Shown: positions 1 through 64,000 of the stretch, piece by piece
Layout of the letters: each line of letters opens with the position of its first letter
Numbering within the stretch: the stretch's first letter is position 1
DNA from: Tribonema minus
Lineage: Eukaryota; Sar; Xanthophyceae; Tribonematales; Tribonemataceae
Assembly (NCBI GenBank): GCA_017506865.1
Contig: JAFCMP010000552.1
Span: forward strand, 186,001 to 250,000
Reading direction: 5' to 3'
Length of the DNA stretch: 64,000 nucleotides
The notes under the pieces: model-generated
Database searches by the model: none
The model's input: only the letters and a program-made list of their open reading frames with translations
What the model was told of the DNA's origin: nothing
Made by a program: the position numbers and the translations under genes

Positions 1-141
1 CACCAAGAATGATTGCAGTTGGCACACAGCTTTGATCGACGCTGTACTAAGGCTTCTTGCGCAGCCCGTGTGCCCAACCGCACCCGCACGAAAAGCCAAC
101 CTGCAACCGCCTCCGCTCCGCTCCGCTCCACCCGCGAGCAG

Positions 142-3100
142 GATCAGCAACAGCGAGCAGCTGACTTTCCTCATGGAGAGCGTGGCGAGCGATCACACCT
201 TCATGGATGCTCAGCAGACATATGAGGCGACGCGGCTAGTGGTTGAGAGCCTTACGCTGGGGGAGGTGAATGAGGTGGCGGCGGAGATCTGCGAGCACAT
301 AACGCTGTACGGGGTGCCCGGGGGGCCGCAGCCTTCGGCGGTGGTGGCGTGCGTGCCCAGCAAGGACACGCAGGGGACTGCTCAGGTGATGCCTAGTCTG
401 CAGGTCTATTGCGGCTGTACGAGGCAGTTGCTGGGGAATGCTTTGGGAACCGCGCAGTGTATAGGGCACAATAAGAAAAAATGCCATGTGCGGAGTCCAA
501 TGACGTCGGTGCCGGCATGCGTGCTGAGGGTAGTATTGTTTGGTGAGTGAGCATGTCGCCAGTGTGTTGGCGAGCAGCAAGCGAATGTTATTTGACGGAC
601 CTTGTAGTACTCAGCACCTGCTTTAAGCTGACATACTCTGAGGCACTGCTCTTGAGCTGCACAAGCACATGCATGCGACACAGGCAACACTGAGCCAGGC
701 TCTTGCCGTACTTTTGCTCGGCCTGTCAAAGCTATCGTTTTCACTACTGTTCTGAGCACAGACCGCGATTGAGTCGCAGTGCGCATTGCAAATGGTCTCA
801 GTGCCACGCGCTTCTCTTTCAGCCTCAAGCCTGCGCTGAGTGGCCCACTTGTTGCACGCTTTGCCATTTCACAGCTGCAGCTGGACGAGGACCAGCTTGT
901 AGAGGCCATCATGGAGGGCGTGTCAGAGGAGATTGAGGAGTCGCAGGACGTGCAGGTGCCCACCTCGCTCTTCAGCCCTGAGGCGCTGGAGGCGATGATG
1001 CAGTCGGGGCACGCGCCGCGCTTTGAGTCCTTTGTGGACAAGGAGACTGCGCGCACCAAGGGCGCGGCGGCCGCTGCGCAGGACTCCGCGTTTGACGCCG
1101 CTACAGGTGCGTACATGTGTCATCTGTGCACCGTGAGAGTGAAGGGTATCGTGGCAAGTCAGGGTGATGACATGGTTTGTGATGGTGTGCGGCTCCGCGT
1201 TTGACGCCGCTACAGGTGTGTTCCTCTGTCAGGCATTCACTGTGGGAGTAGAGGCTGTCATGGCAAGGCAGCTGGATGGCACTGCAGTGCGAGCGACGGG
1301 TTTGCATACGCGGTCGTCAGTGCTCTCTTTCTGTGCACCATTTGCACCAGGCTGCTGTTTCTGTGCTTGATCAGGAGTGCGGTACCTCATGCTCCAGAGC
1401 TTCATCATCTGACTTGCCATGCAGGTCCGAGTATTTGCCTAACTTGTTTTACACCATTTTGCACTTATTTTGCGAAGTCAAGGGCAGCAATTTGATGCTT
1501 CAAATATGCTCAGTTCCCACACGTGAAATATGCTCCTCAAAGCGCAATAGCAGTCATCTCAGGCTGGTACAGGTCCACGTGTACACCTTCTGAACACCTG
1601 GCTCTGTGTGCATTGCCCATGCAGCAGCTAATGCCTGCCACCCACGTATTAACCCCCTATGACCAGTGCACAGCCTACCACGCGTCACCTCCTCCCCAGT
1701 GTCAGTCGCCCTTCAAACACCAAAGTTGTAACCTTCTTACTGCAACATATGCTACCCTCTGTCGCGTGCATGTGTGTGCGCAGGCGTGGTTCAGCGGCGG
1801 CTCAGCAACGGCGTGCGCGTCAACATGAAGCAGTCCAAGCACGAGTCGCAGCGCGCGCAGATGCGCCTCACGGTGCCGGGCGGGCGCCAGCTGGAGTCCC
1901 TCTTTGGGCGCGGCGCCGTCGCCGTGGGCGCGCGCACCATGCAGGAGGGCGGCGCATTTGCGGGGTGGGCACGGGAGCAGGTGGAGCTGTTCTGCATCGA
2001 CCACTTGGTCATGGTGACCGTGGACGCGAGCGAGGAGTTCCTCACGCTGGACTTCTCGTTCCCCACCACCAAGCTGCACGCCAGGTGGGGGACGCCTCCG
2101 CGCGCTGTCAGGGTTAGGGTTAGGGTTAGGGCTAGGGTTAGGGGAGCCATGCAGTGCTTAGGCTCAGTGCATGTACGGGGAGTGTGTCAACAGTTGCTCA
2201 GCGGCCACAGCAGCATCAGCATACAGCGAGGAATGAAGCCGCATCAATGTAGCGTGAGTATATTGAGCTGCGCTTGCTGAGCGTAGCACAGGTAGCACAG
2301 GATTTGTATAGGTGAACTGGTGAATGGCTACTCATGATGTACTGTCGTATGAGCTGTGAGTGCAGTTGCAGTTGCCGCCTGACACCATTGCGCGCTATGC
2401 ACACAGCACCGGCAGCAATAAGCTCGTGGCATCAGCATGTGGCATATGATGTACCGGTACTCTGACGCATGCAGTGCTTCCTCAACTCCACATCCTGTGT
2501 CCGGAAGGTCACCGTTCACCAACTTCATGCTGAAGTTGAGTAAATTAACTACCTCACCTCGCTATTCCCTCAATTCATCGTGCATGCCATCGCATGTGCA
2601 GGGAGGGCGTCGGGGAGGGCGATGAGCTGAGCGGATTCGAGGCAAATCCAGGAAGTTCACAATTCGACAACTTCATGTTGAAGTCATTACCTCATTTATC
2701 ACCAATCCATGCCATCGCATGTGCAGCGAGGGCGTCGCGGAGGGCAATTAGCTGAGCGGATTTGAGGCCAGGCTCAAGGAAATCCACGATTGAACCTCTT
2801 GTTGAAGTGACTTACCTCATTCCTCACCAATCCATGCCATCACACGTCCAGGGAGGGCGTTGCGGAGGGCGATGAGCTGAGCGGATTTGAGGCAGCGCTG
2901 CAGGTGGTGAACCAGATCCTGACGGGGTATGTATGGGAGGAGGACGCGCTCAACAGGGCCAAGCAGGCGTTCTACCAGCTGCACGAGGCGTCCATCAAGT
3001 CGCTGGAAGGGTCGAGCACGGAGCAGCTCATGGCACAGGTAAAGCGGCATATTTCTTTTGCAGTGCAGGTACTTGTATTCGTATCACATGCCGCTCTCAC

Positions 3101-6100
3101 GACTGGCAGGCGGGGGACGGGTGTATTGAGTTTTCGGGCAAGACATTTGGCTTGATAAGACGTTTGGCTTATCAAGCGTCTGCCTGGCATCAGCTTGCAT
3201 TTGCACTTCACATTTGCTATAAACTCGACGATGGCTTCATGGCCGCAGGTGCTGTGAAGCACCACCAAGTGCTGTCATAGGCGCCTGTTTGCTGCCGCAT
3301 GAGGCAGCCTGCTCGCTGATGCTCAGCAACGCTAATGCCAGCCTGCGTATTCCAGCAGCAATATGTTCAACCCACATCCTGTCACTACTGCTTGCGCGTG
3401 TGCATAAGCCTGTGGCGCCAGCCGCTACCGCCTGTGCTGCATGGCGCAGCGCGAGCACCGATGCTGCAAAAGCGTGCAGCGCACGTGACTCAGCGTACCT
3501 ATGGCAGCACCAACGCCCCTACCGATCGCTGCTGCGCCACACACACACACACACACACACACCCCTTGCAGATGAGCAGCAGCGACAGCCGCTTCCTGTC
3601 GGTGCCGCACTTGCGATTCTGTAGCGATGCTAGGGAAGTGTGCAGCGCACACGAGCGACACCGACGCCCCTACTGACTGCTGCTGCCACGTCGCCCTCCC
3701 CCCGCTCCGCAGATGAGCAGCGGCGACAGCCGCTTCCTGTCGGTGCCGCACGAGGCGGTGCGTGCGCTGACACTGGAGCAGGTGCGCGAGGCCGTCATGT
3801 CGCAGCTCACCACGGACGCTATGGAGGTGTCGCTGGCGGGCGACTTTGAGCTTGCCGAGGGGGAGCGTCTCATGTTGCAGTACCTGGGGACGGTGCCCGC
3901 GGGGCGCAGGACGGCGGAGACGCGCGCGCAGGCGGAGGACATCCCCGCCGCGGAGGCTGCGGATGCCAGGTGAGCGCTAACGCGGTTGTGGTGGTATGTA
4001 GGTATGGTGACAGACAAAAGGCCACATATATGGCACGCGTGCCATGGACCGGTGTCAAGGTCACAGCCTTCACCCGTAGCGGCTCCAACTTCAACTCATT
4101 GTTCGCTGCATTGCTTGCAGCACTCTTCAAATGGTCTGCAAATGGTGCACCGCTTCGCAATGCAGTGTTTGCTGTTCTCAGGACACGGTGCTCCGTGCTG
4201 CGGCCGCACTTCTGTGTTGACGGTAGTTTCATGGAAACGAATCAAAAGATCGTAGAGCTCTAGGTGACAAAGGATGGTTAGCCGCAAGTGCCTTCCACCA
4301 AAAAACGTGCTATCGCTTCGCCACCAGGTCTCAAGTAGATGCATTAATCAGGGGCGACATATCATGCTGCCTGCCCCGTTGTTCTGTTTCAACACACACC
4401 CATCTTCAGGTCTCTCAGGACTATGTAGGAGTTTGCTGTCAATGCAGGCCAATGATTGTATTACCATGACAGCTAGCAATAAGATCAGCACAATGCCCGT
4501 GTGTCTTGCTCATGAATCGCCGCCAGTCATGCACGCCTAACTTGCAGAGTCCCCTGCATGTACCTGTAACAGTTCTCATTTCAAGACGGCATATTTGCAT
4601 GCGGAGCTCGCTCGCATACCATCCTACCCATGTGACCCCCCCCCCAAAAAAGAAAGCCCCCTGCATGCATTTGATATCATTTCAAGACGGAGCATGTTTG
4701 CATGCAGAGCTCGCTCACATACCATCCTACCCCATGTGTCCCCCCCCCCCTGCAGCCGGCACATCGACGTTCACCTTCAGGACAGCGATGACAGGGCCGT
4801 GGCCTACGTATCGGGCCTGTGTCCCAACAAGTGGGGTGTGATGAGGGGCGGCAAGACGCTCCTCAACGTTTACCAGGAGCTCGAGCCGAGCCCGTCCAAG
4901 GACGCGGCACAGAGGCGCGAGCACCCCCTGTTCCCCTCTGTGGCGCTGGCTCTGCTCAAGGAGGTGAGCGTTTCAATGCACTGATATGCAGTTGCTATTG
5001 TGTCTGCATATAAGCTACTTTGTGTGTTTACAATTTGGGTTAGGTAGGCCGGCGTCCTGGCAAAAGATAATGTGTCAAACAATCATGTTGGTCCAGAAGG
5101 CACCCTCCCTCTGAACGCAAGCACATTGCATTCATAATCTTCTTGCAAGTTCATCGCATTCATTAAAATGCATTCAAGGCTCAAGTAGGCGCACGCGTAT
5201 CACCCTTCGCAACATGTTAGTTCTGTGACATGTTCATATTCTCACGCAAGCCGCCCTGTACCCTTGTTGCCTGCGCAGGTCATCAACCGGCGTCTGTTCA
5301 GCACAGTCCGCGAGCAGATGCGGCTCACTTATGATGCCAATTTCCATCTTACAAGGTGTGTGGCTGGTGTTCCTTTGTTATGAGTGTCGGCGATATGCAC
5401 ATTTGAACGGTAATGCAGTGCTGCTGCTTGCGACAACGGTTTGTAGCAGCAACAGGTGCAGCTGCAGAGTTAGGGTTATGGTTAGGGTTAAGCTCTGTGA
5501 CCGCTGTTCGTAACATATGTGCATGGCGAATCGCTGTTAAAATTGCAAGTGTAGTGCTGAACAATTGCTGTTTCGAATGCAGGCCCATCGGTATCACGTA
5601 TGTCTCACGTATGTTTGTAGCACATATGTGCTGTACATGCACATGGACAGCATATTGTGAACACGGTGCTGCCAACGGCACCGCATGCCTGCCGCCTTGA
5701 AGTTGATGAACTTGAGCTCGTCTGTGGCGCTTGACCACATCTGTGATCATTCACCTTTAGTGGCTCATTCATCTCCAAATGCCCCCGCTTTGTGCAGCTA
5801 CGAGCGCCTTCAGGGCAGCTGGTATCTGGTGACAGTTACCGCCAACCCCTCCAAGGCGCGGGCGGCATTAGAGGCATGCAAGGACACTCTGTGTGACCTC
5901 ACCACATCCGCTCCCATCACGTATGACAACGTGGAAAGCGCCAAGCGGGTGCTGATCAACAGGTATGTTTCCGGGCAATGCGGTGATGACATCTCCTGTG
6001 TTGCAGGTAGTCAGCTCCTGATGGTTTTCCAGACGGTATTTTAAGTGCAATCGGACTCTCGGACTTGCACAATGCTTGTACATAGTTGAACTATTGGATT

Positions 6101-7277
6101 CACTCAGCAGTATGCAAGCACAGAATGCAAAGTAGTACCCAGCTGTGTGGCTTTTACTGTGGTCTGTCCTGTGATGCTGACTTCGCTTCTGAATGACTCA
6201 GTGCTTCAAACGTCACAACAGTGCCTTGCTGCTTCTCATCGATGCAAGTTCAGAGCGCAAACAAGCCCACATGTTCACCACAACCCTCACCACCCAGTGT
6301 GCATATCTTGTCGCAAAGTTATACGATGAATCTATCAGCTAAACGACATTTTACACTGCCTCATAACCTGTATATGCGTGGTGGTTTGCTACGCGCGCAG
6401 GCACGAGGCCGACATGCGCACCAACCAGTACTGGTGCGAGCTGATGGGGGGGCTTCAGGGGGACGGGACCCCCCAGAAGGACATGAGCTGCGTACGCGAG
6501 TATGCCGCCGTGGTCAACAGCGTCACGGCACACGACTTGCAGCTGCTGCTCAGCACGCTCACCATCGGCCGGGTACGTTGTGTCGTGAGAGGTGTCTTGC
6601 GCACTTGCATGGACGTCCTGGGTGTTGTCAGCCACGCTGTTGGGATGATAAAACTGCCGGCATTGCATGCTGCTTCGCATTCCATGCGAGTCCTGGGTGT
6701 TGTCAGCCACGCTGCGCTGGGATGATAAAACTGCCGGCATTGCATGCTGCAGCGCTTCAGGTTGCAACCAAACTGCATCAGCTACATGCATTTGGCCGTG
6801 CCGTTCGCAATTAATTTTGTCGCACGAGCGTCATGGTGCAGTAAGAGGTGCCAATGCAACAAGCTTTGTGTTGCAAGGCAAGTCACACATGTTAGTGGCA
6901 TGTTGCGCGAATGACGTGGACCAGCTACAGCCATTGCATTTCATTGTATGATGACATTTGTTGCCGAATGACGGATGGCCTCTGAGATCGATCATGCTGG
7001 TTCTGCCTCTCACTGCATGTGCGCCAGCTAGCAGTTTGACATCCGCAAAATCAGATTGCCATCAACTACCGTCACACCTCGCAGCGATTTGACTCACGTG
7101 CTTTTGCATGTCTGCATCGGTGCTGCGTTCACTTCTCAGGACGACATGTACTCATGCATCGGCATCAGCGGCATGCTGCCGGGCACTGCTGCCGCCGCCG
7201 CTGCCACCGCAGCCACCACCACAACGGCAGCCAGTGCGCCGGTAGCAAGCAGCACAGCGTTGCGCTCCAAGCTATGA
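142..7277 (+). CDS. SPP: Plastid stromal processing peptidase (M16 family), C-terminal part, 10 exons, 5' partial
   Basis: Exons: 142-385, 875-1106, 1784-2084, 2852-3038, 3713-3969, 4756-4963, 5279-5355, 5798-5962, 6401-6572, 7140-7277 (stop TGA). All introns are GT-AG and every phase agrees; the exons total 1,981 nt, one leftover base plus 659 codons and a stop. The product matches the C-terminal two thirds of plant-type stromal processing peptidase, an M16 metalloprotease that removes transit peptides from imported plastid proteins. Recognisable blocks are RRLSNGVRVN, REQVELFCIDHL, WEEDALNRAKQ, VREAVMSQLTTDAMEVSLAGDF, HPLFPSVALALLKEVINRRL, LTYDANFHL, AKRVLINRHEADMRTNQYW and DDMYSCIGISG. The N-terminal HXXEH zinc-site half would lie left of the window, so catalytic residues cannot be checked. 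The C-terminus is an Ala/Thr-rich tail. It converges on the UBE2Z-type gene, with 409 bp between the two stops. The function follows from family resemblance and is firm; the exact start of the first visible exon is inferred. Confidence 0.92.
1086..1223 (+). repeat. Tandem duplication of an exon end with its splice donor (SPP exon 2)
   Basis: The sequence around the SPP exon 2 donor (about 1086-1114, donor after 1106) recurs 109 bp downstream (about 1195-1223, donor-like GT after 1215). Both copies keep the same exon tail followed by a GT. Use of the second donor would add 109 nt and shift the frame, so the first is taken as authentic. Confidence 0.85.
2111..2144 (+). repeat. Telomere-type repeat in SPP intron 3
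   Basis: Five GGGTTA-type units with one GGGCTA variant, starting 27 bp after the donor of exon 3. Confidence 0.9.
2525..2905 (+). repeat. Three tandem copies of intron 3' end plus exon start (SPP exon 4)
   Basis: Three copies of a 125-bp unit each contain a pyrimidine-containing intron end, a CAG acceptor and the first 40 or so bases of exon 4. The acceptor G falls at 2601, 2726 and 2851, exactly 125 bp apart. The last copy continues into the conserved coding sequence and is used in the model. The middle copy has an in-frame TAG a few codons in. The first stays open for a stretch. Confidence 0.88.
3470..3760 (+). repeat. Tandem duplication of intron 3' end plus exon start (SPP exon 5)
   Basis: The acceptor and start of exon 5 (AG at 3711-3712, then ATGAGCAGCGGCGAC) are preceded 141 bp upstream by a near copy (AG at 3570-3571, then ATGAGCAGCAGCGAC). 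The duplicated exon start keeps about 45 bases of coding similarity before diverging. An (AC)n microsatellite at about 3540-3562 precedes the upstream copy. Confidence 0.85.
4577..4755 (+). repeat. Tandem duplication of the intron 3' end next to SPP exon 6
   Basis: A block of about 70 bp beginning CATTTCAAGACGG at 4577 recurs at 4678, offset 101 bp. Both copies end in a run of nine or more C. The second copy runs directly into the TGCAG acceptor of exon 6 (exon from 4756), so its poly-C serves as the polypyrimidine tract. Confidence 0.85.
6607..6752 (+). repeat. Tandem duplication inside the last SPP intron
   Basis: About 67 bp beginning near 6607 and containing GTCCTGGGTGTTGTCAGCC recur near 6682 with few differences. 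The pair starts about 35 bp inside the intron from the donor of exon 9 (exon end 6572). Confidence 0.85.
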
Positions 7278-7686
7278 GAAGTCGAGGTTCTGTGGTCGTA
7301 TTTACAGCGCCAGCTTCAAGTTTTAAGGTAGAAGCGCCTGCACACGCGCTGCTGGTGTCAGCGCGTGTGCCGGCAGCAGCGGGCGTCACGACATGTGCAT
7401 AACACACAAGACACACCTCTCTCTTCGCTACCGCTGCGCGCTGCCGTCGTTCTGCGCCTGCCTGCCTGCCGCTGCCTGCCACACTTGTGTGTGTGTGTGT
7501 GAACATACGTACATGGTCTTCTACTACTACAGACATGATGAGGCGGATGCCTTTGAGTCGCCTGACTGCCATGGAAGTGGCTAGCTAGGCTCACACTCTC
7601 GCTCTCTGGTTCCGAATGCGCTGACTCTAACACTAAGCCGGGCTGCGGTGCGACTTGCTCCCAAGGCCTCCGCTGCCACTTCAACT
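7278..7686. other. Intergenic region between convergent genes
   Basis: This holds the 3' flanks of the SPP gene (+) and the UBE2Z-type gene (-). It contains a short (GT)n tract at about 7484-7500 and AAGTTGAAG-type motifs. I see no convincing coding sequence or polyadenylation signal. Confidence 0.7.
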
Positions 7687-10600
7687 TCAACTTGTCGCCA
7701 GCGTCCGCTCCAGTTGCCTGATGCGTTCCAGAGTAGCTGCGTACTGAAACCGCCCGCGCTTGTCACCGAAGGGGTCCACCATCGCCGCTCCGTCGCGGTG
7801 CAAGTTGGCCGTGCAGACCATTTCGTAGTGCTCCTTGAACGTGATGAAGAGGTCCTGCAAAGGCGATGTGATTTGGCAAAGCAATTAGTCAGCATGCAGT
7901 GCAGCGGCAAAACAGGTAGTGCGCATTATTTAGCGTGCGGGTCAGAGGCTAGAGACGTGCAGGCAGATACTTTGCAGGCCATGACACCAAGAGCAGTATG
8001 CTCAGTGCCTCGCAAATGTAATACACATGGCAAAGCGGGGCTGCCAGCAACGCAATAATCAGGCAGTATCGCCGCGCGTTATGCACAGCAACATACCATC
8101 TTTTGGCGCAGCAAGTTGCTCCATCTTGTGTCAGACAACAGCAAGGCAACGCTTCTCTCATCAGCACAAGGCAATGAATAATTGGTTAATGATGTGGGTA
8201 CATATGCTGCCTGCAATGTTTTGAATCAGCGCATGCATGCTGATCTGCACACAGGGGGCGCAGCTGTCAGCAGCACGACTGCCCCAAAACTCCCCACCCT
8301 ATTACGATTGCTCATCAGCACAGCGACGCCCCGCTATTTAAGTTGAAGAACACTCATTGCTTCTGCAACTGAGTGGAGTGTGACATGCCCAACTCACAAG
8401 AATACTGAAGTATACTTCGAGGTATGTAGGTTAGGAGAAATGAATTCACAAGTGTTTTATCAGTCACCTGCACAACAGAGCGAAGCGGCGGCGGCATGAG
8501 CCTGTGCTGCGGGCCGTCCTGAGCCATGTCCACCACTGCCACGCGCAGCGTCTCGTGCCTGATGCAGTCGCTGTAGTTGGTCACATCGCGCATGTCGCTG
8601 GGCGGTTTTTCAAAGCCGGGCTCGAGGTGGTACGGCCGGTCGCACAGGAGGCTCTGCACGTCAAAAACAAAAAGCCATGCGCGTAGTGTTAGTAGAGGCG
8701 CGCAGCACAAGGACAGGGGATGGCACATCATCAGCGCGTGAACAGCCGCGCCGCAGTAGTGTTTGGCATGATGTGCTTTCTGGCATTGACGCGCGAGCCG
8801 CACGCTGGCAAAGCATGCATTAATTAACACATCCAGAAGAAAAAGTGGCGGCCTGGTCTGTTTGCCAATCATGATAGTGATACACTTGAGAGAGTCTAAA
8901 GTGTCGCCGCGGAGTTGCGCTGAGTTCATCCCGGTATGGGGAGAGTGCAATTAGTGCTACCGAATTGCCCAAAGCGCTTCAGTTGTTGCAGCTACACGCG
9001 GCAGCACAAACTGGTGCCACAACCCTAACCCTAACCCTAACCCGAACCCGAACCCTCGGCAGCAACAGACCAGCGTGCATCGTCAGGATGCCTGTGAATG
9101 GAGCGTCGCGTAGGCGCAAACCCACAACATATTTGCTAACGATGAACTTCAACTCATGCACCTTGCGTGTTTTGCATTTGCGGTTCACAGACAATAGCTC
9201 ACAGCCAATAGCTACGCACAGAGAGAGCGTGAGAGTCGGTGCATGCGGGCGTGGTGCCGTAAATTTCTAGACTACTGCTCACCGCCTATGTTCAATGACT
9301 ACATGGCCGGTTCGCATGTACCACATTAAGAAATGAAGTGTACAGAAATACATTAATGCTGGCATGTCCAGTGGTCAGGTGCTTGAATGCGACAACGGCA
9401 AACTCTCTGAACACTTGTGGGAGTACATTGGTTTTTGTGCAAGCATGCACTCAATAGACGACTGCACACAAACGAATGACAAGAACCTGTATTGCGCAGA
9501 GACCAGTAAGTGTGCTGACCTGTATAGATAGCAGCACGCTGCTGAGCGTCATCGATGGCAGCCAGCCAGGACCCTGTCGTACAGTCAGTCGCCATTGCAC
9601 CAGAGCACATAATCAGTGCAAGGCAGTAATGTCAAGGGGGCACAACCACACTTTCACATGTAGCTGTAAACACCGCATTAGCATCAATAACGCAGCGCAC
9701 GCTTTTTGAAAAACGGTCATCACTGACAGGAGTCAGTCGTGTGCGTCATCGCAGGAGACTGCTTTCACCAGCGATTCGCCGTTCAGGTAGGGTCGAATTC
9801 TGGCTAGAACAAGTTTGAAGGATATAAGAATTGAGATCAACCCTAGCACTACTCCTACCCCTCTCCAGGAGTGATTGGCAGTAAGACTGTCATAGACGTA
9901 TGCAGAGGTGATGCGTCCAGCAATAACATGCGGCGTGCTGTGAGGCGCAGTGGCGCCCTGGATGCTCAACAACCTTTCATTAGCTAGCAATTATCGAGCG
10001 CAAAGATTTTTCAAATCGGGCACACCATCATTGATTCCGAAACAACACTCCGTCCAGCTATCAATGTCATCCTGAGCGAAAAAAACTTGAGTGCAGTGCC
10101 AGTCATCATGAATTCTAAAACTCGGACTCTAGTCAGCTAACAATATGAGAGTATTGATCAAAGTGCTGGAAGTGACACTCCCGCCCTCCGCCCAGGCTCT
10201 CACCATTGACATCATACAGTGGCATCAAAACAGCAGTGCTCACCTGCCAGGTGCCCAGGATTGAGAGGCAGACCTTGCCGTTCCTGCACATGGCAGAGCA
10301 GTACAAGCGCGGGACAACGAACATTCAGACTGTAGTAGTGGCGGTACCTGGGGTAGCATTGAGCAGCAGCTGCAACAGACATGCGTTGAAGGTGCCATGG
10401 CAGCGAGAAGCGATGGTATCGGTGAGGAGGCAGCGGTTATTAGAAGCCATATGTAGAGTGCTTTAGTAGCCTACGTACACGCACAAGCGGCGCATGCAAC
10501 CAGCGCAATACTATTCACAGGCACTTGTGGCACGGCAGTGAGTGCATGGCATCCATTTGGAACATGCTACTTGATGACTACTGCACTACATGTCTCGCTT

Positions 10601-12377
10601 TGCCTCACAAGGCACGGCGTCGGGTGGTCATAAACAATGCGCTCACGACTAGACATGGCTCGACAAAACTCAGTAGGACACGTATGGACTCTACTCACTC
10701 TGCAGAGCTTGTTTGCCCATACAAGGTCCTTACAAGCGCGGGAAGCAGTGACACTGATGAATGCTGACGTGCTGGCACATTGCAACACGGCCTAAACCAA
10801 AGCAGCGAGCAGCAATGCGAGCCTACAGGTGTACAAATGCTGACATTCACACGTAACACGTTCTGATGCAGTCGCCGCTGTGTCACTGGACCCAGTAATA
10901 CAGCTGCTAAGTGAGAACTGTACAACATGAAGTTGAATGATAGCACCGACATCATCACCCACCCCCCTCAGATGCGGCCACTCACTTGTAGAGGTTAGGA
11001 CCGAAGCGCACGGTACCGGCCCCTGTGGTCATGAGCCGGACCTTCAGAGGCGCATGGGGGTAGTTGTCTGGCGCCTGCGGCAGCAGTTGCGCGCGCAAGC
11101 AGCCACAGCCATGAGCAGTGCGCGCACAGCGCATGAGCGGGAGCATCGGCGTCAGAGACACATATGCACACATGCTGTAATATAACGTGTTGAAGCAAGC
11201 GGTCAAGGCGCCTGCAAATGCTTTGAGACGAAATGGAAGCTGCACTGCGTCACCCAGGACTTGTAGGTACACGATGTACTGGGACAGCAGGATGGGGCTT
11301 CGACTCGACACTTCAGTAAGTCTTGTTAGACGTCATAGGTGCAAGAAAGCTGCAGGGCAGCAGCAGCAGCGACAGCAGCGGCGGCGACGCTGGCTGCAGC
11401 AGCCGCGGCAGCAACAACACCACAGGAGGCGGTCACCTGCAGTATGAAGTAGAAAAAGCCGCCCTCGTACGGCGTATCGTCCGGTCCCACCACCAGCCCA
11501 TGCACCAGCGTGGCGTTCTGCTCGTCGAGAGCCACAAATATGCCCGGCAGCGGCAGGCGCATGACGGCCCTGAGATCTGTCATGAGGCGCTTCATGCACT
11601 CCCGCGTTGGGGCTCCTTGCTCCTTCTCCTTGGGCTGCCAGCTGTCGCGCTGCGATGACACTGCTGCCGCCGCCGTTGCTGCAGCGGGGCGTAGGAGGGG
11701 AGCGCACAGCGTTGATGAGTGGGCTTTGCGGGAACGACTCGTGCCGCTGCAACAGAGTCGCGAACCGCTACACGAGGTCGTGGTGCTCTGTGGAGTGATG
11801 GCTGGTAGTGCATTGCCTGTGATGGCATCGCAAGAACTCTCGCCATTATATACTGCTCGTATCATGAACTGAAGCACTCACGATTCTCACAACTCACAAG
11901 CGTGGCTGCCAATTACTGACATCGCTGCGAGCGTCGCTCTGGGCGACTATCAGTTGTACACGATAGACGTCGTGTTGCCGAGCACAATACTGCTCCCCAA
12001 GGAACCGCAAATGTGCTTCTATACACAAACTAAGACATAACGTACAACCTGGACCGCCGCAATGATCTTGCTGGTGTGTTGCCATCGGCTCAAAGGTGCT
12101 ATATGCTGCTGCTGGATCACTGAAATAGAGCAGGCTTTGAAAGTATATTGTTTCACGCTTTAAAGACGGCAGAAGAATTGTCATCCTATGCAGACGGGCA
12201 CTGCGCTAGGCTGGAGGTATAGGCAGCGTCAGCATAGTTTTTACCTTGCAAGGGGGCGTTTGCTTCTCCTCCCTCAGCTGCTTCATCGCCTGACAACGGC
12301 AGCAGCTCCGGCACAAAATCTTGGTCGTCAGCCGCAGCCGCAGCAGCTGTTGCACCACCGCCTGTCTTTTGCTCCAT
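7687..12377 (-). CDS. UBE2Z: Ubiquitin-conjugating enzyme E2 of the UBE2Z (USE1) type, 7 exons, complete
   Basis: Exons in coding order (minus strand): 12377-12245, 11678-11437, 11074-10986, 10283-10244, 9573-9520, 8653-8468, 7854-7687 (stop TGA 7689-7687). All junctions are GT-AG and phases agree, giving about 303 residues. The protein carries the E2 core: PPGIF-like LPLPGIFVALDEQ, GPDDTPYEGGFFYF, APLKVRLMTTG, then the active-site segment NGKVCLSILGTW with the catalytic Cys at about residue 160, the short 18-codon exon with the conserved Trp and SSVLLSIQ, and the UBE2Z-specific C-terminal part (EPGFEKP, YSDCIRHETLRVAVVDM, DPFGDKRGRFQY). UBE2Z-class E2s accept ubiquitin from the UBA6 E1. The N-terminus is Ala/Asp/Glu-rich and poorly conserved. 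An in-frame ATG at 12428 could be the start instead. The first intron acceptor was chosen by phase. Confidence 0.92.
9021..9056 (-). repeat. Telomere-type repeat in a UBE2Z intron
   Basis: CCCTAA units grading into CCCGAA variants on the plus strand, which are TTAGGG units on the gene's coding strand, as in the other arrays in the left-flank genes. Confidence 0.9.
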
Positions 12378-13505
12378 GGTCACGTCACCGACGCGCGCGT
12401 TAAGGATCCAAAATTGAAAGACCTCCAACCCCTTTTTGAAGTTTTTTGATCTTCAACCATGCCCCCCCCCCCCCTGTGAACAGATCGTTCACTGCAGGTG
12501 AGGGTGCAAACAGCCAGATGATCAACTTTCCGCTTACCAAAGGTGCCTACCTCCCACGTCTACCGCAAAATCACACATGCTCCACAATCAGCTGAATGAC
12601 GTCCGCCGCACACAGACCTCGTCCGCCTGCAAGGCATACTCGAGCAATGCAATGAACATACAGATGCTGGACCAGCATCTGTATGCATCTGTATGTTCAT
12701 GTTCCAACTAGTCTCAAAAACCATGTGCTTGCACCAGCAAGCGTGGTGGCCATGGTCCATGAAAGATGCGCCACGCAGCTGGCAAAAATCCTGTGCTGAC
12801 GCCAGGTCAGGGCACGAGGACATCAGATGAGGTGCTGTGTATTAAGTCATACTATTGATATGTACACTTGTGGTGTTTGCTGCAGCGCACATGTTATCAG
12901 TCTACACGGCTCCGTTGCAGGCACTCTGCAGCAGCGCGCAGGCATGAATCAAGCCAACATGCTGAGTGCACCATGGTGTGTGTGTCGTATGCATCTTTTG
13001 TATATTTACCGCTTCTGTACAACAACAGGTCAACAGATAGATACTTCAATCCAATTGTCCTGATCTGGAGCATGGTTCCTTGCAATATGTAGCACATAAG
13101 ACTCTGTGAACGGTCCTGACGCACGTGCCACGGTGCACAGCTGCGAATCCCCCCTCACACAGCGTGCCGCCAGCTTATCTGAGAGGTAATCAGCAAAGCG
13201 CTCCGCCACTTGAAATGTGTCCACTCAACAGAGTATAGTCTGCCAGCGACTCTATGCAGAGCTGTCAACAACACAAGTCCGCAATGCTGCCTTAGCTTTC
13301 ACCACCACAACGCATGGGCGCCAATTACAGCCTGAATGTGCAGCAACAAGTGCCACACTGGTGCTGCACAAAGAGCACATCACACGTGGCACAGCAACTG
13401 ACAGTCTCAAACAGAGAGACTGGCTTGCGGACCACCGTGCTGCTGACATCAGTGGATGTTGTGTGACGAATTCATTCTTTCAGCGTCTTGTGCTGCCCCA
13501 TGCTG
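12378..13505. other. Intergenic region upstream of the UBE2Z-type gene
   Basis: This contains the presumed promoter of the UBE2Z-type gene, a perfect hairpin at 12657-12685, and from about 13300 the outer edge of the left inverted-repeat arm. No coding sequence is evident. Confidence 0.6.
12657..12685. repeat. Perfect 14-bp hairpin
   Basis: CATACAGATGCTGG is followed by a single A and its exact reverse complement. The right arm is followed at once by a further partial copy (GCATCTGTATG). It lies about 280 bp upstream of the UBE2Z-type start codon. Function unknown. Confidence 0.85.
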
Positions 13506-14963
13506 TCACAATTCGCTTTTGGCCCTGACATCAGCAGTGAGGGAGTGATCTTGGTAGCTGGTGTCTGCTGGTGGCGCTACTGGCCCGGCGTACTCTGGAC
13601 ACTGGTGCGGTATGGCCCTGGAGAGCAGCGCGCGGCGTGCATCAGACACGGCAATGCGCAAGTAAGCACCACAGCAATAGTTATTTACAGCTGCAGCGGC
13701 AAGTGCACGGATCACACACAGGCTGTCAAGCTGTGACTATTACAGTGGTGCAGCAGCATATTGATCAGGCAACTACATGGGGGTGGGGCTGCGTCACTTC
13801 ACCTCACCTGAAACATGTCTTGCGCTCATCTGGCAGTGCCAGGAAGGACGCGAAGTGTAACTTGATCTTGGTGTCCTCATAGGGCTTCACCAGCACCTGC
13901 GCGGGGCCACAAGGACAAAAATATCAACTTCGGGTCCTTCCAGGATGATGCCATGCCCACTGCGCATTCAGACATGCTCGATGCATGATTTGAATTGGAG
14001 ACGAGGTGGTGGCAGTCAATGGCACATGCCTACATAGCGTGCTCGAATCACACAAGCTCTTGTTGTACACACTACCTCTGTTACGCGCGCGTCGTCGGGG
14101 CCGAATCTCAGAAACTCCACCATCTTGGGTCCATCCAGCTTGCTGCAGCGGGCTTCTCCCACCACGGTGTTCACCTTGGAGTTCTGGATCCAGCCAAAGC
14201 AACCCAGCTCTTCTGCTGCATGCACAGCAGCCTAGCAAAAATGACAGCAGCAGAGGAGCGGAGAGATGAATACCTGAGTCTCAGAAGCCACACACTTGCG
14301 CAGATGCAACAGTGCAGGCAAGGCGCCCATCAGGAGTTGCTCACCTGCAAGAATCCAACGTCCTGCACCAGCCCTCGCACCTCGTACCTGGAGAGCCAGA
14401 CAGTCATATATATCAGCGAGAATCGAGTGAAACAGTGGCTGCTATCAACAAGGCGCAAAGCTATCAGGCAGAGGCAAACTACTACTGTACACAACACATC
14501 ACCTGAATCCGTAAAACCTGTCGGACTTCCTCCATCCCCGAGGCACGTTGACCTCAGCATCTGGACGTACTGCTGGCAGGAGAAGCAGCACGGCCACCAA
14601 AGAAAGTGCGGCCAGTCGAAAAAAGCATCTTCCTTGTCGTCGTAGGGCCTGCCACCACAACCAGCCCGATGAAACCATGCTGTATATGCTCGTGTGCACT
14701 CGGTCGCGTGCGATAATTGAGTGAAACTGTGGCAGCTACTTACAAGTAGCAAAGCTATCAGGCAGGCAAACTACCACCTATACGCATCACCTGAAGCCGT
14801 AAAACCTGTCGGACTTCCTCCATCCCCGAGGCACGTTGACCTCAGCATCTGGACGTACTGCTGGCAGGAGAAGCAGCACGGCCATTAGAGAAAGTGCGGA
14901 CAGTCGCAGGAAGTATTTTTGTTGTCGTAGGGCCTGCCACCACAACCATCCTGATGGAACCAT
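13506..14963 (-). CDS. Secreted acylphosphatase-like protein, left-arm copy, with duplicated first exon
   Basis: Exons (minus): 14963-14791, 14387-14345, 14231-14076, 13896-13808, 13617-13506 (stop TGA). Lengths 173, 43, 156, 89 and 112 nt are identical to the right-arm copy, giving 190 residues. A second version of exon 1 (14678-14503, 176 nt, same phase) lies between exon 1 and exon 2, so either could be spliced to exon 2. The N-terminus has a hydrophobic segment (LSLMAVLLLLPAV) followed by RPDAEVNVP, consistent with a signal peptide or anchor. The acylphosphatase-like core reads YEVRGLVQDVGFLQ, then AAEELGCFGWIQNSKVNTVVG, then FLRFGPDDARVTEV. Acylphosphatases normally have Arg after VGF (here Leu) and Asn in the GW-x-x-N turn (present), so catalysis is doubtful. 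The C-terminal 65 residues match no family I recognise. Confidence 0.72.
14503..14678 (-). other. Duplicate first exon of the acylphosphatase-like gene
   Basis: This segment encodes the same signal-anchor sequence as exon 1 (MVSSGWLWWQALRRQ, ALSLVAVLLLLPAV, VPRGWRKSDRFYGF) and ends at an equivalent GT donor in the same phase. One codon has been inserted and about ten substitutions separate it from 14791-14963. The duplicated unit is about 285 bp and includes intron sequence. The right-arm gene has one copy only. Confidence 0.8.
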
Positions 14964-15056
14964 GCCTGTGTGTGCACTTGGTGATAGCGTGCCAAGCGCA
15001 CGCTGTGTACCGTCTTCCGCGTGTCGGCTTCTCGCCCGCAACCTGTATACTATCAG

Positions 15057-15128
15057 CACACCGTGGCGCAGAGGAAGCGCACCAGGCTCATAACCTGGGG
15101 GACACAGGATCGAAACCTGTCGGTGTGA
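15057..15128 (+). tRNA. tRNA-Met(CAT), initiator type, left-arm copy
   Basis: A 72-nt cloverleaf: acceptor stem CACACCG with CGGTGTG (7 pairs), D-stem GCGC/GCGC, anticodon stem CCAGG/CCTGG with loop CTCATAA, T-stem ACAGG/CCTGT with loop ATCGAAA, discriminator A. No intron, no encoded CCA. The A54/A60 T-loop (AUCGAAA) and the GCGCAGAGGAAGCGC D-arm are hallmarks of eukaryotic initiator tRNA. The first pair is C1-G72 in place of the usual A1-U72. Boxes A (TGGCGCAGAGG) and B (GGATCGAAACC) are intact. An identical copy lies in the other arm. Confidence 0.93.
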
Positions 15129-15138
15129 CTTTTAGCTA

Positions 15139-15301
15139 AAAATCAAATCCGGGTGCTGTCAAGACCCCCAACCTCGGCCTGAAAACCGTCAACAAACCCA
15201 TCGTCGCGCCCACAGCGACCCCCCTCCTCCCCAGTCCCAGTCTCTCCCAGTCAACACTCCAATATTAGTCATCATCATGAGTTGTCATCCCCCCCAACTG
15301 C
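15139..15301 (+). repeat. Dispersed C-tract repeat
   Basis: It begins with AAATCAAATCCGGGTGCTG and continues TCAAGACCCCC, a CTCGGCCTGAAAA block, and then C-rich stretches. Related copies lie near 16856-16990 and 20236-20395 (+) and near 38740-38945, 43455-43590 and 45165-45305 (-), with a fragment at about 36040-36065. The pairs at 15139/45305 and 16856/43590 belong to the inverted-repeat arms. The C runs vary greatly in length. Origin unknown. Confidence 0.75.
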
Positions 15302-16159
15302 TGGCTACAGTTAGAGAGAGAAACACACTGAGACAAGTTATGGATCACCTGTATGTATGAGTATGTATGAGTATGCATATATGCCCTTCACAGCTAGCTG
15401 CACACGTAGTTGCGGACTCCATGGTGGTCTCTTGGGTCGGCTTCTCTGCTTGTGCGAACTACTGACCAACTGACACATAGCAGCTGTGTGATGAGGCTTC
15501 TCGATGGTGCGGTCATCGTGCACTACCAATCAGACTGAGTGCAGACTCACTCATGTCAACAACAATGCTTTGTTTTCAAACGCATTTTGCTGGTTGTTTC
15601 CCCTGTCCAGGGGACCCCAGGCCTTGTGAGACAGCAACCAAGGCCCAACTTTAGACCATATAGCAGACAATTAGGACAATTTTCCCCCTAATTCACGTTT
15701 CTCCCTCTCTCATCAGCGATGCCGCAACCAGCCAGGAACACAGCAGCAACTTTTCAAAAAACACACAAGACTTCAAGTCACTCCCTCCACCTAAGCCATC
15801 CATGCTGCTGCCAAACTAGAGTTTGACCTCTTTGCATGTGAGGGCAGTTGTGCAGCAGCTGAGGAACACTAGCGCAGACTTGTAGGCAAGACTGGTGTGC
15901 ATCGGCGAGTCTCGCCTACGAGTTTTGACAAAATAAACTAAGTCAAACACAAGATGAGCAGCAGTGCACAGGTACAGCAAAACATCACACAGGAGCCTCT
16001 GAGAGCCTCTACAATCCCACATCCCATATGAGATTGCATTGTCATGATGGCGTGTGCTGCTGCATCTGGTACCCTACACTGGTCTCATGACAACACTCTG
16101 TGTGTCTGAACTGCACTGGAGTCTGGGTTTGTGTACATGGAGATCAAGCCTGTGTTGGC
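15302..16159. other. Non-coding part of the left arm
   Basis: Arm sequence mirrored at about 44340-45165. It includes part of a dispersed block (CAGTGCAGTTCAGACAC and flanks), related copies of which lie near 18300, 28160, 37640, 42110 and 44350. I see no gene. Confidence 0.5.
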
Positions 16160-16860
16160 ACACACAACATGAAAGGGTGCCTGATGCCGGCGGCCTTGAG
16201 TGCACAGCAATGTGCCAAGCGCGCCGATGCCTATACCGCTGCCCCCTACATATCACCACATGCTGTGTTGAACTTTCTGAACTGCACCACGTGTCATGAC
16301 TGTGATCAATTGTATGCACGACACAATGGGCTCTGTCTGGTTGACTTCAAGTCTCACGACATGTAAAGATCCGCCTCTAGCTGCTGCTGCTGCTGCGATT
16401 TGCCTACTAGGTACAACTCACTTCAGAATCTGGCACCCCGCCAAAAGACACAATGCTGTAACCCCGCGTGCGTCATGACTCACGAGAGAGAGAAGCTCTG
16501 TCCTACAGAGTGCAAAAGGGCCGTCGCCGCTGGCGACTGAACTAACGCAAGCGTATGGCTGCCACTATGCCTCAACACACTCCAGCCGACTTGAATGCGT
16601 GCTGCGCTGTGCTGCGCGCTGCTGCTGTGCCCAAGGGCAACCTCATCTATGAGGTCTAACACTGAGTCTCCTCCTGCCACCACAGCGAGGGGGGTCCCCC
16701 CACAGAAAACTATTGTCTACATACACCCCGCCGCGGCGGGGGATGCTTGCTGCGCGCTCCTCTGGGGAGCGCTGCGCCTCTGGGTCCGCGCAGTGCTCAG
16801 GAGCATTGGCTTCCGCAGCCCAGAGCAGGTGCTGGCGCTTGTAGGCGTGCTGCATCCTAA
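16160..16860 (-). repeat. Copy of a ~750-bp repeat family with a conserved open frame
   Basis: One of five copies (16160-16860, 18605-19350, 20540-21310, 36905-37600, 43590-44330). In each, one strand (here minus, 16855-16643) keeps the same short frame: HAYKRQHLLWAAEAN, then PEAQRSPEERAASIPRRGG, then VYVDNSF. Conservation of this frame across copies suggests descent from a coding mobile element. I do not recognise the domain. Confidence 0.7.
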
Positions 16861-17525
16861 AAATCGACTCCGGGTGCTGTCAAGACCCCCCCACCCTCGG
16901 CCTGAAAATCAACAACAGCCTCTGTCAACAGCGACAACCCCCCCCCCCCCGACTCCCGCATCAGGAGCGACAAGCCCCCCCCCCCCCCCCAGTCAGTGGC
17001 CACCATGGGGGCCACCCCACCACGAGCTGGAGGTAAGCACTGCTGCACAGTCCTGTGCAAATCACCACGCGACCAGTAACAGCAACTGTCCGGCCCATCT
17101 GCAGTATGATATCATCCCACCCCATCATGATGGCATGTGATATCATCGATGCATACCTGCAGCCATCAAGCTCTACATAGTGGCCAACTGGTGACAGAGT
17201 GTGTTTAGTTGCCAGTGGCGGTGGATAGCACAGCACACTGTCGTGGCAGACGTGGACGACCTTCACTGTTGGAGTACAGCCTAGAGGAAAAGGCACGTGC
17301 CCGGTACGGTCATCATAGATTCGAATCCTTACTAGACTCTAGACTGAGTTGCCAAAGTGGTGAAATTGGCAGTGGAGCGCTGGATTTACATTCATGTAGG
17401 TTCCAGTAGGTTCAAGCCCCTTCTTGGAAGGTTCAAAAAGGATGGCAAGTCGTTCTTGAACTTGTTATTCCCCCGGAGCGTTGAAGTGGTGTTGCAGCGC
17501 GTGAGGCTGGGGGGACGGATGTGTC

Positions 17526-18071
17526 ATGGCAGCGCCAGGGGGAGGCAGCGGTGGTGGCGACGTTGTGCTGCTGGGAGGTGCCCTGCCCAGCAGCAGGTCC
17601 AGGGAAGACGGCGTCCTCTACAACACCCGCACCGTGCCTCAAGCCCTGCCCACCTCCCTGGCCGACGTCCTGGACTGGGTGGCGCTGCTGTCAAAGGGAT
17701 GCCTAGGCTACACCCATTATCTGACCTCCAGCAGCGGCGCCGTCGCCCTGCCCCAAATTTCGAAGTTCCCCCCCCCCCTCCTCCTCAGGTTTTCATCTCA
17801 GGCAACGATGCCTTTTTCCATGGCCGCAACCAGGAACATGCTGGCGGGCATAGCACCCACACGCCACTTTCAAGTACGGCAAAGGAGCAACTGTTTTTTC
17901 TTTTTTCAAAAAAACACTCGTAGACAAGACTCGCCGATGAATACGAGTCTTGCCTACAAGTCACTCCCTCTAGATCTACAAATTTGTCACATACCTAAAC
18001 CAGGTCCTGCTCTTGGGTTGTGCATGACACATATTCAGTACTTGGCACCGAAGCTGCTGACTCACGGGTAG
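17526..18071 (+). CDS. Uncharacterised arm ORF, left copy (181 aa)
   Basis: The frame starts MAAPGGGSGGGDVVLLGG, continues NTRTVPQALPTSLADVLDWVALL and ends in low-complexity Phe/Lys sequence. The right arm (42917-42375, minus) keeps the same frame with few substitutions, and a related fragment lies at about 38370-38640. It may be the remains of a mobile-element gene. I recognise no domain, and the Ser/Gly-rich start and poly-Phe end argue against an intact gene. Confidence 0.3.
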   Translation: MAAPGGGSGGGDVVLLGGALPSSRSREDGVLYNTRTVPQALPTSLADVLDWVALLSKGCLGYTHYLTSSSGAVALPQISKFPPPLLLRFSSQATMPFSMAATRNMLAGIAPTRHFQVRQRSNCFFFFQKNTRRQDSPMNTSLAYKSLPLDLQICHIPKPGPALGLCMTHIQYLAPKLLTHG

Positions 18072-18604
18072 ACTTAGACCACTAGCCTCAGACTGCTGGT
18101 GCTTGTGGCTGTAAGCATGATGACAGTCAAGCCACAGCAAACTACAAGTTCACCCTCAGGCATGCATCAATCAATGGGAAACATGACATCAGGTCCCCAT
18201 GCAGACCGAGCACACAGCCAAACAGCTGTCACAAGAGCAAAACATGAAGCAGGGACAGCCTCACAAATATAAGCTCGCATTGTCAGGCGCTGCTACCCTG
18301 TACTGGTCATGACAACACTCTGTGTCTGAACTGCACTGGCAGCTGGGCTTGTACTACTGTACTCGTGCATGAAGAAGAAGCCTGCAGGCACGCAAAATTC
18401 TGAGACAGCATACTGCCACGGACTGCCCCCCATGCATGCCATGCATGCGGCTGCAAGACACCACGCATACCTAAAACTGGCGCATCACTACCAACCATGA
18501 TGGCCACCCACAGTCGTGCCAGCAGTGCGCTACATAGTATGCTACCTGCAGAGCTGCTGCACAATGTCATGACTTCAGTATCAGCTGCAGCTCAGCTACC
18601 ACAA

Positions 18605-19350
18605 GTGACCACATACAACATGAAAGGGTGGCTGATGCCGGTGGTCTTGAGTGCACAGCAATGTGCCAAGCGCGCCGATGCCTATACCGTTGCCCCCTAC
18701 TAGTAGCCTAAGGGTAGCACCACGTGCTGTGATCCTGAACTGCACCATGTCATGTGTGTGATGATGACATCTACGCATCACAATGGGCTCTGTCTGGTTG
18801 ACTCTCACAACATGTAAAGATCCGCCTCTAGTATCTGGCCACTTGCAAACGTGGCCGGCCGTCTGCTGCTGCTGCTGCTGCATTGCCTACTGCAACCCAC
18901 CCTGGCACCCCACCAGAAAAAACGACCAACCACTGTGACCTCCGCTGCGTCACGAGAGAGGTAAGCTCTGTCCTACAGGAGTGCAACGAGGCCGTCGCCG
19001 CTGGCGACTGAACCAACACAAGCGTATGGCTGCCACTGTGCCTCAACACACTCCAGCTAACTTGAAGGTATGATGGTGTACGCGCGCTGCGCTGTGCTGC
19101 GCGCTGCTGCCCCCCAAGAGCAACCTCATGTCTTGTCTACTAGTATGAGAGTCACCCCTCATGCCACCACAGTGAGGGGGGTCCCCCCACAAAAAAGGTG
19201 TTGTCAACATACACCCCGCCGCGGCGGGGGATGCTTGCTGCGCGCTCCTCGGGGGAGCGCTGAGCCTCCGGATCCGCGCCGTGCTCATGAGGATTGGCTG
19301 CTGCAGCCCAGAGCAGGTGCTGGCGCTTGTAGGCGTGCTGCACCCCCAGC
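18605..19350 (-). repeat. ~750-bp repeat family, second copy
   Basis: Same unit as at 16160-16860. The conserved minus frame lies at 19493-19152 and starts further upstream, including SPRDWLSLQDEALGVQHAYK. Sequence continues to about 19690 in common with 21310-21620 and 36640-36905. Confidence 0.7.
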
Positions 19351-19789
19351 GCCTCGTCCTGCAGCGACAGCCAATCACGGGGAGATCGCGCCATGATGAT
19401 CAGACAAGTCAGCAAGTGTTGAACAGCACAGCTCAGCAGAGCGTTGCCTACTACTGCATTGATCATCTCATTGAGTATAATAACTAAGTACATGAATGCT
19501 GAGCAGGGTGGGCATTATAGTATATGCAATGGCACTACAATATCAACTGCGCTGACGACTGCTGTGTCGCAATGGGAGCCGAGTCAGCCTACTTTCATGC
19601 ACCTGCATGGTGTGCTCTTACTAACCTATTGTGCATTGAAGTGATCGCATGAGACCATCAGATGCAGCCGCTGAGGTAATTCACAAACAACTTGAAGTTC
19701 CCGGCGACACAAAAACGGTCATCCCAGAAGCTGGCTGGCTGTCACAGCGGATCGCTGCGTACCAAAGTGCCTTTTCGACAGATCATTAG

Positions 19790-20200
19790 CTAGTTCAACT
19801 TGAAGATGCAGAGTAGTACCTCTGTGGCAGCGGAAATCCTCACGCGCTTCCGCCTCTTGGGCCATGCCCCGAGCCCCCCGCCGTCAGGCCGCGCCCCCGC
19901 CACGGGCTCCGCCATCGCCGCCCCCAGCCCGCCAACTCTCGCTTTGCTGCTCCGCGCGCTGCCGCTGCTCTTGGGGGTGGCGTTGCGCACAGGCGGCCGG
20001 CCGGCGCTCCGGACTGTGTCAGCGCTGCCGTCACGACCGCCGGACGCCCGCTGCCCGATCGCCAGCAGCGCCGCAACTACGCCCTCCAGGTGTGAGGCGT
20101 ACGCTGCCACGGCCACGCCACTCTCCGGCAACGCGCGACGCAAAGCTACGGCAGCCGCTGGTGAGTTCGGGACGGCAGGCGGCTGCTGCTGGTGCTGCAC
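19790..20200 (-). CDS. Uncharacterised repeat-borne ORF (136 aa), left copy
   Basis: The frame includes VAVAAYASHLEGVVAALLAIGQ, RPPVRNATP, AMAEPVAGARPDGGGLGAW and ends RVRISAATEVLLCIFKLN-stop. The right arm has the same frame at 36164-36493 (+), with conserved length and C-terminus. Shared reading frame after divergence suggests past coding function. No domain recognised. The stop sits in the recurrent TTCAACTTGAAG-type motif. Confidence 0.4.
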   Translation of the reverse strand: MQHQQQPPAVPNSPAAAVALRRALPESGVAVAAYASHLEGVVAALLAIGQRASGGRDGSADTVRSAGRPPVRNATPKSSGSARSSKARVGGLGAAMAEPVAGARPDGGGLGAWPKRRKRVRISAATEVLLCIFKLN

Positions 20201-20539
20201 GCTGCCGAACCAGTGACGCGCGACGTTGGATGAGCTGCTAAAAAATCAAATCCGGGTGCTGTCAAGACCCCCCAACCCTCGGCCTAAGAATCGTCAACAA
20301 AATCAACAGCCTCTGTACAACAGCAACAACCCCCCCCCCTGCCCAAGTCTCGCATCAGGAGCGACAAGCCCCCCCCCCCCCCCCCTCAGTCAATCAGTGG
20401 CCGCCATGGGGGCCACCATGGGGGCCACCCCACCACGAGCTGGAGGTAACTACTGTACTGCTGCACAGTCCTGTTTCAAATCACCACGTGACCAGTAACA
20501 GCAACGGTCCCATCCGCAAGTTCCCCCCGTCTACATGGA

Positions 20540-21310
20540 GATGAAGCCTGTGTTGGCACACACAACATGAAAGGGTGCCTGATGCCGGCGGCCTTGTGTG
20601 CACAACAATGTGCCAAGCGCGCCGATGCCTGTACCGCTGCCCCCTACATATCACCACATGCTGTGTTGAACTTTCTGAACTGCACCATGACATGTCTGTG
20701 ATCAACTGTATGCACACCAATGGGCTCTGTCTGGTTGACTTCAAGACTCACGACATGTAAAGATCCGCCTCTAGTATCCGGCCACTTGCAAATGTGGCCG
20801 GCCGTCTGCTGCTGCTGCTGCTGCATTGCCTACTGCAACCCACTCTGGCACCCCACCAGAAAAACGACCAACCACTGTAACCCCGCGTGCGTCATGACTC
20901 ACGAGAGAGAAAAGCTGTATCCTACAGGAGCACAACGAGGCCGTCGCCGCTGGCGATTGAACCAACGCAAGCGTATGGCTGCCACTATGCCTCGAAACAC
21001 TCCAGCTAAGGTGTGAGTATACTGTGAACGCGCTGCGCTGTGCTGCGCGCTGCTGCCCAAGGGCAACCTCATCTATGAGGTCTAACACTCCTCCTGCCAC
21101 CACAGCGGGGGGGGGGGAGGGGGGGGGGGGGGCACCAGGAAATTGTTGTCTACATACACCCCGCCGCGGCGGGGGATGCTTGCTGCGAGCTCCTCTGGGG
21201 AGCGCTGCGCCTCTGGAGCTGCGCCGTGCTGATGAGCATTGGCCTCTGCAGCCCAGAGCAGGTGCTGGCGCTTGTACGCGTGCTGCACCCCCAGCGCCTC
21301 CTCCGGCAGC
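20540..21310 (-). repeat. ~750-bp repeat family, third copy (left side only)
   Basis: Tandem to the copy at 18605-19350, separated by the 19690-20240 ORF unit and a C-tract repeat. The conserved minus frame is at 21462-21082. A 35-bp G run with one interruption lies near 21104-21132. Confidence 0.7.
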
Positions 21311-21617
21311 GACAGCCAATCACGGGGAGATCGCGCATGATGATCAGACAAGTCAGCAAGTGTTGAACAGCACAACTCTGCAGAGCGTTGCCTACCTCCT
21401 GCAGTGATCCTCTCATTGGACATGATGGAGCACATGAATGCTGAGCACTGCAGGGTGTGCATTCTAATGGATGTAGATGCGCTACAATGTCAACTGCACC
21501 TAACGACTGCTGTGGCGCAATGGGAGCTGAGCCAGACCACTTTCTACGCACCTGCATGGTGTGCTGATACAAAAAATGCCTATGATAATCGTGCATTGAA
21601 GCGATCACATGAGACCA

Positions 21618-23663
21618 TCAGATGCAGTCGAGCTCATTTACAAACAACTTCCCGGTGTCACACTGTGCAGAAACGATCATTATGATATCAGAATGCTGGC
21701 TGGCTGCGAGCGAAGCTGCCATGTTCAATGCAGGCCCACAAGCGAGGGAACTGAAGGACTGTGCAGCTAGCTGTGAGCCCCCATCGCTTGTCAGTGCGCG
21801 TCCATCTTGCGCCAGCTGTACCTGAGCATCAGCATGCCAGGTAAATGACTCTGGCGACGCAAACAACGTGACGTTGCCCTCGCAGTCTGGGGCCGGCACG
21901 TCATCTTCCTCTAGAAGCTCCTTGGCCTGCGCAATGCTCATGCTGAATAAGCGCCCCGCCACTCCTCCGTTCTCGCTTGCTGCTGCCATCACAGCTGCAT
22001 CGTTGACGCGGTAAGGAAACCCGTGTGGCGCCGCTACGGCATAGCCGTGTAACGTGGCCACTCTCACCACCCCTTGTTGAGCGCTGCTGCGCACAGTCTG
22101 ACCGTGCTGAGCGCCGCTGCACGTGCTGTCCGCAGTTACATGCTGATCATCAGCGAATTTGACCCCAGATGGCGGCGCATTGAAGCATGGCACTGCATCT
22201 GACCAACCCTCGTCAGAATGCCAGTACTCCTTTGGCGCGTCAAGCTCCGCTTGTGTTGGCAGCCGTGAAAGACCGTCTGCGTTTCCATTGTGCTTGCCAG
22301 ATCTGTGCTGCACGGTGACGTCATACTCCATGACTCGCATCGCCCAACGCAGCAACTTGCCATTGTGGTCCTGTAGTGTAAGTAACCACCTGAGCGCTGC
22401 TGCATCCGTGACCACCGTGACTGGGCACCCCCAGATGTATGGCCGGAAGTGGTTCAGCGACAACACCACTGCTAAGCACTCTAGCGCTGTTGCCCCCATG
22501 TTGGCGTCTTGCTCGCTGTTGAGCTTGCTGAAGTAGCCAACAACTACCTCTCTGACCTCCTCCCCCTTTTCAAGGCGGCGACGTCCCGTCGGCGTGCAAG
22601 GTTGCGCTTGCGCTTCTAGCTCCGTCAGTGGCCTAAGTACGCCCGCGCATGCTGTTTTGGAATCCGTGTACAGCACAAACGGCAACGAGAAGTCTGGGTG
22701 CATGACCAGCGTGGCGCCGCACATGGCCTCCTTCAGCCGCTGGTACGCGCGTTGTCGCGTGGCATCCCACAGCAGGTGCGAGTTCTTGTCTTTGGTGAGC
22801 TCTACGATGGGTGCCGCCAGTTTGCTGAAGTCTTTGATGTAGCGTCTGTAGTAGTTGAAGCAGCCCATGACGGTCTGCACCAATCTCTTGTCTGGCTTGC
22901 CCCTGCTTTCTAGTGGAAGTTCCATGCCTAGCATTGCCTTCACCTTGTCAGGATCTGGTGTAGCTCCGCCTGTGCCTACTATGTGCCCGGGAAACTTGAC
23001 CTCCTCGCGGAACAGCTGGCACTTGTGTCTGGCAACGCTCATGCCGGCGGCATCGATCCTCCCCAGCACATCGTCAAGCTGCTTGATGTGCGCCTCGAGT
23101 GAATTGCTGTAAATTAGCACATCGTCGATGTACACCATCGCGTGCACTCCGAGCGCCCCGCCTAGCACCTGGTGCATGAGCCGTGTGAACTGCGCCGGCA
23201 GGTTGACCAAGCCAAAAGGCGCCACCGTGTACTGGTACAACGCACCGTTGGGCAGTCGAAACGCGGTCTTGGGCTTGGCATCCTCTGAGAGTGGGATCTG
23301 GTTGTATCCGGCCGCCAAGTCGAGCGTTGACATGACCGATGCTCCGCGCAGCTTTTGCAGCATGTCGTCTATGTTGCCAATACCATGACTGTCGCGCTTG
23401 GTCACTGAGTTGAGTTTGCGAAAGTCAACGCAAAACCGAATCTTGTCGTTCTGCTGCACAAGCACTGGGTTGCAGGCCCAAGGGCTAGTTGAAACTTCAA
23501 CATGGCCCCGTTCTAGCATCGCCTTAACCCATTGAATGATGTACTCAGCCTCCTTCTGAGCCCAATGCCTGGCCCTGTCCGCCATTGGTGCCGCGTCGCC
23601 GGTATCTATGTCAATCTCCGTCAGGTGCGTCCGGCGTGGGTTCTTCGGGTCCTTTGCAAACAC
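21618..23663 (-). pseudogene. Ty3/gypsy reverse transcriptase and RNase H, without integrase
   Basis: An open frame of 681 codons. Reverse transcriptase blocks in order: STSPWACNPVLV, FCVDFRKLNSVTKRD, STLDLAAGYNQIPL, the AFGL-type TVAPFGLVNLPAQFTRLM, and the catalytic MVYIDDVLIYS (YIDD at residues 178-181), followed by the thumb with PDPDKVKAM. RNase H follows: FVLYTDSKTACAGVL, YFSKLNSEQDANMGATALECLAVV, HFRPYIWGCPVTVVTD and HRSGKHNGNADGLSRL (about residues 330-467). The remaining 210 residues are low-conservation with SAQ-type repeats and no zinc-binding HHCC or DDE integrase signature. An in-frame TGA at 23666-23664 separates it from the preceding linker frame. Confidence 0.9.
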
Positions 23664-24248
23664 TCAGCGATGCGCACGCAGCACCCGAAGTACCTTGTCA
23701 ACTAGCAACTCGCCGTCTAGCGCCTTTTCCCGCAGCATGGGATTGACTTCGCCGTCCACCATGAGCATCTCGCGCAGTTCCTCGTCAGTGCACAGGTCAT
23801 CATCCTGCTGCACTTGCGCGCCTTGCTCGCCTGGAGGCACCGGTGACGCTCCATTGGTGGTACTAGCCTCTGGTGACGCTCCACTGGTCACGCCTGTGTC
23901 TGGTGACGCTCTGTTGGTCGTGTCTGTGTCTGGTGATGCTCCACTGGTCGCGCCTGTGTCTGGTGACGCTCCATTGGCAGCGCATGCCGCTGGTGATGCT
24001 CCGTGGCTCTCTGTTTCTGGTGATGCTCCGCTGGTAGATGCCGTCGCTGAGCGTTGTGGTTCAAAGTGCTTGGCGAGCCCCTTTTGCAACCCGTCTGCCA
24101 TTACGGCGTCAGACTGCATATGATATGCAGTGGCTACTGCTGCCTGTTGCGCGCGCGGGTCTGGCTCCGCTTCTGCTGCACGCATCAGCCAATCTTGAAG
24201 TAGCCCAACACTGGCATCCTTCAAATCAACTATTTCTCCATCCTGCAC
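23664..24248 (-). pseudogene. Protease-RT linker with 30-bp minisatellite
   Basis: A 194-residue frame in phase with the reverse transcriptase frame and separated from it by one TGA. The N-terminal part contains VDLKDASVGLLQDWLMRAAE, the middle has six or seven repeats of a GASPDTGATS-type decapeptide, and the C-terminal part is acidic (DDDLCTDEELREMLMVDGE). No enzymatic motif. It fits a spacer between protease and reverse transcriptase. Confidence 0.6.
23842..24050 (-). repeat. Coding minisatellite, 30-bp unit
   Basis: About six tandem units, mostly 30 bp and one 27 bp, each starting TGGTGAYGCTCC on the plus strand, encode GASP-containing decapeptides on the minus strand. Unit lengths are multiples of three, so copy-number change keeps the frame. 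Confidence 0.85.
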
Positions 24249-25768
24249 TGGAGACTACGCTGCCGATGTGGGTATTGCGCCGTATCAAAAGTGGCATTGT
24301 TGAAATATTGACCACTTTGGCGTGCACTACATTCGCCGATGCCACGCGCACTGCCGCTAGCGCCACACGCGCGCCGCGCTGTGTCAGATCCTCCATGACC
24401 TGAGTGGTGCCTGGCACAAACACACCGTCATACTCCGACACTCCCTCCAGTTTTGGGTGCAAGCTCATCTCTAAAATCTGTTCTTCAAAGGGCGGTGTAC
24501 AACGTCCTCTGTGAGCCTTGCAGCCCTGTGCTGAGGTGGTGAAACTGCTGCCTCGGTAGGAGTACTTAATGACCCACGGCGCTTAATCTCACCAAGTGCC
24601 GCAGCTGCATCTCTAGCAGTCACTATAGGTGCAACTGGTCCACTGGCTCCAAGCGGCGCAAAAATTGGCTTGCCAGTCTCATATGATATGACCGAGCCAA
24701 ACTTCACAAAGAAGTCAGTGCCTAGATGCCATCCATGCCTGGCAGCTCCACAATGAAACACCTATGCTGGCACTGCTTACCCCCGAACTGTAACCATAGG
24801 GTCACCGCGCCAAGAATGGGGATGGACTTGCACATGTCAGCGAGCTCTATGACAGTGTTACGCCTCTCCACACGGCATCTAGCTCCAGCTGGCAAGTTTT
24901 CAGCTTGCTTGCAAGACAGCAGCGTGATGTCAGCGCCGGTGTCTACCAACATCTTCAAGCCGCGCTCCACGACAGCGCACTCGCTGCTCTTGCACTGGTC
25001 GCCACACAGGCGCCATGTGGTGTGCACAAAACCTCGGCTCTGCCAGCCATCAGAATCTGTCTCTGCGGCGTTGGCGATCGCGCCAAACTTGAACACCTTG
25101 CTGGTGTCATGCACGGCATCAGAGCGCGCGCTCTGGTCATTTGCCATCTGGCATCTTGCAGGTGTCGTCTGGCACCCTTCTCTGGCCACCTGGCATCTTG
25201 CAGGTATTGTCTGGCACCCTCTTCTGGCATTCTGGTCACTGGTCTCTCTGATATCTCTGGCGCCACCATTGCCCTCCCACTCTGGCTCCATTCTGGCATC
25301 CTCATCGCTCATGCCGGCAGCTGCGCTGCGCATTGCAGCCGCGCGAACTGCTTGTACATCACTAGCATCTGGCCAGCTGGCGTCAAGGAGTCGCGCCTCC
25401 TCATCACCACTCTCCTCCTCTGTGTCCCAGAAGTCTAGCACATCGCCCTTGTAGCTTGCTGGGTGCATGCGCTGAGCACTGTTACCTTGTGCGCCTTCTG
25501 TGCTGCCAGTACGTTGAGCACTGCCACTCACAACGCTCACTGGCGCACCAACTGTGCTGCAAGTAGGTTGAGCGCTGCTGCTTGACACGCCAGCTGTATT
25601 GTCGTTACGCTGAGCACTGTGCTGCAAGTCACTGCTGCTCGGCTGAGCACCGCCGTCATCAAGCTCCGCCACAGCACGTTGTGCTCTGGCAACATCTTCC
25701 TCATCTTCGGGAACATGCACTAAAACGTTCTGCGCAGCAGTCATCCACTCTGGTGGTGGCGCATTCAA
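24226..25768 (-). pseudogene. Retropepsin-like aspartic protease region of the retroelement
   Basis: The frame 25768-24722 has an Asp/Glu/Ser-rich N-terminus with SAQ-type repeats (SAQPTCSTVGAP, SAQRTGSTEGAQ) and a Cys-containing direct repeat (GCQTIPARCQ, GCQTTPARCQ). The protease core follows: KMLVDTGADITLLS (catalytic Asp codon at 24943-24941), then a flap region and CFIVELPGMDGI. The LGTDFF block expected next lies in another frame (24761-24471), so a one-base change interrupts the domain near 24722. A third frame (24468-24226) continues with VPGTTQVMEDLTQRG and NISTMPLLIRRNTHIG, typical of the segment before reverse transcriptase. These frame changes mark decay. Confidence 0.8.
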
Positions 25769-25769
25769 G

Positions 25770-28010
25770 TCATGTATTAGCTCGAAGCCCTGCTCTGCTG
25801 ATCCATGATTCCTGCCGCATAGCTGCGCGCAAAATGAAAGCTGCTGCCCTGGGCATGACTAGGTTTGCTATCATGAGGCTGAGCCTGTCCTTGGGCAAAG
25901 CTGGCAATGGCTTGTTGTAGGTCATGATCCTTAGAAACTGATCATGCGTGGGCACTGTTGCATGTTCAACTACGCCATCATCCTGAGCACTGCGCACATA
26001 GTATTGCCCAGGTACGCCAGGGTGACGTCTAATAGGGCTAGGAAGCAAGCCAGCAGTGCTGTAAACACATTTTTTGCCTTTCATGCGTGGTTTGAGAAAC
26101 AGCAGGGATCCAAGCTCCAGCACCGCCGCACGCATCGAGGTCTGTGTAGTGCGCCGCACAATTGCATTGATGAAAGCTCTAAAACACTGAACTGCCTCAC
26201 GTGCCCCCGGTCTAGCTTTTACTATGGCGCAGTAAACTCTGGTGCGCCTGCAGGGGCATCCCAACAGCTTGCCCGGCAGCAGCGCTGTGTACACCGCGTA
26301 CCCCCTGCTGACTAGAAACTGCTTCGCCGCTTGCCAAGCCTTGGAACGCAGCATCTGCTGCACATTCTCAAGAAGTGCAAACTTGACCCTCCCGGCTATC
26401 AGGCTACTGGCTGCCATACTGGTACACTCCGCCGCGGCGCCTCCGCGGAGGACGCCGTCATGACTGCCTTCGCGGATGACGCCGTCATGACTCGAGTAGT
26501 CCGTGCATGGCGGGCTATACGTGACGACATCAGGCTTCGCTAGCGCCACTGCCTCCGCTATTGCCTGGTCGCCGACGCTGAAAACAATACTTCTGGTGCC
26601 GCAAAACGCTGTCTTGTACGCCGCGACCACAATGGGGTCAATGTCCACTGCCAGCTGCGTCTCCACCCCCACACCGTGCTCGCGCAGCTGCTCGAAGCCT
26701 GCCTCCCAGCCGCCGATGCCCGCGAACAGGGATACGTGCTTGAGCGTCCTGACGCACCCGTTGGTCGTCTGGTGCGTGTGTACCGGTGCGGCCGTCTCAG
26801 ATCCCTGTGCCACGGCAGAGAGGTGAGGTTGAGAGGCGAGAGGATCGGGTGAGCCAATGCCCATGCACGTCTGGCGATTGCTGGCGAGGTCAGGTGAAAG
26901 TCGTGACTGGCTACCATCACCTAGCTCAACGCTGCTAGAAGCGCCGCCGCTGGCGCTGCTGGTGCCATCAAGTCTTGTAGTCAACGTGCTCTGCGCGTCA
27001 GATTGCAGGTGCGCAAGTGGTACGAGCATGACTGGTGCTGGCTCTCGTGTAGCGTCACTCCGGGTTGAAGTTGAATTTGAGGTTGACGCGCGCGCCGCCA
27101 CTGCGCTCCTCGCCTTTGTGCAGTGATCAGCTGAGCGCCGAGCAGATGATGCGCATGCATGTATATCGCGCGCGCCGCTGGTGCTGAGCAGCGCTGCTGC
27201 GTCAACTGGTGAAGTTCGAGCACCCGGTTTGACCGCGGTTGAAGTATGCGTATGAGCACTGGCAGAATCATGCTGATTGGCAGAGTCATGCTTGTCACTG
27301 GCTCTGAGCACTGCTGCGCCGGCAGATGAATCATGCGTACTGGACCCAGTCGATGTTGAATCATGCGCGACATCAGTTGAAGTTGAACTGCGAGTGCCAG
27401 CATCAGCGCTGCACGCGCGCAATCTAGGCGCTCCAGCTCGTGACCTGCCTCCAGCGCTCGCGCCGCTGCTGCCACTAGCGGCTGCACCGTGCACTTCACC
27501 TTTCTTGCGCCGCTCGCACTCCAAGATCAAACCATCCGTGGAGATGTCCGCGAAAACGTCCTTCACGCTCGCCGCTGCTGCGCGCCTAGCGCCACGCGAC
27601 CTGCTCCTGTTGCCGCGCAAGTGACTCCTGCGCCTGTTGCCATTGCGCCTACCGCCGTCGCGCCTGTCGCCACCGCGCCCGCCGCTGCGCGACCAGCTCC
27701 TGTACGTGGTCGCTGTTGCTGCGGCGCCGCGTGTCGCCAGCAGGCGAGTGAGAACGCTTGCGCCCGCGTTTGCCAGCGTGCTGCTGCTTCGTGGAGCGGG
27801 ACCTGCCGCCGTTGCGCCCCCAAGCCTGCTCGCGCCATGATGTCTGTGCGCCATAGTCCGTGTCACGGCTGCTCCTGGGAGGCGGCCCTTGCAGGCTGCG
27901 CTGAATGACGGAGCTCTCCGCGCACTCCCTCCTGAGCGCTGCCGCATCAAACCGCAGCTGCTCCAGTCTGGTCTGCAGGCCGCGCGCCTCGTCCTGCATG
28001 TCCAGCACAC
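25770..28010 (-). CDS. Cytosine-5 DNA methyltransferase domain in the retroelement polyprotein
   Basis: A 746-codon frame. The first 410 residues are basic, then Ser/Thr/Ala-rich linker. The methyltransferase spans about 420-735. Motif I is HVSLFAGIGGWEAGF (about 425-439, SAM binding). Motif IV is YSPPCTDYS, with the catalytic Cys at about residue 502. Motif VI is LLENVQ (ENV at 548-550). A motif VIII-like CRRTRVYCAIV and a motif X-like IANLVMPRAAAFIL follow. The enzyme class transfers a methyl group from SAM to cytosine C5 in DNA. The target-recognition region between VIII and X is divergent and partly basic. It ends two bases before the protease frame, and the two frames overlap openly for several codons, so frameshift translation is possible. 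It belongs to the retroelement by strand, contiguity and order. Motifs appear intact although neighbouring parts are broken. Confidence 0.88.
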   Translation of the reverse strand: MCWTCRTRRAACRPDWSSCGLMRQRSGGSARRAPSFSAACKGRLPGAAVTRTMAHRHHGASRLGGATAAGPAPRSSSTLANAGASVLTRLLATRGAAATATTYRSWSRSGGRGGDRRDGGRRNGNRRRSHLRGNRSRSRGARRAAAASVKDVFADISTDGLILECERRKKGEVHGAAASGSSGASAGGRSRAGAPRLRACSADAGTRSSTSTDVAHDSTSTGSSTHDSSAGAAVLRASDKHDSANQHDSASAHTHTSTAVKPGARTSPVDAAALLSTSGARDIHACASSARRSADHCTKARSAVAARASTSNSTSTRSDATREPAPVMLVPLAHLQSDAQSTLTTRLDGTSSASGGASSSVELGDGSQSRLSPDLASNRQTCMGIGSPDPLASQPHLSAVAQGSETAAPVHTHQTTNGCVRTLKHVSLFAGIGGWEAGFEQLREHGVGVETQLAVDIDPIVVAAYKTAFCGTRSIVFSVGDQAIAEAVALAKPDVVTYSPPCTDYSSHDGVIREGSHDGVLRGGAAAECTSMAASSLIAGRVKFALLENVQQMLRSKAWQAAKQFLVSRGYAVYTALLPGKLLGCPCRRTRVYCAIVKARPGAREAVQCFRAFINAIVRRTTQTSMRAAVLELGSLLFLKPRMKGKKCVYSTAGLLPSPIRRHPGVPGQYYVRSAQDDGVVEHATVPTHDQFLRIMTYNKPLPALPKDRLSLMIANLVMPRAAAFILRAAMRQESWISRAGLRANT

Positions 28011-28194
28011 GCCGCCTCTGACCGCTGGCCACGCGCTGGTTGCATACGCGTTCCACTCCTTGCAGCTCCGAGTGGTCCGGTGATCCGCGAAGCTTGCACC
28101 TGCGTGCTGCAGCTGGTCCTGAGCTCACTGATGGCTTGTGCCGCAGCTCAACATGTAGCATATGCAATCCCGTAATCCAGTGCAGTCCAGACAC
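27649..28194 (-). pseudogene. Coiled-coil, basic N-terminal segment of the retroelement (possible Gag remnant)
   Basis: This frame overlaps the start of the methyltransferase frame but reads better: LQGVERVCNQRVASGQRRR, then a heptad-like LDMQDEARGLQTRLEQLRF and DAAALRRECAE, then an Arg/Lys/Gln-rich tail (KQQHAGKRGRKRSHSP). A coiled coil followed by a basic tail would suit a Gag-like or nucleic-acid-binding protein. No CCHC zinc knuckle is seen. A frame change near 27640 would connect it with the downstream frame. Confidence 0.45.
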
Positions 28195-28340
28195 AAAGCG
28201 TTTTCAGTATAGTGTAGCAGAATCAACAGTGCCTGACAATGCAAGCTTGTACAGGATGCGACATTTGAGAGCCTCTCCTACGCAATGTGTTGCTGTTTGT
28301 GTGCACTGCTGCTCCAGTTGTGTGTTGACTGCCGCATAGC
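28140..28340 (+). repeat. Diverged copy of the CAGTGCAGTTCAGACAC repeat
   Basis: Similar to 37620-37800 and 44340-44510 over most of its length, with many substitutions. It abuts the 5' end of the retroelement. A 27-bp tandem pair (CAGATGGCATTGCGGGCCTT) follows at about 28483-28532. Confidence 0.6.
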
Positions 28341-28801
28341 ACCTGTTGTACGTATTGGAGGACCTGCAGGTGGGTCATGATGCTTCTTTTTGGTTGACGA
28401 TTAGAGCGCACATGGTGCCAAGTGGCATGGTGGCTGACAGCACTCGACTTTCCAGCATAAACTTGTGGTGCACATTTTTCTTCAGATGGCATTGCGGGCC
28501 TTGATGTTCAGATGGCATTGCGGGCCTTGATGGTGCAGCTTTGTATGCGTATGTGCAGCAAGTTTGTTATGTAAGTGCATTAATCGTAGGGGGGACACGC
28601 ACATAGCTTGCGCACACAGATTTGTTTGTCACGCACACAATTCACTGTTTTCAGCGCATGTGCATTTACCCAGCTGCGGCATACCCAGTCTACCAAGGGT
28701 GGGGCGCCGCAATGGTGCCTATACATGCTAGCGCACTGCCACGTGTCCATTTCTGGTTTTGAGGCATATGATATTTTAAAGCATGTCCCCATGGGGCCAT
28801 A

Positions 28802-29073
28802 TTATTCAGGTCCCCCAGTATAGCAAGTGCTCAGCTCGTCCGACAGCTGAGCACCCAGTGGCACCTCTCTGACCTTGATGTCAGACACTTTCCTGAACTC
28901 TTTGTACAATTGCGTTGCTGGACTGATGACGCAGAGCGTGTCATTTACGGTTTGAGCCACCTCCTGCGCAAGTGCAAAGCTCTTCATCATCCTGGGCCAC
29001 TTTGCATCGCCCTTGCCAGTGGCACTTGACGGTATGTTGGCCAAAACATACTGCAGCCGTATGCGCCTGTAAA
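28802..29073 (-). CDS. Possible terminal exon of an unrecognised protein
   Basis: Minus-strand frame preceded by an acceptor-like TTTTACAG near 29073. It reads RIRLQYVLANIPSS, KWPRMMKSFALAQEVAQTV, CVISPATQLYKEF and VREVPLGAQLSDELSTC before a TAA. Amino-acid composition is balanced, unlike the low-complexity frames around it, which supports coding. No domain is recognised and no upstream exon could be found. It could be a host exon or a fragment of the nearby retroelement's Gag. Confidence 0.35.
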
Positions 29074-29299
29074 AATACGAAGGCGATGCAGAGGCATGTA
29101 AAAATACTGTAATCTATGATATTTCATTTTTGGCAAGAACCGCAGACCACTAGTAGCGGCGGCAGTAAGCTAGCCGAGCGCCCGCTGATGATATGATACT
29201 GGCGCACCGCAGATGCTGAAGAATGCAAGTATTAGTGTCAATAGTTGCACGAAAACTTCGAGATAGGGGCGGCACACCATCGGCGGCAGCAGCACGTAC

Positions 29300-29590
29300 G
29301 CCCACATGATGTCACAGCGGCAGCGGCATCACGTAGGCACTGTGCAGTGGTGACAAAATGACGGCACCGCAGCGGCGGCAGCAGCGCACATGCGGCACGC
29401 GCTCTGGCAGCGCTGGCCACCACCACAACAGCACAGAGGTACAAACATCACAAGAACAACGCGTGATGGCAAAGCATAGTCTTCGTAATTCAGCGGCATC
29501 ACAAGTGCCACGTGCAGTTATCATGGCAACGCTGCGACATCATAATGACATGGTCGCCCGCATCCTGCGCCATGATGCGCCTGTTCGTCT
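29300..29590 (+). repeat. Dispersed repeat, copy 1 (GGCAGCGGCATCACGAGTG family)
   Basis: Related copies occur at about 33540-33790, 33880-34160 and 35500-35760, all in the same orientation. Shared blocks: CCGCAGCGGCGGCAGCAGC, CAACAGCACAGAGGYACMAAC, CAGCGGCATCACGAGTGC and a GCTGCGACATSATA-like end. No coding frame is shared. Likely a non-autonomous element. Confidence 0.7.
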
Positions 29591-30471
29591 TACCACTACC
29601 TGCGGTATCCGCCACATTTCTCATGCGCTCTGCAGCAGTTGAGCGCTGCAAGCGCGGGCGCAGGGCTGCGGTGCAGGAGTGGCAACAACACTGCCTGGCG
29701 TGCTGTCATCTCCGCGGCTGGTGCCACCAGTGCTGGTGCAAGCACTATGTTGCGACGGCGCGCGGGCTACGCGCTCACGCACGACACACTGCGCGGCGCG
29801 TCGGCGCAGCGCGGCGCGCAGTGCAGCCTGCTGTTGGCGCTGTCCGCACGCATGGAGGCACGCGTCTATGTACAGCCCCAACGACGAGCTCGTGGCCGCA
29901 CGTGAGAGACTGCGGCGGCGGCGGTGCCGCTGCTGCGAGCGCGCGTGCCCGGGGGCAGGCATGCTGCAGCGCGACAAGCGCATCGGGCACTGCCGGTGTG
30001 CGAAAGAACCGCGTGGGAGATGCGCCGCCTGCGCGCCACGTTTATCCGACGGCACCTGCGAGGGTCGACGCAAGATGGTGCTGTGCGTGGTGGGGCTGGG
30101 CGCAATGACAATGCGCCTCACTAGCAAGCTTGCGAGCGCTTCTGAACAGCGGCACTGTCTGTGTACTACAGCCGCCTGCCGTTGGCGTAGCGGCTGCTTT
30201 GTCTGTAGCAGCAACGGTTGCACTTCGCCGAAAGCGCCTCCGCGACCTGTGCCCGCTTCGTCTGCACTTTCAGCGCCCAGCGGCTGCAGACTGTCAAGCC
30301 CGCCGTCATCACACACGCGTCGCTCGTGCATAGCACGTCACAGCACGGCGCTGCGCTTCGCGCAGAGCGCCCGGCACCCGAGAGAGAAGGCTCAACTCAC
30401 ACCGCACACACACACACAAACACACACGCCCGACCTCTCGTGCCCGCCCCGCTGCTGCTGCGTGCTGTCAG

Positions 30472-30785
30472 GCGAGCTCGTCGCCAGCGTCGTCCTTGTG
30501 CGCCGCGACATGCTCGAGCTCGTGGGCGCTACCGGCGGCGTGGAGGCGGCGCTCCGCCCCGGCTCGCACTTCCGTGGTGCGTGCCTGATGGTGCCGGGGC
30601 CGCTGCGCCTAGTGGCACCGCTGCGCGTGTGCACCTTGTGCGAGGCCTTTGTGCTGCCCGTCGCCGCCTTACGCGCCGTCGTCACTCGCCGCGGCGGCAC
30701 CGACGCGTGCATCGCCGCCGCGGCCGCCGCCACCTCCGCCGACTCCGATGCTGCTTCGACTGCCACTTTCACCGCTGCTGGTTGA
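30472..30785 (+). pseudogene. Cyclic-nucleotide-binding-domain-like exon fragment
   Basis: After an acceptor-like GTGCTGTCAG the frame reads GELVASVVLVRRDMLEL, VEAALRPGSHF, GACLMVPGPLRLVAPLRV and CTLCEAFVLPVAALRAVV, resembling the C-terminal half of a cNBD as found in voltage-gated cation channels (LRPGxxFG, cEVFVLp). It ends in an Ala-rich tail and stop. Upstream, 29745-29900 has a matching start (LLLALSARMEARVY and, in another frame, SPNDELVA), so the region seems broken by frame changes. Probably a degraded channel gene. Confidence 0.4.
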
Positions 30786-30849
30786 TGTCAACGGCGCCTG
30801 CGGCGGCGGCGGCGACGGCAGCAGCCTGTCCGACCCACTTCACAGACGG

Positions 30850-31121
30850 CAGCATACAACAAGGACGAGGGTGTGGTGAGAGCCGCTGCGGCAGCGGCGG
30901 CAGCGGCAGCGGCAGCGGCGGTGGTCAAGTCGGCGGTGCTGGAGGAGATTGTGGCGCTGCAGGGGTTCACGGCGGCTTGCGCGCCGGCGTCGGCGTTCCG
31001 GCGACAGTGGGACCGGCTTGTGGGGCTGGCGCTGCCGCAGAGGCTGTGGACATGCGTCACAACGCCGCTGCACGTCGCATCATGCCTGTTGGACCGCAGC
31101 GTCACGGAGAGGTCGTGGCAG
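30850..31121 (+). pseudogene. Possible channel S1-like fragment
   Basis: The frame reads AAYNKDEGVVR, a run of 13 Ala, then VVKSAVLEEIVALQGF, FRRQWDRLVGLALPQRLW and TTPLHVASCLLDRS, ending at a GTGCGC donor-like site. The Trp-Asp then hydrophobic then Pro pattern resembles the first transmembrane segment of EAG/HCN-type channels, which would normally precede a cNBD, not follow it. It may be the start of a second fragmentary gene. Weak. Confidence 0.25.
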
Positions 31122-31479
31122 GTGCGCGGGGGGGAGTGCGCTGCCACCGCCACGTGCGCTTTGGCGTCCCCCGCGTCGACTGCGTGCAGCCATCATGATT
31201 GTGCGGTCCCCTTGTGTGATGGCGAGACGATGCTCGTGCGCTGCGCATGATGCTTGACACGTGTGCGAACCAACAGTGCTGCCGCATCTGCGGTCGCTAC
31301 AAAATGTTGTGATGCAGGCAGTCTGGCTCACGTGCGTGAAGCGTAGCGTCATCATTGCGCTCTGTACAGTCCGGCACGCCACCGCGCGCGCTCAGCCCAG
31401 CCAGGACTCGGCACTCGTTCTGGTAACTTTTTGCTGAAATACTACTGATAGACTATTACTGACAACAATATTATACCTA

Positions 31480-31930
31480 CATACTGCACGTCGCCGTCAA
31501 CACGCCGCACTCGTGCGCGACGCCCTGCGCGACGTCGCAGCCGAATCTCAGCACTACTTCAAGTACAACAGTAGCTTCACCTACCCACTGTACATGCCTC
31601 GGGCACGCTGCCGTGCGCGTTCAGCGCCACCAACACGCCGCACTCGTGCGCGACGCCCTGCGCGACGTCGCAGCCGCAGCAAAGTGATTTTCTGTTGAAA
31701 AATACTATAAATACTTCGAAGTACTATATCTACTCACTGTACCTACCTCGGGCACGCCGCCGCACGCGCTCAGCGCCGCCAGCACGTCGACTCATGCGCA
31801 ACGCCTTTGCGACGTCGCAGCACAGCGCTACTTCAAGTGTAACAGTAGTAGACCTACCCACTGTACGTACCTCGGGCATGCTGCCGCGCGCGCTCAGCGC
31901 CGCCAACACGCCGCACTCGTGCGCAGTCTG
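31480..31930 (-). repeat. Tandem exon-like units (about 4 copies)
   Basis: Copies near 31490-31555, 31600-31680, 31745-31830 and 31870-31930 share a core that on the minus strand reads DVAQGVAHECGVLVAL, then a GSVPE-like end at a GT donor and a CACTGTACRTACCTCGGG spacer. One copy lacks a base, which shifts its frame. The arrangement looks like an exon with its flanking intron duplicated in tandem. The upstream minus frame (32284-31930) is Cys-rich (VCLQCTWRLQGLPQAPCPAC). Product unknown. Confidence 0.5.
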
Positions 31931-32299
31931 AGACAGACATGCAGTCTTGCACACACGCCCTTTGAGGTTGATGACTGCGCGCCAAAGCTGCGCGTTGCTG
32001 CCACGACGCCGCTGTCGCCACCACCTTAAATCCTGGTTCTCCGCATTTGTACCCACTGGCAGTGCATCAACACCCACCCACGCGTGTTCACAGCACGGCA
32101 CATGGTGCCGCTGCCGCACCGGCGCCGCCGCCGCCGCCACTACAGGTCCTGGTCCTCGACTACACGCTGGACACGGTGCTTGCGGCAAGCCTTGCAAGCG
32201 CCATGTGCACTGCAAACAAACCTGCTGCCGCGTGACTCCGTCACTGCATGCCACTGGCACTACGCTGCTGAGCATGCAAACCATTCTACAGCCGGTGCC

Positions 32300-34250
32300 C
32301 GTGCTGCGCCCGCCCCGCCAGCGCGCCGCTTACATCGCCAGCACTGCTTGCATTGACGCCTCCGCCGGCGGACCGCCGCACAATTTGCCGCCTCCGCGCC
32401 ATGTGAGTTGCCGCGTTTGTTATGCGCGCAGCCTGGTGCGCCGTGACTGCCATTGTCCGGTGCGCCCGCCGCGCCCACCGCGCCAGCGTCGCTGGCACTG
32501 TGACAACTGCCGCCGCTGCTGCCAGCCGGTGACAGCAGTGTTCACTGGCCGGGCCGCAATCACGCGTCTTTCTATAGCCTCTTCAGAATCTGTCAGCGTC
32601 TGGAAAAGTATGCGCCTGGGCGCGGCATTTAATTTATTTTAAAGCCCATATGCCTTTGTCGTCACCCTACTCAAAGCCTCATGAGCTGCAGCCGCCGCAT
32701 GTGCATGCTGCAGCTTTGGCTGCCTCGCGCGCAGCAATGGTCCGGTCGCCGGCAGCGCCCACAGACAACTTGAAGGCGACCGCGGCAGTAGCTGCCGTCT
32801 CGGCCGCGCATACACCATGGCGCATCATGGCAGCTGGCAGCGTCTGGAACTTCCGCACACAACACAGTTTTGTTCTTTGCACAAAGGCTCAAGAATGCAG
32901 GCTGCGAGCGCCAGCTTGCATTCTGCCGTGTTAGGTGCATTTTCTCTGCTTTCTAGAGCTTTCATGCACCTTCTGTCCATGCTAGCTTCACATAGTATTC
33001 CAACATGCATGCTGCTCCAAGTCGGTTGTAAGGGCCCCGCGGATGGCTCATATATGCTACAGAAGGGAATTGTTCTTGGAGCAGCCTGGGACAGAATAGT
33101 GAAAGTCACACGTATTGTTATTTGTAGGCTACCTGCTGTTGCTGGCCCTGGCCAGCATGCAATTAGAAATACGCACACGCAGTGCAGGGCAGCACAGGTA
33201 GACTTGTTGCAGGCCGCCTGCAGGCGCCATGCCAGACCAGAACAGCACATAGAGGCACATATATATATACATCGAAGTATACAATATTGAGAGGATAAGA
33301 GATAAAAAGTAACCGTAATGTAGTCTCAACATGTAGTCTACTCGCAATTGCTCAAGTAGTACGTCATCACGTAACATACAATCAATGAGGGCCGATACTG
33401 AATCAAACACACTAGAACTTCGAACATGAGCGAGGTCCATATTCCCATACGAACTAAACTCCCTGGTGGCGTGCACCTCAGTGACCGAGGGCACATGTGC
33501 ACCCACTGGCAAAATTGTAACAGGTGCGGACGGGTGCAGTGTCACATGGTGCAGTGGCACTACGAGACCGGTGCCGCAGCGGCGGCAGCAGCGAGCATGC
33601 TGCGCGCGCACCGGCAGCGCGGCTACCAGCCTGAGCACAACAGCACAGAGACACCGACATCACGAGAGCAGCGTGCAATGGCAAACTCTGTATCTGATTT
33701 TACTGAGGCAGCGGCATCACGAGTGCCGCGTACCAACATCACATGTAGCATGCTGCGACATGACATAGTCACGGTTTTTGCTGCTTGGCTAATTAGGGCA
33801 CATGCACCTTACTGATACAAGGCTAGCAGGCGGCATATGACATGATGTCACTTGGGTGTATACATATAACCCTAGACCCAGCAGCAGCGCGCATGCCGCA
33901 AGTGCTCTGGCAGCGCGGCCACCATGATGGCTGCAGCGCAGTAGCACAGAGGCACCAACATCATGTCAGCGAGAGCAGCGCACAATCATTATGGCAAACT
34001 TCATAGAAGTACATTTTAAGGCAGCGGCATCATGAGTGCTGCGTGCCATCATCATAGCAATGCTATACGACATGGTCTTACGGCTTGGGCATGCCATCAG
34101 AGAGTTCAAGGTGCCAGGACTTCCCATAAAATGTCACTTGTGAGTATATGTAAAAGCGTAGACCTTACCTAGCTGGCCAAAGTGTTTCACCACAAGTAGT
34201 CAAGGCCGAGGGGTAGACTGTGGATTGGGGGGGGGGCGCAAGGGCAGCGC
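32300..34250. other. Region without a supportable gene
   Basis: Open frames here are Arg/Cys/Ala-rich and overlap on both strands. It contains two copies of the dispersed repeat (33540-33790 and 33880-34160). I see no domain or consistent exon structure. Confidence 0.4.
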
Positions 34251-34377
34251 ACAAAGGGTTGTGTGTGGCGTTCTTTACAATCAGCATGCGTCAGTTGGTA
34301 CGAGGGCAGCGAAGTGTGTGAGTTGCGCGAGCATGGCACTTGAATGAGTATGCACGCTGCACGCGCAAGTCAACTCA

Positions 34378-34607
34378 CCCTTGTCGCGCGCGTACGCGGC
34401 GCCGTACGCGCGCACCAGCCACTCGCGCAGCCCGCGCGACGCGCCCCGCAGCGCCTCGCGCCGTGCGCCGCCAATCGCGGCGCCGACCGCCGCGTGCGGC
34501 ACGCGCATCTGCGCCAGCACATCAGGTGACGGCGGCAGTAGCGGCGAGCCGCTCCTGTGCGTCGTCGCCGCTGCCGCTGCGGCTGCTGCCGCCGCGGCAA
34601 GCTCCAT

Positions 34608-34638
<31 letters not shown>

Positions 34639-34709
34639 CTCGCTCGCTGCTGCCGCAACGTCTCCGCGATTGTCGCTGGGGCCAGCGCCGCCGGTGTCGT
34701 GTTCACCAC
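34378..34709 (-). CDS. Possible exon of an unrecognised GC-rich gene
   Basis: Minus frame with MVNTTPAALAPATIAETLRQQ, poly-Pro and poly-Ala runs, then VLAQMRVPHAAVGAAIGGA and REALRGASRGLREWLVRAY, ending at a good donor (GACAAGG|GTGAGT). The balanced C-terminal part argues for coding. Minus frames to 35521 (including DPHVTVDDKWFLAGEVSVSV) may be further exons. Homopolymers make every frame look open here, so confidence is low. Confidence 0.3.
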
Positions 34710-36163
34710 GGCCGGCAGTGTGCCGCACTGCGGTCAGCAGCGCAGAGGCGAGGGCTGCTGCTGCGCCGGGCGCCGCCGCCGCGCACAGCGCCGCCGCCAT
34801 GCCCACGGTGGCGCTGCGCGCAGCAGCTGCTGCTGCTGCTGCGGTGGCGCCGCCGCTGCTGCCTCCGTCACCGCCGCCAAGAAAGGTCAGTTGCTGCCAG
34901 CGGACGCCCTGCATGCACCAGCGCCAGTATCGCTGCGTGGACGCCGCCGCAGGACTTGCTGCCGCTGCCGCCGCGCTCCGCAGCTGCGCGCGCGACAAAG
35001 GCCATCGCGGGGGCGCCGCCGGTGGCACTCGCGGTGCCGCCGGAGGCAGCGGCGGCGCGCACGCTCACGGAAACCTCCCCTGCCAGAAACCACTTGTCAT
35101 CCACCGTCACGTGCGGATCGCTGCTGCCGCCGCCGGCGTCGCTGCCGCCGCCGCCGCAGCGACGCGCAGCGGCAAGCAATGAGAGTAGTACTCGAGAGAG
35201 TGCACAGGCGGCGCCGGCGGCGCCGGGCGCTCTGCTGCTGCCGCTGCCGCCGGCGCCGCAGCAGCAGCAGTGGCAACTCGCTGGAGCGCTGCAGAAGGGC
35301 TCCGCGCCGCACAGCGCTGCGCTGCAGACTGCCGCCTCTGCAGCGAATTCGCCCAGCGCCGCTGGCGCTGCTGTATCTTCCGCGCGCGCTGCATCCAGCA
35401 ACGCCAGGAGGCGCGGAGACCATGCAGCGCGGCACCGCGGCAGCAGAGGTCGCTGCTGCTCTCGCGGAGGCCCAGGAGGCAGCGGCGCGGGGGGGCTGCC
35501 TCTGCTAACCAGCAGCAGCACAGAGGCACCAAGATCTCAAGAGCAGCATGCAACGGCAACCGTTGTTCATTCAAGGCAGCGGCATCACGAGTGCTGCGTG
35601 CCATCATCATGGAATGCTGCAACATGGTGTTGCGGCTTGGACGTATGCATCTCACCAATAGTAGTTTAGAGGGGGGCATGTGCCATCAGAGAGTTCCAGG
35701 GTTTTTCCTATAGGATATCCCTGAGGCAAACAAAAGTAAAAAGTAACTATACCTAGCTGGCCAGAGTGCCAGGACTTCCCATCTGAAGTCACTTAGGTAT
35801 ATAAAGATGTCAAACCTCAGATACCTTCAAGTTACCTAGCTGGCCAGAGTGCTAGAGTGCCAGGCTCAGGTGGGGGCTGGCCAGATATTGAGTGAACATG
35901 AGGCTGAGGGGGTATTGACCGTCACGGTGCAGCTAGCTTTGATGGGGGGGGACGGGGCTCTGCTTCTGCGGACCACCCACCGAGCTTGGTGGTTTGCAGG
36001 TGAGTGCGGGGGGTGGTTTCTGGGGAGGTGCGGGGGGGGGTCTGATTGACAGCACCCGGATTGTCTGGTTCGGCAGCTTGCAGCACCAGCACCAGCAGCA
36101 GCCGCCTGCCGACGGCGTCCCGAACTCACCAGCGGCTGCCGTAGCTTTGCGTCGCAGAGTGGC

Positions 36164-36493
36164 GTGGCCGTGGCAGCTTACGCCTCGCACCTGGAGAGCG
36201 TAGTGGAGGCCCTGCTGGCGCTCGGGCAGCAGGCGTCCGGCGGTCGCGACGGCGGCGCTGATACAAACCTGAGCGCTGGCCGGCCGCCTGTGCGCAATGC
36301 CACCCCCACCAGCAGCGGCGGCACGTGGCGCAGCAAAGTGAGCGCCGGGGGGCTGCCGGGCGCGGTGATGGCGGAGCCCGTGGCGGGGGCGAGGCCTGAC
36401 GGCGTGGGGCTCGGGGCATGGCCCAGGGGGCAAAAGCGCGTGAGGATTCCCGCTGCAACAGAGGTACTACTACGCATCTTCAAGTTGAACTAG
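36164..36493 (+). CDS. Uncharacterised repeat-borne ORF (109 aa), right copy
   Basis: Right-arm counterpart of the minus frame at 19790-20200, with VAAYASHLESVVEALLALGQ, RPPVRNATPTSS and a C-terminus RVRIPAATEVLLRIFKLN-stop. Upstream codons are in another frame compared with the left copy. Function unknown. Confidence 0.4.
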   Translation: MAVAAYASHLESVVEALLALGQQASGGRDGGADTNLSAGRPPVRNATPTSSGGTWRSKVSAGGLPGAVMAEPVAGARPDGVGLGAWPRGQKRVRIPAATEVLLRIFKLN

Positions 36494-36779
36494 CTAATGA
36501 TCTGTCGAAAAGGTACTTTGGTACGCAGCGATACGCTGTGACAGCCAGCCAGCTTCTGGGATGACCGTTTTTGTGTCGCCGGGAACTTCAAGTTGTTTGA
36601 GAATTACCTCAGCGGCTGCATCTGATGGTCGCATGTGATCACTTCAATGCATCATCATCATAGGCATTTTGTATCAGCACACCATGCAGGTGCATGAAAG
36701 TAGTCTGGCTCAGCTTCCATTGCGCCGCCACAGCAGTCGTCAGTGCAGTTGACATTGTGTCGCATCTACATCCATTAGA

Positions 36780-37223
36780 ATGCCCACCCTGCAGTGCTCA
36801 GCATTCATGTGCTCCATCTGTCCAATGAGAGGATCACTGCAGGAGGTAGGCAACGCTCTGCTGAGCTGTGCTGCTCAACACTTGCTGACTTGTCTGATCA
36901 TCATGGCACAATCTCCCCGTGATTGGCTGTCGCTGCAGGCGGAGGCGCTGGGGGTGCAGCACGCTTACAAGCGCCAGCACCTGCTCTGGGCTGCAGAGGC
37001 CAATGCTCATCAGCACGGCGCAGCTCCAGAGGCGCAGCGCTCCCCAGAGGAGCGCGCAGCAAGCATCCCCCGCCGCGGCGGGGTATATGTAGACAACAGC
37101 TTTTTTGTGGCGGGACCCCCCCTCGCTGTGGTGGCAGGAGGAGTGTTAGACCTCATAGATGAGGTTGCCCTTGGGCAGCAGCGCACAGCACAGCGGAGCG
37201 CGCCTACACTACTGGTCGTTTAG
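36780..37223 (+). CDS. Longest open frame of the ~750-bp repeat family (147 aa)
   Basis: It includes SPRDWLSLQAEALGVQHAYK, RQHLLWAAEANAHQHGAAPE, SPEERAASIPRRGGVYVDN and GGVLDLIDEVALGQQ. The same frame persists in four other copies (16855-16643, 19493-19152 and 21462-21082 on minus; 43580-43789 on plus). It may be a fragment of a mobile-element protein; no family recognised. Confidence 0.4.
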   Translation: MPTLQCSAFMCSICPMRGSLQEVGNALLSCAAQHLLTCLIIMAQSPRDWLSLQAEALGVQHAYKRQHLLWAAEANAHQHGAAPEAQRSPEERAASIPRRGGVYVDNSFFVAGPPLAVVAGGVLDLIDEVALGQQRTAQRSAPTLLVV

Positions 37224-37619
37224 CTGGAGTGTTTCGAGGCATAGTGGCAGCCTTACGCTTGCGTTGGTTGTGTCGCCAGTGGCGACGGCCTCGTTGCACT
37301 CCTGGAGGATACAGCTCTTCCCTGTCATGACGCACGCGGGGTTACAGCGTTGTGTCTTTTGGCGGGGTGCCAGATTCTGAAGTGAGTTGTACCTAGTAGG
37401 CATACCGCAGCAACAGCAGCAGACGGCCGGCCACATTTGCAAGTGGCCGGATACTAGAGGCGGATCTTCACATGTTGTGAGTCTTGAAGTCAACCAGGCA
37501 GAGCCCATTGTCGTGCAAACAGTTGATCACAGTCATGACATGTGGTGCAGTTCAGAAAGTTCAACACAGCATGTGGTGATATGGTTTATGTTGTGTGTGC
37601 CAACACAGGCTTGATCTCC

Positions 37620-38970
37620 ATGTACACAAACCCAGATTCCAGTGCAGTTCAGACACACAGAGTGTTGTCATGAGACCAGTGTAGGGTAACAGATGCAGCA
37701 GCACACGCCATCATGACAATGCAATCTCGTATGGGATGTGGGATTGCAGAGGCTCTCCTGTGTGATGTTTTGCTGTTCGTGTGCACTGCTGCTCATGTTG
37801 TGCTTGCCGTCCAGGTGCCGTCACATATTTGGAACAGCTATTACATTGTGGTATGCATGTGCTTACATTTGCCCATGGTGGACTGTGTCGCCTTCCTGGC
37901 TGGTGGACAAGCTTGCAAGAAGGTTACGCAGGGCCTGTGACAACGCTGGACACTACCAATGCAGTGCAACAGATGGCTCAGTTTGTGCCCCACCATCTTG
38001 CATACTTGAAGTACATGAATGCGTGCCTTGTGATGCTTTGCATAGTGCCGCCGTGGCCTGCTCACTGCTGTGCCATATGCTCTCACCTTGCCCGGGCTGT
38101 ACCTACCATTCAAAACAAACCACAATGCTGCACCGCCTGTGCTTGACTGCAATGTCCTGGGTGTTGCATGCCTGCTGGATTGGCGCTGGTGATGCATGAC
38201 CTACATCAATGTCCTGCTTGATTGACCGTAGGTTATGACCTGCCCACCTACGCACCCAATACCATTCGCCGCATTCACCATAGCTTGCCCTACTTGGATT
38301 GGGGTCTCATGGTATGACGCCCGCCTTTGACGATCATTCCCCTGTAAATAAACATGCTGGCGTAAATAAACATGCTGGCGGGCATAGCACCTGCACGCCA
38401 CTTCCAGTACGGCAGTGAAGGAGGAGCACTGTGTGGAGGAGAAGTCCAGCTGCACATCGACTGCCCTGAGTTGAAGTATGTTTTTTTTTCTTTCCCAGAA
38501 CTTGTAGACAAGGCTCGCCGATGCAGACAAGTCATGCCTACAAGTCACTTCTCTCTAAAAGCCCAGGTCCTGCTTCTGGGGTGTGCATGACACATATTCA
38601 GTACTTGGCACCAAAGTTGCTGACTCACATGGTGGCCTGCTTCATATTCTTCGTGTTTGGTACTTCAGGCTCCTTATGTTCGGTCATTGCTGAGAGAGTT
38701 CGAGAGAGTTCAAGCTGTGACCTCACTCATAGCCAGCAGCTGTTGGGGGGGGGGACTAATGATGATGAGGGGGGGGGGGGGCTATTGTCCTGAGGGGGGG
38801 GGGGGGGGGGCTGCAGTGGGGTGGAGTGTTGACTGGAGACTGGGACTGGGGAGGGGGGGGGTCGCTGTTGGGGACAGAGGCTGTTGTTTTTGTTTGACGA
38901 TTCTTAGGCCGAGGTTGGGGGGTCTTGACAGCACCCGAATTAAAAATGAGCTGCAGCTAATATTGAAGCC
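37620..38970. other. Shuffled repeat segment of the right arm
   Basis: A CAGTGCAGTTCAGACAC repeat (37620-37800), a stretch of unique-looking sequence, a direct copy of 17836-18060 (38370-38640) and a C-tract repeat read in reverse (38740-38945) with long G runs. The plus frame at 37738-38199 is Cys-rich and carries no recognisable domain. Confidence 0.5.
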
Positions 38971-39237
38971 ATGACATTGTGCAGCAGCTCTGCAGGCAGC
39001 ATACTATGTAGCGCATTGCTGGCACGACTGTCACGGTGGGGGGCCATTGGTAGTGATGCACCAGTTTTGTGTGTGGTGTCTTGCAGCCGCATGCGCGTCA
39101 TGCATGGGGGAAGTCCTTGGCAATATGCTGTCTCAGAACTTTGCGTGCATGCAGGCTTCTTCTTCATGCACTACCAGTGTGCGTCCAGGTGTTGTCGACA
39201 CATGTGCCATGCACGTGTCTCGGTACCTGTACGACAT

Positions 39238-39296
39238 ATACTACCCCTCTAGGCGGCGGCTGCGGCTACACGGTGGCGGTGACACCGGCAGCGCAG
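39238..39296 (+). repeat. Left member of a 59-bp inverted pair
   Basis: Reverse complement of 41162-41220 with one mismatch. Both members start ATACTACCCCTCTAGG. In coding terms both spell TTPLGGGCGYTVA, and the homology extends weakly outward (a VVD-containing block), so these may be inverted copies of a polyprotein linker and not true terminal repeats. Confidence 0.85.
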
Positions 39297-39584
39297 GAGA
39301 AAGGGTTTGCTCGTCGCTTTGAACCTGGAGATCATGTTCTTGTACACTATCCGCCCGTTCGTAAGGGGCTGAGTAAGAAATTGAAAGCAGAACGCTGGTT
39401 GGGTCCATTTGTAGTAGAAAGGCGGATACCTGGGCTAGACACATATGTTTTGCGGGCGACGCATGCAGGGCAAGTCATGTTGAAGTACATCCACTGTAGT
39501 AGGCTGAAGTTGGCTACTGAGCGACAACTTGAAGTAGCGGTGCCGCCTCCACCAGATGTACACTTGCCTACGCGTGATCAATAG
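39243..39584 (+). pseudogene. Ty3/gypsy integrase C-terminal (GPY/F-like) domain
   Basis: The frame contains RRFEPGDHVLVHYPP, LSKKLKAERWLGPFVVERRI and YVLRATHAGQVMLKYIHCSR. The KLKxxWxGPF block is the GPY/F module at the C-terminus of gypsy and retroviral-type integrases. The catalytic DDE core and the zinc-binding N-terminus are absent upstream, where sequence is the inverted-pair segment. It ends at TAG 39582-39584 after PPPPDVHLPTRDQ. Confidence 0.75.
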
Positions 39585-39990
39585 CATGTGCCCTGACCCG
39601 GCTGACAGGCCATCAGCGGCTGCAGCACCAGCACCACGTGAAAAATGCCCATATGCTAAAGGTGACATTATAAGAGTTTCATTGGCTGCATGGGTAGATA
39701 GTTCTGATGATAGTTGTGATGGCTATGTGGTACACATTGCTTCCAATGGCACGGTGGGATTCATATGCCCGATTGGTGCAGCAGAGCCGGATGAGTTGAC
39801 GGCTCAGCTGCCCTCATTTGCAAACCGCTATAAAGGTCATGCGACTAAAGGCGACAAGCATCTGGCACGTCTCATCTATACACTGCATCATTCGTCACCG
39901 TTCCTTGGCGAGCGCACTGGCAGTTTCTGGCGGCCCATTGCAACAGCACCAGCGGTTCGGTTCTGCAATACCATAGCATATGTCAATTAG
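39556..39990 (+). CDS. 144-aa frame overlapping the integrase end
   Basis: Starts inside the integrase frame (+1 register) and reads CPYAKGDIIRVSLAAWVDSS, DGYVVHIASNGTVGFICPIG, AEPDELTAQLPSFANRYKGH, then LIYTLHHSSPFLGERTGSFW. Composition is balanced and protein-like. The alternating hydrophobic pattern suggests a small beta-barrel (SH3/Tudor/chromo-like), a kind of domain often found after integrase in chromoviruses, but I cannot assign the family. It may be the continuation of the polyprotein after a frame change. Confidence 0.5.
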   Translation: MYTCLRVINSMCPDPADRPSAAAAPAPREKCPYAKGDIIRVSLAAWVDSSDDSCDGYVVHIASNGTVGFICPIGAAEPDELTAQLPSFANRYKGHATKGDKHLARLIYTLHHSSPFLGERTGSFWRPIATAPAVRFCNTIAYVN

Positions 39991-40199
39991 AAACATCCAA
40001 GTCTTGTTGTTTGGCAGCGTTCACTTCCCCGCGCCTTGCGTGCCGCATGTTTCAGGAGGAGTGTCATATGAGGTGAAGACGGAGTCTTGGCGCGCAGCGG
40101 CGGGCGTTCTACATGCACATCTACCGGTGATGAGATCTTCAAGCGAAGGACCTTTCAACTTCAACCACCAGCTCAACTTCAGCAAGGGCGCTTTAACTT

Positions 40200-41100
40200 C
40201 AGCTATTGGCCTAGCGCAAGTGTGAGTGAATTACTACACGGCGCAGTGCGTGCTCCAGCGAGTTGCTGAGCACTGCCAAGGCAAGGGCAGCCTCAATCAG
40301 TCGCTGAGCGCTGCCCCAGGCCTGGAGGCGGATTGGGGACTAAGCTATTTGGGACGCACTCATGCGAGCTGCTGAGCGCTGCCAACTTAATGGGCCTGGG
40401 CGGACTGGCGTTGCATAGTATGGCCTAGCTACGGCGTGCAAAGCAAGTTGCTGAGCAGTGCCAAGAGCTTGGGGGCGTACTGTGGGAGTCAGGGCGGGCG
40501 CGCATGCGAGCTGCTGCGCCGCGCGCGGAGTGTGCGGTGCTCCTCACGTTGCTGAGCACTGCTACGGCCTGGAGCAGGGGACGTGGCCATCGTAGCCGCC
40601 GACTTGGCGGGGGGGCGCCATGGGGGGGAATTGGTCGTCAGCCTGGTTGGCAGCGCGCGGGAACTCGGGCCATATGCCATGAGACTGACCGCAGCCGAAC
40701 TTCCAGCCTCTTTCCTGTAACGTTCAAGGAAATGCGGGGAGAGTAGGCGCCAGGTGTATCGTTTTCTCCAGCAGGTGCATAGTCGCGTCTACCAGCGCGC
40801 ACCTCAAGGCACCGCCTACGTTATGGTGACCTTTTAGGGGTTGGGGAGGGGTTATACCCCTACAACAGGGCGTGCATGACACGGGGTGTAGTGGGGGGTT
40901 GCGCGAGTGCCTCAGGCGGGAGCGCAGTAGTGCGGGGGTTGCGTGAGTGCCTCAAGCGGGGGCACAGTAGAGTGGATTGCTTGTTTGCATCGCAGGTTGT
41001 GCGTTTGTTTGCTTGTGTACTACTAGGCAATTACCGGGGCGTATGTAAGTGGTGCAGCCTCTTTCAAATTGACGGGTGCAGCATTAGAGCCATATAGCCG
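40200..41100. other. Non-coding tail of the insertion with GCTGAGCACTG motifs
   Basis: Five or so copies of a GTTGCTGAGCACTGCCA-like motif lie irregularly in 40230-40570. The same string encodes SAQ peptides in the retroelement on the other strand (25.4-25.7 kb). Two near copies of GCGCGAGTGCCTCAGGCGGG follow at about 40900-40970. Confidence 0.5.
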
Positions 41101-41161
41101 CACACTGGCAGTTCTCCCCTCTGTTATTTCAGCACCAATGACGTCAACATATGGTGCTGCT

Positions 41162-41220
41162 CTGCGCTGCCGGTGTCGCCGCCACCGTGTAGCCGCAGCC
41201 GCCGCCTAGAGGGGTAGTAT
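41162..41220 (-). repeat. Right member of the 59-bp inverted pair
   Basis: Counterpart of 39238-39296. A short minus frame (41362-41144) includes APSVVDAIATPDCASQADTT just before it, parallel to PGVVDTCAMHVSRY on the left side. Confidence 0.85.
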
Positions 41221-42374
41221 CTGCTTGTGATGCGCAATCAGGTGTTGCAATCGCATCGACAACACTTGGCGCGCAGTAAAGTGGTGCCAGGCGTGCTGTA
41301 TCTGCTGAGGATTTGCATTGCTTATTTGCGGTAGGCCGGGCTTGCAGTAGCTCCTTATGCACGCTTCACTGTTATTTGATCCAGACGGCCGATGACGTCA
41401 TGGATGGGGGCGTATGTCGTGAAGCGGCATATTAGCGTGCATTAGGATGATAGATGTGTGTTGGCAGCACGTAGCACGCCTTGAGGTGGCCAGGGTTCAA
41501 TTGGAGAGTTGTGCCCGTCCTTGTCAACAGTCACCTCAAGTTGAATGGCAGCAGCGCTCAGCTGCATTTGTGCTTGTGTTCACCTAATGATCAGAAACCG
41601 ATCTGCATGCTTTAAGGAAGGCTTTTGTCCTTTTGCACCGCCACGTTTACCGGCGCCATGCAACTTGGTATCTGGAGAGAGTAGTTGCAAGCGCCGCTGC
41701 TTTCTCAAGGCAACATTCGCAGGCTTAGGCTGTAACTGGAGCAATGGAGCAGTTCCTCACTCCTGAAGAGTCAACACTGTGAGCTGGGACACCACCCAGT
41801 CACTATAATGCATATTAAGCATGAGTGGCCTCACTGCTGTGGTTGTGAACTACTGCTATAAACTACACACCTTGCGACTCCTGAGACCTCAGTTCCACAT
41901 GCCCATGTGCTGTGTGCAAACCCATATCAAATGAGAGCATAGCCAGCGGCCAAAGGCAGTGGAGAGAAGTCCTGTCAGGAAGTCATGGTGTTGGGTTCTT
42001 ATATATATAGCACACAAGGCATCGCGCACCGGCGGTTACGCAACCCTACTTCAACAACGGCTCCACCTAGGGTCGCCTTACCACACCAGTGGTACAAGCC
42101 CAGCTGCCAGTGCAGTTCAGACACAGAGTGTTGTCATGACCAGTACAGGGTAGCAGCGCCTGACAATGCGAGCTTATATTTGTGAGGCTGTCCCTGTTTC
42201 ATGTTTTGCTCTTGTGACAGCTGTTTGTCTGTGTGCTCGGTCTGCATGGGGACCTGATGTCATGTTTCCCATTGATTGATGCATGCCTGAGGGTGAACTT
42301 GAAGTTTGCTGTGGCTTGACTGTCATCATGCTTACAGCCACAAGCACCAGCAGTCTGAGGCTAGTGGTCTAAGT

Positions 42375-42917
42375 CTACCCGTGAGTCAGCAGCTTCGGTG
42401 CCAAGTACTGAATAGGTGTCATGCACAACCCAAGAGCAGGACCTGGTTTAGGTATGTGACAAATTTGTAGATCTAGAGGGAGTGACTTGTAGGCAAGACT
42501 CGTATTCATCGGCGAGTCTTGTCTACGAGTGTTTTTTTGAAAAAAAAAACAGTCGCTCCTTTGCCGCACTTGAAAGTGGCGTGTGGGTGCTATGCCCGCC
42601 AGCATGTTCCTGGTTGCGGCCATGGAAAAAGGCATCGTTGCCTGAGATGAAAACCTGAGGAGGAGGGGGGGGGGGAAATTCGAAATTTGGGGCAGGGCGA
42701 CGGCGCCGCTGCTGGAGGTCAGAGAATGGGTGTAGCCTAGGCATCCCTTTGACAGCAGCGCCACCCAGTCCAGGATGTCGGCCAGGGAGGTGGGCAGGGC
42801 TTGAGGCACGGTGCGGGTGTTGTAGAGGACGCCGTCTTCCCTGGACCTGCTGCTGGGCAGGGCACCTCCCAGCAGCACAACGTCGCCACCACCGCTGCCT
42901 CCCCCTGGCGCTGCCAT
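42375..42917 (-). CDS. Uncharacterised arm ORF, right copy (180 aa)
   Basis: Mirror of 17526-18071, same frame and length apart from the homopolymer near the end. Substitutions are few (ADVL to ADIL, THYL to THSL). Confidence 0.3.
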   Translation of the reverse strand: MAAPGGGSGGGDVVLLGGALPSSRSREDGVLYNTRTVPQALPTSLADILDWVALLSKGCLGYTHSLTSSSGAVALPQISNFPPPLLLRFSSQATMPFSMAATRNMLAGIAPTRHFQVRQRSDCFFFQKNTRRQDSPMNTSLAYKSLPLDLQICHIPKPGPALGLCMTPIQYLAPKLLTHG

Positions 42918-43589
42918 GACACATCCGTCCCCCCAGCCTCACGCGCTGCAACACCACTTCAACGCTCCGGGGGAATAACAAGTTCAAGATCGACTTGCCA
43001 TCCTTTTTAAACCTTCCAAGAAGGGGCTTGAACCTACTGGAACCTACATGAATGTAAATCCAGCGCTCCACTGCCAATTTCACCACTTTGGCAACTCAGT
43101 CTAGAGTCTAGTAAGGATTCGAATCTATGATGACCGTACCGGGCACGTGCCTTTTCCTCTAGGCTGTACTCCAACAGTGAAGGTCGTCCACGTCTGCCAC
43201 GACAGTGTGCTGTGCTATCCACCGCCACTGGCAACTAAACACACTCTGTCACCAGTTGGCCACTATGTAGTGCTTGATGGCTGCACGTATGCATCGATGA
43301 TATCACATGCCATCATGATGGGGTGGGATGATATCATAATGCAGATGGGCCGGACAGTTGCTGTTACTGGTCGCGTGGTGATTTGACACAGGACTGTGCA
43401 GCAGTGCTTACCTCCAGCTCGTGGTGGGGTGGCCCCCATGGTGGCCACTGACTGGGGGGGGGGGGGGGGGCTTGTCGCTCCTGATGCGGGACTCGGGGGG
43501 GGGGGGTTGTCGCTGTTGACAGAGGCTGTTGTTGAATTTCAGGCCGAGGGTTGGGGGGTCTTGACAGCACCCGGAGTCGATGTTTAGGA

Positions 43590-44330
43590 TGCAGCACGCA
43601 TACAAGCGCCAGCACCTGCTCTGGGCTGCGGAAGCCAATGCTCCTGAGCACTGCGCGGACCCAGAGGCGCAGCGCTCCCCAGAGGAGCGCGCAGCAAGCA
43701 TCCCCCGCCGCGGCGGGGTGTATATAGACAACAGTTTTTTTGTGGGGGGAACCCCCTCGCTGTGGTGGCAGGAGGAGACTCAGTGTTAGACCTCATAGAT
43801 GAGGTTGCCCTTGGGCACAGCAGCAGCGCGCAGCACAGCGCAGCACGCATTCAAGTCGGCTGGAGTGTGTTGAGGCATAGTGGCAGCCATACGCTTGCGT
43901 TAGTTCAGTCGCCAGCGGCGACGGCCCTTTTGCACTCTGTAGGACAGAGCTTCTCTCTCTCGTGAGTCATGACGCACGCGGGGTTACAGCATTGTGTCTT
44001 TTGGCGGGGTGCCAGATTCTGAAGTGAGTTGTACCTAGTAGGCAAACCGCAGCAGCAGCAGCAGACGGCCGGCCACATTTGCAAGTGGCCGGATACTAGA
44101 GGCGGATCTTTACATGTCGTGAGTCTTGAAGTCAACCAGACAGAGCCCATTGTCGTGCATACAGTTGATCACAGTCATGACATGGTGCAGTTCAGAAAGT
44201 TCAACACAGCATGTGGTGAAAGTAGGGGGCAGCAGTATAGGCCTAGGCGCGCTTGGCACATTGCTGTGCACACAAGGCCGCCGGCATCAGCCACCCTTTC
44301 ATGTTGTGTGTGCCAACACAGGCTTCATCT
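43590..44330 (+). repeat. ~750-bp repeat family, right-arm copy
   Basis: Mirror of 16160-16860, with the conserved plus frame at 43580-43789 (HAYKRQHLLWAAEANAPEHC and SIPRRGGVYIDN). Confidence 0.7.
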
Positions 44331-45315
44331 CCATGTACACAAACCCAGATTCCAGTGCAGTTGAGACACAGAGTGTTGTCATGAGACCAGTGTGGGGTAG
44401 CAAATGCAGCAGCACCCGCCATCATGACAATGCAAGCTACTATGGGATGTGGGATTGTAGAGGCTCTCAGAGGCTCCTGTGTGATGTTTTGCTGTACCTG
44501 TGCACTGCTACTCATCTTGTGTTTGACTTAGTTTATTTTGTCAAAACTCGTAGGCGAGACTCGCCGATGCACACCAGTCTTGCCTACAAGTCTGCGCTAG
44601 TGTTCCTCAGCTGCTGCACAACTGCCATCACATGCAAAGAGGTCAAACTCTACTTTGGCAGCAGCATGGATGGCTTAGGTGGAGGGAGTGACTTGAAGTC
44701 TTGTGTGTTTTTTGAAAAGTTGCTGCTTTGTTCCTGGCTGGTTGCGGCATTGCTGATGAGGGAGGGAGAAACGTGAATTAGGGGGAAAATTGTCCTAATT
44801 GTCTGCTATATGGTCTAAAGTTGGGCCTTGGTTGCTGTCTCACAAGGCCCGGGGTCCCCTGGACAGGGGAAACAACCAGCAAAATGCGTTAGAAAACAAA
44901 GCATTGTTGTTGACATGAGTGAGTCTGCACTCAGTCTGATTGGTAGTGCACGATGACCGCACCATCGAGAAGCCTCATCGCACAGCTGCTATGTGTCAGT
45001 TGGTCAGTAGTTCGCACAAGCAGAGAAGCCGACCCAAGAGACCACCATGGAGTCCGCAACTACGTGTGCAGCTAGCTGTGAAGGGCATATAGGCATACTC
45101 ATACATACAGGTGATCCATAACTTGTCTCAGTGTGTTTCTCTCTCTAGTGTGTTTCTCTCCCGCAGCTGGGGGGGATGATGAATTGGAGTGTTGACTGGG
45201 AGACTGGGACTGGGGAGGAGGGGGGTCGCTGTGGGCGCGACGATGGGTTTGTTGACGGTTTTCAGGCCGAGGTTGGGGGTCTTGACAGCACCCGGATTTG
45301 ATTATTAGCTAAAAG

Positions 45316-45387
45316 TCACACCGACAGGTTTCGATCCTGTGTCCCCCAGGTTATGAGCCTGGTGCGCTTCCTCTGCGCCACGGTGTG
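45316..45387 (-). tRNA. tRNA-Met(CAT), initiator type, right-arm copy
   Basis: Exact reverse complement of the 72-nt gene at 15057-15128, with all stems, boxes and the AUCGAAA T-loop preserved. The 3' flank on the minus strand runs into TTAGCTAATAAT, not a long T run, so the terminator is unclear. It lies about 100 bp upstream of the acylphosphatase-like start codon, divergently. Confidence 0.93.
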
Positions 45388-45486
45388 CTGATAGTATACA
45401 GATACAGGTTGCGGGCGAGAACCCAACACGCGGAAGACGGTACACAGCGTGCGCTTGGCACGCTATCACCAAGTGCACACACAGGC

Positions 45487-46653
45487 ATGGTTCCATCGGG
45501 ATGGTTGTGGTGGCAGGCCCTACGACAACAAAGATACTTCCTGCGACTGTCCGCAGTTTCTCTAATGGCCGTGCTGCTTCTCCTGCCAGCAGTACGTCCA
45601 GATGCTGAGGTCAACGTGCCTCGGGGATGGAGGAAGTCCGACAGGTTTTACGGCTTCAGGTGATGCGTATAGGTGGTAGTTTGCCTGCCTGATAGCTTTG
45701 CTACTTGTAGGTAGCTGCCACAGTTTCACTGATTTTCCTCGCTGATATATATGACTGTCTGGCTCCAGGTACGAGGTGCGAGGGCTCGTGCAGGACGTTG
45801 GATTCTTGCAGGTGAGCGAGTAGCAACTCCTTTGTTGTGGGTGCGCCTTGCCTGCACAGTTGCATCTGCGTACATCTTTGTGGCTACTGATAAACTGTCG
45901 TTTACATTGCTGCTCTTCTGCTCCTGTCAATTGCCATAGGCTGCTGTGCATGCAGCAGAAGAGCTGGGTTGCTTTGGCTGGATCCAGAACTCCAAGGTGA
46001 ATACCGTGGTGGGAGAAGCCCGCTGCAGCAAGCTGGATGGACCCAAGATGGTGGAGTTTCTGAGATTCGGCCCCGACGACGCGCGAGTCACAGAGGTATT
46101 GTGTGCAACACGAGCTTGTGTGAGTCGAGCACGCTTGGCACGCGCCTGCCACCAACTTGTCTCCAATCCAAGGCATGCATCGAGCATGTCTGAATGCGCA
46201 GTGGGCATCGCATTGTTCTATGAGGACCCAAAACTGATGCTTTATCCATCTGGCCCGCGCAGGTGCTGGTCAAGCCCTACGAGGACACCAAGATCAAGTT
46301 ACACTTCGCATCCTTCCTGGCACTGCCAGATGAGCGCAAGACATGTTTCAGGCAAGTGTTGAAGTGACCCAGCCCCTGTCCCATCTATTTGCCTGGCTGC
46401 ACTGCTGCTGCTCCACTGTAGCAGTCACAACTTCACAGCCTGTGTGTGGTATGTGCACCTGCCGCTGCAGCTATAAATAACTACTGCTGTGGTGCTTACT
46501 TTCGCTTTGTCCTGTCTGGTGCTGCGCGCGCTGCTCTTCAGGGATATACCGCACCAGTGCCCAGAGTACGCTGAGCCAGTAGCACCACCAGCAGACACCA
46601 GCTATCAAGATAACTCCCACACTGCCGATGTCAGTGCCAGGAGCGAGTTGTGA
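45487..46653 (+). CDS. Secreted acylphosphatase-like protein, right-arm copy, 5 exons
   Basis: Exons 45487-45659, 45769-45811, 45940-46095, 46263-46351 and 46542-46653 (stop TGA) give 190 residues with consistent phases. All introns are GT-AG except the fourth, whose donor is GC (CAG|GCAAGT); the left-arm copy has GT there. Signal-anchor segment AVSLMAVLLLLPAV at about residues 19-36. Acylphosphatase-like core at about 58-125: VRGLVQDVGFLQ, AAEELGCFGWIQN (Asn at about 89), GPDDARVTEV. Acylphosphatases hydrolyse acyl phosphates such as 1,3-bisphosphoglycerate. The usual Arg after VGF is Leu, so the fold is better supported than the activity. The C-terminal part contains CPEYAEPVAPPADTSY. Confidence 0.75.
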
Positions 46654-48864
46654 CGGCATGGGCAGCATGCAAGACGCTGAAAAATGAGTTCGTCACACGA
46701 CATCCACTGATGTCAGCAGCACGGTGGTATGCAAGCCAGTCTCTCTGTTTGAGACTGTCAGTTGCTGTGCCACGTGAAATGGTACTCTCTCTGCAGCACT
46801 AGTGTGGCACTCTTTGTTGCACATTCAGGCTGTAGATGGCGCCGATGCGCTGTGGTGGTGCGACACAATGACATCTGGTGATCTCAGTGTTCAATCTAGC
46901 ACGGACATGCCATGGGGGGTGCATGCGCATAGGTGACTGGCAGTGGGGGGGCTCATTAGCTGAACGTGTGCGTGCCTGCTGGCATGTGCTTGCGGCATTG
47001 ATGGATGTGTCGCTGGGTATCGATCAAAGCGCTATATGATCACTGAAGTGCTTCACATGACAAGGGCGGGGTTGGCACGACAGTGCCGGAACATGACAAC
47101 CTGTAAACCCCTCTGCCGAACCTTGTGTGTTTGCCAGCTCTGTATTGCTCTGCTGCATACAACTAATCAGATTAGTCGGGAGGCACCCAGCATCTTCTAA
47201 GGCAGCGTATATGTCACATATAACATGTGCCAAGTTGCACTGCCGAAAGCTGGTGTCAGCACAGTTGATGCCAGACATGGCGGGTATTTGTGGTGCGACT
47301 CACGTTCCTTGATGTTGATGAGGCAAAGCACTCAGTAGGCTCTGTGATAATCACAAATGTCCCAATGCACACTTGCCACCTCCGCCGCCAAACTGCATTT
47401 GCCCCCCAGCCTACACGCAGCAAGGCTCGCATAGGGCAGCTTACCTTTTTGACTAGGCCCACACACAGCACATGAGAGCACTTGCCCAATTCAAGAAATC
47501 CCACAATGTTTCTAATAAGCAGTGTGACAGGATATGAGTAATGACCTGTATGCGAATGCCGGACAATGCACTCCACAGCAAAGGTCCAGTAGGCTTTCTG
47601 CGCCTGCACATCAACCATTGCAGTAGTACTTTTTATCAGAAATACTCTGTTAGATGGTTCAGAGGTGTGATCTGGCAAGCGTGAGTTGCTGTCCCAGCTG
47701 TGGACCTGTTGTGCTAGCCCATTGTCACACAGCCGAGAGCAATGCCCTTGCGCCAGCTTATGTGGCGCCATGTCATCGCGAGAGCAGATGTCGACCCTGC
47801 CTCTTGTTATAACTATCCTTGCTACTCCGACTACTTGAGTTTTGTGGCAGCAAGGAAGAGCCCGCCGCTCTCGACAGCCGCCTAGCAGTATAGAGGTCTG
47901 CACCATGCTGCCCAGTTGAGCCTCGATGCGGGCTACTCAACTCGAAAAGTCAACAATGAGTGTGACCAAAAGGTCGTCCTGTGTGCCATTGCAACCTCAA
48001 GTTCAACACCACTGTTGGCGGCGTAGCAACAGCAGCACAACGAAGCATCTCCAGGAAAGTGCACCGCAAGCAGCATCCAGAACATGCAGCGTGCTACAGC
48101 TGCCACCTGCCGCGAAGCTGAGACTAGTGCACATGCATGCCATTGTTGCAAATCACAGGCACCATTACGTGGAACTCGCGACATCGGCGGGAACCAAATA
48201 TGGGTCAGCAGGGCATGCATGCGCTGCTGCCCACAACCTTATTGCCCTGGCTGGCATGGTGGTGCATGCTAAGCTGATTGCCTTGTGAGGCACATGCAAC
48301 ACCCATAGCGCTGGATGGGCACATATGCAATACAATGTAATAAAGTGGGTTGGCAGTGACAGCATGCGCGCTGGCGCTGCGGACGCTTCACCGAGGGCTC
48401 ATCAGCAGACCCCACCGTCAGGCAGTAGCTGTAACTGGCAAATAACTGCAAAACACCCACCAACCCCATCGCAGAGAGGCGCCACGCGGGCGGTGCTATG
48501 CTAATACGCGACAATAAAGTCGCTCAAGCGTGCCGTAATCAACCAACGCACCCATGATCTGCGCCATGACCATATGATGTCCAGCAAACTGTGTGTGCGC
48601 CAGCGCTGTGAGATGACCATTCATACATGCAGCAGCATGCTGTCGCGCAAGCAGACCGAGAAACACAGCTAAACAAGAGCCACGCCAAGAGCATTTGCAG
48701 TACACAGTCAATGCATTATCGACAGCCAAAAGTGCGCACACTGGATGTGATGCAAGCGCGCGCCCGGCCCCGCGCCCCTATATATATCATACTAAATACT
48801 AACGCCACACTGGAAAAACCCCCACGTCTCCACCCACCTATCCCCTAAAGCCCCCCCCTCACCT
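46654..48864. other. Sparse region between the right arm and the ferredoxin-domain gene
   Basis: Apart from the end of the arm (to 46865), one minus frame of 216 codons (47906-47256) is open, with QAQKAYWTFAVECIVRHSH and LLIRNIVGFLELGKCSHVL. It has no recognisable domain and I cannot tell whether it is real. Confidence 0.45.
47256..47906 (-). CDS. Hypothetical protein frame (216 aa)
   Basis: Single open frame in a region of otherwise short frames. Composition is mixed and moderately hydrophobic in the middle (HYSYPVTLLIRNIVGFLEL). No domain, splice structure or repeat family supports it, and chance is possible at this length in this genome. Confidence 0.2.
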   Translation of the reverse strand: MVQTSILLGGCRERRALPCCHKTQVVGVARIVITRGRVDICSRDDMAPHKLAQGHCSRLCDNGLAQQVHSWDSNSRLPDHTSEPSNRVFLIKSTTAMVDVQAQKAYWTFAVECIVRHSHTGHYSYPVTLLIRNIVGFLELGKCSHVLCVGLVKKVSCPMRALLRVGWGANAVWRRRWQVCIGTFVIITEPTECFASSTSRNVSRTTNTRHVWHQLC

Positions 48865-50523
48865 TCACCGCACGCCTGTGCCCTGGCAGTTGGAGCAGCG
48901 TATCCGCCCCGACCCCATGCACAGGTAGCACTGGCGCGTCACCACGACGCCCGCCATCACGTCGCGATCGACCAGCTCCCCCGCGCCCTCGCACTGGTAG
49001 CACACCACCAGCCCCGGCCCGCCGCACGCCGTGCACGCCTGCTTGACCCCCATCTGCGACGGCGCCTGGCGCACCGCCGAGCCGACGCGCGTGTCATGCG
49101 GCAGCGCGCGCCCCGTGAGCACGTCGAGCGCGGAGGCCTGCTCCTCGGGGCCGCCGACGGGCGCCGCGCGCGGCATCTCGTTGACGCCTGTGTGCTTGAC
49201 CGCGCGCTGCTGGCGCGAGAAGTCCGGCAGGTAGTTGTCGCGCTCCACCGCCGCCTCCCACGCCGCCTGGCTCAGCGCGCGCGCCTCCGCCGCGGCGTGC
49301 GCCTCCGCCGCCTGCTGCTGCAGCACGCGCCGCACCGGCCCCGAGTAGTCGCGCGCGAACACGTCCGCGTTCTCGTTCCATCCCTCGCTGCCCGCCGCCG
49401 CCGCCGCCGCAGCGGCCGCCTCCGCCGCCTCCGCCGCCGACGCGGCGCCGGCGTTGGCGCCGCTGCCCTCCTGCGGGTGCCGCAGCTGCGGCCGCGGCGC
49501 CGCCGCCTGGTGGTACGCCGATGTGCGCAGCGCGCTGACGCCGACGTTACGCGCCGCATCGCCGTCGTCGCTCGCTGCCGCGCGCTGCCGCCGCGCGCGC
49601 AGCCCCAGCTCGCTGTCCGTGGGCGGCTGCCGGGCGGCCGCGGCAGCAGGCGGCGGCGGCGGCGGCGGCGGCGGTTGCAGCGCCTCTTGCAGTGCGCGCG
49701 CGCGCGGGCTCAGCAGGGTCTCGTCGGGCTGAAACCGCCTGGACTTGCGCGGCTCGCTGATGAGGCTGTCGAGCACCTGCCTGCGCACCTTGCTGGAGCC
49801 GCCCGAGCGCACGCCGTTGTCTTCAGACAGCGGCAGCTGCGACGCGCCGCCCATCCCCAGCGCCGCCTTGCGCGCCTGCTTGAGCTTGTAGTCGGGCTTG
49901 AAGTCGTTCTCCCAGTTCTCGCCGAAGCGGGACATGGCATCCGGCAGGTCCGTGGCGGCCAGCTTCAGCCCGTCTTCCAGGTCATGTGGTATGAGGTTCT
50001 TGTTGAGCTTGCGGCCGGCGGCGCTGCCTCTGTAGACGTCTAGCACCATTTCTTCGCATCCCGGTGGCACGCTGACGCTGGCCACGCACGCCCTGATTGT
50101 TTGAAAGCCAGGCCTGTAGGTCTTGTTCAAGGGCCAGTTGGGGTCCTCCATGTCCGTTGTACATGTGCCGCACAGACCGGAGCGACAGGACGTGGCGATC
50201 TTGATGCCTGCCCGGGCGGCAACAGTGGTGACTGTCTCCCCGGATTTGGCTGCAACGAGCTTGTCCTCTCCATCCTCCGTGCCGATGAACCTGACTGTAA
50301 TCTCTCCTGGTTGGAGCGGCACAGAGCCCTCCCTCTTGGGCGGAAATGGGTCCGGGAGTGGTGGGTATCCCATGTTCTGCATCTGCATTCGCCGCAGCGG
50401 TGCATGCCTGTGTTGCCTGGCTGATCTGGCTCGAACCTGATTGGCTTTACCAGAAATGTGAGTGAATGCATCGGCCTCCCCTGCCAAGCCCGCAGTCACG
50501 AACGCGCATGTTAGTAGCCTCAT
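48865..50523 (-). CDS. 2Fe-2S ferredoxin domain fused to a DnaJ-type zinc finger, plastid-targeted, intronless
   Basis: The frame opens at an ATG at 50580 (571 residues). I prefer the second ATG at 50523 because it starts a signal peptide (MRLLTCAFVTAGLAGEADA|FTHISG) with the Ala-Phe cleavage context of bipartite plastid presequences, followed by a basic stretch. Counted from 50580, a plant-type ferredoxin domain spans about 92-180, with EITVRFIGTEDGEDKLV and cluster cysteines 132, 137, 140 and 165 (CX4CX2CX24C, in SCRSGLCGTCTTD and TIRACV). A 300-residue Ala/Pro/Arg-rich linker follows. The last 57 residues hold four CXXCXGXG motifs: CTACGGPG, CYQCEGAG, CYLCMGSG, CSNCQGTG, as in DnaJ/BSD2 zinc fingers. 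No J-domain. The parts suggest an iron-sulfur plus thiol/chaperone role in the plastid, which is inference. Confidence 0.88.
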   Translation of the reverse strand: MRLLTCAFVTAGLAGEADAFTHISGKANQVRARSARQHRHAPLRRMQMQNMGYPPLPDPFPPKREGSVPLQPGEITVRFIGTEDGEDKLVAAKSGETVTTVAARAGIKIATSCRSGLCGTCTTDMEDPNWPLNKTYRPGFQTIRACVASVSVPPGCEEMVLDVYRGSAAGRKLNKNLIPHDLEDGLKLAATDLPDAMSRFGENWENDFKPDYKLKQARKAALGMGGASQLPLSEDNGVRSGGSSKVRRQVLDSLISEPRKSRRFQPDETLLSPRARALQEALQPPPPPPPPPAAAAARQPPTDSELGLRARRQRAAASDDGDAARNVGVSALRTSAYHQAAAPRPQLRHPQEGSGANAGAASAAEAAEAAAAAAAAAGSEGWNENADVFARDYSGPVRRVLQQQAAEAHAAAEARALSQAAWEAAVERDNYLPDFSRQQRAVKHTGVNEMPRAAPVGGPEEQASALDVLTGRALPHDTRVGSAVRQAPSQMGVKQACTACGGPGLVVCYQCEGAGELVDRDVMAGVVVTRQCYLCMGSGRIRCSNCQGTGVR

Positions 50524-50580
50524 GGTGCCTGCCTTTCCTTCCAGCCGATGATTTGCGAAGTTCAAGTTTTGGCAAGGCAC

Positions 50581-52294
50581 CTGTTTGAGGTTTGAGTTCG
50601 CAGACGTCCGCCTACTGCTGCGCTTGGTGCTCTCATGCTGCGCAGCTGCAACATGCTTTACGCGGTGCTCAGCGCAGCTGCTGCTACAACCTGTTAGTTG
50701 ACAACGCCTGCGCGGTGCGCGCTGTCTCGGCGGCGCCTGTCAGTCAGCGGCGCCAGTGTGCGGCGGCGCCTGTGTGCGGCGCTGCACCTGCTGCAGTGCT
50801 CGACCCAGCACGGTGCCCACGCAAGCGCTGCGGCGGCAGCGGCGCGGCGCCCGCGCGTGCTTGCGCTTTGGATGCAGGTAGTGGCGCTGGCGCACGCGGC
50901 AGCTGCTGGCGACGCCGCAGCGCGCATGCGCGCCGCGATGCGCTGAGCCTTGCAGAGGGCACGCCGCGCTGCGCAGCACAAAGCAACTGCGGCATCACTG
51001 CCCTATGCCAAGGCACCGCTGACTGAGACAAGCGCGCAAGCGTCGCCAGGGCCAGCAGCACGTGCAAGCATCACCAGCTGTGATGGACGTGCACTAACGC
51101 TACACGTCGCGCACAGTCGCCGCCAAATGAAAGGAGCGGAGCGGTGACAGAACAGCACGCCCGTAGGCAGCGCCAACTACCAGGCGCACAGAAGCACCGT
51201 CATGCTCCACAAAGGTTATTAGCCAAGTTAGTTTTCATGCTACACAGCACCATGCAATGTGCGCGCACGCGGCAGCGCCGCGGTGACGACGCCTCTGTAG
51301 CAGACTGTGCAGCACTCCATGCCTTGCAAAACGTTCTGAAAAATCGCATAACATTATCTCTCAGCAACAATCAAGTCAGACTGCTCACAACACATATTTG
51401 CCTCAGCCCAGTGCCAATTCACAGAGCCCTGGAGGTGACCTCAACTTTCGCAAAGCCCCCGTTCTGCAGTCAGTTGGCTCACCATACGCGTGCAGACATC
51501 GCACCAGAAAATTAAACAAAACGTTGCTGCAGTCAGTCCCAGAACGAGAACGAGAACCCTCACCACGCAGCGAAAAAGTCATCACTCAGGGCATCCAAAT
51601 ATTTGTCTTGTTGATCTGCAGTACATGGCCCACATCCACTGAGCGTAGTGTTTGTTTGCTGAGCGTTGTGTTTCACACTCTGAGAATCAGCACACACTTG
51701 TTGTGTTGGCATGCTGGCCGCTGAGCATTGTGACACTCTGAGCATGCATGACTTGCATGCGGAATGCTGCATGTCAAGTTGTGACGTGTGTGAACTGACG
51801 CGTTGTTGTTCAGCTGCTGGTACGCTTGTGGAAGGGGTTCATCACGTGCCACAGTGGTGGATCTCGCCGTGCCGCTATGGCGCCACTGTGTTGTCACATG
51901 CGGTTCACTGCAGCGTAAATGCGCCTGCTTCACTGTAATTCCGGAGTGCAGCTTGTGCAGACGTCCCTCCGCAGACCATAAAGCGGCGAACTTCCGCTGT
52001 GACGTGCCAGCCAGTGCACGGTGCGGCGTGCATCAGTGTCTAGACTGTGTGTGCATATGGTGCGCTGACCCCCGTGCTAGAGGTTCTTGAAGCCAATCTA
52101 GCTGCGTCATGGCCCTCAGAGGTCTGGTGAAGCAAAGACGCAATACCCAGCGAGCGCAGCTACGCTCGTGCCGCCAATCCCCTGCCCTCTCGTGTGGTCC
52201 TTTGCTCACACCAGTGACTGCGCGCAGCGCAGCTGCCCTGTTACGACACCCATCCTGCTGCCGACGACGTGGCCAGCTGCAGCGTGGTCCCCCC
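50581..52294. other. Intergenic region upstream of the ferredoxin-domain gene
   Basis: GC-rich frames at 50592-51026 on both strands are Ala/Arg/Cys-rich and mutually overlapping, and neither stands out. The rest up to the glycosidase stop codon at 52295 lacks long frames. No promoter element is recognised. Confidence 0.5.
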
Positions 52295-55200
52295 TCACGG
52301 AGCGTCCCCCAACTGATCCTTGAAGTTGACAGGGCACGACCCGTCGAGCGCGCACGCCAGCGAGTAGCGCGCGCGGTCGTTGTACGCCTCCTCGTACTGG
52401 TGCATGCGCGTGCGGTAGTCGCGCGTTGTCGCCGCGAACGGCGCAACGACGGGGGGGCGGTACGTGGATGCCAGCCGTGCCCCCCCCCCCGCCCCCCAGC
52501 CGAAAAAGCCCTGACCGAGCGCTGCCATCACCCCGTCCCCCTCCAGGACCCCCTCGAACGCGCGCACGGCGCCGTCCGTGTCCAGCAGGTCGGCGGTGAG
52601 GCGCGTGACGGCGGCGTAACGAGCGAGGCGCCGCTGCACGACGCGCAGGCCCGCGGCGAGCGCGTCGGGCGGCGTCGCGTGCACCGGGTTGTCAGCAATG
52701 TTGGAGCAGTTGCCGCGGTCGGGGGGGCGGGGCGCGTGGCGAGGTCGAGGTCGTCGCGGCCGTACCTGCGCGCGCGCGCGGGGAGAGGCGTGGTGCGGCC
52801 GGGGGCAGTGAGCGGGGGGGGGCGTGGAAGCAGGGGGGGCATAGGTGACTGCTTTTTGTGATGTATAAGGGCATCTGGTGTCGGTGGAATGGATGTGGCA
52901 GGCTGGTCCTGACTCACTGACTGCGCGGTGGCAGTGCGCGTCACTGGTGTTGCTGCAGGCAGAGCCCTGGCTCAGTTGCTGCAAGGTATGGTAGTGCATT
53001 CAGAAGTTTGGTAAAGCGAGCATGCACCACTTCGAGATCTAGACCAGCAAGCACTGCCGCATTCCGTGCGTATCTCAAGGGGGCCTTTCTTTCAATGACC
53101 ACCAGCCAACGATGGACGTTGAACTGGCACATTCGCATTGAATCAAGTCATCCCACTACGCGAAAGCGGGCTTAAGGGTGCGCCTCATTCACCAGGCAAA
53201 AGCAGACACATACCGCCAGCTGCACGACGTAGTGCTCCATAGCACAACATGTTGAGGGACCATGACACGTGAATAATGCGTTGGGTACATATCATGCATA
53301 AGCTCAAGCCACCCCTCACCATGGACGCACACACCTCAGGAGTGAAGTACGCTCTCAAATTTCGGTGTTATTATAATCAACAGGGTTAGCGATAGAGGCT
53401 GCCAAATCAGTACTTGGACCTGATGTGGCGTGCGCATCTACTTAGAGTTTTTTGCTGAGAAAGTGAAGGACGTCATGCACATGTCATCTGCCAGCTTCAA
53501 TGCTCCACGAGGTACTCGTGATTAGCAGAGGCTGGTTTTTGCAATTGTGATGTTTGTCACAGCCATCAACGCCTGTTGAACGAGCATTATACACACCTGC
53601 AGCGTAATGACACAGCACAGCTGTGCACGCCTGAAGTGTAACGACTCAGCAATTGTAACACACCACACTACAGGAAGTTCACAGCGTGCCTATTCCTACC
53701 ACCGCCGACCACACCCGCACATGGAGTCAGCAGTCGCAGGTGCAGTCCACGTTTATGCCGCCATGTGGGTAGTGCCTACTTCAATGTTGACGCTCCGGAT
53801 GCCATATTCATACGATGCTGCACACTTTCATTACGTAGCACCTCCTGGCGTGCAACGCAGAGCGCCCTTGTCACCACCACGATGTGGTCAAGCACCCGCA
53901 CACGGCGCGTGCCCGTTGTCCCCATTCCGCAGCCACAACCCTAACCCATCCCCAACCCTAAGTTCAAACATACAGATATGTACTTTTTATTCATTCTCGC
54001 TCAGGGCGCGAAAAAGCCCAGATGGTGCATGTCCTTGGACTTGCAACCAGAATCTACACGTGTCTTCGTGAACACCCTGAAAGCGTCTCAATGCGCATGG
54101 CCGATCACTTCTAAACAGACATGTACGCCATACTTGTAAGTACGTACCCGTCGTCCATGTTGCGCAGCCCGCACACGCCATCCCTGTAGTTGGCCGACCA
54201 CGGCTGCGCCCTGACGCTAGGCACGGACGATGCGCTCCAGACGCTGTTGGCAGGGTCGTTGGGGTCCTTGAAGCGCGACGTCACCACGGGGTCCCCCTGG
54301 CCCAGTATCACCTTGTACTCCACGGGCTCGTCGCAGGTGGCGTTGGTGCCTTTGGGGATCTGCACCGCGGCGCATGCGCAAGGTTGTAGTGGGGAGCTTC
54401 GTTAGGGAGAGTCAACTGCCCCACAGCGGCAGTCTATTTCGGAGTATATGGTGAATATGCGCAGTTGCCGGAGCAGTGGCTTCGAATTGGACAAGGGCCC
54501 CAAAGGGGCACGTTGTATGATTACGTGGCGCGAAGCAGAATGCAGCTCGCGGTGAGGCGCATGGCGTATACTGGCCCGAGTCATCGCCTTTGAAGTATCT
54601 TCAGTGGGTGCACACGTCACGATAATGGCTATTGTTGGGACACTGGGTGCACAAGTCACGAGAATGGCTATTGTTGGGCCTGTTTGGGAGCGCGCTTGCA
54701 CCATTTTCTCTCTGTGCCTGCCGTCACCTCGATTCAGCAATGCTGGTTGTGTTTGGCTGTATTGAAAGGCGCAAGTGTAGAATTCACAACTGGTTGCTTG
54801 CATGACAGCAGTGTCCGGACTTTTTGTAACATCAGCATGATGAGAGAGGTCAAGGACTGACATATGCCAAGACAGCAGACTTATGGCGTCTTGCGCCGCC
54901 GCTGATTGATACGATGGCAACACCATATAATATTTCCTGCACCAACTGTTGTCATGGTGAGTTCTCAAGACAACCTTGACAACCGATACATACATCCGAA
55001 CTGCATTGGACAGGCTCAATCGCCCTAAAAACCACAGTATATTCTCCGCTGAAGTTGCGCGCGCCTTCATCCAAATGTGCCGCAGTCAATGCCCACGATT
55101 GACTTCTTGCTGGGTACTGCGCGCCGACATTTGCAACACAAACGCCACACCACTATTCGCTCATAGTTTCCTCGCCTCGGCGGCAGCTGCTGCTTGACAG

Positions 55201-58200
55201 CAGCGCAGCATAAAGTGCGCTTGCAATGCGGCGCGCGTGTGCTTCACCGCAGTCTCGGATGCCCTGACCCACCACATTATTCTGCAGGACGCTGTGACCG
55301 CGCACCGTTGCGGGAGGCGCGTTGCTGCATCATCTCACACTACCCTGATGTGAGCAGCCAACCAGCAAGCAGCCCGTGCATGGCGGTGACAATGGCGTTG
55401 ACTGCGCGAGGCAGCATAGCGTACGGCAGCTTGCCGGTCTGCCGCACGCCACCGTTGCGCGCGTCAGAACGCGAGGCCGTCGCGTGCCACCAGCCGTACT
55501 CGCGCTGCAGCGCCGTAGAGTGCTGTGACTCTGCCTGCTACGGCGGCATGTACCGTCCTTTTCGCACGGAGCCGTCAGCTGCGTATGCTCTTTCAAGAAC
55601 TGTGGCCTTGTACGTGTGCCGGATGTACGGCATCGCTCCGACGGTGCCGGTCGCGCGCTCCCGCAGCGGCAGCAGCACGCGCGCCGTGCGACCCATCTCG
55701 AGGTCAACCTCACCCTAAGGTCAGGTCGTGAGGTCGTGTGCATAGATACATACCCTTGTCATGTACAGTTGGCTTGGTGCATGTGTACAAAAGACATGGC
55801 GCACGCGGGATCGCAGCAACAAAAAAGTCGCTTCGCGCATGCGCGGCATTTTATAACTTCAACTTGAAGTGTGACTCACCGTCCAGTTGGCATTGGTGAT
55901 TCTGTTGACGCAGACGATGTTCCATGGCACATCCTCCATACGCCAGCGCTGCAGCGCAAGCAGCCCCCAGAAGTAGAAAATGTCAGCTGTGAAGTTTTTG
56001 CAAAGAGCCTGGGACCGGCAGCAGCGCGTGCAGCACTGCGCTCCTTGCATGGCAGCGACCAGCGAGGACAGGCACATGGCTGCAGCAGAGTACTAGCTGG
56101 TAGACAGCGTAGAAAGCAGTCATACATAACAAATTTCGAGCAGAAAGACATGACACAGGTATCTTGAAGCACTCGCGTTCAAAGACGTGCAGCACATGCG
56201 TTGATACACATGCACGCAGCAGTCATACAATACTTGAGCCAACATTTTGTGGTATGGTAAACTCCGCTAATCATTACTTCTGCCTCAGACCAACTCCAGT
56301 TATGCGCTAAAATACTGCCGCAAGAAGAGCTTTCACAAAGCTTGTGGGTGTTTGCAAGTGGACGTGGTGGTCAATGCATGTTTGCCTGGGTCTTTACCAG
56401 AGAGTCAGCGAGAACATACCGCAATCAAGAGCGTTGTGCACTGTTTGCATTCAATGAGCTCTGTTTTTGAGTCCATTGGCAATGCAGCAGCTGTACCTGC
56501 TTGCAAGAGGGCACTGTCGTTGGCACCTTGCAGCTAAGCACTTGAATGATTGTGACATAATGGTGGCACTGGTTAGCTCACATACAGAAGTGGGCTTGTA
56601 TTTGCATCAAGCAGTGATTCAGAGAGGATTGGTGTCGGGGACAGGGGCAGGAGTCAACCTAAGCCTATACATGGTGAACTGGGTGCATGAACTAGACCAG
56701 CCCTACATCAGGAGGTAGCCCTGATTATTGCTGGAACATTGCGTGCCCGGGGGCACGAGGCCTGGTGTCCTATCAGTACTGCGGCACTTGCTTTGCCGCG
56801 CAGTTCAAACGGAAGGGGAGAGCGTCACAGCTTCAAATGTTGAAGTTGAAGTTGACACACCGACGCCCGGTACGATGTGTACGTCAACGAAGTTGCTGAA
56901 CATAAGCGCACCTGAAGGAAGATGTCGTGGTAGTCGTCGTACGACGAGTTGTAGAACGCGCGGTGGTAGCTCAGACCAAAGTCGGTGCTCCCGTCCGGCG
57001 CCTTCACCGACTCCCAGATGGGCTGCATGACGGGCCCCGGCATGACGTACTCGGTCGTGTCGTAGTACGTGCGCGCGAGCACGCCGTGACCGTCTGCGTC
57101 TTGGTACACGGTCTGGTCGAACGTGGCGTTGCCGTCCGGGTAGAAGGAGCGCTGGAACCTGCGGCGCGGGCAGCGGCGGCGGTGATGTTGCAGACACGAG
57201 ACTCAGGGGGCGCGGTTTGCGGATGGTGGTGATTGGCGGAGTCAGGGGTAGGATTTGGCGTACGCATGCCTGGCGCCGTTGTCGCTGAATTGGCCAGCGG
57301 TTAGGGTTACGGTTTCAGGCTGACCCCTACCTCAAGCTCTAATCTTAACCCTAGCCGTAAGCCAGACCCTAGCCCTAAGCCACTGCCAGCTGAGTCTCAG
57401 GAGTGCTGAATTCTGCGCACTCGCGGCGCAGATGATGGACATGAGCGAACTCTATGCATGCACCCTTAGGGTTAGGGTTAGGGTTAGGGTTAGGGCCGTA
57501 CGCTGTCTGCAAAGGCCTGTACGCGCGACCGTTGCAGCGTGAGGTCAGCTGCAAACTTCACCCTTTGTACTTGGAACCAATTTAACGTACTTGGAGTACA
57601 CTTGTGTGAATGGGACTGAGCCAGCGTGAGGTCAGCTGCACACGTCACTCCTGATGCTGAACTGGTTTTATGCACTTTGAAGTACACGTGTGTAAGTATG
57701 CGAATCGGACTGAGCCGCAGTTGCAAGACTCGGAAACCTCACATGTGGCCAGTGCGCCACACAGCATTGACAACCAGGCCTCATAGAAGTACATGAGTTT
57801 TTCTACCAAAAACTGAAGCATCGCATTGCACATTGTTCAGAGTATGCTCACTGGCTCAAATCAAAACATCACTCCCGACCGTCATTGCAAGCCGCACGGC
57901 ACGCCTTTCATCATTTGGCTATTGCTGTTGAGGCGCATACTCTTGCAGGGCTCTCAATGTTGTGTTGTACGTTAGAGTCACAACCATAACCTACCGTGCG
58001 CGTGCCTCGTAGGTTTTCACCAGACATCACTACAGGAGGTCAGTTCTGCCAGACCCTAACCCGTTACCCTAGCCCCAACCACACCCTCGCCATACTCTGC
58101 GTGTTCACCCCTTCTTAACACCGGCTTTATCACAACACCGCCACGGACACCTGCATTCACACGCCCATCTCAATGGCAACACACACTCGCCCCCCACCTC

Positions 58201-58526
58201 AGCCAACAATATAGCAGTATACATGCCTAATTGTCGCAAGCTTCGCACCTGAACGGCCCCCCCGGATGATCCGCAACCGCCACCCCCGCAAGCCCCATGG
58301 TCCGATTCCCATTCTCCACCGTCCCCCACATCACGTACGCATCACCCCCCTCCCCCCCGCGCAGCACCCTGGGCTGCAGAAACGCGAGCGCCTTGGCGTA
58401 CTGCCCGTTGACGCTGTCGGTCACATTCACCGCGTACATAGATACCCCCTCGAAGCGCCACTCGACGGCATCGCGCGTGGAGCACGCGGCGACGCCCCCG
58501 TACAGATAATCACGCTCCAGCGCCGC

Positions 58527-58558
<32 letters not shown>

Positions 58559-61500
58559 CCACTGCCGCCGCCCCGTTGTCCCTCACAAAGTACCAGTACA
58601 GGGAGTTCACATCACCGACCCCCCAGCCCCCAGAGCCATAAGTCGCATTCACCGCCGCAGCAGCAGCGGCAGCAGCAGCGGCGGCGGCGGCGCTCGCGTT
58701 CACGCGGAGCAGCGCTGCCTGCTCGATGGCAGCGCTCGACGGCCCCGGCAGCGCGAGCTCGTGCGGGTCGTCGTACCCCGCGTGCAAGTACGTATCGGCG
58801 AGGAAGTCCGCGTGGCTGTCGCCGTCGAAGGGCGCGAGGCCGCCGCCGTGCGCGCCCGCCGTGTACACGGGGCTGCGCGAGAGGAAGGACTCGTGGCGCG
58901 TCATGGGGGCGGTGGTTGTGCGCGGGAAGGGCTGCACGAGGTGGTCCCAGCCCGCGGGGGGCTGCGGCTGCGTCTGAGGGGAATATTGGGGGATGTTGGG
59001 GGGGGGGGGGCATTTGAGCCACTTGCACGTGCTACATGCTATGAACAAGAACAAATACATTGCATTGGAGCAAGTCGACAGGTAATGTGGCATGTGCAGC
59101 GATTCAGCTGCAGGCCTTTGATGGTTGAGGGGTATATGGCACAGCCTGAATGGTTGAGGCGTTCAGGGGTCATTTGTAGTCAAGGGCTTTGATGCGCTGG
59201 GTGAGGTTGCCCACTCAGTAGCAGGTGGCGACGACAAGGAGACTTTGAAGGCAGCACATGCCCGCGGCAGCCATTGACTCTTGCCGTCAACGCTTGCGTT
59301 GAGCTCACGAGTCACCTGCGACCCACCCATTCAGCAGCAGGTGGTAGCGGCAGCGAGACCAAGAAGGCAGCGCATGCATGGGCAGTCATAGACTCCTGCT
59401 GTCAACGCTTGCGTTGAGCTCACAACACACCTGCAACCCTACCTCGATGGCACTGGGACAAGCTGCAAACAGGCGGTGTCTTGGCCACATGCATACATGC
59501 TGATAGGCTAGCATTGGCAACGCGATGTGGTGATTGTGAGATGAATTGTCTCACAGATCATCGCGTAAACATACATATGAGGTCGTCCAAAAGGGGGCTT
59601 CCTACACATTGTTAAACGACGGTAGCAAGCGGCTGAAGACCTGTGCATTGCATCTTCAGGTGATGCCTATGTCACGCGAAAACAACCTGTCACACCGCAG
59701 TGATTGTAGCGTTTCATGCCAGCTCATTGAGGGGTTGTTGTGCATATGACTATGCGCACTTGACCTAAATTCATTCAATGCAGTGCTCAGCGTGGATTGT
59801 TCAGATGTGCCGTTTGGACTGTACAAGTGTACGATTAAAACACACACACCGCAAGCAGGTAGGTTGGATGGACAATATTGACACGACCACTGCCCCTGCA
59901 GCAGCCGCCGTCGCAAACTTGCACCAAAAGAAAGACACTTGTACCGTTGCAAATGCCTAGCCCGACTTGACAAGCACCTTAATGACGTTAGACGCTGCCC
60001 CTGCTGAGCACTGTGATCACTGTACGTACATACATACCTGCTGTGCTGAGCGCTGTGATCACTGGACATACACACATACTCAATCTGAACCCACACGCCA
60101 ACGCAGGTTATCATTCTGAACCCACGTCCCTGCGCATCTGTCACGTCGCTAATACCACCTGACTTGATCAGCACCTGCACTACTTTACCCGCCGCCCCTG
60201 CGGAGCCCTGTGATCTCTGGATGTGCATACAGTACATGCTGCTTCTGACCCCCCCTCGCGCCAGTGCAAAGTTTTCAAACAGTCAGCACCCACCATGACC
60301 CCCATGGCGGTGACCACGGGGCAGCGCGCCCCCAGCGTGTGGTCAGGGCCCGCGTACACCTCGTCTATGCGTAGCGAGCTGTCCGCCAGCACGGATACGC
60401 CCACCAGGGACAGACCCCCTCCAGGCGCTGAGAAAGGGGAGTTGCTGGCCTGGTGTTGGGAATGTGTGTGCGTGGAGGAGGGGCGGGGGGGGGGGTGGGG
60501 GTATGTTGATGAGCATCAGCTGCAGGTCATTGTCTGGGCGGTGTGAGCGATGCTCGCATTGCAGGCGCATGACACAATGGCGCGTGCGGCAGCGAGGGGA
60601 GTCAAGGTGATTGTGAGTCAAAGTCACCGCGGTGACATGACGTTTATTTGAACCAGTATTGCTTGTAAGGATGGCGTGCTTTGGCACATGGACAGTGAGC
60701 CAACAGTTGCCGCGGCCGGCAGCAACGCTCATCGATTTGCTGCTGATCGCTGCGTCTGCACGTTTAAGCAAATCAACACTCCAATCACATACAAGGAAAT
60801 AGAGTCACTTTCTGATGGACAACCCTAACCCTGCCCCGACGGCTTTTGAGCACATCGGACGCGGCACAAGCTCTACGTCCTCAGCCCAGTGGGATTATAC
60901 TCGTACAAAGATTCTACTCGTATAAAGAAGGCATGCTGACAGACAAAAAGTAAAAACATCAGCAACAGCACTCAAGTTCAACTCCTCACCCGCATCACGC
61001 CGTCCACCCTGACGTCGTACACCCCCCCGCCGCCCCCCCCCGCATCCCACGCCAGCAGCACGTCCACATAGTACCACGTGTCCGCCTCCACTGTCTCCAG
61101 CAGCACAGGCCACGCCTCCCACGCCTCCGCCGAGGCGCGCGCATTCGGCGCAGCGTGGCGCATGCCGCCCTCCCCCATCAGCGTCACGCTGATCGCTGCC
61201 TCCGCCGCCGCCGGCGCCTCCGTCCCGTTCGCGGCGAGCGCCGCTGCTGCGGGGAACAGCGACACCGTGCCGCCCCACTCACGCGACAGCGGCGCGGCGG
61301 CGGCACCGGCGGCGGCGCCGGCAGCGGCGGTTAGCGCTGCCTCGGGCCGCGCGATCCTCACGTAGAAGGAGAAGCGCTCCGGCCGTGCGCAGCCGCCGCC
61401 GCCGCCGCCGCTGCCGCTGCTGTTAGTCCCCGCCAGCGCGATGAAGGGGCCGTCCGACTCCACCTCCGGGACATCAGCGAATGTGGCGGCGGTGGCGGCG

Positions 61501-64000
61501 GAAGTGCCGTTGCCGCTGGCGTTTACGGCGACACTCACGGCGACGCGCGCCGCGGCGCCGACGCGCTGCACCAGCAGCGCCGCCGCCGTGCCCTGCGCGC
61601 CCATCGCGCCGGTGCCGCCGTCGCCGCGCGGCACCGCGCCATAGCCGCCCTCCGCGAGCACCATGAGCGTCGCTCCGGGGGCAGCGTCCACGCGCAGCGT
61701 CCCCGCCTCCGCCGCCACCCCCCCTGAGCACGCGCCCCCCTCCCCCGTTGCAAGCCCCCCCGCGCACCCCCCCCCAGCCACCACCACCTTTCCGCCGTCA
61801 AGCGGGAACACCGACTGCGCAGTGAACGACACGCGGCCGCCGCCACCGCCCGCGCCGCCGGCGGCAGCGGCGGCGCGCACCGTCGCGCCCGCGTCGCCGC
61901 CGCGCGCCGTCACTGCGCCCAGCTGCGCAATGGCGCCGGCGGCGGCGAGCACGACCACGCCGCCGCTGCCGCCACCGCCGCTGCTGGCGAAGCCCGCGGC
62001 GCCGCCGCCGCCGTCCGCGTGTATGGCGCCCAGGCGCCCTATGGTGAGGTCTGTTGTGGCGACGAGTTCGATGGCGCCGCCTCCGTGGCCGCCGGCGCTG
62101 ATGCGGCCGCGCTACGCGGTGGCGGCGGCGGCAGAGGTGGAGGGGGAGGTGTGAATGGGGGGGCGCTTGGTGCGTGGTCGGCAATGTTGTTGTCTGGCTT
62201 CGTGAGGTGAAATTGTATGGCTCATCATCTTGGTGCACAGCGGCCTATTGGTGCATGTCAACTGTTGCGCCGCTGTTGCAGTGATGTAGACATTCTAGGC
62301 CTACTTGGAATGAGGCTTTTATGACTCCTGGCATGTAAGCGTCCAGCATACACTACCGGAATGACAACAAACCAACAAACGAAGCACAACAAGAAGCCCT
62401 GTCATGGAAACGACTGCTGTTGAGCACTGTCTTTGTCGAGCAGTATAATCTCCTATACCATATTGGCGTTTCCGCTTCCACACGCTAGCGCACAGACATG
62501 CACACTAATCCACATCATATTACACAACAATGCCTGAAAGTTGCATGAACTTTAGGTCACTCCCAGCCCTTGCATAAGCATTAATGCATCGTGCTTGTCC
62601 TACATGGCTGCACGCCTGCCCTGGAAAGCTCTGACTCATGATGGTCTGGCTCCTGCCATCAACCATGCCTCCCAAGCATGCAGTGAGCATACATTTTCAT
62701 AATGCAGTGCAGCAGCCAGTACACAATTGCGAATGTCTAGCGCCTCTCCAACACGGCTGCATGCCTATTCTGAAAGCCGATGAACGTCTCGTTCCTGCCA
62801 TCCACCAAGCCCTGCCTGTCCAGTTTGCAAAGCACGCGGCGAGCACACATGTCAACTCACAACGCAGCACGCACACACACACCTGTGCCAGCCGGTACAT
62901 ATCCTGCAGCAGCAGCCCCCCGCACGCCCCCCCGCTGCCCCCCAGCAGCTCCGTCACCTCCGCATCCCCATACACCTGGCCGTACGTACGCCGCCCATCA
63001 GCGATACCCCCATACCCCTCCCCGTCCCCCAGGGGCGTCCCCCCCCGCCCCCCATAGCTCCCCCCGCCGCCCCCCACCGCCGCACTGAACGGCTGCGTCA
63101 CGTTGAACGCGGCGGCGACGGGGTCCGGTGATGCGCCCCACCCGCGCGTCACCGCTACCGCAGCGTCCGCGCCTGTGAGATAACTGACAGCCGTCGGCCA
63201 CGCCGCGACGCCCTCGCTCGCGGCGCGCGGATCCGTGGGCGCCGCCGGCGTCGCGTTGCCCTCCTCCGTTGCCAGCACGACCGTCCATACGTACCCGCCG
63301 CCCGGCGTGCGCCCCGCGCCGCAGAGGCCGTCGTCGCAGTCTATGCCGGGCAGCGTGCGCAGCGCGCGCGCGCCGAGGACGCGCGGCAGCGCGCGCAGCG
63401 CCGCCGCGACGGCGTCCGCGGACGCGTCGTGCGCCAGCGGCGCCGTCGCCGCGCCAAGGAAGGCCAGCGCCCACGCGCCGCCGACGCGCGTGCCGTTTGT
63501 CACCGTCGCTACGCTCGCCGCGGCGCCGCCGGAGTGGCATGTCAGCGCCGAGTCATCAACTTCAAGTTGAGGCACGTCGCCGACACGCGTGGCGAACTCG
63601 ACGTCCCAGCAGCGCCCGCCCTGGCTGTCGGGTGCGCCGTGCGCGGCGACGGTCAGCTGCCCCGCGCCCGCCACGTACACCGCATCGCTGCCGCCGCCGC
63701 TGCCGCGCTGCCGCCGCGCCGCCATCACGGCGGCGGCGTGGCGCGGGTCGACGCCGTTGAAGGCGAGCTCCAGCTCCCTCTCCAGCGCGCCCGGGGACAC
63801 GTCAAACTGCATGCACTGCGCGGCGCGGGGCGCGGCGTCGCCGGGGAGCGTCAACTTCAACTTGAAGCAGCCGCGCAGCGACTGCCCCGGCGGCGCGCCC
63901 ACGCACACGCGCTGCGCCTCCTGCGCCTGCGCCGCCGACACGTTGACCGTGAATGTGTAGTAGCGCACGCTCGCGGCGCCAGGGCCGTTGACGTTGTTGC
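52295..64000 (-). CDS. Modular secreted protein: repeats, Gly-rich segment, LamG-like domain, GH43-like glycosidase; 5' partial
   Basis: Exons (minus): >64000-62883, 62111-60990, 60449-60294, 58973-58249, 57158-56912, 55948-55880, 54359-54148, 52765-52295. All introns are GT-AG and phases agree until the last junction. The first exon has about 100-residue repeats (CWDVEFATRVGDVPQLEVDD, ADAVAAALRALPRVLG, YVWTVVLATEEGN). The second is Gly-rich (GGAIELVATTDLTIG) and ends in a ConA/LamG-like part (TWYYVDVLLAWD, YDVRVDG) completed in the third (LRIDEVYAGPD). The fourth and fifth resemble family GH43 five-blade glycosidases: STRDAVEWRFEG, AYVMWGTVENG, VAVADHPGGPF, then TVYQDADGHGVLARTYYDT and MQPIWESVK. 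Later exons add VWSASSVPSVRAQPW and CSNIADNPVHATPPDA. The last two exons total 683 nt; the frame breaks at a C7 run near 52722-52728. Probably extracellular polysaccharide binding or cleavage. Confidence 0.75.
54604..54690 (+). repeat. 43-bp tandem pair in an intron of the glycosidase gene
   Basis: Two adjacent copies of GGGTGCACAAGTCACGAGAA followed by TGGCTATTGTTGGG, with few differences. Confidence 0.8.
55371..55712 (-). pseudogene. Coding-like segment with in-frame TAG inside an intron of the glycosidase gene
   Basis: After an acceptor-like CTGACCTTAG, the frame reads GEVDLEMGRTARVLLPLRE, TVGAMPYIRHTYKATVLERA, ADGSVRKGRYMPP, then TAG, and continues in the same frame QAESQHSTALQREYGWWHAT, GVRQTGKLPYAMLPRAVNAI. 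Composition is clearly protein-like on both sides of the stop. It is in phase with the exon at 55948-55880. It could be an extra or former exon of this gene (with a donor at SVR, phase 0), or a nested pseudogene. Domain not recognised. Confidence 0.45.
57463..57496 (+). repeat. Telomere-type TTAGGG array in an intron
   Basis: About five perfect TTAGGG units. Similar arrays or degenerate clusters: 2111-2144, 5469-5491, 9021-9056 (CCCTAA), 53937-53961, 57300-57380, 58052-58080 and 60821-60833. Every one lies in an intron of the three genes modelled here. Confidence 0.9.
57535..57720 (+). repeat. ~93-bp tandem pair in an intron of the glycosidase gene
   Basis: Two diverged copies, each with CAGCGTGAGGTCAGCTGCA, then a GTACTTGGA/CACTTTGAA block and GACTGAGCC at the end. 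Confidence 0.75.
59208..59440 (+). repeat. ~120-bp tandem pair in an intron of the glycosidase gene
   Basis: Both copies contain a CAGCAGGTGG block, a GGCAGC(A/G)CATGC block and the palindrome CAACGCTTGCGTTGAGCTCA near the end. Confidence 0.8.

Follow-up and report, generated by a model that had tools for sequence, protein, structure and literature searches.

How does a cytosine-5 DNA methyltransferase (MTase) come to be encoded directly upstream of the protease and reverse transcriptase (RT) of a retroelement? This question is raised by a long open frame in the window, the whole 64,000-nucleotide stretch of DNA analysed here. Cytosine methylation is a main host weapon against transposons, and the elements described below encode an enzyme of this silencing type themselves, in several lineages, under selection and with at least one recent copy.

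Anatomy of the element copy in the window

The open frame with the MTase lies at 25770..28010 on the minus strand and encodes 746 amino acids, along which the sister copy L006 aligns; the maximal stop-to-stop version of the frame spans about 25773-28124 on the same strand. The C5 cytosine methyltransferase domain occupies 25800..26780 (minus strand), as defined by its motifs, by PF00145 and by alignment with nine other element MTases. The motif I, SPPC and ENV that the initial annotation had read in this frame are all present, motif I as SLFAGIGG with the FAGIGG core, SPPC as the catalytic motif and RRTR in addition, and DNA_methylase (PF00145) matches residues 424-597 with an E value of 2e-18. 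Only positions 2-161 of the 324 in the Pfam model are covered, the C-terminal half being divergent. The N-terminal part of the frame is probably Gag-derived or a linker. A plain phmmer search of PDB with the window frame returned no hit at E 0.001; a profile built from ten element MTases did match.

Further along the minus strand follow a retropepsin-like protease remnant with a DTGA motif (24731..25030; tblastn with the L016 polyprotein, E 6e-15; PF13975), a protease-to-RT linker in two frames (24256..24725, minus strand; tblastn), the RT (22977..23447, minus strand; RVT_1, E 7.3e-31, residues 73-229 of frame 21618-23663) and an RNase H (22323..22694, minus strand; PF17917, E 7.9e-20, residues 324-447 of the same frame). 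The RT-RNase H part is 68% identical to that of L016. The order initially described, with the MTase followed on one strand by protease, RT and RNase H, is thus borne out, with a weak protease match: gag-asp_protease in the next frame (24722-25768) reaches E 0.003 and 18.6 bits, under the cut-off of 28.2. The domains are spread over frames -3 (MTase), -1 (protease), -3 and -2 (linker) and -3 (RT); in L006 (contig 204, 90% DNA identity) a single frame runs from the MTase into the following segment. The MTase frame had been called intact amid broken neighbours. It is indeed open and its neighbours are split, but the MTase itself is decaying: dN/dS between the window copy and L006 is 0.64, from which we conclude that these copies are in decay.

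No Gag was found in the window by tblastn with the N-terminal parts of L016, L024, L031, L032 and P0003, and no integrase core with the C-terminal parts of L016, L024 and P0002, which matched the stretch adjacent to RNase H or nothing. No flanking pair of direct repeats was seen around the window copy. When the genome (158.2 Mb, 554 contigs) was searched at the DNA level, with the best 40 of 241 candidates scored, at least six copies of the family came to light, including the window copy (contigs 549, 119, 23, 4, 204 and 323; 90-95% DNA identity). Copies lacking the MTase, with the enzyme present only as a separate gene, would have pointed to a chance neighbour, but five of the six hold the MTase region; the copy on contig 23 is gapped at the start of this region and that on contig 323 begins downstream of it. 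Our main reading, of which the capture and the function proposed below are part and to which as a whole we give a probability of roughly 0.6, is that the window copy is a decayed Ty3/gypsy-like LTR retrotransposon whose polyprotein includes an inherited C5 MTase module.

The methyltransferase as a genome-wide module of Ty3/gypsy elements

A PF00145 profile search of the genome (378 candidates) located MTase domains at at least 123 places, in frames of 196 to 3,501 amino acids. Merging these with the results of three protein queries gave at least 271 places, a list that counts fragments of decayed copies, omits the four places of L001-L004 and does not re-enter duplicates; the description of such enzymes as rare is therefore wrong for this genome. 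By hand count at least 58 MTase places, some of them on small contigs that may duplicate others, lie in single frames that are 2,700 amino acids or more in length and stop-free inside the match. With the RT of the window as query, 77 of 94 RT places (B-type) are preceded on the same strand, at a distance of no more than 7 kb, by a listed MTase, the median gap being 1,945 b; with a lineage A RT the figure is 73 of 99, at a median gap of 1,507 b. The chance expectation is about 0.006 per RT. Since only the best candidates were scored, the unlinked RT places (17 and 26, respectively) include families with unlisted MTases, fragments and truncated copies. Upstream DNA was fetched for seven loci at which the RT lacked a listed MTase (contigs 8, 352, 15, 214, 550, 54 and 59), and the domain was present in all seven. 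Five of them were scanned with Pfam, which matched L031, L032, L073 and L074 and not L072, whose domain was recognised through its similarity to sister copies; in L075 the domain is split across two frames. Among the loci examined in this genome, which are a sample rather than a full census, no Ty3/gypsy family without an MTase was found.

MTase, RT, RNase H and integrase lie within one open frame in many copies, and joins of MTase and RT in a common open frame recur in many families. The MTase is thus almost certainly a genuine module of these elements. The broken frames of the window copy, if taken alone, could suggest a host or viral MTase gene that merely came to lie beside a retroelement; this explanation, whose probability we regard as practically nil, is ruled out by the dozens of single-frame copies and by linkage far above chance.

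Three lineages, domain order and LTRs

The MTase is carried by three deep lineages, A, B and C, into which the RT tree is also split. Lineage A (L011-L015, L023, L026, L005 and L007, with P0030 from elsewhere) has the order protease, MTase, RT, RNase H and integrase. L023 illustrates it with protease at residues 591-682, MTase at 853-1172 and RVT_1 at 1572-1729, followed by RNase H, H2C2, rve and a chromodomain (Chromo, 2544-2595). A chromodomain behind the integrase is also found in L013, L014 and, among its stored domains, P0030, the match in L023 being just under the Pfam cut-off; L026 and the two lineage B polyproteins scanned gave no chromodomain match. The protease of this lineage was detected by Pfam under the cut-off in L023 and L026, with no match in L013 and L014. 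In L012 and L015 one in-frame stop codon (TAG in L015) closes the Gag frame immediately before the Pol frame, which suggests that this stop may be read through; the Gag of L012 contains a CCHC-like knuckle, CX2CX3HX4C.

Lineage B (the window copy, L006, L016-L022, L024, L025 and L028-L032, with P0002 and P0003 from elsewhere) is ordered Gag, MTase, protease, RT, RNase H and integrase, as judged from L016 and L024. In L016 the MTase occupies residues 984-1131, the protease 1547-1630 and the RT 1974-2130, followed by the integrase; the protease was matched in L016 only, under the Pfam cut-off. In lineage C (L071-L075, with L027 as a distant relative by RT) a protease-like DSCAG motif precedes the MTase and then the RT, the protease being assigned by motif only. 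The initial placement of the MTase upstream of the protease accordingly applies to lineage B, but not to lineage A or, by motif, lineage C, where it lies between protease and RT. All six polyproteins of lineages A and B that were scanned have the Ty3/gypsy succession of RT, RNase H and integrase; in each, RT, RNase H and H2C2 exceed their cut-offs, rve falls under its 32.6-bit cut-off (24.7-32.1 bits) and there is no recombinase match.

Flanking repeats, unseen for the window copy, are present in lineage A on contigs 551 and 340. The copy on contig 551 is bounded by 208-bp LTRs identical at 208 of 208 positions, with TG...CA ends, a 4-bp GTAA target duplication and a primer-binding-like sequence behind the 5' LTR; the identical LTRs, together with the GTAA duplication, mark it as a recent insertion. 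The copy on contig 340 has an LTR pair differing by one 1-base gap and no clear target duplication. DIRS-like split repeats were considered for the flank of this copy and rejected, since the extra segment also occurs 5' of the copy on contig 378; it is most readily explained as host sequence lying between two copies on contigs that duplicate each other.

The MTase-bearing architecture also occurs in P0002, P0003 and P0030. P0001 is 99% identical to L021 and so comes from the same or a closely related species. The MTases of P0002 and P0003 are 72% alike, and that of P0003 shares at most 48% identity with the places found in this genome; the family therefore probably has members in one or more other organisms. 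Among the 26 matches listed for the lineage B alignment, from a search limited to 8,000 candidates, the closer pieces are P0004 (52%) and P0005 (36%), and the others, short local matches aside, are generic MTases at 24-31%.

Selection on the methyltransferase

Between families the MTase is under purifying selection. Its dN/dS is 0.09 to 0.25 in six pairs of open-frame families or copies and 0.34 in a seventh: 0.14 for L016/L020, 0.16 for L016/L029, 0.22 for L021/L024, 0.25 for L014/L023 and 0.09 for L023/L026, and, at dS of 1.8 or more, 0.24 for L016/L031 and 0.34 for L031/L032. The window copy against L016, likewise at dS of 1.8 or more, gives 0.43, and L005/L007 gives 0.59. Lineage C pairs yield 0.15, 0.17 and 0.23, and 0.33 for two near-identical copies. 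For the RT, four of the same pairs give 0.06, 0.07, 0.13 and, in the fourth, a saturated dS; the near-identical pair L016/L020 gives 0.24. As its dN/dS is lower, the RT is more constrained than the MTase in most of the pairs compared.

Catalytic motifs and a family without the catalytic cysteine

Twenty-six element MTases were aligned, some of them near-identical copies and the fetched copies partly entered. The catalytic Cys and ENV are conserved in 25 of them and RxR in all 26; in B1, motif I carries a one-residue insertion. The exception is the lineage C family C214, in which some 25 residues including the catalytic Cys are missing from all four copies examined (L072, L079, L080 and L081) and ENA stands in place of ENV. 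Their frames remain open over 3,452-3,455 amino acids, and because the four copies are nearly identical, the loss of the Cys is best taken as one ancestral event that spread. The remaining domain is 70% identical to a catalytic sister, with a pairwise dN/dS of 0.15, a value that is silent on when the constraint acted. As far as the encoded proteins indicate, C214 shows that the catalytic segment could be lost in one lineage while the domain stayed.

Such a repeated family, with long open frames around a constrained domain devoid of its catalytic segment, is what would be expected if the domain were kept mainly for binding DNA or nucleoprotein, as a cDNA chaperone, a reader of CpG or hemimethylated sites or a device for integration targeting, with catalysis dispensable. 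We consider this unlikely as a general account, in view of the catalytic Cys and ENV retained by every one of the other 25 MTases in the alignment, of a pairwise dN/dS that cannot date the constraint and of the failure of Pfam to detect the domain of L072.

Origin of the element methyltransferases

The MTases of lineages A, B and C form one clade (support 100/98) against 28 other MTases, comprising 22 from IMG/VR, three from this genome and three from the protein search. The clade is also recovered (91/96) on a shorter N-terminal alignment to which DNMT1 and two DNMT2 pieces were added, where a DNMT2-like exon from this genome falls, as expected, with the DNMT2 sequences. Both trees carry long-branch warnings, above all for L027, and DNMT3, DNMT5 and the published retrotransposon DNMTs are not among their sequences, so the single clade holds within this sampling. 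In AU tests on groups named after inspection of the tree, two alternatives are disfavoured: a union of lineage A with 13 phage MTases, at p 0.017, and one of lineage B with the whole set of non-element MTases, at p 0.033. The agreement of RT and MTase trees at the deepest level is trivial, as three lineages allow one unrooted tree, and within lineage A there is a weak conflict: the RT joins P0030 to A1 (80/86) and the MTase joins A1 to A2.

The two positions of the MTase within the polyprotein, and the identity of only 17-22% between lineages in the three pairs compared, could be explained if A and B/C had captured their MTases independently and hence differ in its place relative to the protease. 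We regard this as rather unlikely, given the well-supported single clade and the two AU tests, all of which apply within the sampling above. From these trees and the domain orders we infer instead a single capture into Pol before the A/B/C split, after which MTase and protease would have changed places in lineage B.

A comparison with viral MTases, which the initial annotation had proposed, placed the viral sequences entered outside the element clade. With the window MTase as query IMG/VR yielded no relative; the lineage alignments retrieved relatives, at 23-25% identity for lineage B (7 loci) and at 21-34% for lineage A (27 loci). Six of the former and 16 of the latter, 22 in all, were entered in the tree, L070 having been dropped as short and others not entered. 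In phage records the 10 matches listed, out of 12, reach 24-29%. A recent origin from a giant virus or phage was rejected, the viral relatives being distant and outside the element clade.

A bolder reading, to which we give somewhat less than even odds, is that one capture before the split turned the MTase into a standard gypsy module in this algal group, which would since have moved relative to the protease in one lineage, been kept under selection and, in one family, become a non-catalytic DNA-binding pseudo-enzyme. If this is true, methylation or the recognition of methylated sites would belong to the normal course by which these elements replicate and not be an oddity.

Substrate and proposed function

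In profile searches of PDB, the best matches are DNMT2 tRNA methyltransferases for both lineage B (E 1.5e-16) and lineage A (E 1.2e-11), with HhaI (4.6e-15, lineage B) and DNMT1 (1.9e-11, lineage A) close behind; all these matches cover the motif I-VIII half only. HaeIII is also among them, as are chains that we take to be of the CMT and, for lineage B, DNMT5 type. CpG depletion in the elements is not clear, with observed/expected ratios of 0.67-1.01 compared with 0.88 for the window outside 14000-29000 and 0.73-0.95 for four light-harvesting loci. The two lowest ratios, 0.67 and 0.72, both belong to lineage C, the lowest to the family without the catalytic Cys. The DNMT2 matches, and likewise the absence of clear CpG depletion, would agree with an enzyme that acts as DNMT2 does on RNA, either genomic RNA or primer tRNA, rather than on DNA. 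This appears very unlikely to us, as HhaI and DNMT1 score almost as well, DNMT2 sequences fall outside the element clade in the tree and the match is confined to the half that these enzymes share.

We propose that the MTase would be made as part of Gag-Pol and, because of this position inside the polyprotein, would be packed into the virus-like particle and freed there by the protease. It would then methylate the new double-stranded cDNA before or at integration. The new copy would thereby bear a host-like mark, which may confer tolerance, resistance to nucleases or deaminases, or installation in methylated chromatin, an option beside which the chromodomain of lineage A may be noted; the Cys-less family of lineage C would act by binding only. 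Methylation of cDNA as the main function of the MTase is a possibility that we place slightly short of even odds. Alternatively, the enzyme could act in trans on host chromatin, creating a methylated niche that tolerates further copies or receives chromodomain-directed integration. The chromodomains of L013, L014, L023 (just under the cut-off) and P0030 would suit such a role, which we judge quite unlikely, since neither L026 nor the two lineage B polyproteins have a chromodomain match and the placement inside Gag-Pol favours action in the particle.

Relation to known systems

Retrotransposon-borne cytosine MTases have been published from Symbiodinium (LINE and DIRS elements) and Klebsormidium (Gypsy) in the 2018 report (de Mendoza 2018, PMC5890265). 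That paper proposes cDNA as the MTase substrate for those elements, and shows the SymbioDIRS MTases to be active in yeast, with no activity for the SymbioLINE and KnitGypsy enzymes, a result it calls inconclusive; it also refers to two earlier mentions of DNMTs associated with RT domains. A 2025 survey of eukaryotic DNMTs notes that retrotransposons contain DNMT3 members, with streptophytes and dinoflagellates as the groups cited (PMC12344493), and a 2019 review speaks of Ty3/Gypsy and DIRS elements that encode DAM and DCM in several groups of algae (PMC6338049). An earlier algal sighting of a cytosine-MTase Ty3/gypsy element is thus possible, the review lumping both enzymes. Judged by title and the opening of the abstract, the literature covered (most subscription papers, preprints and Repbase lying outside its scope) holds no other report of such elements beyond the 2018 paper, and passages of PMC9998398, PMC12542154 and PMC11105155 add nothing further on them.

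KnitGypsy-Dnmt3 of Klebsormidium nitens, a DNMT3-class enzyme in an element with a DIRS-like repeat structure and Ka/Ks under 0.2 (PMC5890265), resembles the present elements in carrying an intronless C5 MTase in the Pol frame of a multi-copy, Gypsy-type element under purifying selection. It differs in several respects. No chain labelled DNMT3 appears among the 53 (lineage B) and 51 (lineage A) PDB sequences matched here at E up to 1, a comparison by profile, the trees being without DNMT3; a lineage A copy has ordinary LTRs instead of DIRS-like repeats; and here there are several deep lineages, a chromodomain in lineage A and one family that lost the catalytic segment. The independent capture suggested by the initial annotation gains from the first two of these differences, both of them indirect. 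SymbioDIRS-Dnmt3 and SymbioLINE-Dnmt are, in the same paper, likewise high-copy retrotransposon-borne cytosine MTases of an alga. The former, a DNMT3 in a DIRS element with a tyrosine recombinase, contrasts with the H2C2/rve integrase found here, and the latter, an orphan MTase in an ORF upstream of an RT ORF with no integrase, with an integrase in six of six polyproteins and LTRs in a lineage A copy.

With its RT-RNase H-integrase-chromodomain arrangement lineage A is like the chromoviruses, from which it departs by an MTase between protease and RT. We know of no described chromovirus with an MTase, and the literature covered showed none either. By their best PDB profile matches over motifs I-VIII the element MTases are like DNMT2/HhaI-type C5 methyltransferases, whereas in the trees they are separate from DNMT2, DNMT1 and phage MTases. 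As far as we have seen, what appears to be new is an MTase that, judged by profile, is of another kind, carried by three Ty3/gypsy lineages within a single alga; also new, within the same limits, are its two positions in the polyprotein, a recent element with ordinary LTRs, relatives elsewhere and a family without the catalytic segment.

What a retroelement gains from methylating its own DNA is a question left open by the 2018 report. The open-frame families, the Cys-less family and the identical LTR pair together constitute a natural experiment on the gain from methylating or binding DNA. The host, a photosynthetic eukaryote and, to judge from its antenna genes, probably one with a red-type plastid and chlorophyll a/c, would add a lineage to the dinoflagellates and charophytes of that report. 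Among the light-harvesting genes of the genome, L033 is nearest to FCP (fucoxanthin chlorophyll a/c protein) chains, and L034 is nearest to the LHCI chains of 9vfj and then to ACP/CAC-type antenna chains.

Sequence context of the window element

The window element, a decayed Ty3/gypsy-like copy on the minus strand, is bracketed on both sides by a large inverted duplication (arms at 13300-21650 and 36065-46860), which comprises 3.7 kb at 96% identity and additional weaker blocks. Each arm carries one tRNA-Met gene, located at 15057-15128 on the plus strand and at 45316-45387 on the minus strand, and the two genes are identical. Directly downstream of the reverse transcriptase (RT) frame, a repeat of approximately 2 kb is present three times at 16131-21650; the part of this copy that would encode the integrase was perhaps displaced by these repeats.

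Variation among the element-borne methyltransferases

Alignment of the window C5 cytosine methyltransferase (MTase; frame 25770-28010) with nine other MTases of its lineage B, in which the MTase precedes the protease, revealed a 9-residue insertion, GSHDGVLRG, that is a partial repeat of its neighbour and is absent from all nine. A unifying feature of the MTases of B1, a lineage B family (L016, L019, L020, L028 and L029), is one extra residue in motif I, which reads CCGALGG, or CCGAPGG in L029; the alignment of element MTases also shows the first Gly of this motif substituted by Arg in L020. Judging from these motif I changes, cofactor binding may be altered in the B1 enzymes. In a lineage C family, all four copies examined (L072, L079, L080 and L081) lack the MTase segment with the catalytic Cys; they keep an open frame, and the remaining MTase domain is similar to that of their sisters.

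In lineage A, where the MTase lies between protease and RT, a single in-frame stop separates Gag from Pol in both copies seen, at 5055-5057 of L012 and as TAG at 1219-1221 of L015, and may serve as a read-through signal.

Other MTase frames in the same genome

Contig 311 contains a lineage B MTase and RT (about 3898-7878) within one uninterrupted frame of 6,208 aa, possibly an in-frame fusion of two element copies. Three further C5 MTase frames (L001, L002 and L003; 367-390 aa) stand alone and are of a type different from the element MTases. L002 and L003 are nearly identical and lie on two contigs. The CpG observed/expected ratios of loci L001 (1.16) and L002 (1.05), both perhaps viral in origin, are above those of all other loci measured.
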